Positions 1 through 37,233 are shown, counted from the stretch's first letter. The stretch is DNA of 37,233 nt from Prevotellaceae bacterium (GCA_031263585.1 JAISFN010000040.1:1-37233), one strand, 5' to 3'. Numbers and translations are program-made. The notes: generated by a model from the sequence alone, not told the origin.

Positions 1-2
1 AT

Positions 3-83
3 ATAGTCGGTCAATACTACGAAACCACAAAAACTCAGATTGTAAAAGTCACAAATCTAAATCAACAAAAAATAGCTGCATAA
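3..83 (+). CDS. C-terminal end of an unidentified gene (cut by window edge)
   Basis: The first bases are open in one frame for 26 codons and end at a TAA at 81-83, reading IVGQYYETTK...QQKIAA. The composition looks like real protein and the stop is followed at once by the next small reading frame on the same strand, as in an operon. Too little remains to assign a family. Confidence 0.35.
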   Translation: MVGQYYETTKTQIVKVTNLNQQKIAA

Positions 84-106
84 TAACCAAAAAAAAGAGC
101 GCCCTT

Positions 107-496
107 GTGGGACACCCTCTTGATAGAAATGATGATTTGATAATAAAATCTTTGGAGGCACAAACCGTTCAGCGCGATTGCCAGTATATTAGCGAGGAAA
201 TATCCATGATGATGGAGCTGGGATTGGCAGAAGCTATGGAAAACCGCAAATTTGTCGGAAAAATGTTTGCAGCAATACTTAAACGCACTTAGTTTCTGAT
301 TGATTATTATAATCATCCATCGATTACCGAATGGATGATTCGCGCTTTGGTAAATGCACTCGAAAATCTGGGTATTATGGCAAGTAAACAAGTCATAATC
401 GATATCCTCGATAAACTGGATGAGGGTGAAGATATTCTATCATTGTCAAAATTTGAAAAAACGATGGAAGAATATGACGATGATGATAACGAATAA
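107..496 (+). pseudogene. Small acidic protein gene interrupted by an in-frame TAG
   Basis: A reading frame opens at a GTG at 107 and stops at TAG 290-292. The same frame then continues with no other stop for 67 codons to TAA 494-496. The second half (FLIDYYNHPSITEWMIRALV... ending in an acidic EEYDDDDNE) looks like natural helical protein, so the two halves are probably one ~129-residue gene with a nonsense codon. No signal peptide or recognised domain is seen. Genes elsewhere in the window end on TGA, TAA and TAG normally, so recoding is unlikely. The true start could lie slightly upstream, because the frame is open back to about 62. Confidence 0.5.
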
Positions 497-512
497 TTGC
501 TTACGAAATAAA

Positions 513-765
513 GTTTGATGGAAATTAGGTATAAAGCGCATTTTTTTCCCTGCCCGTACCGATGAAACGTTTTTATGGACATCAACTCAATACGAGTAAT
601 ATTCAGTATACGAAAGGTTTCTGACAAACCGTTTTCTAATTGACTGACTGTTTTTAACTGTTCCATAAAGCTCCCATAGGCACTTTGCATTTCTTTGTTT
701 GTAACTTATGAAGATTCAGAAATTAGACTGAACAACTTCGTTTTTAATAGTTCATTCATACGCAT
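513..765 (-). pseudogene. Degenerate small reading frame, unknown product
   Basis: On the minus strand an ATG at 765 opens a frame (MRMNELLKTKLFSLISESS) that meets a TAA after 19 codons. It then continues in the same frame with protein-like sequence (EMQSAYGSFMEQLKTVSQLE...). It converges on the broken gene at 107-496. The 3' limit is not clear because the frame runs on into antisense sequence of that neighbour. It may be a small gene with one nonsense codon; no family is recognised. Nothing else is visible between 497 and 843. Confidence 0.25.
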
Positions 766-843
766 AAAATTTTTAATGTGAATATTATAATCAGACCGAA
801 GCCTTGTTTTATGCAGAATGATAATGTGTATTAGTTTATCCTG

Positions 844-2136
844 TTAAGCACATTTTCGTTGTTGTTTATTTGGTAATAGTGAGTCCATTTCATAGAAAAA
901 ATGACGTGTTAAAATGCTAATCCCTATTATTAGAAGCGAAGCTATATAAAAAGGGAAATAAAAGCCGTCCTCTATATTTTCAAAAACAAAGCCATAAATG
1001 AACTGACCAAGAGGCATTGTACACATACAAATACATATAACACATGATATGACCTTTCCTATTAATTCTTTTGGTGTTAGAATCTGTATATAGGACATAA
1101 TTTGAATTTGGAATATGGTTGACAATGCGACTAACAAGCCACAACAAGTAGCCAAGACTAAATAAATGAGCATTGAACTTTCTAATATCTGTAATGCTAC
1201 CCCTATTAACAAAATGGATAATGCGCACCCTATTAGGATAAATGGGCTCATCCGTAGAGTTAGTTTTTTAGATAATACCCCAGCAAATACTCCACCTAAT
1301 ACTGCGCCAACAGCGATAACACCCTGTGCATATCCATATAACCGATTAGCACGATCAACAGAAAAACCTAAATGTTGTATAATAATGACAGGTGCAGCGA
1401 TTAAAATTAGAGATGTAAGAAGAAGACCAACAGAAGAATAAACCAATGATACTTTCCACAAAATAGGAGATTCTTTAAACATAAATCGAAAGCTATCTTT
1501 AAGGTCGTTGAAGCCAACAATAATCATATTACCTTGTATTTTCCTCCTTTCAAATGGAATGTAGATGAACATCTCCATTACAGCAGAAACGAAAAAGCAA
1601 CCGATGCTTACATACAGAATAGGGCTTAGTCCAACTATAGAAAATAATATACCACCGATTATTGGTCCTGCCATACTTGATAAGGAGGTAATCGTATTAA
1701 TGATAGAGTTCCCCTGCATAACATATTTCGCATCCAACAAAAGCGGTATACTTGATTGAACTGCTGGCTGATAAGCTCCTTGTATTCCATATAGAACAAT
1801 CATAGTAATTGCCACTAATAGCACAATATCAATCCTTCCTTCGAATAAACAAAACAAGGAAATGAGCAATGTCATACTAAAATCCAGTATAACCATAGTA
1901 TTTCTCTTGTTGAAACGATCTGCAATTATTCCTCCTATTGGATAAAGTAATAGCATCGGAATCGAAGAGATTGCTAAAATTGTTCCAAAGAGTGCGGCTG
2001 AACCTGTTTGATTCAGCAAATAAAGAGGAAGGGCGTATCTTAGTATCTGATTCCCAAATATGGAAATAATTTGCCCGATTGCTACAAATATAAAATCTCC
2101 TGAAAACCCTGCATTTTTCATTGATATTCTTTTCAT
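844..2136 (-). CDS. MFS-type drug/siderophore exporter
   Basis: A 430-residue polytopic inner-membrane protein of the major facilitator superfamily, in the macrolide-efflux/EntS-like branch. The usual 12 hydrophobic segments can be followed along its length, and the cytoplasmic loop after the second helix carries the MFS motif A (GGIIADRFNKRN, about residues 68-79). Proton-driven export of a small hydrophobic compound is the expected role from the family; the substrate cannot be read from sequence. It is transcribed divergently from an AraC-type regulator 116 bp away, which probably controls it. Base composition is clearly more AT-rich than the housekeeping genes further right, so recent acquisition is plausible. 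The start is the ATG at 2136; the nearby alternative at residue 6 would change little. Confidence 0.85.
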   Translation of the reverse strand: MKRISMKNAGFSGDFIFVAIGQIISIFGNQILRYALPLYLLNQTGSAALFGTILAISSIPMLLLYPIGGIIADRFNKRNTMVILDFSMTLLISLFCLFEGRIDIVLLVAITMIVLYGIQGAYQPAVQSSIPLLLDAKYVMQGNSIINTITSLSSMAGPIIGGILFSIVGLSPILYVSIGCFFVSAVMEMFIYIPFERRKIQGNMIIVGFNDLKDSFRFMFKESPILWKVSLVYSSVGLLLTSLILIAAPVIIIQHLGFSVDRANRLYGYAQGVIAVGAVLGGVFAGVLSKKLTLRMSPFILIGCALSILLIGVALQILESSMLIYLVLATCCGLLVALSTIFQIQIMSYIQILTPKELIGKVISCVICICMCTMPLGQFIYGFVFENIEDGFYFPFYIASLLIIGISILTRHFFYEMDSLLPNKQQRKCA

Positions 2137-2183
2137 CTTCTTATTCGTTTTTGTTTATTTCACTTATTACTTAATTGATAATG

Positions 2184-2191
2184 CAAAATTA
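2184..2191 (-). promoter_or_regulatory. -7 element for the MFS gene
   Basis: The minus strand reads TAATTTTG here, a match to the Bacteroidetes -7 consensus TAnnTTTG, about 48 bases upstream of the exporter start codon. A convincing -33 TTTG is not seen at the expected distance. Confidence 0.5.
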
Positions 2192-2196
2192 AAGTG

Positions 2197-2224
2197 TTTG
2201 TTAGAGATAAAATAGCTATATTTG
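2197..2224 (+). promoter_or_regulatory. Promoter for the AraC-type regulator
   Basis: TTTG at 2197-2200 and TATATTTG (TAnnTTTG) at 2217-2224 lie just upstream of the regulator start at 2253. The 16-base spacing is shorter than the typical ~19. It sits within about 10 bases of the oppositely directed -7 element of the exporter, so one bound regulator could affect both genes. Confidence 0.5.
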
Positions 2225-2252
2225 CCACATAAATAGTCGCAAAGGACTCGTT

Positions 2253-3212
2253 ATGAAAAAAGATAAAAAACAGACAGTTCCCAATATTCTGATAAGACTT
2301 GCCCAGCTATTAGGAACAGAAGTAATAAATAGGAGATTGGAAATTCCATCCAAGTATGGTAGAGGGTACTGTGCAGGATTTGTTTTCAATGAGCATATTC
2401 GTATGATAATTAGCAATTACGAACTGAATGAAGATATAGATATTGAAGACACTGAAACGAATCCTTCTAAACGAATGATATTTTTTAAGTTTCAAAATAT
2501 TTTTCCTAAAACAGAAGCATTAGTGTGCTCTCAACAGGAAGTAACACCTTCTGTTTTAATAGGAACTAGCCGTATAAACATTGATAATGTAATCTCTATT
2601 CACACTAATACTTCTACTATCAATATAGAAGTGAATGCAGACTACTTGACTAGGCTATTTGATTTATCAGAACAATCGCCTATTTTACAAAGCCTTTTAC
2701 AGAATACACAACCTTTACTTTTTGAACAAATAGTCTATCCATCGTTACAAAATATTGTTGATGAAATTATAACAGGGTGTGTTGACGAAACCTTTAAACT
2801 CTTCTTTCTTAGGATAAAAGCCGAAGAACTAATTTGTAGGTTATTAATGGAATTAGAAAAACGAAACGAGAAACATCTATACGCTTTAAACACTCATGAT
2901 ATACAAACAATTTACAATATTAAAGAGCAAATACTCAAAAATATAGGAACACCGCCTGTTATAAAAGATCTGTCTATATGTGCAAATATGAGCCCCACCA
3001 AACTAAAACGTTTATTTAAACAGATTTTTGGAAATAGCATTTTTAACTATTATCAAGAATTTAGAATGAAAGAAGCAGCTCGCCTATTGAAAGAAGAGAA
3101 ATTATCTGTGTCAGAAACGGGTTACTCTTTGGGATTTACCAACCTAAGTCATTTTTCTAAAACGTTTGAACAACATATTGGCATGAAACCGAAAAAATAC
3201 AGTCTTTCTTAA
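2253..3212 (+). CDS. AraC/XylS-family transcriptional regulator
   Basis: A 319-residue regulator. The last ~95 residues form the double helix-turn-helix AraC domain: PVIKDLSICANMSPTKLKRL is the first HTH, and the second HTH contains VSETGYSLGFTNLSHFSKTF, followed by the family's closing GMKPKKY motif. The N-terminal ~220 residues are a less conserved sensing/dimerisation region and carry no domain I can name. It is divergent from the MFS exporter with overlapping promoter elements, the classic arrangement for a local regulator of an efflux gene. The gene shares the low GC content of its neighbour, so the pair probably moved together (inference). The ligand is unknown. Confidence 0.85.
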   Translation: MKKDKKQTVPNILIRLAQLLGTEVINRRLEIPSKYGRGYCAGFVFNEHIRMIISNYELNEDIDIEDTETNPSKRMIFFKFQNIFPKTEALVCSQQEVTPSVLIGTSRINIDNVISIHTNTSTINIEVNADYLTRLFDLSEQSPILQSLLQNTQPLLFEQIVYPSLQNIVDEIITGCVDETFKLFFLRIKAEELICRLLMELEKRNEKHLYALNTHDIQTIYNIKEQILKNIGTPPVIKDLSICANMSPTKLKRLFKQIFGNSIFNYYQEFRMKEAARLLKEEKLSVSETGYSLGFTNLSHFSKTFEQHIGMKPKKYSLS

Positions 3213-3555
3213 AAATATTTTTTTAGATCAATAAATACAGATTGGATATTTAAGAATAAATTCTACCTTTGTAGAAATTCCAAAAGAGTTATTTGAAACG
3301 GTGGAAAAGTTAAGCAAACCAAAGAGTTTCGCTCGTTTCTATATCATTACCTATTCTACTTTTTCGATTAGTTAAATGCCTGTCAAATAAAGGAATATTC
3401 AAAAGCCGCGTCTTACTGATGAAACTTTATAAATTTGTAAAAGCTTATTTTAAATAGTCGACAGAATTTATCGTCATATTTCTAAAATTATAAAGCATTC
3501 TATATTATTATAATATAAAATCAACAATATAAAATCTTCAATACTTATATAGCCA
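3213..3555. other. Gene-free AT-rich gap
   Basis: No supportable gene. A short open stretch at about 3272-3375 (+) reads EIPKELFETVEKLSKPKSFAR and stops after about 35 codons. It has no start and may be a relic, but is too short to judge. Confidence 0.4.
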
Positions 3556-3855
3556 ATGAAAAACGTAGGTATTCTATTCTGCTCTTTTCTTTTTTTAACA
3601 TCCGTTTATGTCCATGAGTATAAGATCCAGTTGCCTGATTCACTGACACAACAGTTGGCGCCTTATACAACGGTATTTTTCTCCGAACTGAAAAACGGGT
3701 TATATATCGATAATACAGGAATAGGTTATATTAACCTGAAAATCGACACAATTATTGTTACACACAGAGCCTACCACAAGGTTATAGAGATAAACAGGAA
3801 AAAGGAAATTTTTCCGGTACTTAATGCATGTGTCAGTGTTAAAATTGCTGAATAA
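3556..3855 (+). CDS. Small exported protein of unknown function
   Basis: A 99-residue product with an N-terminal hydrophobic stretch (GILFCSFLFLTSVYV) that looks like a signal peptide, then a short beta-rich region. The segment with the ENG-like turn (LKNGLYIDNTGIGYINLKID) followed by IIVTHRAYHKVIEI loosely recalls carboxypeptidase-regulatory-like folds common in Bacteroidetes outer-membrane proteins; that resemblance is weak. It ends 6 bases before the YifB-like gene and is probably cotranscribed with it, though no functional link is obvious. Confidence 0.6.
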   Translation: MKNVGILFCSFLFLTSVYVHEYKIQLPDSLTQQLAPYTTVFFSELKNGLYIDNTGIGYINLKIDTIIVTHRAYHKVIEINRKKEIFPVLNACVSVKIAE

Positions 3856-3861
3856 TAAGCT

Positions 3862-5421
3862 ATGGAAAACAAACCCGTTATGACATTGGTTAAAACGTAC
3901 GGCAGTGCGTTTTTCGGTATTAAAGCTACAATTATCACAATTGAGGTAAGCGTATCGCAAGGCATTAATTTCCATCTGGTAGGTTTGCCCGACAGCGCGG
4001 TTAAAGAGAGCCAGCAACGAATCGGTACGGCGTTAATTGCCAATGGCTATAAAATGCCGGGTAAAAAAGTGGTTATCAACATGGCGCCTGCCGATATTCG
4101 CAAAGAAGGTTCGGCTTATGATTTACCGCTGGCTATCGGTATTTTGGCGGCATCGGGGCAAATATCGGATAATGATATCGGCAACTATATTATTATGGGT
4201 GAGTTGGCTCTCGATGGCGAGTTGCGCCCCATAAAAGGCTCTTTGCCCATAGCTATCCAAGCACGTGCCGAGGGGTTTGCTGGGTTCATTTTACCCAAGC
4301 AAAATGCAAAGGAAGCGGCAATTGTCGATAAACTAAAAGTTTACGGGGTAGAAAATTTGAAACAGGTTATCGATTTTTTTAGTGGGGATGTAGAACTGGA
4401 ACAAACAAAAGTAAATACCCGCGAGGAGTTTTATGCCAACATGAATAAGTACGATGTCGATTTTGCCGATGTTAAAGGGCAGGAAAATGTTAAACGCGCG
4501 CTTGAAATAGCGGCCGCCGGAGGGCATAATATTATCATGGTTGGCGCTCCGGGATCAGGTAAAACTATGTTGGCTAAACGTTTGCCCACTATTATCCCGC
4601 CTTTGACCCTGCACGAAGCATTGGAAACAACTAAAATCCATTCGGTTGCCGGCCGCATAGTCGCCGATTCGGGTTTAATAACGTGCCGTCCGTTCCGTGC
4701 GCCGCACCATACTATATCCGATATAGCGTTGGTTGGCGGCGGGGCATATCCGCAGCCGGGCGAAATTTCGTTGGCTCATAATGGAATATTATTTCTGGAT
4801 GAACTACCCGAATTTAAACGTACCGTGTTAGAAGTAATGCGCCAGCCTATTGAGGAGCGGCGGATAACTATCTCGCGTGCTAAATTTTCGATTGAATATC
4901 CGGCCAACTTTATGCTGGCGGCATCAATGAATCCCTGTCCCTGCGGATATTATAACCATCCCGAGAAAAAATGCTTATGCGGCCCAGGAATAGTTCAGAA
5001 ATATTTGTCGCGTATATCGGGACCCTTACTCGATCGTATCGATATCCACATCGAAGTAGTTCCTGTGCCTTACGACAAGCTAGCTGATAAAAGCGTAGGA
5101 GAGTCGAGCGAAGCTATCCGCGAACGGGTTGTTAAAGCGCGTAATATACAGGCCGAACGCTTTAAACATGAGCGAGGGATACATTGTAATGCCATGATGA
5201 CATCGCCCATGCTGCGCAAATACTGTGCAATTGATAGTGCGGGCGCTAATTTGCTGAAAACGGCTATGGAGCGTCTGGGGTTATCGGCCCGTGCATACGA
5301 CCGCATTCTGAAAGTATCGCGCACCATTGCCGACCTCGAAAATGCAGAAAACATATTACCCGACCATATCGCCGAAGCAATTAACTATCGTAATCTCGAC
5401 CGCGAAGGCTGGGCAGGGTAA
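3862..5421 (+). CDS. YifB/ComM-family Mg-chelatase-like AAA+ ATPase
   Basis: A 519-residue cytoplasmic ATPase of full family length. An N-terminal Lon-S5-like domain covers roughly residues 1-170. The AAA+ core follows, with Walker A GAPGSGKT (228-235), Walker B ILFLDE (D313, E314), and a Cys cluster CPCG...CLCG (C359, C361, C371, C373) typical of the family's zinc-binding insert. A C-terminal Mg_chelatase_C region with conserved RAYDRILKVSRTIADLE ends the protein. In competent bacteria ComM is a branch-migration helicase that helps integrate incoming DNA; in Bacteroidetes the role is assumed by homology. The gene is intact. Confidence 0.93.
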   Translation: MENKPVMTLVKTYGSAFFGIKATIITIEVSVSQGINFHLVGLPDSAVKESQQRIGTALIANGYKMPGKKVVINMAPADIRKEGSAYDLPLAIGILAASGQISDNDIGNYIIMGELALDGELRPIKGSLPIAIQARAEGFAGFILPKQNAKEAAIVDKLKVYGVENLKQVIDFFSGDVELEQTKVNTREEFYANMNKYDVDFADVKGQENVKRALEIAAAGGHNIIMVGAPGSGKTMLAKRLPTIIPPLTLHEALETTKIHSVAGRIVADSGLITCRPFRAPHHTISDIALVGGGAYPQPGEISLAHNGILFLDELPEFKRTVLEVMRQPIEERRITISRAKFSIEYPANFMLAASMNPCPCGYYNHPEKKCLCGPGIVQKYLSRISGPLLDRIDIHIEVVPVPYDKLADKSVGESSEAIRERVVKARNIQAERFKHERGIHCNAMMTSPMLRKYCAIDSAGANLLKTAMERLGLSARAYDRILKVSRTIADLENAENILPDHIAEAINYRNLDREGWAG

Positions 5422-5536
5422 AATTTAAGTAATTAGAAAGTAAGTTTATTTGTTAATGATTAATCATAAGGTGTAAAATACTTATTTGTTAAAGCGCTAA
5501 TCGTTACCGGTTAATATTAAACCGCTATTAAACTGT

Positions 5537-5630
5537 CATGCTGAGTTAAACGGAATATCTCTACTTGAGATCCTTAACTCCGTTCAGAACCGAACTTGCG
5601 AGCTTGCCGAAGGCAATGACAATATGATAA
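5537..5630. repeat. Dispersed intergenic palindromic (REP-like) element
   Basis: This sits in the gap between the YifB-like gene and the WG protein. It begins TGTCATGCTGAG and contains the imperfect palindrome GAGTTAAACGG...CCTTAACTCCGTT, and ends near GGCAATGACA, which mirrors the opening TGTCAT. A related unit lies at about 11818-11895. Both resemble the TGTCATnCTGA...TGACA hairpins scattered between genes in many Bacteroidetes genomes. Confidence 0.5.
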
Positions 5631-5725
5631 TGGTTTGCTGTAAGTATAAAATATTAATTTTCAACATTTTTCAACATTCAATTTTCCATTAATTAAGTCT
5701 TTAATCTATATAAAATCTATTGATT

Positions 5726-6754
5726 ATGAGAATAATAATTATAGTTTTAATTAGTCTGTTGCTGTGCGCAGGTGTAAGAGCGCAGGAGTTAATAAGGTTT
5801 ACCGATACCAAAGCCATGAAACAGGGCTTCCGCGATACGGAGGGAAAGGTGATTATTCCTGCAAAATATGACGATGCCGGAGGATATTTTTCCGAAGGCC
5901 TGGCGTGGGTAAAATCAGACGGCAAATACGGCTATGTGGATAAAACCGGCAAAGAAGTTATTCCACTGAAATATAACGATGCGGGAAATTTTTCCGAAGG
6001 TCTGGCGTGGGTAAAATCAGACTACAAATATGGCTATGTGGATAAAACTGGCAAAGTTATTATTCCGCGGAAATATGATGGGGCCAGTGATTTTCACGAA
6101 GGTCTGGCCGGGGTGTATTTAAACGGCAAAATGGGTTATATCGATAAAACCGGCAAAGTTGTCATTCCTATAAAAAAATATAACTATGGAGGAAATTTTT
6201 CTGAAGGTCTGGCACAGGTATCGTTAAACAATGAAAAGTTTTATATAGACACAACCGGAACAACTGTGCCATATACTGGCGTGGAAATGAAAATTATATG
6301 GGAAAACTTGCTGGAATCATGCATAAAACAGCTAAACGACTGCAGGTCGTCGCTTAATAAATCATCCGGCGATTCCAGTCCTTTTGTGGCAGTCCGTCCG
6401 TATCTCGTTGTCCGCACTAAAGCCGGGAAATGTGAGGATACATATTTCGTAGAATATTTGGGAGGCAAATTCAATAAAAACGCTATAGGTAATTTGAAAA
6501 CTTTAATTATTGCATATGATTATCTTCATCATTCGGCTCTCTATATCGGAGGGGTAAGAGGAGAGAGTTGGGGCAAGTACATCATATATTTCGACATAGA
6601 AAAGCGAGAATGTACGGGATATGATATAATCCTCGGCCCTTCTCTGCCGAATGAATTAATAATGTCCCACGGTTCGGTTCGAATTATGACAATCAGCGAC
6701 AGTGAAACTGTAAAGAAGGTAGAATCCCGTCTGGCAGGTTCAGAACAGCAATAA
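5726..6754 (+). CDS. Secreted WG-repeat protein
   Basis: The ATG at 5726 is preferred over a TTG six bases earlier because it directly opens a good signal peptide (MRIIIIVLISLLLCAGVRAQ, cleavage before Q). The mature N-terminal half is five WG repeats with the pattern FSEGLAWVKSDGKYGYVDKTGK..IP.KY, two of them nearly identical at nucleotide level with a period near 100 bp, a sign of recent internal duplication. Residues from about 180 on form a different C-terminal region without a family I recognise. WG repeats are beta-rich and usually extracytoplasmic; their ligands are mostly unknown. A relic of a second WG gene follows at once, so this was a tandem pair. Confidence 0.88.
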   Translation: MRIIIIVLISLLLCAGVRAQELIRFTDTKAMKQGFRDTEGKVIIPAKYDDAGGYFSEGLAWVKSDGKYGYVDKTGKEVIPLKYNDAGNFSEGLAWVKSDYKYGYVDKTGKVIIPRKYDGASDFHEGLAGVYLNGKMGYIDKTGKVVIPIKKYNYGGNFSEGLAQVSLNNEKFYIDTTGTTVPYTGVEMKIIWENLLESCIKQLNDCRSSLNKSSGDSSPFVAVRPYLVVRTKAGKCEDTYFVEYLGGKFNKNAIGNLKTLIIAYDYLHHSALYIGGVRGESWGKYIIYFDIEKRECTGYDIILGPSLPNELIMSHGSVRIMTISDSETVKKVESRLAGSEQQ

Positions 6755-6799
6755 ATAAAAATAATAACCGCCCTGAAGGGGGCATCAGCAGAGAAAACG

Positions 6800-6915
6800 A
6801 TGAAAAGCACATTTGTTATTAATAGGCTTGCTGCTATGCGCAAGAGTTTTTCGAAGGTTTAACAATTGCAGTAATAAACGGAAGAAAATACGGCTATTTT
6901 GATAAATCTGGCTAA
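6800..6915 (+). pseudogene. Relic of a second WG-repeat gene
   Basis: An ATG at 6800 opens a damaged signal-peptide-like segment whose bases align with the leader of the preceding gene (GCTTGCTGCTATGCGCA against CTGTTGCTGTGCGCA). After a frame change, 6841-6912 reads QEFFEGLTIAVINGRKYGYFDKSG, a clear WG repeat, and ends at TAA. Only one repeat is left. The adjacent IS4-type relic starts within a few bases. Confidence 0.7.
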
Positions 6916-7360
6916 GTACATGACAAAAATTTAAAGATATCTATTTCAGGTATAGCGATCAGGTTAAGTAAGGCAGTTGCAATAAATTCTAATCCATATT
7001 TAAAGAGACTTTTCGCCCGTTTTCCATGTTTGAGGATCCTGATCGTCTCCACCTTTTCGTTGGCAAACACTCCCACGACATAGACCCATGCAAATGCCAC
7101 CGTGACGATGAAAAATAGTTTTTCAACACGTATTCCGCCATGAACCCTTGAATACGGCGTAGCGCGGAACCCGATTTTGCAGGCGTTTCAAACTCCGTGG
7201 CGAGTTTACAAAAACTAACTATTTGTACCTTACAGAGTACGCAAATAAACAGTATAAAGAACTTTACGCGAGCCATGTTCATTTTTCCCGCCAGGCTTTG
7301 GCTTAAAATTGAAATTAATTGGGTAGTTTTGTGCTCGACTTTGAAGTTGTTCGCTTTCAT
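6912..7360 (-). pseudogene. IS4-family transposase, N- and C-terminal ends only
   Basis: From the ATG at 7360 the frame reads MKANNFKVEHKTTQLISILS, then the leader region ending RRIQGFMAEYVL, which is how this IS4-like Bacteroidales transposase group begins. At about 7130 the sequence jumps, and another frame gives the family's C-terminus (VAFAWVYVVGVFANEKVETI ... KSLFKYGLEFIATALL ... IDIFKFLSCT) to a TAG at 6912-6914. The DDE catalytic centre is absent. From memory of the family, about 60% of the protein is lost. Confidence 0.75.
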
Positions 7361-7481
7361 CACAACTAATTATAAACCAGTCGTAAAGATACGATGTTTC
7401 AAGGTCATTTCCAACTAAAAGAAAAGTATATTTTGTTGATGTTAAAATAATTATAAGTATATGTCAAAAATTTGTCATCTA
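6917..7481 (-). mobile_element. Internally deleted IS4-family element (~565 bp)
   Basis: The right end TACATGACAAAAATTT (6917-6932) is identical for 16 bases to the start of another element at 37093-37108. The left end, read on the minus strand from 7481, is TAGATGACAAA. Between the ends lie only the N-terminal and C-terminal parts of a transposase, the middle ~250 residues being missing. The flanks CTAAG and CTAAT could be remains of a short target duplication. Such a deletion derivative could only be moved in trans. Confidence 0.7.
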
Positions 7482-7489
7482 CTAATCGG

Positions 7490-8118
7490 CCAAATGTAAA
7501 ATCAGCGCTTCGGCTGTTCGTCGAAAACTAAAACCTATCAATCGTAGTGGAATCATTTCCACTAAAAAAGAGCTTGTAGTACTTATGGATACTGTTTATC
7601 GGGGTCTTAATTTCGGGGTTATAGTCGTCAAAGACCGGCGTATCAAACGTATTTTGTAGTGTAAATTTGTCCGTTATGATACGCTTGCCGGTTGCAAAGA
7701 AGGTATAGATTGGCTTGAAGATAATGTATTTCAGATAGATGGTGTTTGCGCGACGGACTTCGAGCTATGTTCCGGATGCTTGCTTAATATCGGGTTCAGA
7801 TGTGCCAGTTCCATCAGATTAAGATAATTGACACTTATTTGACGGGAAAATAGGAACTGCAGGCCTCTATTGACTTATGGCCTAATTTTTTGAAAGAGCG
7901 TACTGTAGATAAACGTAGAGGTAAAAGCTACTATGCGCATAAACGGCTTCGGAGCGCCTACTTGAGTTTAAAACGTAATATGCCTTATTTGCGGACATGG
8001 ATGACCCTATTGAGGCGGTTATACCCAATAGCAATAATTTTTTGGAAAGGCAATTTACTGATTTGAAAGCAAAATTATGTAAGCATGGCTATAAAAAGCT
8101 ACACGAAGAAATTTTATA
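7490..8118 (+). pseudogene. Decayed transposase, IS256-variant (Zn-binding) type
   Basis: Pieces of one transposase can be followed through several stops and frameshifts: KKELVVLMDTVYRGLNFGVI from about 7560, KFVRYDTLAGCKEGIDWLED, then AMFRMLA*YRVQMCQFHQIK, and finally NSNNFLERQFTDLKAKLC...EEIL* ending near 8118. The order and the VLMDT, CQFHQ and PNSNN blocks match the transposases labelled IS256 family, variant Zn-binding type. The zinc-ribbon N-terminus is missing. At least three lesions make it non-functional. Confidence 0.65.
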
Positions 8119-8138
8119 GACCAATACTTTGAAGTCTC

Positions 8139-8196
8139 TTATCGCCACTTTTGACCATGTAGAGAAATTCTTGTCCTTTTATCGCCATTTTTGACC
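8139..8196. repeat. Two 18-bp direct repeats, 40-bp period
   Basis: TTATCGCCA(C/T)TTTTGACC occurs at 8139-8156 and again at 8179-8196, with one mismatch. They follow the transposase relic and probably belong to that element's right end. Confidence 0.5.
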
Positions 8197-8216
8197 GTTA
8201 GGCTTGAATATCTAAA

Positions 8217-8239
8217 CCCCAAAGCTTAAGGCTTCGGGG
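8217..8239 (-). terminator. Hairpin downstream of mdh
   Basis: CCCCAAAGC / GGCTTCGGGG forms a 9-bp stem with one mismatch around TTAA. On the minus strand it lies about 30 bases after the mdh stop. There is no strong T-run after it on the minus strand, so it is a moderate terminator call. Confidence 0.5.
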
Positions 8240-8272
8240 CTAAATTTTCGTATTTGTCGTATACAATCAAAA

Positions 8273-9214
8273 TCAAATTACTTTTATTTCGGTAAGTACG
8301 TTATTCATATTGCGTACTGCGTCGGCGCTTTTATTAAATGCCGTTTGTTCTTCGTTATTCAATTTATAGTCAACAATTTTTTCCCAGCCGTTTTTACCAA
8401 TAACAACAGGTACGCCCATGCAAATATCTTTTTGTCCGTATTCGCCTTCCAATGCCACACAGCAAGGGAATATCTTCTTTTGGTCGCGGATAATCGATTC
8501 AACCAAAGTGGCTCCGGCAGCTCCGGGAGCATACCATGCCGAGGTTCCCAATAATTTTGTTAAAGTTGCACCGCCAACCATTGTATCGGCAACAACTTTA
8601 TCGCAAACCTCTTTGCTCAATAATGATGTAACAGGGATGCCTTTATACGTGGCAAAACGTACCAGCGGAATCATTGTAGTATCACCATGACCGCCAATAA
8701 CCGTACCATCAATATCGGTTACAGGCACATTTAGAACCTGGCTTAAATAGCATTTAAAACGTGAATTATCCAGAATACCGCCCATACCAATAACGCGCTG
8801 TTTGGGCAATTTGCTTACTTTTAAAGCCAGGTAAGTCATGGCATCCATAGGGTTGCTGATAACTACGATAACAGCATTGGGCGAGTATTTTAATATATTG
8901 TTGATAGCCGATTTAACAATACCTGCATTTGTACCGATAAGCTCTTCGCGCGACATACCAGGCTTACGGGGAATACCCGACGTAATTACCACAACATCCG
9001 AATTGGCCGTTGCTTCGTAATTATTGGTTACGCCGGTAATGCGGGTATCGAAGTCGCGTAAAGTTGCAGTTTGCATCATATCCAAGGTTTTACCTTCGGC
9101 AAAACCTTCTTTGATATCCAATAACACCAATTCGCTGGCCAATTCACGTGCAGCCATTACATCTGCACAAGTAGCGCCCACGTTTCCTGCGCCTACAACT
9201 GTAATTTTTGACAT
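8273..9214 (-). CDS. mdh: Malate dehydrogenase (LDH-like type)
   Basis: A 313-residue NAD-dependent enzyme interconverting malate and oxaloacetate in the cytoplasm. The Rossmann fold opens with GAGNVGA (8-14), and D33 at the end of the second strand favours NAD. Substrate-binding Arg residues sit in the mobile loop IPRKPGMSREE (R83, R89) and at R152. The catalytic His is in GGHGDTT (H176). Its length and the Arg at the substrate-selectivity position (R83; lactate enzymes have Gln) fit malate rather than lactate dehydrogenase. It lies downstream of lnt on the same strand but has its own promoter-like sequence in the 191-bp gap. The gene is intact. Confidence 0.95.
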   Translation of the reverse strand: MSKITVVGAGNVGATCADVMAARELASELVLLDIKEGFAEGKTLDMMQTATLRDFDTRITGVTNNYEATANSDVVVITSGIPRKPGMSREELIGTNAGIVKSAINNILKYSPNAVIVVISNPMDAMTYLALKVSKLPKQRVIGMGGILDNSRFKCYLSQVLNVPVTDIDGTVIGGHGDTTMIPLVRFATYKGIPVTSLLSKEVCDKVVADTMVGGATLTKLLGTSAWYAPGAAGATLVESIIRDQKKIFPCCVALEGEYGQKDICMGVPVVIGKNGWEKIVDYKLNNEEQTAFNKSADAVRNMNNVLTEIKVI

Positions 9215-9270
9215 AATTTTATTTATAATGATAACTTTTTTATTAAAGCCCTTTTACCCAAGATACATCA

Positions 9271-9278
9271 CAAATGTA
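9271..9278 (-). promoter_or_regulatory. -7 element for mdh
   Basis: The minus strand reads TACATTTG (TAnnTTTG), 57 bases before the mdh start. The -33 region is weaker (TGTG about 20 bases upstream). Confidence 0.5.
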
Positions 9279-9405
9279 ATGCTTATTTTTTCACAGTTAT
9301 TGTTTATAGCTGATATATTTTATAACAAAAAAAAGCAACCCGGGTTCACTCGGTTCTATCAGTTAAATATAAAATGGAGAATTTAAATTTTGATGACTGA
9401 AATAG

Positions 9406-10995
9406 CTATTTCAGCACTTTTGGGCGTATGCGCTGTACAATAGCATATAAAAGCAGCATAACAAATAAAAATCCGGCTACGCGTCCTGTAATATCGCCGT
9501 ACCGCGTATAAAAAGTAATTTTATCGTTAGCATTGATATAACCTTGTAATACCTGGCGTTCCCACCAGTTGCCCTGCTGCATAATTTGGCCACGCTGATT
9601 GATAAAGGCCGAAATGCCCGTATTGGCCGACCGCGCGATACTGCGCCGGGTTTCGATAGCCCGTAACGACGAGTAATGGAGTAACTGCCTGTAGCCGGGA
9701 GTATCGCCCCACCATCCGTCGTTGCTGATTATCAACATAACGTTAGCGCCATTTCGTACATATTCGGTATAAAATTCGCCATAAATGGCTTCGTAACAAA
9801 TTGCTACACCGGCATTAAACCGTCCGTCCGCCGAAGTGAATACGTCGCGTGTATCTTGCGTTCCCAGTGTGCCGCTTGTTCCTCCTAAATTAATCGACCA
9901 TTTGCTTAAGAATTTCAATTTATCGATATAAGGTAACATTTCAACGCCCACTACTAATTTCGATTTATGATACAGTCCGATATCTGCTGTATTATTTACC
10001 TGCATGGCAGTGTTGTACCGTTGGTAAAACGAATCGCCGTATTTACGTGCCGATGCTGGGATTTTGTCGTTATGTCCGAACAGCCTATTTGTCATAATAC
10101 CAGTTACAAAATTGACTTTTGGATAGGTTTTTACAAACTCTTTTATCTGCATTACATTCAAATCGTTTTTTATCGTTTCCTCCCAATGGCTTCCCTCAAT
10201 TGCTGTTTCGGGGGCAACAACATAATCTGTTTTTGTATCGATATTCTGGGCAGCCATATTTAATAATATATCAACTTGCTGTTGGTAACTTAGTCCCCCG
10301 AATTTATCGTTATACGGGTCGATATTGGGTTGCAATACCACCACATTGCACAGATTTTCCTTTTCGTTGTAGCTGTAATAAATTACCAATGACATTGTTA
10401 TAGGACCCAATACAATTAACAGCCACCGGATAACTTCTATCCGTTGATGTTTTATGAAATTGCCGGCTAAAAATTTACGGAGTATAAAAAACAATGCAGT
10501 ATTACTGATTAATACCCAAAGACTACCGCCCAGAACACCCGTATATTCATACCATTGAATTAATTGAATGTCTTTGGCAAAACCGTTACCCAAAACAAGC
10601 CACGGCCACGATATTTCGGCATCAAAATAAAACCATTCCCAAGATAACCAGCATGTTATCAGCATTGTATAGCCTACGCGTTCGCTGGTATGCTTTTTTA
10701 CCCAATGGAATAGCCAGAATATAACAATCATTTGTAACGAGTTGCCGATTACAGCGCCTACTGCACCGAAAAAAGTAGCTTTGTATATCCACCAGGTTGT
10801 AAAAGCATTCCAAAGCAAAAAACATAATGCAAAATACTTAATTACATATTTTTTGTTATTCCGGCTATAATCATCCTCAATAAAAAACAAGGGTACAAAA
10901 GCAACCAGTAACATAAGCTCTGAAAACGGTGCATACCATGGTAAAGTAAGCAATAATACGCTTAACAGGCAAAGTATAATGTTTTTATGTTTCAT
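9406..10995 (-). CDS. lnt: Apolipoprotein N-acyltransferase
   Basis: A 529-residue inner-membrane enzyme that adds the third acyl chain to lipoproteins. The N-terminal ~205 residues hold several membrane helices. The periplasmic nitrilase-like domain then carries the Glu-Lys-Cys triad: VVAPETAIEG (E263), YHKSKLVVGVE (K344), and VAICYEAIYG (C400). The family's NDGWWGDTPG...HYSSLRAIETRR motif follows, and a last transmembrane helix closes the protein near residue 510. The motif around K344 is LVVGVEMLP instead of the usual LVPFGE, a variant common in Bacteroidetes. Upstream lies the AlbA_2 gene on the same strand, 155 bp away, with AT-rich repeats between. Confidence 0.93.
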   Translation of the reverse strand: MKHKNIILCLLSVLLLTLPWYAPFSELMLLVAFVPLFFIEDDYSRNNKKYVIKYFALCFLLWNAFTTWWIYKATFFGAVGAVIGNSLQMIVIFWLFHWVKKHTSERVGYTMLITCWLSWEWFYFDAEISWPWLVLGNGFAKDIQLIQWYEYTGVLGGSLWVLISNTALFFILRKFLAGNFIKHQRIEVIRWLLIVLGPITMSLVIYYSYNEKENLCNVVVLQPNIDPYNDKFGGLSYQQQVDILLNMAAQNIDTKTDYVVAPETAIEGSHWEETIKNDLNVMQIKEFVKTYPKVNFVTGIMTNRLFGHNDKIPASARKYGDSFYQRYNTAMQVNNTADIGLYHKSKLVVGVEMLPYIDKLKFLSKWSINLGGTSGTLGTQDTRDVFTSADGRFNAGVAICYEAIYGEFYTEYVRNGANVMLIISNDGWWGDTPGYRQLLHYSSLRAIETRRSIARSANTGISAFINQRGQIMQQGNWWERQVLQGYINANDKITFYTRYGDITGRVAGFLFVMLLLYAIVQRIRPKVLK

Positions 10996-11086
10996 CTGGA
11001 ATATAATTTGTTAATGGCTAACTGTAAAATGTAAAGCGTCAATTTATCGATGCATTGATATGTTGATTTGCTTATTTGTCTATTCT

Positions 11087-11126
11087 CTAATCGGCACATT
11101 AGCAAATTATCATATTAACACATTAA
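11087..11126. repeat. Short AT-rich intergenic repeat
   Basis: CTAATCGGCACATTAGCAAATT and what follows shares its words (ATTAGCAAATTA, ATCGGCACA) with 13444-13470. The core CTAATCGGCC recurs near 7482 and 36720. This looks like a low-grade dispersed intergenic repeat. Confidence 0.35.
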
Positions 11127-11150
11127 AAAAGTCTTAGTTCTAAATAACAA

Positions 11151-11783
11151 CTATTGAATATTCGCTTCAAAAAATGAGTCGGGTTCGGCATTTTCAACTG
11201 CAAGCAAATTAAGGGCGAGCAAATCAATCAAAATCTTTTCCATTTCCCGCTCTGACATGAAAGCTAATTTACATAGTTTTACAAAAGTTTGTTTACCGTG
11301 TTCAGTAAGCAATTGTATTACATAATTGTGGCGCTCGGTACAACAAATGCTTATGCCTTTGCTTCTGCGCTGTTTAACCCATGCTTTTGCTAGTATCGGG
11401 TGGGCTATAATATTTTCGTCCTTAACCCGAACATAAACAATTGGTTTATTCTCTTTACCCGGAGCGGTATGGGGGCGTTTATTACTTTTCGCTACAATTA
11501 TCTCAAGCACAGTTTTATCATCAACTGTCCACTTGCTTACTTCAAATTTAACCTCGGGTTTACAATGCAGTCGCGCCCCTGCCTCAACCATATAGTACTC
11601 TTCGTCGGAATTAACACCTGCAATTGCCCCGTTATCTTTTACCCCAATCAGCAACCGGCCGCCATCGGTATTGGCAAAAGCGGCCAACGTGCGGGCAATT
11701 TTTTTCGAGTCGTTAATGGCAAATTTAAAATCGAGCTGTTGATGTTCGCCTTGTGCAATCAAATTCAGGATATACCTACTCAT
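11151..11783 (-). CDS. AlbA_2 (Schlafen-like) DNA-binding domain protein
   Basis: A 210-residue protein. Residues ~8-125 form an AlbA_2 domain: E13 to D18 (EHQQLDFKF), then KKIARTLAAFANTDGGRLLIGVKDNGAIAGV, the hallmark of this family, and a later RPHTAPGKENKPIVYVRVKD. The C-terminal ~75 residues are helical (NYVIQLLTEHGKQTFVKLCK), possibly a small winged helix. Proteins of this kind are often transcriptional regulators or defence-linked nucleic-acid binders, but here the neighbours (lnt and a flippase-like gene) give no clue. The KKIART...NTDGG element is well kept, so the fold call is firm and the function open. Confidence 0.85.
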   Translation of the reverse strand: MSRYILNLIAQGEHQQLDFKFAINDSKKIARTLAAFANTDGGRLLIGVKDNGAIAGVNSDEEYYMVEAGARLHCKPEVKFEVSKWTVDDKTVLEIIVAKSNKRPHTAPGKENKPIVYVRVKDENIIAHPILAKAWVKQRRSKGISICCTERHNYVIQLLTEHGKQTFVKLCKLAFMSEREMEKILIDLLALNLLAVENAEPDSFFEANIQ

Positions 11784-11817
11784 AAGTAATCAATAATAAT
11801 TAATGATATGCTTTTCT

Positions 11818-11895
11818 TTGTCATGCTGAACGTTAGTGAAGCATCTTACATTTCATCACATTAAAAAGATCCTTCGTTTCAATCAGGATGACAAA
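11818..11895. repeat. Second REP-like palindromic unit
   Basis: TGTCATGCTGAACG...GAAGCATCTTAC on the left and GATCCTTCG...CAGGATGACAAA on the right are partly complementary, so the unit can fold on itself. It shares TGTCATGCTGA and GATCCTT with the unit at 5537-5630. Confidence 0.5.
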
Positions 11896-12249
11896 ATATA
11901 TCAATAAATTCTTTTAGAACTTAATACATAAAAATTAATGATACAAAAATACAATTAAGTATTTGAAAATTGAAACATAGTAGTAGGTATCAAGACTCTT
12001 TTAATAGGATATGCGATGTGCGACTTTTTAAATTTGATAATTAGTAAATAAGTGAATTTGAAAATAATTCTCATATTCTTTCATATCTCATTAAAAATTT
12101 ACGTTTCGCAACGTATTAAAAACAATCAAATATCAAGTTATTGATACCCACATATGCCTAATTATTGATGTAAAAATGAAAAGTACTGGATTACTTATGT
12201 TTGCCCGGTAGCAATATGCTGTACATATATCGCATTTCACAATATTTTT

Positions 12250-12257
12250 TATCTTTG
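12250..12257 (+). promoter_or_regulatory. -7 element for the flippase-like gene
   Basis: TATCTTTG matches TAnnTTTG and lies 27 bases before the ATG at 12285. Being inside the longer reading frame that opens at 12201, it argues against that upstream start. Confidence 0.55.
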
Positions 12258-12284
12258 GCATTCAATTCAAAAATAAACGCAAAT

Positions 12285-13403
12285 ATGTCTGCCAATAAAG
12301 AAACAACTATCCAGTCGAATGACGAGAATAAAGAAATTCGAAAAATAAAGTTGAACCGCATTTTATTACCTATTTTTATTGGATTAGCCGTTGTTGCTTA
12401 CCTGTTTTATAGTGAATTTGATCCCGATGCCTCTTCAAAGTTGCATTTCACATGGAAGTCGACGTTTTGGATATTTGTTGCGTTTTTATGCATTCTTGGC
12501 CGTGATATTGGATACATGATTCGTATACGCGTATTGTCCGAGGGAGAATTGAGCTGGAGAAAAGCTTTCCGCATTATTATGCTTTGGGAGTTTACGTCGG
12601 CAATAACGCCTTCGGCTGTTGGCGGCACAAGCGTGGCCATTATTTATGTAAACAAAGAAGGGATAAGCGTAGGTAAAAGCTCGGCAATTGTGATGTTTAC
12701 CTCGCTGCTCGACGAAATTTATTTTGTAATAATGTTTCCTATATTGATTTGGGTTACGGGTTTTGATGCATTGTTCAATATCTCCGGATCACCTACAATA
12801 TCGACAAGTATTTTTACATTATGCATAATCGGGTATACCATTAAGTTTGTATGGGTGTTGCTGTTGGGTTACGGGTTGCTTTTTAATCCGCGTGGGTTAA
12901 GCAAGCTTATTCAATGGGTTTTTAAATTGCCTTTTTTACGGAGGTGGAAAACTGGGGCAGCCAAAGCTGGAAATGATATTGTAATGAGCTCGGCGGAAAT
13001 GAAGTCGAAGAGTTGGAAGTTCTGGGGGAAAGCCTTTTTAAGTACATTTTTATCGTGGACATCGCGCTACTGGATTGTAAATGCTTTACTTATGGCATTT
13101 TTTGCCGCCGAAATCGCCGGACATCATTTTATGATATTTGCCCGCCAGTTGATTATGTGGGTTACTTTACTCATTACACCCACCCCGGGAGGCAGTGGCG
13201 TTGCCGAAGTTATGTTTAGCCAATATCTGGGTGAATTTATTCCCATTGTCGGATTAGCCATAGCTTTTGCCTTTTTATGGCGATTGGTAAGCTATTACCC
13301 TTATTTATTCATAGGGGCTTTTATATTTCCGAAGTGGGTACAGGATAAATTCGGCGGAAAGAAAAAGAAACAGGAGGAACTGACCATACCCGAAAACAAA
13401 TAA
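12285..13403 (+). CDS. Flippase-like (UPF0104/AglD-LPG synthase TM family) membrane protein
   Basis: I chose the ATG at 12285 (MSANKETTIQ), giving about 372 residues, because a -7 element lies 27 bases before it and the 28 residues upstream look like untranslated sequence. The protein has a short charged cytoplasmic N-terminus, then eight or so membrane helices. Family-typical blocks are present: WEFTSAITPSAVGGTSVAII in the middle and LLITPTPGGSGVAEVMF near the end, matching the SxxxPxxxGG signature repeats of the lysylphosphatidylglycerol synthetase TM-region family. Members move or modify polyprenyl- or lipid-linked substrates in the inner membrane; the substrate is not known here. It ends with a lysine-rich tail and faces the phosphatase gene tail to tail, 66 bp apart. 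Confidence 0.85.
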   Translation: MSANKETTIQSNDENKEIRKIKLNRILLPIFIGLAVVAYLFYSEFDPDASSKLHFTWKSTFWIFVAFLCILGRDIGYMIRIRVLSEGELSWRKAFRIIMLWEFTSAITPSAVGGTSVAIIYVNKEGISVGKSSAIVMFTSLLDEIYFVIMFPILIWVTGFDALFNISGSPTISTSIFTLCIIGYTIKFVWVLLLGYGLLFNPRGLSKLIQWVFKLPFLRRWKTGAAKAGNDIVMSSAEMKSKSWKFWGKAFLSTFLSWTSRYWIVNALLMAFFAAEIAGHHFMIFARQLIMWVTLLITPTPGGSGVAEVMFSQYLGEFIPIVGLAIAFAFLWRLVSYYPYLFIGAFIFPKWVQDKFGGKKKKQEELTIPENK

Positions 13404-13469
13404 TAATATGCTAGTTTACGAGTTTGTTTATTGGGCATTTTTTCATTAGCAAATTAGCATATCGGCACA

Positions 13470-14897
13470 CTATTTTTTGATAAACCGGTCTTCTTTTTTC
13501 TTAAACGCCTGTTCAACATTAAAGTATATGGTTACCGGTTCACCCAATTTATCAACAGCTTCAATAACATCGTATTTATTTTCGATTAACCACTGTTTTT
13601 TCTTTTTAAGCGATTTTACATCGAATATATAATTTTCGTGGAGTGTAGAGATAACATGTATAGCCGTTTCCTTGGTTTTTCCATCTCCCGAATGTTGTAA
13701 AACATCTCCCAATCGTTGAATCCGCCCTTGTATTGCGCTATAGTTTTCAATGTCATTAAGTTCGTTATATATGGTGGCCATTAAATTGGCTTTTCCAAAG
13801 TCGAATGGATGTTCCTTGTATGCCTCCCTCAACAACTTAATTAGTATCTGGGAGTCTTCTGGCGTCTGGTTCTCTTTTTTCAGATAATCCATTGTTTTGT
13901 CCTTGTTCGACAAGGGATCGGTAAATACATAAATGTCGCTGAAAAGGTAGCCGTAGTACACAAAATGATAGTCCTTTAATGTAAGCGTTGGGTCATAATT
14001 ATAAAACCGCTGTATAAGTACGGGATAATACCAGCGTGAGTTGGGGTTGTATATTTCCGCCTTAATCAAATCATAATCGGGAACTCCCACATCGCTGTCT
14101 TCCGATATATCGGCTTTGTTTTTGGAGGCAGGAGCAATATTTTCATCGTGTAATGAACTTTCTATTTTTAACCTGATTACGGAAACATTATCTTTACCTC
14201 CAACCGATTTTGCAGCATCGACCAATACATGGCCGTACCTGCCCGATAAAGCTTTTTCCTCGATTACTTCGTCATCCAACATATCGCTCAAGCCATCGGA
14301 GCACAATATAAACTCGTCGCCTTCAAGCGTTTTTATCTCTTTAACAGTCAGGTAAGCTTCCTGTCCTCCTCCCCCAATCGAGTTACATATTATATTCGAC
14401 GGTGCATGTTCGTTTCCCGTCATTTCCCTCAGCGAATGGTCGATTGTAATGCGTTTTAACAGGAAATCGCGTAAACGGTAAGCGCGACTGTCGCCGGCAT
14501 GAAATACAAAAAACATATTTTCGTAAATAAGTATTCCCACCAATGTTGTTCCCATGCCCTCGCGTTCGGGGTTTTGTATACTTTCCACCGTAATTTCGGT
14601 ATGGATAATCCTGACCCAATGCTCCAGCCTTTCAATAATCTGATCGGCGGATAATCCACTTTCCAGACTGTCAATCAATACATTTAAACTCCTAAGGACC
14701 ATTTCGCTCGCTACTTCGCCAGCATTATGTCCTCCCATGCCATCGGCAACCGCCGCAATAAAACGGTGTTCGGGGTTTACGGTTATTTCCAGCCCCATCG
14801 AGCTGTCCCGGATCAGTTCACCCTGAAGCAATATTATATCTTCATTATTTTTACGAACACAACCCATATCACAAGTAGCATCGATAATCAGTTTCAT
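13470..14897 (-). CDS. PP2C-type protein phosphatase fused to DUF4919
   Basis: 475 residues. The first ~250 are a complete bacterial PP2C Ser/Thr phosphatase with every metal-site motif: RKNNED (15-20), DGMGGH (52-57), GMGTT (114-118), HAGDSR (133-138), SDGLSDM (200-206) and KDNVSV (235-240). Residues ~275-470 match the Bacteroidetes family DUF4919, recognised by RWYYPVLIQRFYNYDPTLTL and the YYGY block. No signal peptide, so it acts in the cytoplasm. It is the last gene of the six-gene minus-strand cluster, 12 bases after the FHA gene, and is the natural eraser for the cluster's kinase. The fusion partner may carry substrate or partner specificity (inference). Confidence 0.92.
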   Translation of the reverse strand: MKLIIDATCDMGCVRKNNEDIILLQGELIRDSSMGLEITVNPEHRFIAAVADGMGGHNAGEVASEMVLRSLNVLIDSLESGLSADQIIERLEHWVRIIHTEITVESIQNPEREGMGTTLVGILIYENMFFVFHAGDSRAYRLRDFLLKRITIDHSLREMTGNEHAPSNIICNSIGGGGQEAYLTVKEIKTLEGDEFILCSDGLSDMLDDEVIEEKALSGRYGHVLVDAAKSVGGKDNVSVIRLKIESSLHDENIAPASKNKADISEDSDVGVPDYDLIKAEIYNPNSRWYYPVLIQRFYNYDPTLTLKDYHFVYYGYLFSDIYVFTDPLSNKDKTMDYLKKENQTPEDSQILIKLLREAYKEHPFDFGKANLMATIYNELNDIENYSAIQGRIQRLGDVLQHSGDGKTKETAIHVISTLHENYIFDVKSLKKKKQWLIENKYDVIEAVDKLGEPVTIYFNVEQAFKKKEDRFIKK

Positions 14898-14909
14898 TGC
14901 TGCATGGTT

Positions 14910-15533
14910 TTAAGATAATTCAACAATAAAGTCAACAGTGGCAATCCTAAGGTTATCTTTATCGGTTAACGGATAGGCCACATGTGCATTTAACTGCCTC
15001 CCGTTAATCATGGTTCCGTTTGTCGAGTCAAGGTCTGTAATATACCAGATACCGTCTTTGAAATCGAGTTTGGCATGAGTACCCGATACATACTCCTGCC
15101 GAGTGAATTGATTCACATAGTCGCCATTCCGTCGGCCTATTATGGCGCCGTTTATCCCTTCGATGATTATGCTTGCCAAGGGACTGATAAGCCGTAATTT
15201 CTCTTTCTTCGGAACAGTGCCGTTTTTTTTTACGGTACTTTCTCCCGAATCGGTCTCCTGTTCCGGCGCGGGTTTGGGAACAGCAGGGATAGTCGGTTCC
15301 TGTCTTCGGGATTCAACCTTATTCTGTGCGGGCTGGGCAACGAATTGTGTTTTATCAGTATTGTTAGCCAGATCTTTGGCGGCAACTATTTCGCCTCCGC
15401 ACGATCCGCAATGCTTTTTCGTTCCAGACTTGCCGCACATTTTACAAATACGTATTTCGGTTCCGCATTGATCGCAGAAATATGAGTCGCTTTCAATATC
15501 TTCTCGGCAATTCGGGCAAATTATATAGTCCAT
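14910..15533 (-). CDS. Zinc-ribbon plus FHA domain protein
   Basis: 207 residues. The N-terminus holds two Cys4 zinc ribbons (C6, C9, C20, C23 and C30, C33, C42, C45). A Pro/Glu/Thr-rich linker covers ~50-112, and an FHA domain fills ~113-207. The FHA binding-loop residues are present: GRR (133-135), the SxxH motif as SGTHAK (S150, H153), and STNGT (170-174). FHA domains bind phosphothreonine peptides, so this is the likely reader of the kinase encoded in the same operon. It is cytoplasmic, with no membrane segment, and lies 12 bases ahead of the phosphatase. Partner specificity is not deducible. Confidence 0.93.
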   Translation of the reverse strand: MDYIICPNCREDIESDSYFCDQCGTEIRICKMCGKSGTKKHCGSCGGEIVAAKDLANNTDKTQFVAQPAQNKVESRRQEPTIPAVPKPAPEQETDSGESTVKKNGTVPKKEKLRLISPLASIIIEGINGAIIGRRNGDYVNQFTRQEYVSGTHAKLDFKDGIWYITDLDSTNGTMINGRQLNAHVAYPLTDKDNLRIATVDFIVELS

Positions 15534-15641
15534 CTTGATGTTTATTTACTATGTGTTATTTAGAATCTGATAAATCATTACACATTAACTATTTTTATAT
15601 ATATTATTTCCTGCGAAATAAAATCTTAATTCCTGTATCTA

Positions 15642-18600
15642 TTATAAAATGTCCTGTTTTGTAATAACATTCATCATGTCATTATTAAATTCGGGTGTAC
15701 CGAAAATTTTCATCAAACGGTCCGATTGTTTCATCATAGCCCGCTCGAATAATTTGCGTACTTCACGGGCGTTACCGAAGTTTTCATCACGGTTGGCGTG
15801 CATCTCACCGAATAATTGCGGCAGGTATTCCATGGCTGTTTCATCGAGCGTCATATTTTGTTTTCCAACCGTCCGTATAAAAATTTCCTGCATGGCTGCA
15901 GCATCATAATCTTCAAATAAAATGGTATGCGAAAAACGCGACGGCAAGCCAGGGTTACTGTTTAAAAATGCGTCCATTTCGTTGGTATAGCCGGCAGCTA
16001 TAACTACAAATTTACCCCTGTCGTCTTCCATACGTTTCAGCAATGCCTCGATAGCTTCATTCTCGTACCCTCCAAGCTTGTTAGGTGTTAGCGAGTATGC
16101 CTCGTCGATGAACAATATACCTCCCATGGCATTGTCGATAACTTTGTGGGTTTTGGGGGCTGTAGCGCCTACATGTTCCCCGATTAGTCCGCTGCGGTCG
16201 GTTTCGATAAAATTATGTCCTTGTAAAATACCGATATCATAAAGTATTTCACCTAAAATACGGGCTACGGTGGTTTTACCTGTACCCGGGTTACCGGTAA
16301 ATACAAAATGCAGGCTCAGCGGCATTCTTCGTCCGCCGGCTTCGGTGCGTTTCTTTTCAATAGTTAAAAAGTCGATAAGCTTTTTTACCTCGCTTTTAAC
16401 ATTTTGCAGACCGACTAGTTCGTTCAGTTTCGAAAGCCCGGCATTTTCATCCCTAGTAGATACGGTAACCACCTGAATATCTTCAGGAAGAATTGTAACA
16501 AGATCCTCATCGTTTAACGTCGACGGGTCGGATAGCGCTAAACGGCTAGATAGTTTGCGTGCTGTTGTATCTACCATCTTCACCATATCGCCGGCATTGC
16601 CGAAATTTTTGTCGCGTTTATCGTACATTTCCTGTATCGCCCGGCGCAGCAATTCATCGGCATCGGACGACAGTTTGTAGTTCTTTTTCTTAAGAATGCC
16701 CTGAAATATCTGGTACAATTCGTCCGGCACATAATCGTTAATGTGTATGGTATGTGTAAACCGCCTTTGGAAGCCTGGGTTGCTATTCATAAACTCTTTC
16801 ATTTGCACGGGATATCCGGCGGCAATAAGCACAAATTTACCCTTGTCGTCTTCCATGCGTTTCAGTATAACTTCAAGCGCCTCGTTGGCATACATGTCGC
16901 CATCGCTTTTCGGGGTAAGCGAGTAAGCCTCATCAATGAACAATATGCCGCCCAAGGCCCTGTCGATAACTGAGCTTACAATGCCCGGCGTTTCACCCAG
17001 ATGTTTCCCAATTAAATCGGAGCGGTCTACTTCAATAACATTATCGGTGGGCAATATGCCGCAGGCTTTAAAAATCTGTCCCAGTTTACGTGCAATAGTG
17101 GTTTTACCCGTTCCCGGATTACCCGTAAGTACAATGTTTACCCCTTGTATTTCTGCCCCTGTAATTCCGCGTTCCATACGCATTTTCTGGAACTGAATGT
17201 ATTGGGCTAAATTGCGTACGGCCTCTTTCACCTCGGGCATGCCTACAAACTCGTCTAATTCGGCAAGTATTTCGGGTACTGTTTTTGTTTTAGCAGCTTC
17301 TCCCTCGATATCCTGTTTTATAAGAATATTCAAATTTTCAGGACTAAGTTCCCCTTTCTTCTCCAGCTCGCCCAAACGCGAGCTTTGGCGATTTACGGCA
17401 TCCTCGAAAATCCCGCGCACAGTGCGCGCGTTACCGAAGTTTTTATCGCGCCGCATATAAATGCCTCCGAAAAAGTTATTGATAAATTTATCGGCTTCCG
17501 GATCAAGTATATAATTTTCCTTTTTTACTAATGACCTGAAGATTGCAGCCATTTCCACAGCATTGTAATCCTCGAATTCGATTGTCCGGTTAAACCTCGA
17601 TTTCATTCCCGGATTTGAGTCGAGAAACTGGTGCATTTCCTTGGTATATCCGGCGGCAATGGCAATAAACTTACCTCGGTCGTTTTCAAGTCTTGTTAGC
17701 AGCACTTCAATCGCCTTTTTACCATAGCTGTCCGATTCGGAATTTGTGAGCGAATATGCCTCATCAATAAACAATACCCCGCCCATGGCTTTATCGCAGA
17801 TATCGTTTACTTTCCCTTCGGTTTCACCGACTACTGAACCGACCAACTGCGCACGCGAAACCTCAACAAGATGCCCGCGCTGCAATACGCCCATCGATTT
17901 GAATATATCGGCAACAATACGCGCCACGGTAGTTTTACCCGTACCCGGATTACCGGTAAATATAAAATGCGATTTAAGCGTCGGCACTTCGTTTTCTTTA
18001 CCTGCACGCCTCCGTTCCATGTTGATATGGGTAATAAGCTCCGCAATATGCCGCTTTACATTGCCTAAGCCTATCAGTTCATTCAATTCGGCCATGCACT
18101 TGTCCATATCCAATGTTTTACGTTCCTGTACCGGAATGTCCTCTTTACGAATCATTATATACAAATCGTTATCCCGTTGTTCCAACGGAATATCGGCTAC
18201 CCGTTTCGAGTGGCGTGTGGCTATTTCGTCATAAAGGTTACGCATTTCGCGGCCGTTGGCAAATTTTTTATCGCGCATAGCATAACGTTGATCAATAGCT
18301 ACTTTAACAGCTTTTTCGGCTTCGGAGTCAAGCTCCTGCCCGTTCTTTTTTACAAAGCCTTTCAGTATTAAAAACAATTCGTCGGGGGTATAGTCATCAA
18401 TATGGATGAAAGCATTAAAACGGCTTTTGAGTCCGGTATTGGCTTTCAGAAAGTTTTCCATTTCATCCTGATAACCTGCGGCTATAACTACAAATTTATC
18501 GCGATCGTCTTCCATACGTTTCAACAACGTTTCAACGGCTTCTTGTCCGTATTTATCTTTTTGCTCGATAGAGCTTTGCTTTGCCAAAGCATAAGCTTCA

Positions 18601-19802
18601 TCAATAAACAATATGCCGCCCATAGCCTTATCGCAGGCCTCGGTAACCAATTTAGGCGTTTCGCCGGTGTATTGGCTAACCAGTTCGCTCCGGTCTACTT
18701 CATTTACATTACCCCTGTCAAGAAAGCCGATAGCTTCGAATATCTCCCCCAGTTTACGGGCTATGGTGGTTTTACCCGTACCAGGGTTGCCCGTAAGTAC
18801 AATATGCATCGACGGTTTTTCGCCTCCTTTCAACCCAAGTTCCACCTTTTCGCGATTGGCTTTCACGCGGTTGGCAATATCTCGTACGGCCTGTTTTACA
18901 CTTTCCATACCGATAAATTCGTCAAGTTCCGATAATACCTCGTCAACATTTTTTATACGCGGTGCATGCACTGGAATATCGTCGGGCAAAATCAACTGAC
19001 CGGCCTGTGGGTCGCTAATCACGCGCGATGAACGGTATACAAGAATGTCCAAATACAGCTTATCGACAATATGCCCGTTACCGAAACTGCTGTCCTTGGT
19101 TTTTACCATGTATTTGTACCCGTTCAGCAGCTTTTCGGCAGCTTCGGGAGTAAAGGCAATCTGGTCTTTCTCAAATCGCCTGCGCGTAATCTCGAAAAGC
19201 TGATCGGCGTTATAATCATTCAATTTGAATTTATAACGGAAACGGTTGGCAATATCAGGGTTCGAGTCGAGAAATTCGGTTAATCCGCCTGGCAAACCAG
19301 CCAGCACCACGACAGGGTCTCCATGCCAGCTTTTCATTTCAACAAAAAGTTTATCCAGTTCGTTTATATCTTTCGAATAACCGCTGGGCAATAGCTTTTG
19401 CACATTATCAATAAACAATATCCCTCCACGGGTATTTTTGATATTCTCATCCCATTCTGCTTTAAAATCGGCATAATTAACGGCATCTACCAGTTTTAAT
19501 TTGGACGACTTTATAATGCCATTGTCAAACATCATTTGCTTAAGCGCTTCGCCCAGCAGGCTCTTCCCGGTACCGGCATTACCGATAAGGATAATGTTCA
19601 TATCTATTTTCACATTACCCGAATGCGGCGATTGCCTTAAATTATTGATTGTTTTAACAATGTTATTCAACGAAGTTTTTACATTGTCCATTCCGACAAT
19701 GTTCTCGAGTAACGACTCCGATTTACTTACGGTCTGCCCGCACCATTTGCAGTATTTGGCAATATCGCGGTTTTCCTTATTACATTTCTCGCACAACAAC
19801 AT
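15642..19802 (-). CDS. Giant protein with five tandem CbxX/SpoVK-type AAA+ modules
   Basis: 1386 residues: a Cys4 zinc ribbon (C4, C7, C18, C21), then five AAA+ modules of about 270 residues. Walker A motifs are at 74-81 (GNAGTGKS), 338-345, 617-624, 894-901 and 1170-1177 (all four GNPGTGKT). Modules 2-5 keep FIDEAY in Walker B (D/E at 401/402, 680/681, 957/958, 1233/1234) and an Arg-bearing SRF or RRF segment. Module 1 has FIDN in place of FIDE and is shorter, so it probably binds but does not hydrolyse ATP. The modules belong to the CbbX/EccA-like group (Rubisco activase, T7SS EccA, SpoVK), which usually work as hexamers with one or two modules per chain. A five-module chain could make most of a ring by itself (inference). 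It follows the kinase gene in the operon. Confidence 0.93.
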   Translation of the reverse strand: MLLCEKCNKENRDIAKYCKWCGQTVSKSESLLENIVGMDNVKTSLNNIVKTINNLRQSPHSGNVKIDMNIILIGNAGTGKSLLGEALKQMMFDNGIIKSSKLKLVDAVNYADFKAEWDENIKNTRGGILFIDNVQKLLPSGYSKDINELDKLFVEMKSWHGDPVVVLAGLPGGLTEFLDSNPDIANRFRYKFKLNDYNADQLFEITRRRFEKDQIAFTPEAAEKLLNGYKYMVKTKDSSFGNGHIVDKLYLDILVYRSSRVISDPQAGQLILPDDIPVHAPRIKNVDEVLSELDEFIGMESVKQAVRDIANRVKANREKVELGLKGGEKPSMHIVLTGNPGTGKTTIARKLGEIFEAIGFLDRGNVNEVDRSELVSQYTGETPKLVTEACDKAMGGILFIDEAYALAKQSSIEQKDKYGQEAVETLLKRMEDDRDKFVVIAAGYQDEMENFLKANTGLKSRFNAFIHIDDYTPDELFLILKGFVKKNGQELDSEAEKAVKVAIDQRYAMRDKKFANGREMRNLYDEIATRHSKRVADIPLEQRDNDLYIMIRKEDIPVQERKTLDMDKCMAELNELIGLGNVKRHIAELITHINMERRRAGKENEVPTLKSHFIFTGNPGTGKTTVARIVADIFKSMGVLQRGHLVEVSRAQLVGSVVGETEGKVNDICDKAMGGVLFIDEAYSLTNSESDSYGKKAIEVLLTRLENDRGKFIAIAAGYTKEMHQFLDSNPGMKSRFNRTIEFEDYNAVEMAAIFRSLVKKENYILDPEADKFINNFFGGIYMRRDKNFGNARTVRGIFEDAVNRQSSRLGELEKKGELSPENLNILIKQDIEGEAAKTKTVPEILAELDEFVGMPEVKEAVRNLAQYIQFQKMRMERGITGAEIQGVNIVLTGNPGTGKTTIARKLGQIFKACGILPTDNVIEVDRSDLIGKHLGETPGIVSSVIDRALGGILFIDEAYSLTPKSDGDMYANEALEVILKRMEDDKGKFVLIAAGYPVQMKEFMNSNPGFQRRFTHTIHINDYVPDELYQIFQGILKKKNYKLSSDADELLRRAIQEMYDKRDKNFGNAGDMVKMVDTTARKLSSRLALSDPSTLNDEDLVTILPEDIQVVTVSTRDENAGLSKLNELVGLQNVKSEVKKLIDFLTIEKKRTEAGGRRMPLSLHFVFTGNPGTGKTTVARILGEILYDIGILQGHNFIETDRSGLIGEHVGATAPKTHKVIDNAMGGILFIDEAYSLTPNKLGGYENEAIEALLKRMEDDRGKFVVIAAGYTNEMDAFLNSNPGLPSRFSHTILFEDYDAAAMQEIFIRTVGKQNMTLDETAMEYLPQLFGEMHANRDENFGNAREVRKLFERAMMKQSDRLMKIFGTPEFNNDMMNVITKQDIL

Positions 19803-19887
19803 GACGTTCTATTTTATCCTTCTTATTTATTGATTTCCTTCATATTGAATACTTGTTAGCTCCAAATAGGCTTGTGGTTTACAGGCT

Positions 19888-20207
19888 CTAACTATCCTTA
19901 ACAAGTTTACCATGGGCTTCTATACCATCGCCATATGTTTCGTAGCAAATATACTCGACAGTGTTATCGTCTATTTTCTTCAATGCCAGCCTTGCTTCGA
20001 CACAGGGTCCCGATATAACTGTTTCCTTGAATTTAATCATACCGGCCGTGGCGCTTCGAATAGTAAGTTTTGTTTTAAACCGAAATTGGTATATTCAACA
20101 TTATACTCCTTTTTATCGGCATTGCATGCAAGTGTAATAGTCCACGATTCACCGTTCTTTTTTTGAGCGCTTCCCGTCCATTTCCCATTTAATATCTGGG
20201 AAAGGTT
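19888..20207 (-). pseudogene. Severed C-terminal domain of the kinase
   Basis: Directly after the kinase TAA (20208-20210) the same frame continues with NLSQILNGKWTGSAQKKNGE and on for about 40 codons. A one-base frame change near a T/A-rich run (about 20070-20090) then follows, and the next frame carries on (KTKLTIRSATAGMIKFKETV ... EAHGKLVKDS) to TAG 19888-19890. The GKWTGSA opening repeats the GGTWYGK opening of the last domain still in the kinase, so this was a second beta-rich periplasmic domain of about 105 residues. Two separate lesions argue for real decay, though the frameshift alone could be a homopolymer sequencing error. Confidence 0.7.
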
Positions 20208-23200
20208 TTATCCCTGTTTTTCAGCAGCTTGTTCTTCCTGTTTCCCGGCGACAATTGTCGGCTGGGTTTGGCTTGTATTGTTATTTGCCGGTTGTACATT
20301 TGCCAGTTTGTTTTGGGCGGGTGTTGAATTAGCGCTACCAGTTGATGTTGAGGTTCCCTGATCTCTTGTATACTCAATTTCCATTTTACGGGTACCGGTT
20401 GCAGCCGAATATACTACGGTAAGCTTGCTCCAGTCTTCCGTAAATTCACCGGTAATAGTTCCCTTGTATCTATAATTCAACTCGCCTTCGGTTTGTATAA
20501 ATTTCCGGTCATCCGCGTTCATTATCCCACTGAATGTGCCGCTGTAAGGTTTTTTTGTGTTTACTTTAAACGTTCCGCTTACATCAAATTCTCCGATAAC
20601 AAGAACCAGCGATGTTTCAACTTTGTCGACTTTACCGTACCAGGTTCCTCCGAGGCTTTGCATAAATTTCACCCTATTCTGCAATTCTATTTTTTCTTTA
20701 AATGCTGCGTTGTAATTGGGATGGAGCATAAAGAAAGCCACCAACAAGCCGGCAAACAAAATAATACCAGGGATTGACCATTTCAGCAATCTCTTCATAT
20801 AGTATTTGCGGCTGTTGTTAAAGTTGTCTAACGTTTCGAAAGTAGAACCATAGAAATATTCATCGTTGCTTTGGTAGGCAAAGTATAACGGCTCGACACA
20901 GGATAGCTGGAAATTGTTGGGGTTAAGCGTGTGCTTAATCTGCTTGATGGACGAAACAGCCCCCCATGCCTTGTACAGACACAAGCCGAACATTAATGCC
21001 AGTATACCGATAATAACATAGGTAAAAACAGGTGTAAGTATTGCTGCAATAATGTACACAATATAATAGATTACAATAGAAAATACCGCCGCGCACGATA
21101 GCCCGACAACAAGTCCCCCTGAGAAGAGATAGTAGAGAAAAATGATGCCCCCTACTATCAGGTAATACCAGAAACTGACATCCCAGAATTTACCCGGCAA
21201 CGGATTTTCGCTGACGGGTATTCCGTCCTTAAACAATAAAAATATCAATACCAGCGTAGGTAAAGTCATTAACGTTACAAACAATATGCGTAATGTTGTA
21301 AATAATTTGTAGTTACGGGTAGTGCCGCCTATTTTGTCCTTTACCTGGTTTTGAGCATAAACAAAACGGGCATAAGCTATATTATCGGGGTCGTAGCTGC
21401 CTACAAAATTTGTATAATCAACGGTTGCCCGTTCAAATTCTTCGACAGTATATTTTTTATGGGGGTTCTCCTGGAAATGCAAGGTAAGCCACTCACGCAA
21501 AACCCCGTTTTTCAACTGCTCCCGAACTTCTTCTCTCGGTATCGATTTTAATTCATCGAGTGTGGTAACTTTTTTATCAGCTTTGGGGAAATAATACCAG
21601 GGCTTGCATCCGCATGCCGAGATAAATTTGTATTCGCCCACCACCTCACCGTAAAACGACGTTTTTTCGCCATTCTTTTTTAAATCGAAATAGGCATTTT
21701 TATTGGCAAGCAGCGCTCCCATGTTCCTGTTTTTCAAGTAAACATACATCCATCCGTTCAGTTGTGCCAATTGATACAGCTCATTTTCCTCCGACTCATT
21801 CCGCTTACCCTGGCGAAATACAATATCGATATATTCATTTATTTTCGCACCTATATCCGTAGCCTTATAGCAATATGTTGAATCGCCGGGCAATTCGAGC
21901 ATATACGACAAATCAGGCCTTAAATTGAGCATTATCCCGAACAGGCGGGAGTATAAGCCGCTTGTCGGATCCTTAAGCCAGTTATTAACGGCGTTATACA
22001 ATGTAAACTCTTTGGTTACATTTGCCCTGTGGTTAAGCCATGCCAAAAAGCGCCCGTCAAGGAACGAATTACGAGTATCGTCCGTCCAGTCGGAATATTC
22101 CGATATAAAACTGTCAACAATCTCAGTCTCGTTTTTGCAGGCTTTAATTCCGTTTTTGGTAAGCTTTAAAAACCAAGGAAAAGCCGGACTAAGCGTGTAA
22201 ATTACGTTGTGTATGGCAAGCAGTTTATCCTTGGTTTTGGCATAACAGTCCAAAAGCTTTTTAGCTAAGTCTTTTTGTCCGTGTATATCAAGATATGCGT
22301 AAAAACGGTCGTCGGGTTTCGAAAGCGCCTCTTTATATTGGTCGATATTCCGATAATATAATTTGGCTAATTCCTCAAAGCTTGTGTATACTTGCCCGTC
22401 GGCAGCTTTAAAAGGCAGGTTTTTATCGAGTGTCCAGGCAGCAACCAGCAAACCTACATTCTGCTTATCTTTATTCGGATATTTTTCCTCGCATATTTCA
22501 TCAATAATGATGGCTAAGTTAATATCCTTTATTTTTTTCCTCAGCCAGTTTGATATCTCGCCTTTATATAAAAACCGCGTTCCTTTTTCCTCATTTTCGA
22601 ACAAAAGCATGGCCATTTGCTCCGGAGTGCTAGCGTACAAGCCCTGGGCAATATCGAAAGGGAACTTTTTATCGGCTTCGTCTCTTTCGGTACTTGTTTC
22701 GGCAATAACTTCAACGGTTTCTCCTTTATACCAACGCTCAATCTGCTCAAATCCCCACCGATTACTCTCTTTGCGTCTGGTTAATCCGCGTACTAATGTA
22801 AGCAGGCGTTCGGGTATGCTTTTATCGTAACTTAACTCGTCCTGTTTTTTTTCCAGAATTTTCCGTTCATTACCTTTCATATCAACGAACGGATTGATTC
22901 CGTTCCATGCCTCCATCAAAGTTATCCCCAGCGAGTAAAAATCGGCCTTGGGGGTAACATTTATTATTCCGTCGATAGCGATGTAAAATTCGGGGGGAGC
23001 GTAGCTCGGCGTACGTTCCTGTTTGGTAATAATAGCGTAATCCCTGCCATCGGCAAATAAAACGGATATTCCGAAATCGCCCAGCACAAGATCGGTTCTT
23101 TTCTCATCGCGGAAGAAAAGGTTTTTAGGTTTCATATCCATATGGATGAAACGTTTTTTATGGCATGCGTTTAAGGCGCTTGCAGCCTCGTAGGCAAATT

Positions 23201-23867
23201 TCAGGATTTGTTCCTCGGTTAATAGTTTCTTTACGGGGAATACATCGTTAAGAGTCCCTCCCCTAAGATATTCCATTAATTCGTATTCTCTTTCGAGGAT
23301 GGGCTTACCATCGCAAACCGAGCACTTGCCGTAATCGAATACCTTAACAATATTATAGTTATCAATGGTTGTAACCCGCGATAGTATTTCGGTAATGGTT
23401 TGCTCAAATTCCGTCCTCATTTCATCGTCCACGATACGGTTGTATAATTTCAATACAAACTGATGGTTCCGGCCTTGTATAGTAGTTTCGACAAGATAGA
23501 TCTGTCCTTCTCCGGTATTTGTCGAGATGGTTTCTACCCGATTATAGGTAATGCCTTTTAATTCAAATGAATCAAAAATTTTAGAACGGTCTCCGGCATG
23601 AAGCAGACTTTCCTGTATTGATTTTGCTTTTTTTGTAGTAAGGTAGTCTTCGCCTGTTTCGATATTGCTGCTGGCTTTATGCGTCGATTCGTTCGAACTA
23701 CCTGATCCCGCTTTGCGTGTCGATTCGTTCGAACTGTCGGAGCTGGCTTTGCGTGTGGGCTCGTTGTCATTCCCTACACCCGCTTTGCGTGTCGGTTCGT
23801 TCGGCTCTTCCGATCCGGACTTCCGTGTCGGTTCGTTTTGTTTTTTAGTGGGTTCTTGGCTATCCAT
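20208..23867 (-). CDS. Transmembrane Ser/Thr protein kinase with N-terminal Thr repeats
   Basis: 1219 residues. The N-terminal ~70 are a tail of 12-residue repeats centred on NE(P/S)T(R/H)K. The kinase domain (~101-382) has the ATP lysine in VLK (K140), catalytic loop HMDMKPKN (D244, N249; HMD instead of HRD), DFG at 264-266, and APPE at 290-293. A short CSVC insert lies at 182-185. Residues ~400-830 are a long helical region of unknown family. About five membrane helices lie between 862 and 1048. A beta-rich domain starts at GGTWYGK (1074), and a Gln/Asn/Pro-rich tail ends the protein. An odd number of helices would put the kinase in the cytoplasm and the beta domain in the periplasm. The gene looks C-terminally truncated (see 19888-20207). 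It probably phosphorylates Thr residues read by the operon's FHA protein. Confidence 0.92.
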   Translation of the reverse strand: MDSQEPTKKQNEPTRKSGSEEPNEPTRKAGVGNDNEPTRKASSDSSNESTRKAGSGSSNESTHKASSNIETGEDYLTTKKAKSIQESLLHAGDRSKIFDSFELKGITYNRVETISTNTGEGQIYLVETTIQGRNHQFVLKLYNRIVDDEMRTEFEQTITEILSRVTTIDNYNIVKVFDYGKCSVCDGKPILEREYELMEYLRGGTLNDVFPVKKLLTEEQILKFAYEAASALNACHKKRFIHMDMKPKNLFFRDEKRTDLVLGDFGISVLFADGRDYAIITKQERTPSYAPPEFYIAIDGIINVTPKADFYSLGITLMEAWNGINPFVDMKGNERKILEKKQDELSYDKSIPERLLTLVRGLTRRKESNRWGFEQIERWYKGETVEVIAETSTERDEADKKFPFDIAQGLYASTPEQMAMLLFENEEKGTRFLYKGEISNWLRKKIKDINLAIIIDEICEEKYPNKDKQNVGLLVAAWTLDKNLPFKAADGQVYTSFEELAKLYYRNIDQYKEALSKPDDRFYAYLDIHGQKDLAKKLLDCYAKTKDKLLAIHNVIYTLSPAFPWFLKLTKNGIKACKNETEIVDSFISEYSDWTDDTRNSFLDGRFLAWLNHRANVTKEFTLYNAVNNWLKDPTSGLYSRLFGIMLNLRPDLSYMLELPGDSTYCYKATDIGAKINEYIDIVFRQGKRNESEENELYQLAQLNGWMYVYLKNRNMGALLANKNAYFDLKKNGEKTSFYGEVVGEYKFISACGCKPWYYFPKADKKVTTLDELKSIPREEVREQLKNGVLREWLTLHFQENPHKKYTVEEFERATVDYTNFVGSYDPDNIAYARFVYAQNQVKDKIGGTTRNYKLFTTLRILFVTLMTLPTLVLIFLLFKDGIPVSENPLPGKFWDVSFWYYLIVGGIIFLYYLFSGGLVVGLSCAAVFSIVIYYIVYIIAAILTPVFTYVIIGILALMFGLCLYKAWGAVSSIKQIKHTLNPNNFQLSCVEPLYFAYQSNDEYFYGSTFETLDNFNNSRKYYMKRLLKWSIPGIILFAGLLVAFFMLHPNYNAAFKEKIELQNRVKFMQSLGGTWYGKVDKVETSLVLVIGEFDVSGTFKVNTKKPYSGTFSGIMNADDRKFIQTEGELNYRYKGTITGEFTEDWSKLTVVYSAATGTRKMEIEYTRDQGTSTSTGSANSTPAQNKLANVQPANNNTSQTQPTIVAGKQEEQAAEKQG
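23660..23850 (-). repeat. 36-bp coding tandem repeats in the kinase N-terminus
   Basis: Five units encode NE(P/S)T(R/H)K(A/S) with Thr at residues 14, 26, 38, 50 and 62, an exact 12-residue (36-base) period. A related EPTKK lies at 5-9. The units differ at several bases, so they are not simply a very recent expansion. Confidence 0.85.
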
Positions 23868-23912
23868 ACTGATAACTTTGTTTATTCGTTGGTTTATATA
23901 TTGATTTCCTTT

Positions 23913-24872
23913 TTATTCTAATCCATATTCCCATTCTATGTGGCCGTAGTAGGGTATCCATTCCCCTTTTGTATGCGGGCTTACGCAGTGTTCAGGGCTG
24001 GGATGTATGAGCCCTTTGTACTTGCATTTCCAAACATAATTCACCACCTCGGGTTTACGGGCGGCATAATATGTACGGGCAATCTGAGGGTTCGGAAATT
24101 CCTGCGTTTCCATTTCCTCATACATTTTACGTATTTGGTCTATGCGTTCCTGCGCCGCCTTTTTAAGTTCTTCGATATTGCCGACGCTATCAGTAAACCC
24201 CGATGTTTTCTTTTCTTCTTTTTTAACGGATTCTTTCTTTTCCGGTTTCGGAGGCTGTACCGGGCTTTCGGGATCATCTTTCCTTTCGTTCAACATTTTT
24301 TCATATTGCAGCAGTTTCTCTTGCAGGCTTTGCAGAAAAGCTTCTTTTTCGCTGTTATCTACATTTTCAGTCTCTTCAATTTGCTTGAAAATTTTTTTAA
24401 GCTCTTCTTGTAAACGCAATACTTCCTTATATTTAGGTTCTTGCAAGGCTTTCTCTCTTTCTGCCCTGCCCATTTCGGTTAAGGGCATGTTACATTTCGA
24501 GCAGAAATTGAAAGCTGTAACAGTACTGCAACGTGGACATATTATACCCGACCGGGGATTTCCACATTCGCCGCAAAATGCATCGCTCTCCTCCACATCA
24601 GCCCCGCAGTATTGGCATTTTGTTTTAGAGATGTACGTTCCACATTTGCTGCATACATCGGCATTTGCCGGCGTTATATGCCCACATTTGGGACATACCG
24701 ATCCGCTCATAGGATTTCCGCATTCACCGCAAAAATTATCATGAGTCGTACAGGCGCAACCGCATTTAGGACAAAATGCCCCTATTTTTTCCTGTACTGA
24801 TTGTTTTTGTTGTGTTTTAACCTCAGGCGCTTGTTTTTCCCTGACGCGTTCCTGTTGTCGTTCCTTTTCCAT
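23913..24872 (-). CDS. Four-zinc-ribbon coiled-coil protein
   Basis: 319 residues, cytoplasmic. After a Gln/Lys/Glu-rich start come four Cys4 zinc ribbons, each CxxC-x8..10-CxxC: C34/C37/C48/C51, C60/C63/C74/C77, C86/C89/C100/C103, C112/C115/C124/C127. This is a double-DZANK-like arrangement. A charged coiled coil spans about 133-265 with a Pro/Lys-rich break near 200-225. The end has a short WKCKYKG...PEHC region. It lies 45 bases before the kinase gene and 38 after the LamG gene. Similar ribbons in the AAA+ and FHA proteins of the same operon suggest an assembly or scaffold role (inference). No enzymatic motif is seen. Confidence 0.85.
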   Translation of the reverse strand: MEKERQQERVREKQAPEVKTQQKQSVQEKIGAFCPKCGCACTTHDNFCGECGNPMSGSVCPKCGHITPANADVCSKCGTYISKTKCQYCGADVEESDAFCGECGNPRSGIICPRCSTVTAFNFCSKCNMPLTEMGRAEREKALQEPKYKEVLRLQEELKKIFKQIEETENVDNSEKEAFLQSLQEKLLQYEKMLNERKDDPESPVQPPKPEKKESVKKEEKKTSGFTDSVGNIEELKKAAQERIDQIRKMYEEMETQEFPNPQIARTYYAARKPEVVNYVWKCKYKGLIHPSPEHCVSPHTKGEWIPYYGHIEWEYGLE

Positions 24873-24910
24873 TGTATACTTTACTGAGCAGTTATGATAA
24901 TATATTTGTT

Positions 24911-26422
24911 TTACCTGTATATGACGAAATTACGGAAAAAATTAACAGTTCCCCAAAGCGGCATTGTCGCTACTAGTATAAAAAGCAAGATAATAGCAAT
25001 GATAAGCTTTATGAACCAACCCGATGTTTCGATACCCCTGTCGGACGATTCATAATCGGGGTGATGCGACAGGTTTGTCGAAAGAATTACACCCAAAAGC
25101 CCCCCATAAAACCCTTCGAGCTTATAAGGGTTGGATAGCATAAACATACGCCTGTCGAGCAAATACATGGGAGCAAAACATGATAAGGTGTAAAATAATA
25201 TGGAGAGCCAGAATATTTTAAACTCGGCTATTTTATTCCAAAACGGCATATCGCCTCCGAACTCGGAGAACAGGGAAAATGCTACAAACAGCAGCAAGGC
25301 ACATATAATTAATGTTTTAGACCCTCCGAAACTGCGTTTTGCCACGCTGTGAACAAATTTACTGATTGACTCGACATCGTCATGCGTTTGCTGTTCGGTT
25401 GGTTTAAGCGATGCCACTTTTCTGAGCTTGCCCATTGCTGTCCGTGCCTGTTTGTACGAACTTATTTTCCAGGATTCTTTTTCCGAAACGTATGTTAAAC
25501 TTTTCCATGCATCAACAACAAGATTGCGAGCTTCTTTATTATTATTCGAGTTACCGCCATTTTTGCCAACAGTAATGGGGATCATCATAATTCGTTGCAC
25601 CAGCATAGCAAGTAACATTATAATGCTCAGGGTAATCATCCATATGGGTAAAATGGCCTTAAACAACAGGGCATATTCCATTTTTATCCTGTCTGATTCG
25701 TCGGCATCCGTAATTTTTTTACCGGTAAAAGCCTCTATTTCCGCATTGTTTAATTCCCGGTTATAAATCGAAAAATCATCAATGTAACCCCTAAACACAT
25801 CTTTTTTATCTTTCAAACTGCCTAAAAGTACGGTTGGCAGCGACTCTTTATTGGTTCCTTTTACGGTTTTCAATTCTCCATCGACACATGCTTTTATAAC
25901 GGAATCGCGTTGGTTATAAATAATTACTACGGGTATCCATTTCATGCTACTCAGGGAGCTGAACTCCATTGTTTCGGGATATCCGTTCGGAGCGGTGTAG
26001 AATACCGAAGGGGTATTACCGCATAAAGCAAATGAGCGGAACGTGCTGGTATACAAATCGGATGATTTGATCTGTGGCGTTCCTGAAGAAAAAATATAAG
26101 CGGTTTTGCTTTTGGCCGATTGTTTCATCCAAAAAGCAATGGTTAGCACGGGGTACTTTTTAGGGCTAATATTTATCGGAAGTTCAATAGGTACAAGTGC
26201 ATTCAGCGTGCTTTTGGCATTTTTTAAGCGGTCTTCGCCATATTGAATTATATCGGCTTTTGTGGTCGAATTCAATGATTTCACACTGCCCTCAGCATTA
26301 GCATTTCCATCAAAAAGATAACGGACTATAAGCCCTTCGTCCAGATTTATTTTAGCTGTGTTATTTTGGGCGTATATCATCATCGGCAAACAGATACCGA
26401 TAATCAACAGTAATTTTTTCAT
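24911..26422 (-). CDS. LamG-like domain membrane protein, first gene of the signalling operon
   Basis: 503 residues. A signal peptide (MKKLLLIIGICLPMMIYA, cleaved before Q) is followed by a concanavalin-A/LamG-like domain (~25-235), recognised by LIVRYLFDGNA, LTIAFWMKQSA, and the closing FRGYIDDFSIYNRELNNAEI, the usual LamG_3 ending. Four membrane helices follow (about 253-277, 369-388, 401-421, 470-495), with a ~90-residue basic cytoplasmic loop between the first and second. This arrangement puts the lectin-like domain in the periplasm and a loop in the cytoplasm, suiting a sensor or anchor for the kinase (inference). It is the first gene after the operon promoter at 26565-26595. Confidence 0.87.
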   Translation of the reverse strand: MKKLLLIIGICLPMMIYAQNNTAKINLDEGLIVRYLFDGNANAEGSVKSLNSTTKADIIQYGEDRLKNAKSTLNALVPIELPINISPKKYPVLTIAFWMKQSAKSKTAYIFSSGTPQIKSSDLYTSTFRSFALCGNTPSVFYTAPNGYPETMEFSSLSSMKWIPVVIIYNQRDSVIKACVDGELKTVKGTNKESLPTVLLGSLKDKKDVFRGYIDDFSIYNRELNNAEIEAFTGKKITDADESDRIKMEYALLFKAILPIWMITLSIIMLLAMLVQRIMMIPITVGKNGGNSNNNKEARNLVVDAWKSLTYVSEKESWKISSYKQARTAMGKLRKVASLKPTEQQTHDDVESISKFVHSVAKRSFGGSKTLIICALLLFVAFSLFSEFGGDMPFWNKIAEFKIFWLSILFYTLSCFAPMYLLDRRMFMLSNPYKLEGFYGGLLGVILSTNLSHHPDYESSDRGIETSGWFIKLIIAIILLFILVATMPLWGTVNFFRNFVIYR

Positions 26423-26564
26423 AGAGGTGTTTACGCTTCATACGGTTAAATTGTTAGGAATAATTACGAAGTAAAAGCATGTAATAATCGTTGTTATATG
26501 GCGAGAAAAGATATAACAGCCTGTGTTTCATCCGAAAATAAATTTACTCGAAAAATTCCCATTA

Positions 26565-26595
26565 CAAAAATAGTAATTTTGCATTATAATAACAA
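26565..26595 (-). promoter_or_regulatory. Promoter of the six-gene signalling operon
   Basis: On the minus strand TTG (26593-26595) and TATTTTTG (26565-26572, TAnnTTTG) are 20 bases apart, a good Bacteroidetes promoter. It would give a leader of about 135 bases before the LamG-protein start. No comparable promoter was noticed ahead of the other five genes. Confidence 0.55.
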
Positions 26596-26975
26596 GGTTT
26601 GGAAAAAGAATCTACAATTTGTATATTTCCCAAATAGTATTGCATTGGTATTGATTCAGTTGAATGTATAAATTATTCGGATAATAATACAATTTATACG
26701 CGAAACGAATTTCTGTGTAATTGGTTCGTTGTGTGTAGTAAATAGAACAAAAATTACAGCTTATGCAGATAATTAATGATTATTTCATTTTAAGTACTTT
26801 ACACCCATGTATGGTCTTTTTGAGTTAATTTCAACTTTTTTCTCATTTGTTAATTTTTCAACGGGCTAATCGTCGGCTAAATCAATGTTTACACATTGTT
26901 AAAAAATATTAAAACAATAACATACCTATTGCCTATGTATGCTCAGGCATGGAAATTAAAATTTTAAGATATTGA

Positions 26976-27170
26976 ACCTTTTTCACGTTTTGTACAATTA
27001 GTGTAAAACCCGGCATTTATAACCTGTCAATCACTACCAAAAATGATGGAGATGTTACGGTAAACTTTGTAAACCACCCTGTAAATGATAATGAAACGCT
27101 TACATTTGACCTTAAACGTGATCCGATATTTAATACTTACAATTGGGAGGTAATACGTTCCACAAAATAA
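26976..27170 (+). pseudogene. C-terminal remnant of an unidentified protein gene
   Basis: 65 codons open without a start, from just after a TGA to TAA 27168-27170. They read VKPGIYNLSITTKNDGDVTV and then NETLTFDLKRDPIFNTYNWE. This looks like a beta-rich secreted-protein end, not random sequence, and a terminator-like hairpin follows. The 5' part of the gene is gone. Family not recognised. Confidence 0.4.
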
Positions 27171-27198
27171 CAGATAAAGATTAATTTTTCACTAATTC

Positions 27199-27231
27199 AA
27201 GGAGATTGTTCGTAATTCGGGCAGTCTCCTT
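27199..27231 (+). terminator. Hairpin after the gene remnant
   Basis: AAGGAGATTG (27199-27208) pairs with CAGTCTCCTT (27222-27231) over 10 bp with one U-G wobble on plus-strand RNA. The T-run after it is poor. Confidence 0.45.
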
Positions 27232-27308
27232 TATGCCATCTTCAAACCATAAAAAACAAACAAAAGATGAAACTTCAACGGAGTTTTTGTAACAATCTTT
27301 TTTTATTT

Positions 27309-27339
27309 TTTGTCGTTCCATATTAAATATTTATCTTTG
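27309..27339 (+). promoter_or_regulatory. Promoter in repeat copy 1
   Basis: TTTG (27309-27312), a 19-base spacer, and TATCTTTG (27332-27339) match the Bacteroidetes -33/-7 consensus at ideal spacing. Copy 2 keeps both boxes and the exact spacer length. Confidence 0.7.
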
Positions 27340-27345
27340 GGGATC

Positions 27346-27512
27346 AGATCTATACCAGATAAAATGCGCAATGTATGTGAAATAGTATCGGAAATGTTTG
27401 GCGGAATGGAAAATTTCGTTACACACACATCGCCTCGCGCGCGATTTAAGCATAAAACAAACATCCTTCAAGCGTTCCGGCTTAATCCAAAAACCGGAAC
27501 GCTTGTTCTTAT
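27346..27512 (+). ncRNA. Candidate small RNA, copy 1
   Basis: A transcript from the promoter at 27309-27339 would start near 27346 and end after the hairpin at 27470-27504, about 165 nt long. The segment includes a small conserved hairpin (ATCT-ATACC-AGAT). It has no conserved reading frame, and its sequence is more conserved between the two copies than the flanks. Family unknown; it could also be an untranslated leader. Confidence 0.4.
27470..27504 (+). terminator. Terminator-like hairpin, copy 1
   Basis: An 11-bp perfect stem (AAGCGTTCCGG / CCGGAACGCTT) with a 13-base loop CTTAATCCAAAAA, followed by TGTTCTTATT. Copy 2 has the same stem with wobble pairs and the reverse-complement loop. Confidence 0.65.
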
Positions 27513-27607
27513 TACATGCTCCCCCAGACGTTCCGCGCAAGTTTATCCCTTTTTGTATTCCTTGCAGAGCTTAATCTTATTAATATCAACACTTAAATTC
27601 AAAAAGA

Positions 27608-27658
27608 ATGAAAAAGTATTTATCTATTCTAATGGACAGCTGTCAGCTTGAAGGCTAA
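27608..27658 (+). other. Sixteen-codon reading frame after repeat copy 1
   Basis: MKKYLSILMDSCQLEG followed by TAA. The start resembles a signal peptide and may be the cut-off beginning of a secreted-protein gene. It is too short to claim as a gene; the rest of 27576-27762 shows nothing. Confidence 0.2.
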
Positions 27659-27762
27659 GAGCAGACCGCGAGAAATGTTAACTATATGTTAAAAAGTATA
27701 AAAAATTTCACCATACGCCAAATTATCAAAACACAATAAATAAGCTATTAATACTAAACTAT

Positions 27763-28152
27763 ATGAAACGGCTATTATTTTTTATTACATTTTCTTTTAT
27801 CCTAAACTTTGTTTATAGTCAAGATTTAACAGGAACATGGAACATTGACTCTATAAAGGTAAATGGAGTAGATGCCATTGCTAACTATAAAGATTATGTA
27901 CTTCAAGGAGTTTTTCAACAAATTGAATTTGTCGATGGGGAGAATTGTACATTATATGTAGATAATGTGAAGAAGAATGGTTCTTATATTATTGTAAATA
28001 ATGAAATTACAATTAAAACCGACAATGAGTATACTTATCAAATTGACCTGAATCAGTCACTTTTATTAAGAGCTAATTTATCGGGGACGGATTTTGCTGG
28101 AATGCCAGTGCCGTATGAAGTACAAATGTGGTTTAATAAAGAGAATAAATGA
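27763..28152 (+). CDS. Small secreted lipocalin-like protein
   Basis: 129 residues with a signal peptide (MKRLLFFITFSFILNFVYS, cleaved before Q). The mature part is beta-rich and opens DLTGTWNIDSIKVNG, the pattern of the short lipocalin-like domains common in Bacteroidetes, and ends YEVQMWFNKENK. The stop overlaps the next start (ATGA at 28149-28152), so the two genes are translationally coupled and their products may act together. It lacks a lipobox Cys, so it is probably soluble in the periplasm or exported. It is AT-rich relative to the larger gene that follows. Confidence 0.7.
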   Translation: MKRLLFFITFSFILNFVYSQDLTGTWNIDSIKVNGVDAIANYKDYVLQGVFQQIEFVDGENCTLYVDNVKKNGSYIIVNNEITIKTDNEYTYQIDLNQSLLLRANLSGTDFAGMPVPYEVQMWFNKENK

Positions 28153-31100
28153 AAAAACTATTCTTTTTAATTTCTTTAATTATTCCATTTTTGGGCTTAG
28201 CTCAAAATAACTTAATCCCCGATACGGAAAACTGTAGCAGCGCCGGCGCTGAATTTGCATTTACCATTCGGAACGCATGGAACTCAAATACCGGCAAAAA
28301 GCTTGATGCCCGGCATGTGCCCATAATAGGAGATATTGATGGAGACGGTAATGTTGAAGTTTTCGCAGCAGATGGTTATGCCGGAGATGGTGGAAACCTA
28401 TTTGTATTTGGTGGGAAAACTGGCAAGAAAATAGGAGTAATAAAGTGCCCGGGAATAGCCAAAGAGTCAGCAAATTATACTAATGGAACTGCAATATTTA
28501 GGCGAGGCTCCACAGGTAACGGCTCAGTATTTATTGCAGGTTATAATAATGTAATTTATCTTTATGAGGTATCGTACCGTGATAGCGATACAATTATTTT
28601 TACAAAAGTATGGGAACGCTCGTTGGCTGTCTCAAAAACCGTTCCTATGGCTGCCGATTTGGATGGGGATGGAAAAATCGAAATTGTTACGGGTCAATAT
28701 ATCATTGATGCGGATACAGGAACTACTTTGGCAACTTTGCCGTATAAAGGCTTAGCTCTAACTTTTGGCGTATCATTCCCCTTAATTGCAGAGTTGGATA
28801 CTGACGGACATCCTGAGGTTATTGTCGGAACGCATGTTTATAAATATTCGGCAGGAACGCTTAGTTTTTGGACCTGTATGCCCGGATTTACTCAAGCAAG
28901 CGGACAAGATGGCTGTAACATTGCAGCCGATATAAATCAAGACGGTGTTATGGATTTGGTTTACCAAAGCCCGGGTTCAGGCTCAGGATATATCAGGGTT
29001 TGGACTCCATCTACCGGACAAAACTTAGGAGATGTGGCAACGAGCTTACCTGGGCATGCCCGATCATATCATTTTGTAGGAGATATTGACGGAGCAGTTG
29101 AAGTTGATGGTAAAAAATATCCCGAAATTTGCGTAAATACAGTAGGGGTATTGTATGCATACAAGTATAACGGCTCTACGTTCTCTCAGAAATGGAGCAT
29201 GAACCATTCTGATGTGTCGGGAGGAACTGCTTTAACTTTATTCGATTTTAATAATGACGGAGTGGTTGAGTTAGTATACCGCGACCAAACCCATTTACAT
29301 ATTTTTGATGGCAGCGGCAACGCTCCTGTTCCTGCAACAACCGCTATTGCATGCGGTTCTGCAACTATTGTTGAAACGCCGGTTGTTGCCGATGTTACAG
29401 GCGACGGCAGCGCTAACATTATTGTAATGGGAGATCCGGCAGGAACTAATAATGCTGTTTATGGCGAGGTAATGGTATTCGAAGGTAAAGACTCAAAATG
29501 GGCTTCATGTCCTAATGTTTGGAACCAGAATTTATACAGTCCGTTATTAATTAATACCGACTTAACTGTGCCAACAACAGTATTGCCTGCGAATGTTACT
29601 TTTACCCGCCCGGACGCTTCCAAAGTGCAATTTTATAACGGGGGCCCTATGCAGGCGCCTTATGTGAGTAGTTCTACTTATTTACCTATTGATTTAGCTC
29701 CGGATATTTTTATTGTTAGCGGTACTTTAACTATTCTGTCGAATACCTCTATCCGATTGGATATAGTTTATAGCAACCAGGGTAAAGCTGTAGCAGCCGC
29801 TAATATGCCGATACAATATTACCAAAACTTTATAGCTACAGCCAATGTTATTGATACAGATGTATTGGGAGTTGATTTATACCCCGGTCAAACGCATACA
29901 ATAAGTAAAGTTATTACAGGGCTGAGCAACCCTATGCCAACCCAGTTCTATGTACGCGTAATGGACGACGGTTCGGGAACTTTTCCTCCTGCGGGAGCAT
30001 GGAGCGACTGTAACCTTACAAATAACACCAAATCATTCGGAACAATAGAGTTATTTAAAACAGTAAATTCACAAAATGCCTGTGTCGACGGGACAAGTAT
30101 ATTTACCATCAGATTGATAAATAATACCGACATAACAAGTTCGCCTGTAACTTATACCAATATAGTATTGACAGATAGTCTTGGTTCGGGTTGGAACTTC
30201 GTATCGGCATCACCGGTAAATGGCACAGTAGGAAATTACAGTAATGCTACCCGTAAAATAGAGTGGAAAGTGCCTTCCTTAGCTCCGGGAGCTACTGCCA
30301 TATTGCTGATAACCGCAAAATCAACAACTGCGGGTTCTATCCGTAACACGGTTTGGATAGAAGAAATAAATGGAACGGTATTAGGACGCGAGGCAATTGA
30401 AGCTTATGTAATTGTTGCGGCAGAACAAGCTCCGGCAGCGGCAACTATATCTCCTGCTAACCCTGCAATTTGCGCTTCGGGTTATGTAACATTAACTGCC
30501 TCGGTAGCGGGTGCAACTTCCTACCAGTGGTATAAAGATAATGTAGAGATATCGGGTGCAACAAGCCAATCGTACAATGCAACTTTAGCCGGCAATTATA
30601 CAGTTACCTACTATAACGGAACTTGTGTGTCGCAAATGAGTAATGCGGTTACAGTTTATGTAAACTCGCACGCAACAATATCGCAGTTAACAGTCCCGAT
30701 ATTAAATACTACTATTTGCAGCGGAAGTACAGCTACCTTCACTGCCAGCAGTATTGGTGTATTCAATCCGGTGTACAAATGGTATACAAGCCAAACTGAT
30801 CTTACTGCTTTTCATATAGGGGCAAGTTATACAACCCCGGCTTTAACAAGCGCTACAAGTTATTATGTAAGCGTATTGGGTGATAATTATTGTGAAAATG
30901 AAGTAAATAATCGCTGTCAGGTAACTGTAAGCATACAGCCTAACGCATCGGCAACTAATATTGTAGTAGCAGATGCAACCATTTGTTCCGGTGAAACAGC
31001 TATTTTAACAGCTACTGCCCCATTAGTTACAAGCCCCGTATTCAACTGGTACAGCAGCCAAACGGCAATTACGCCTATTTATACCGGAGCCAGTTATAAC

Positions 31101-32630
31101 GTTGCACCAACGGTAATTACAACATATTATGTGGGAGTTTTGGGTACAAATTATTGCGAAAATGCTACAGGTACACGCCAAGAGCTTACAGTTACAGTAA
31201 ATACTTTACCTGCTACGCCTACTACTGCGAGTGCGAACAATGTTTGTTTAAATCAAACAGCAGCTATATCTATTTCGGGTAGTGGAAATGGAACAACTTA
31301 TAATGTATATACTGTTGCCACCGGGGGCACACCAGTAACCAGTGGAACTGGTAATGGCGGAACAATTAACATTAGTTTGGGCGCTATGATAACTACCGGA
31401 ACAAAACCATACTATATTGAAGCAGTGAATACCAATGCTTGTGCATCCTCGTCACGCCAAACAGTTAGCTTTGAGGTAAATGCATTGCCATCATTACCTT
31501 TAACTGACGATGTATCTGCACCTTCAGTATGTTTAACCGATAATGTAAACATAAGCATAGCCAATAGTGTTAGCGGTAACACTTATAAAGTGTATACTGC
31601 GGCTACTGGCGGAGCGGCCATTATTACCGCATCGGGTAATGGCGGAACAATAAGCCTTAATGTAGGCGCGTTATCTTCATCTCCAAGCAATTATTATATT
31701 GAGGTTGAAAACAGTAATAATTGTACATCGGGTAGTCGTTTACAAGTAACAGTTACAGCTTTAAGCGGCGTTATTCCTGGAGTAATAGCGTCAAGCGTTA
31801 CTAAAGTTTGTTATAATAACTCGCCGGGTACTTTAACGTCGATAAGCTTACCAACCGGAGGTGATGGCGCTTATTCTTACCAATGGCAGCGTAGCGCGGA
31901 CGGTATCACTTGGCTTAATATCGGAGAAGCAACTGGAACAACTTATACTGTGCCTGTATTGACCGAGACGGCTTATTTCCGCAGGCAAGAAATAAGTTCA
32001 TGCGGAACTGTAACAAGTAATGTTATCAAAATAGATATTCAAGAATCGGTTTATGTATATCCTGATATTCGTATTCGGGCTTGTTCTCAAAACACTATAA
32101 ATCTCACAAAATATGTTGATAGTGTCGACTTCGGCACAATTGTATGGACTCCGGCAGCCTCATTTAATAACGGAGGAAATAATGACGGAACATTAGTTGA
32201 TGCTACTCTATTAAGTCCAGATCAAACATATGTTTACAAATATAGTGTAACAAATACTTGTACAACAGCTGGTGGCACATTGTACCTTACAGTTGTGAAG
32301 AATAACAACGTAACCATAAATACAGCGGAAGTTACAATTTGTAAAGACTTGGCTTCGTCAATTCAGCTTAACCACATTTTCGGTATAGAAACGGAAGGTA
32401 CATGGACTTGTACTCCTGTAAAAGCCAATGATTACTTAACTATAAGGACAACAGTGCCGTTTACCGGAGCTGCTATATTCGATGGCTTATCAGCATGGGG
32501 TGATGTAGCTATCCCATTTACAGGTGCAAATAAGGAGATTGAAGTAATCTTTACGCCTAATGCCGGAAGTTGTTTAAGTGGCGAAACATATAAAGTGAAG
32601 ATAATTTTAACCGAAGATATTACAAATTAG
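28149..32630 (+). CDS. Large secreted FG-GAP and Ig-like repeat protein
   Basis: 1493 residues with signal peptide MKKLFFLISLIIPFLGLA. Residues ~55-440 contain at least six FG-GAP/VCBS-type calcium-loop repeats (DIDGDGN at 62-68, then DLDGDGK, DINQDG, DFNNDG and others), suggesting a beta-propeller. A CARDB-like and a DUF11-like domain (VLTDSLGSGWNFVSASPVNG) follow. Then come five or more Ig-like/PKD-like repeats starting ICSGSTA, ICSGETA or VCLNQTA with YKWYTSQ or FNWYSSQ cores. The architecture is that of surface adhesins and gliding-type proteins. The end (CLSGETYKVKIILTEDITN) shows neither a recognisable type IX sorting domain nor a CHU_C domain, so surface delivery is uncertain. It is coupled to the lipocalin-like gene and flanked by direct repeats. 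Confidence 0.85.
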   Translation: MKKLFFLISLIIPFLGLAQNNLIPDTENCSSAGAEFAFTIRNAWNSNTGKKLDARHVPIIGDIDGDGNVEVFAADGYAGDGGNLFVFGGKTGKKIGVIKCPGIAKESANYTNGTAIFRRGSTGNGSVFIAGYNNVIYLYEVSYRDSDTIIFTKVWERSLAVSKTVPMAADLDGDGKIEIVTGQYIIDADTGTTLATLPYKGLALTFGVSFPLIAELDTDGHPEVIVGTHVYKYSAGTLSFWTCMPGFTQASGQDGCNIAADINQDGVMDLVYQSPGSGSGYIRVWTPSTGQNLGDVATSLPGHARSYHFVGDIDGAVEVDGKKYPEICVNTVGVLYAYKYNGSTFSQKWSMNHSDVSGGTALTLFDFNNDGVVELVYRDQTHLHIFDGSGNAPVPATTAIACGSATIVETPVVADVTGDGSANIIVMGDPAGTNNAVYGEVMVFEGKDSKWASCPNVWNQNLYSPLLINTDLTVPTTVLPANVTFTRPDASKVQFYNGGPMQAPYVSSSTYLPIDLAPDIFIVSGTLTILSNTSIRLDIVYSNQGKAVAAANMPIQYYQNFIATANVIDTDVLGVDLYPGQTHTISKVITGLSNPMPTQFYVRVMDDGSGTFPPAGAWSDCNLTNNTKSFGTIELFKTVNSQNACVDGTSIFTIRLINNTDITSSPVTYTNIVLTDSLGSGWNFVSASPVNGTVGNYSNATRKIEWKVPSLAPGATAILLITAKSTTAGSIRNTVWIEEINGTVLGREAIEAYVIVAAEQAPAAATISPANPAICASGYVTLTASVAGATSYQWYKDNVEISGATSQSYNATLAGNYTVTYYNGTCVSQMSNAVTVYVNSHATISQLTVPILNTTICSGSTATFTASSIGVFNPVYKWYTSQTDLTAFHIGASYTTPALTSATSYYVSVLGDNYCENEVNNRCQVTVSIQPNASATNIVVADATICSGETAILTATAPLVTSPVFNWYSSQTAITPIYTGASYNVAPTVITTYYVGVLGTNYCENATGTRQELTVTVNTLPATPTTASANNVCLNQTAAISISGSGNGTTYNVYTVATGGTPVTSGTGNGGTINISLGAMITTGTKPYYIEAVNTNACASSSRQTVSFEVNALPSLPLTDDVSAPSVCLTDNVNISIANSVSGNTYKVYTAATGGAAIITASGNGGTISLNVGALSSSPSNYYIEVENSNNCTSGSRLQVTVTALSGVIPGVIASSVTKVCYNNSPGTLTSISLPTGGDGAYSYQWQRSADGITWLNIGEATGTTYTVPVLTETAYFRRQEISSCGTVTSNVIKIDIQESVYVYPDIRIRACSQNTINLTKYVDSVDFGTIVWTPAASFNNGGNNDGTLVDATLLSPDQTYVYKYSVTNTCTTAGGTLYLTVVKNNNVTINTAEVTICKDLASSIQLNHIFGIETEGTWTCTPVKANDYLTIRTTVPFTGAAIFDGLSAWGDVAIPFTGANKEIEVIFTPNAGSCLSGETYKVKIILTEDITN

Positions 32631-32729
32631 TTTATTGTCTATAGAAAACTATGTAAGACGCTCTTTTTATGACTAATAACAATGGGCAAAATAGAAGGGA
32701 TTAGGTTTTCATAACAATCTTTTTTATTG

Positions 32730-32760
32730 TTTGTCGTTCCATATTAAATATTTATCTTTG
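32730..32760 (+). promoter_or_regulatory. Promoter in repeat copy 2
   Basis: TTTG (32730-32733), 19 bases, TATCTTTG (32753-32760), the same boxes and spacing as copy 1. Confidence 0.7.
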
Positions 32761-32766
32761 GAAATC

Positions 32767-32932
32767 AAATCTATACCAGATAAAATGCGCAATGTATGTG
32801 AAATAGTATCGGAAATGTTTGGCGGAATGGAAAATTTCGTCACACACATCGCCTCGCGCGTAATTTAAGCATAAAACAAACACCCTTCAAGCGTTTTGGT
32901 TTTTGGATTAAGTCGGAATGCTTGTTTTTTAT
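32767..32932 (+). ncRNA. Candidate small RNA, copy 2
   Basis: Predicted from the promoter at 32730-32760 to the hairpin at 32889-32923 and its T-run, about 165 nt as in copy 1. Differences in the hairpin stem are G-U wobbles on plus-strand RNA, which supports transcription of this strand. Confidence 0.4.
32889..32923 (+). terminator. Terminator-like hairpin, copy 2
   Basis: AAGCGTTTTGG pairs with TCGGAATGCTT over 11 bp using four G-U pairs. The 13-base loop is TTTTTGGATTAAG, the reverse complement of the copy 1 loop. A run GTTTTTTAT follows, giving a better terminator than copy 1. Confidence 0.65.
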
Positions 32933-33115
32933 CTATCCCTGCGATATTCCGCATGGAGTTTACCCATTTTGTGTTTCTTGAAGAGCTTAATGTTACACAA
33001 AGTGCGCATTGAACTAAATTATAATCAATTAATTTAATAATTAAAAATGGGGGCGTAAATTAAACTATGTCAGCTTATATTTTATTTCAATTCTCGGCTC
33101 TGTTTTTTCAATGGT

Positions 33116-33283
33116 TTAAAGTTTCACCATCCCATTTTCTGGTAAAATTTTCATCTTAGTACTGAATTGAACAATCTCCCCGTTAACGATAGTTCTCTCC
33201 ATAACAGCACATTCGCCATCTTTTGTTTTTTGATCTTTTCTTAGATAAACTAAAATCGAAAAGGAGTTAATTTTTGCTTCCAT
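33116..33283 (-). pseudogene. N-terminal stub of a tyrosine recombinase (integrase)
   Basis: 55 codons from ATG 33283 to TAA 33116-33118 read MEAKINSFSILVYLRKDQKT, then KDGECAVMERTIVNGEIVQF and STKMKILPENGMVKL. The pattern of a short beta-strand, a Lys-rich turn, I.VNG..V.FSTK is the arm-type DNA-binding domain that starts Bacteroidetes integrases. The core-binding and catalytic (R..HxxR..Y) domains are absent. TAATTTTG at 33302-33309 (minus) could be its -7 element. It lies about 210 bases from the 3' end of tRNA-Pro. Confidence 0.6.
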
Positions 33284-33494
33284 AATCCCTTTTTTCTGTT
33301 ACAAAATTAGATTGAATTAGTGAAACAAATACAGGCAAAATATCTATTTTGGAGAAAAATGTTTTAGGTATTTTTAGAAGTCGGTTTCTGGCCGAAATTT
33401 GTCATTTTTTATCCAACCTGTCAAAAAATTACATAAACTTTTGAATTTATGGAATTTATCCGATTATGTCGCTCTGATGTCCAACTTTAACAAG

Positions 33495-33568
33495 TCGGGG
33501 TACCAGGACTCGAACCTGGGACCCCCTGCTCCCAAAGCAGGTGCGCTAGCCAACTGCGCCACACCCCG
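33495..33568 (-). tRNA. tRNA-Pro (anticodon TGG)
   Basis: 74 bases on the minus strand, folding as a standard cloverleaf. Acceptor stem CGGGGTG / TACCCCG with one G-T pair and discriminator A; D-arm GCGC-AGTTGGCTA-GCGC; anticodon stem CCTGC / GCAGG with loop TTTGGGA, giving anticodon TGG; T-arm CCAGG-TTCGAGT-CCTGG. CCA is not encoded. An integrase stub lies downstream of its 3' end. Confidence 0.97.
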
Positions 33569-33758
33569 AAAACTCAATTTTATTAGCCGATTTATTAAAA
33601 TCGGGGACAAATATAGGTTGATTTTATTTATTTACCAAAACTATTTTTAGTATTCAAAGTATGTGGTAAAACAATATATAGTGTAGTGTCTTGAATTTGA
33701 AAAGCCAAATATAAAAAAGAATACCAAGGCTTTTACATTGTTTAGGTTGTTACAAAAG

Positions 33759-34481
33759 TTAATAATTCCCTAAATGGGGAATTATTTTAAAGTCAAGCAT
33801 GTTTACCTCATACAGAGAAGACTGTTCTTTCCCTATGTTTAATAATGCTTTTATCGTTTTCCCAGCTATTGCTCCTCCTATAATGTTCGAAATGAAACTA
33901 AAATAAGCTTGCTCGTTATCATATGGGTGTAAGTGTTGAAAAAGGCTGGTTACAGTCTCTTTATATTTCTCTTTGTTATTACCGCAGTATATACCATATG
34001 CACCTTTCCAGTCAATTCCAAAACCTCCTGCCAAATAAAAACCTTTTTTATCCGCCAAATCAATCAGATTCAAAGCAAGTTGATTGCTTTGTAAAATTTC
34101 AATCACAACTTTTGCATTACCAATCAGCCGGTCGACATTGTCAGATGTCATTACCGTATTTAACACGGTAACATTCTTATTCAATCCGTCAATATTATTT
34201 TGCCGGGCAGCTAGCGTCCGCAATTTTCCATAATCATTCATTCCAAACAATGTTTGCGAAGGTAACATATCCTCATTCACCGTTCTATTATCAATAATCT
34301 TTATACGTCCTATCCCGGCAGCAAGCAAACAACGCAAAACAGCTATCCCAATGCCATCCATCCCGTTAATAATTACTTCCGAATACTTAAGCTTTTCTTG
34401 TCCTTCAATGCCTGGTTCCAGCGCTTTAATCTGTCTCGAAAATTGTTTCAATTCACCAGGGGATAGTATACTTGGCTTCAT
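33759..34481 (-). CDS. ThiF/E1-like protein, degenerate (paralogue 1)
   Basis: 240 residues with the E1-like (ThiF/MoeB/HesA) Rossmann layout: helix FSRQIKALEPGIEGQEKL, then nucleotide loop GMDGIG (40-45; the family usually has GxGGxG), LRCLLAAGIGRIKIIDNRTV, and LPSQTLFG where active members have NLxRQ. The inner Asp of the ATP site (DxxDN in MoeB) is replaced by IEILQSN, and neither the zinc CxxC pairs nor a catalytic Cys are visible. It probably binds a nucleotide or partner without adenylating it (inference). Its ATG overlaps the stop of the upstream paralogue by four bases, so the genes are coupled. It ends a TlpA-ThiF operon. Confidence 0.75.
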   Translation of the reverse strand: MKPSILSPGELKQFSRQIKALEPGIEGQEKLKYSEVIINGMDGIGIAVLRCLLAAGIGRIKIIDNRTVNEDMLPSQTLFGMNDYGKLRTLAARQNNIDGLNKNVTVLNTVMTSDNVDRLIGNAKVVIEILQSNQLALNLIDLADKKGFYLAGGFGIDWKGAYGIYCGNNKEKYKETVTSLFQHLHPYDNEQAYFSFISNIIGGAIAGKTIKALLNIGKEQSSLYEVNMLDFKIIPHLGNY

Positions 34482-35209
34482 AATAATTTATTTAGACTAA
34501 AATTAATTGTTTCTATTTCATATAATTCAGAGTCCTTATGATACATGCCCAGTAACAACTTGATTACATTGCATGCCATAATTCCGCCAATAAAACTACT
34601 GACTGAGCTAAAACAAAACGGTAACCCGTAATAATCATTGGATATCTTGAAATTAATATTATTAATCATTTCCCTGAATTCTTTTTTCCTATTGTCCGAG
34701 TATAAGCCGAATGCACCTTTCTTGACCATACAAAAGGCGCTAAATACGTCAATATTCTGCTCATCGGCATAATCCATCATTTCGCTACTTAACATACTTC
34801 GGTGGAGCGTTTCAACCAAAATTTTCGATTTCCCCATTAAAACATCAGTATTGTTTTTATGGAATTTTGTACTATACAAATTAATTGACTGGTCATTAAC
34901 TCCTCCAAATTTTTTCTCGCGGGCAGCAATACTACGCATTTTCCCGACATCACCTACTCCAAACAATGTTTGTTCGGGGAGCCAATCTTCCGTAATAAAG
35001 CCGCTATCAATAATGCGTACACGGCCAACCCCGGTAGCAAGTAAACAACGCATAACGGTTACTCCAATACCATCAAGTCCGCATATGGTAACTTCAGATT
35101 GTTTAAGTATCTCCTGCCCTTCCAAACCGATTTCGGTAAGAGATATTTGATGCGCAAAGCGGCGCATTTCGGATGGTGTAAGTGTTAAATTCATTCGTTT
35201 GTTAATCAT
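34478..35209 (-). CDS. ThiF/E1-like protein, degenerate (paralogue 2)
   Basis: 243 residues, co-linear with paralogue 1 through its whole length: FAHQISLTEIGLEGQEIL, nucleotide loop GLDGIG, RCLLATGVGRVRIIDSGFIT, LPEQTLFGVGDVGKMR, and a C-terminal ELYEIETINFSLNKLL. As in paralogue 1 the catalytic Asp region reads VETLHRS and the R of NLxRQ is missing. No CxxC zinc site. A methionine at residue 6 is an alternative start. It shares a 4-base ATGA overlap with paralogue 1 and lies 44 bases after the dead paralogue 3. Confidence 0.75.
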   Translation of the reverse strand: MINKRMNLTLTPSEMRRFAHQISLTEIGLEGQEILKQSEVTICGLDGIGVTVMRCLLATGVGRVRIIDSGFITEDWLPEQTLFGVGDVGKMRSIAAREKKFGGVNDQSINLYSTKFHKNNTDVLMGKSKILVETLHRSMLSSEMMDYADEQNIDVFSAFCMVKKGAFGLYSDNRKKEFREMINNINFKISNDYYGLPFCFSSVSSFIGGIMACNVIKLLLGMYHKDSELYEIETINFSLNKLL

Positions 35210-35253
35210 TTATTCCGCGATCACAAAATCCGGGATTTTTATATGTAATTTTA

Positions 35254-35970
35254 CTATAGCAGTTTTGTTATTTGAAGGTTTAACATATCAACCTGATAAA
35301 AATCGGAATGTATTATTGATTCGTGATTTAATAAGATTTTTATAGCCCTGCTTGCCAAAACAGCTCCTATAAAGTTAGATACAAAACTTAACAAATATTA
35401 CATTCCGAAAAAGCATCAGGGTTGCGCAAATACAAATTTATATATAACTCTCTGAATTTTTTCTTTTTTCTGATATATACGCTTCGAAAACTCCCCTCCA
35501 GCCAATATCAAACCCTTTTATTAAAATGAAAATTCTTATCATCCGCTAAATCCAGAATTCTACTGTTAAATTCAGGCCGCCAAGTAGTTTTAATGAGAAT
35601 TTTGACGTTTCCAACCAACCTGTCAACATTCTTCTCATTCAATTTTGTATTGAATAATTTTAACGAGTCATCGAGGGTGCCGCCTATTTGTTTTTCACGT
35701 AAAACAATGCAGCGTAATTTTCCAATACTGCCAACTCCGAATGTTTGCGAGAATAGCGATTTTTCGGTAATTACCCCATCATCAATAACTATTACTTTCC
35801 AATGTCTGCGGCCAGCAAGCAGCGCATGGCAGCAATACCAATTCCGCCCAATCCTTGCATAACAATTTGGGAATATCTTAACTTCTATTGCCCGTCAATG
35901 CCTATTGTTTCATTTGAAATCGGGAGGTCAAATCTCCGTAAGTCCAACTCCAATAAAATAGTAATAACAT
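35254..35970 (-). pseudogene. ThiF/E1-like paralogue 3, inactivated
   Basis: An ATG at 35968-35970 sits one base after the TlpA-like stop. After a frameshift the sequence reads LRRFDLPISNETIGIDGQ, then a TAG, then KLRYSQIVMQGLGGIGIAAM and GSIGKLRCIVLREKQIGG. Later lesions break the middle. The end, from SNFIGAVLASRAIKILL to YQVDMLNLQITKLL and TAG 35254-35256, matches the ends of paralogues 1 and 2. It keeps the canonical GxGGxG loop that the two surviving copies have lost. At least one nonsense codon and two frame changes make it non-functional. Confidence 0.8.
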
Positions 35971-35971
35971 T

Positions 35972-36517
35972 TTAGTTCTTTTTATCCAACTCCTTTTTAA
36001 TTACGTCTACCATTTGTTTAAATTCTGTTTCATCGAATAAGCGGGTCAAGAAAATAATTTTACCTTCGCGGTTAATAATAATGTTACGGGTTACACCTGC
36101 ATTTTTAGTGGCGTATTTATGAAAAATCTCTCCCGATTCGTCAAGTGTTAAGGGATAACTTATCTTAATTTTTTGAGCAAAGTTTTTTGTTGTTTCTTCA
36201 TTCTCTTTGTAACTAATACCCAAAAGTGCAAAATCGGGGTTCGATTTGTGTTTCTGCCATATTTCCGACTCGATATGCGGCATTTCCTTCCGGCATACTC
36301 CACACCAACTGGCAGTGAATTGTAACATAACCACTTTTCCCCATAGATCGCTAAGTTTTTCTGTTTTACCATCGAGATATTTTATGGTGAAATCAGGTGC
36401 TGTGTCGCCTACTTTTACAATATAGCCGCGGGTATCATCCCGTTGTTTTTCTGCTGATTGCGAAAATACAGGACAGGCAACAACAAAAAACAAAATATAC
36501 AAAAATAACTGTTTCAT
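35972..36517 (-). CDS. TlpA-like thioredoxin-fold oxidoreductase
   Basis: 181 residues. The leader MKQLFLYILFFVVACPVFSQ may be cut before Q or processed as a lipoprotein at the VVAC box (C15); both place it outside the cytoplasm. The thioredoxin fold begins at VGDTAPDFTIKYLDGKTEKL, and the redox centre is WCGVC (W71, C72, C75) in FTASWCGVCRKEMP. A later G-V-T (cis-Pro position altered) and IIINREGKIIFL follow, as in the AhpC/TSA-TlpA branch. It would reduce or maintain periplasmic thiols. It is the first gene of an operon with three ThiF-like paralogues, an unusual pairing. Confidence 0.88.
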   Translation of the reverse strand: MKQLFLYILFFVVACPVFSQSAEKQRDDTRGYIVKVGDTAPDFTIKYLDGKTEKLSDLWGKVVMLQFTASWCGVCRKEMPHIESEIWQKHKSNPDFALLGISYKENEETTKNFAQKIKISYPLTLDESGEIFHKYATKNAGVTRNIIINREGKIIFLTRLFDETEFKQMVDVIKKELDKKN

Positions 36518-36560
36518 AATGCTGAATTTTCAATTAAGTGTTGATTAATAAAATAAATGT

Positions 36561-36590
36561 CAAAATTAGCTATTTTAACTATAAAAACAA
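36561..36590 (-). promoter_or_regulatory. Promoter of the TlpA-ThiF operon
   Basis: On the minus strand TTG (36588-36590), a 19-base spacer and TAATTTTG (36561-36568) give a well-formed promoter 44 bases before the TlpA-like start. Confidence 0.6.
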
Positions 36591-36853
36591 TTAATTTTAA
36601 ATAAAAAATATTAATGCCGGAAGGATTTTATCTTTATTCTATTATCTCGATTCCAAAACAAGGCTTGTGGGTCCAACGAAGTTAGTTAACACATATAACT
36701 TTTTCAAGGTGTAAATTTGCTAATCGGCCAATAGCCGACAAGCGCATAGATAAGTTCCATTTCACAGTTAACCATTAACAAATAAACATCTTGTACTCCA
36801 CTATTAACTGTTAGCACATTTTCTAATTTCCTCATTCGCTATTTCAATCTACT

Positions 36854-37078
36854 ATGCGAACATTCTCCGAATTACAGACTTGTATCAAATCAAAATATTA
36901 CGACAATGAATTTGAATATCGCTTTTTAATACACAATTACGATATTTAGTCGCCTAAACAATATGAATACGTAAACAACTTATTGTATGTGAACTCGTAC
37001 GATAATTAATTCGACATACAAAAAAATAAAAAATTTATAGAAGCCGACAGTAGCTACATTGAAAATGAAGAGTTTTAA
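36854..37078 (+). pseudogene. Small broken gene, unknown product
   Basis: From ATG 36854 one frame reads MRTFSELQTCIKSKYYDNEF, then EYRFLIHNYDI, a TAG, SPKQYEYVNNLLYVNSYDN, a TAA, and FDIQKNKKFIEADSSYIENE to TAA 37076-37078. The coherent Tyr/Asn-rich composition across both stops suggests one ~74-codon gene with two nonsense codons. Family unknown. The rest of 36518-37092 shows only the operon promoter and AT-rich repeats. Confidence 0.4.
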
Positions 37079-37092
37079 CCATTAACTCTTAG

Positions 37093-37233
37093 TACATGAC
37101 AAAAATTTGATGTACACCTAGAATTATTTGAATATCAATAAAATATAATTGCTTTTTAGTTGGAGACGACCTTGAAAATTCGTATCTTTATAATTTAGAT
37201 TCAATCAATTATAATGAAGACGAACAATTTCAA
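37093..37233 (+). mobile_element. Left end of an IS4-family element (cut by window edge)
   Basis: TACATGACAAAAATTT (37093-37108) is identical to an end of the deleted element at 6917-6932. The leader that follows (TTTTTAGTTGGAGACGACC and TATCTTTA) aligns with the leader of that element's transposase. The element continues beyond the window, so whether it is intact is unknown. Confidence 0.7.
37214..37233 (+). CDS. IS4-family transposase, first codons only
   Basis: ATG at 37214 opens MKTNNF, matching MKANNF at the start of the deleted transposase at 7360 (minus). Only six full codons lie in the window; the call rests on the matching leader and terminal repeat. Confidence 0.65.

Follow-up and report, generated by a model that had tools for sequence, protein, structure and literature searches.

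Five genes encoding a zinc-ribbon scaffold (ZR), a transmembrane Ser/Thr kinase (KIN), a multi-module AAA+ chain (AAA), a zinc-ribbon/FHA protein (FHA), and a PP2C phosphatase (PP2C) constitute a conserved unit that is shared by gut and other Bacteroidota. We regard the unit as a form of phosphothreonine kinase-FHA-PP2C signaling that stands out by its unusual motor and by a novel feature, a putative phosphothreonine array on the kinase tail. With it, a conserved operon is named in gut and rumen Bacteroidota, including the cultured Bacteroides cellulosilyticus, B. stercorirosoris, and Segatella copri. The window, that is, the whole stretch of DNA analyzed here, comprises 37,233 nt from a Prevotellaceae bacterium (GCA_031263585.1 JAISFN010000040.1:1-37233) whose genome is a MAG of 88% completeness, and it carries the cluster at positions 13470-26422 on the minus strand.

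A conserved five-gene unit and its local additions

The minus strand of the window encodes, in this order, LamG, ZR, KIN, AAA, FHA, and PP2C. All six ORFs are located where an earlier note on this DNA had placed them, and their domains are confirmed in Pfam and NCBIfam. The first gene (24911..26422) encodes a LamG-type membrane protein of 503 aa (Pfam Laminin_G_3, 8e-13) and lies outside the conserved core. It is followed by ZR (23913..24872), a zinc-ribbon scaffold of 319 aa with DZR zinc ribbons in Pfam, and by KIN (20208..23867), a kinase of 1219 aa (Pfam Pkinase, 4e-31). AAA (15642..19802) is one chain of 1386 aa in which Pfam, NCBIfam, and PDB comparisons recognize a zinc ribbon and five CbbX/EccA-type AAA+ modules. 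The FHA protein (14910..15533; 207 aa) consists of a double zinc ribbon, a linker, and an FHA domain (Pfam DZR; Pfam FHA, 7e-14). In the last protein (13470..14897; 475 aa), Pfam identifies PP2C at residues 9-242, fused to DUF4919 at residues 278-460.

The conserved C-terminal zinc-site domain of ZR (23946..24038), in which W281, C283, H290, C296, and W305 are invariant in 46 sequences, served as the family signature. Six loci supplied a ZR profile, and a scan of GTDB with it, each species being represented by a single genome, retrieved 133 relatives, the best 80 of which were analyzed. Together with the window and eight loci from further genome searches, these make up a set of 89 loci. The exact order ZR-KIN-AAA-FHA-PP2C is present in 58 of them, and most of the rest are truncated at the end of a contig or have no called FHA ORF. 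Median gaps along the series are 3, 2, -4, and 8 bp. All of the best 80 of the 133 ZR relatives are Bacteroidales by name (one is labeled only Bacteroidia), with B. timonensis and many rumen Prevotella joining the cultured species named above. ZR also occurs in five genomes of another Bacteroidota class; four of these have the remaining operon genes too, and the last is represented by a 7-kb contig carrying ZR and KIN only. The fixed order in 58 of 89 loci, the tiny gaps, and the operons of the other class are the reasons for which we regard the five-gene core as real. Same-order co-occurrence across Bacteroidetes, which the earlier note had proposed to look for, is thus found for the five core genes. 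The scattering of homologues that it had named beforehand as counting against a common system was not seen, since the five genes stand together in approximately 90 loci. In about 30 Prevotella loci, the operon occupies a constant chromosomal site between housekeeping genes, the flanks being M13 peptidase, ABC-F, homoserine O-succinyltransferase, and U32. SUKH or TerB neighbors are seen at some operons.

The sixth gene does not belong to this unit. No relative of LamG was found in 60 related genomes or in 80 related operon loci, and both the six-gene reading and the proposed role of LamG as sensor of an envelope signal are unsupported because LamG falls outside the system. Among the PP2C proteins compared, only that of the window reaches the length given by DUF4919. 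The LamG gene and the DUF4919 fusion are local additions to the window. As to the operon itself, the five core genes travel together, and gaps between KIN and AAA are close to zero elsewhere; in the window, a 405-bp gap at this point leaves a single transcript unproven. Within this gap (19803..20207), the reading frame of the kinase continues and encodes what looks like a further beta domain, a remnant severed from KIN by a stop codon and a shift of frame. The supposed good promoter at the head of the cluster was not borne out either. The sigma-70-like site that scores best near the head (26275-26247, minus strand) is internal to the LamG ORF, sites resembling promoters occur in the window at about the chance level (50 against 39.8 +/- 7.3), and no Bacteroidetes-type TTTG/TAnnTTTG site was found upstream of LamG. 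For these reasons a head promoter is not shown, and its position is in any case outside the conserved unit.

Protein anatomy and a motif shared by kinase and FHA protein

KIN displays an N-terminal tail, a kinase domain, a helical-repeat region, approximately five transmembrane helices, and an outer domain that varies by lineage. The Hanks-type hallmarks (catalytic Lys, HxD, Asn, and DFG) are present, with HMD in place of HRD in the window, which makes this protein a non-RD kinase; of the 79 kinases aligned, 78 retain the catalytic residues (K/D/N/DFG). No Pfam family matched the helical-repeat region (21378..22670; AlphaFold2 mean pLDDT 86 over the folded construct), and fold searches with KIN returned matches dominated by kinase domains. 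The membrane segment (20712..21305) was delimited by a hydropathy scan and AF2 helices. Beyond it, AF2 and hydropathy predict a C-terminal beta domain outside the cytoplasm (20373..20648). The predicted outer domain is SH3b in one locus (L052) and missing in Prevotella, and this variation between lineages makes a fixed envelope ligand for KIN unlikely.

In PP2C, the metal ligands are conserved in 62 of 62 proteins. The phosphothreonine-binding residues of FHA are conserved as well (R and S in 70/70, N in 67/70). ZR combines four zinc ribbons (CxxC..CxxC units), a long helical hairpin, and a fifth, conserved C-terminal site of the form W-x-C-x6-H-x5-C; its fold search against the PDB gave no significant or whole-fold match.

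Judged by its sequence, the KIN tail is a fast-changing array of threonine-centered repeats. In the window (23583..23867), the putative phosphothreonine array consists of EPTKK, three copies of EPTRK, ESTRK, and ESTHK, and it contains 13 pairs of similar threonine-centered segments against 0.24 in shuffles. Threonine amounts to 11.3% of KIN tails and 5.0% of the rest; of 50 representatives, 49 have more of it in the tail (Wilcoxon p 4e-15), and 38 have threonine-centered repeats in excess of shuffles. The repeat unit changes by lineage, from EPTRK in the window to DKTLKP, EKTIRP, SGTQRP, GTVRP, PQGTAV, DVHSTGR, and PQASDTG, with KTLRP and GTQRP as further units outside the window. Arrays reach up to 10 motif copies. 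The tails of rumen Prevotella carry only 2-4 motifs, without close repeats.

In approximately half of the lineages, the motif of the KIN tail recurs in the FHA protein as one or two copies, which lie in the linker or at the C-terminus. Pairs of motifs from the two proteins include EKTMRPG/EKTLRPG, GSTVRPG/GGTVRPG, NTTIGGR/DKTIGGR, and PQGTAV/PQGTAV. In the other class, the motif stands at the very C-terminus, for example, SDATVRV/SDATVRV and DKTVRI/DKTVRI. The score of own KIN-FHA pairs is 8.8 versus 4.5 +/- 0.8 for permuted pairs (p < 1e-5, n=35), and the same matching with ZR, PP2C, and AAA proteins as controls was null. Across five genomes with the PQGTA motif, 37 of 41 genome-wide copies lie in the KIN tail, three in the FHA protein, and one elsewhere. 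Fine-scale coevolution of tail and linker is not supported, own pairing being no better when set against the three nearest relatives (p 0.52). As the signal vanishes in that comparison, the pairing concerns motif classes between clades and nothing finer, and a small number of independent switches underlie it. In the remainder (Prevotella, several Muribaculaceae, and the loci L070/L085), a clear FHA-borne motif is missing. In the window, the two tail-like threonine motifs of the FHA linker (QEPT and ESTVKK; 15225..15299) match the KIN tail weakly (score 17, rank 8/35). Substrates elsewhere in the genomes were also sought by motif ([DE]KT[LIVM]RP and E[PS]TRK). Beyond the operon, such motifs are scarce and mostly at about the level of the controls, except for [DE]KT[LIVM]RP in two genomes (G456 and G457) with one and three extra copies against zero in controls.

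All five AAA stretches of the window match CbbX/SpoVK/EccA-type models above cut-off (Pfam AAA and AAA_lid_6; TIGR02881, TIGR03922, and TIGR02880), and the nearest solved chains in the PDB are EccA1 and CbbX. In a first set of 77 chains, the zinc ribbon is followed by three modules in 13, four in 63, and five in 1; chains of 1385-1392 aa also occur in three loci of the other class. Module 1 (19017..19715) is degenerate. It keeps the Walker A lysine, and its Walker B DE has become DN; DE is missing from this module in 58 of 62 four-module chains. The later modules are canonical, in the window too. Module 1 therefore lacks a hydrolysis residue, and it probably binds ATP and does not hydrolyze it. 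Multi-CbbX chains were also found in a few phages, in which the chains alone were looked at.

A candidate phosphothreonine switch and its alternatives

We give even chances to the proposal that the system is a self-contained assembly switch, controlled by phosphothreonine and located at the inner membrane. KIN, the writer, would phosphorylate the threonines of the repeat array on its own N-terminal tail, and several copies of the zinc-ribbon/FHA protein would dock on the phosphorylated array. Where the FHA protein bears the motif, phosphorylation there could lead to binding by a second FHA protein, in the manner of TIFA, or by the FHA domain of the same molecule, in the manner of GarA. ZR and the zinc-ribbon-tipped AAA+ chain would join the assembly, which is predicted to sit at the membrane, and PP2C, given its intact catalytic residues, would strip the phosphates and reset the switch. 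With one probably ATP-binding, non-hydrolyzing module and two to four active ones, the AAA+ chain may remodel or dismantle the complex or a client, the latter being one that we wholly infer. The phosphothreonine reading by FHA that was part of the earlier working model is strengthened by the threonine-repeat arrays, and its envelope-sensing part is not.

A more specific form of the proposal is put forward tentatively, at somewhat lower confidence. The system may be a signaling hub in which KIN writes a multivalent phosphothreonine code on its own rapidly changing tail, the FHA adaptor with the same motif would polymerize into a TIFA-like signalosome, and the single-chain multi-AAA+ motor would dismantle it. 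In TIFA, pT9 of one copy is bound head-to-tail by the FHA domain of another, which drives assembly (PMC10865109). ALPK1-TIFA differs in being eukaryotic and in its unrelated alpha-kinase, so the resemblance is of the works-like kind only, and the shared KIN/FHA motif as a sign of such assembly is suggestive only. If the model is true, prokaryotes would offer an example of a phosphothreonine scaffold that is multivalent and has an AAA+ motor of its own. The system would also be one of the rare kinase systems whose phospho-motif visibly changes between lineages. The model offers a concrete and cheap test, namely binding of the FHA protein to phosphorylated repeats of its own kinase.

The FHA-borne motif can also be read in terms of a metabolic switch of the GarA/OdhI kind, which we consider unlikely. 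As GarA/OdhI inhibit 2-oxoglutarate or glutamate enzymes by binding them, a soluble, unphosphorylated FHA protein would then bind a target enzyme, phosphorylation of the linker would fold the protein back on its FHA domain, and the KIN tail would serve only as a docking site that draws the FHA protein to the kinase. GarA is a small FHA protein whose phosphorylatable threonine motif, ETTS, is carried by an unstructured extension beyond the FHA domain (PMC5448819), and a single motif copy beside a conserved FHA domain resembles this arrangement where it occurs. However, such a motif is missing from half of the lineages and weak in the window, and this reading leaves the long KIN arrays, the AAA+ chain, and the ZR scaffold unexplained. 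GarA/OdhI with PknG also differ in organization, whereas here one operon combines a membrane kinase, PP2C, AAA+, and zinc ribbons, with the motif repeated on KIN.

We are similarly doubtful that the operon acts post-translationally on a secretion or envelope machine with structural genes at another location, as in T6SS threonine phosphorylation or with EccA of the T7SS. The kinase, PP2C, and FHA protein are encoded together as in PpkA-PppA-Fha, and the NCBIfam EccA and CbbX models match all five AAA+ modules. In the T6SS, Fha is a target of phosphorylation as well, and it forms condensates with PpkA (PMC12607579). However, a search for VipB/TssC (PF05943) gave no match in the window genome (88% complete; E. 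coli control positive), in agreement with the earlier remark that no T6SS structural gene is visible. The Prevotella flanks are housekeeping genes, and the operon has no co-occurring secretion gene. The multi-module CbbX-type chain, the zinc-ribbon scaffold, and the KIN tail array further separate the system from the T6SS pathway. Although each AAA module belongs to the CbbX/EccA/SpoVK family, CbbX and EccA have one such module per chain, compared with three to five here, the first without the Walker B glutamate.

The phosphothreonine assembly switch that we favor shares pieces of its logic with other systems as well. The TerY-P triad comprises a linked kinase, PP2C, and vWA protein, with zinc ribbons in some cases. 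The present operon likewise links kinase and PP2C, contains zinc ribbons, and has TerB neighbors at some loci, but FHA and the AAA+ chain stand in place of a vWA partner. As previously noted, no vWA protein is visible: none was found in Pfam among the 20 main ORFs of the window, and the conserved operon consists of the five core genes only. ArnA, which regulates the Sulfolobus archaellum with ArnB, is a zinc-finger FHA protein in a kinase/phosphatase network (PMC6509490); this system is archaeal, has a vWA partner, uses PP2A rather than PP2C, and lacks an AAA+ chain. The parallels with PpkA-Fha, GarA, TIFA, and ArnA are best taken as works-like rather than as membership, and they render the earlier phrase "no recognised precedent" too strong. 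A description of the operon, under this or another name, was not found in the open full-text literature (subscription journals and preprints being outside the scope), where DUF4919, CbxX with FHA, and Bacteroides with FHA and PP2C also returned nothing relevant. The nearest published survey, of NTP-dependent conflict systems, mentions kinases, FHA, and PP2C, combined differently from here (PMC7159879).

Distribution across lineages

The occurrence of the unit is patchy. Among 393 genomes drawn from the order, the FHA profile matches five, which belong to five different families, and ZR is present in six of 300 genomes of the family of the window. An anti-phage or other biological-conflict system, in which phospho-signaling would be coupled to an AAA+ motor, would fit this pattern, the mixing of families and classes in the AAA+ tree, the SUKH or TerB neighbors, and the match of the kinases to defense-kinase profiles, but we judge it improbable given a core without an effector, the stable site in the Prevotella chromosomes, and the failure to find ZR relatives in viral contigs or plasmids. 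Assignment to a known anti-phage defense system was rejected separately, PADLOC returning generic AAA and kinase matches only and no full marker set; the hits in NCBIfam were generic, too. In the AAA tree, the window groups with the other class and Prevotella (99/95 support), not with most Bacteroidales, and transfer between lineages is therefore implied.

Variation within and beside the core operon

Between the kinase and AAA+ genes of the window, a remnant of a beta domain (19803-20207, minus strand) continues the kinase in frame, reading NGKWTGSAQKKNGESWTITL...; a stop codon and a change of frame interrupt it. It represents either a second outer domain of the kinase that has decayed or an assembly error. 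In the other Bacteroidota class, a SUKH (SMI1/KNR4) gene is located between the zinc-ribbon and kinase genes (L206:4665-5198 and L207:9289-10083). At locus L212 the operon is preceded by TerB-domain genes, and at L073 by an M48-peptidase gene that weakly matches TerB. Gene order is changed only at L092 (zinc ribbon, AAA+, FHA, PP2C, kinase), which also carries an extra short kinase upstream. Several modules of the window's AAA+ chain are matched at roughly 28-43% identity by phage CbbX/SpoVK-like AAA proteins (records H1-H11), including Bacillus phage G gp596 and Mycobacterium phage Adler.

Flanking genes in the window

Two copies of a direct repeat of about 190 bp (27283-27483 and 32705-32902; 90-96% identity across most of their length) enclose a lipocalin-like gene (27763-28152) and an FG-GAP/Ig_7 protein gene (28149-32630). 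The repeat contains TTTG...TATCTTTG sites resembling Bacteroidetes promoters, as well as a hairpin. Two ThiF/E1-like genes stand side by side (33759-35209, minus strand) and adjoin a tRNA gene (33495-33568).

Second phospho-signalling cluster

The window's genome harbors another phospho-signalling cluster, distinct from the core operon (G000:C30, about 35.2-46.9 kb, corresponding to L004:15255-19269 and L005:1-6884). Its genes encode a LytTR regulator, an FHA protein, a caspase (C14), a zinc-FHA protein, a kinase-FGE-sulfatase domain fusion, a second kinase, and a PP2C phosphatase.
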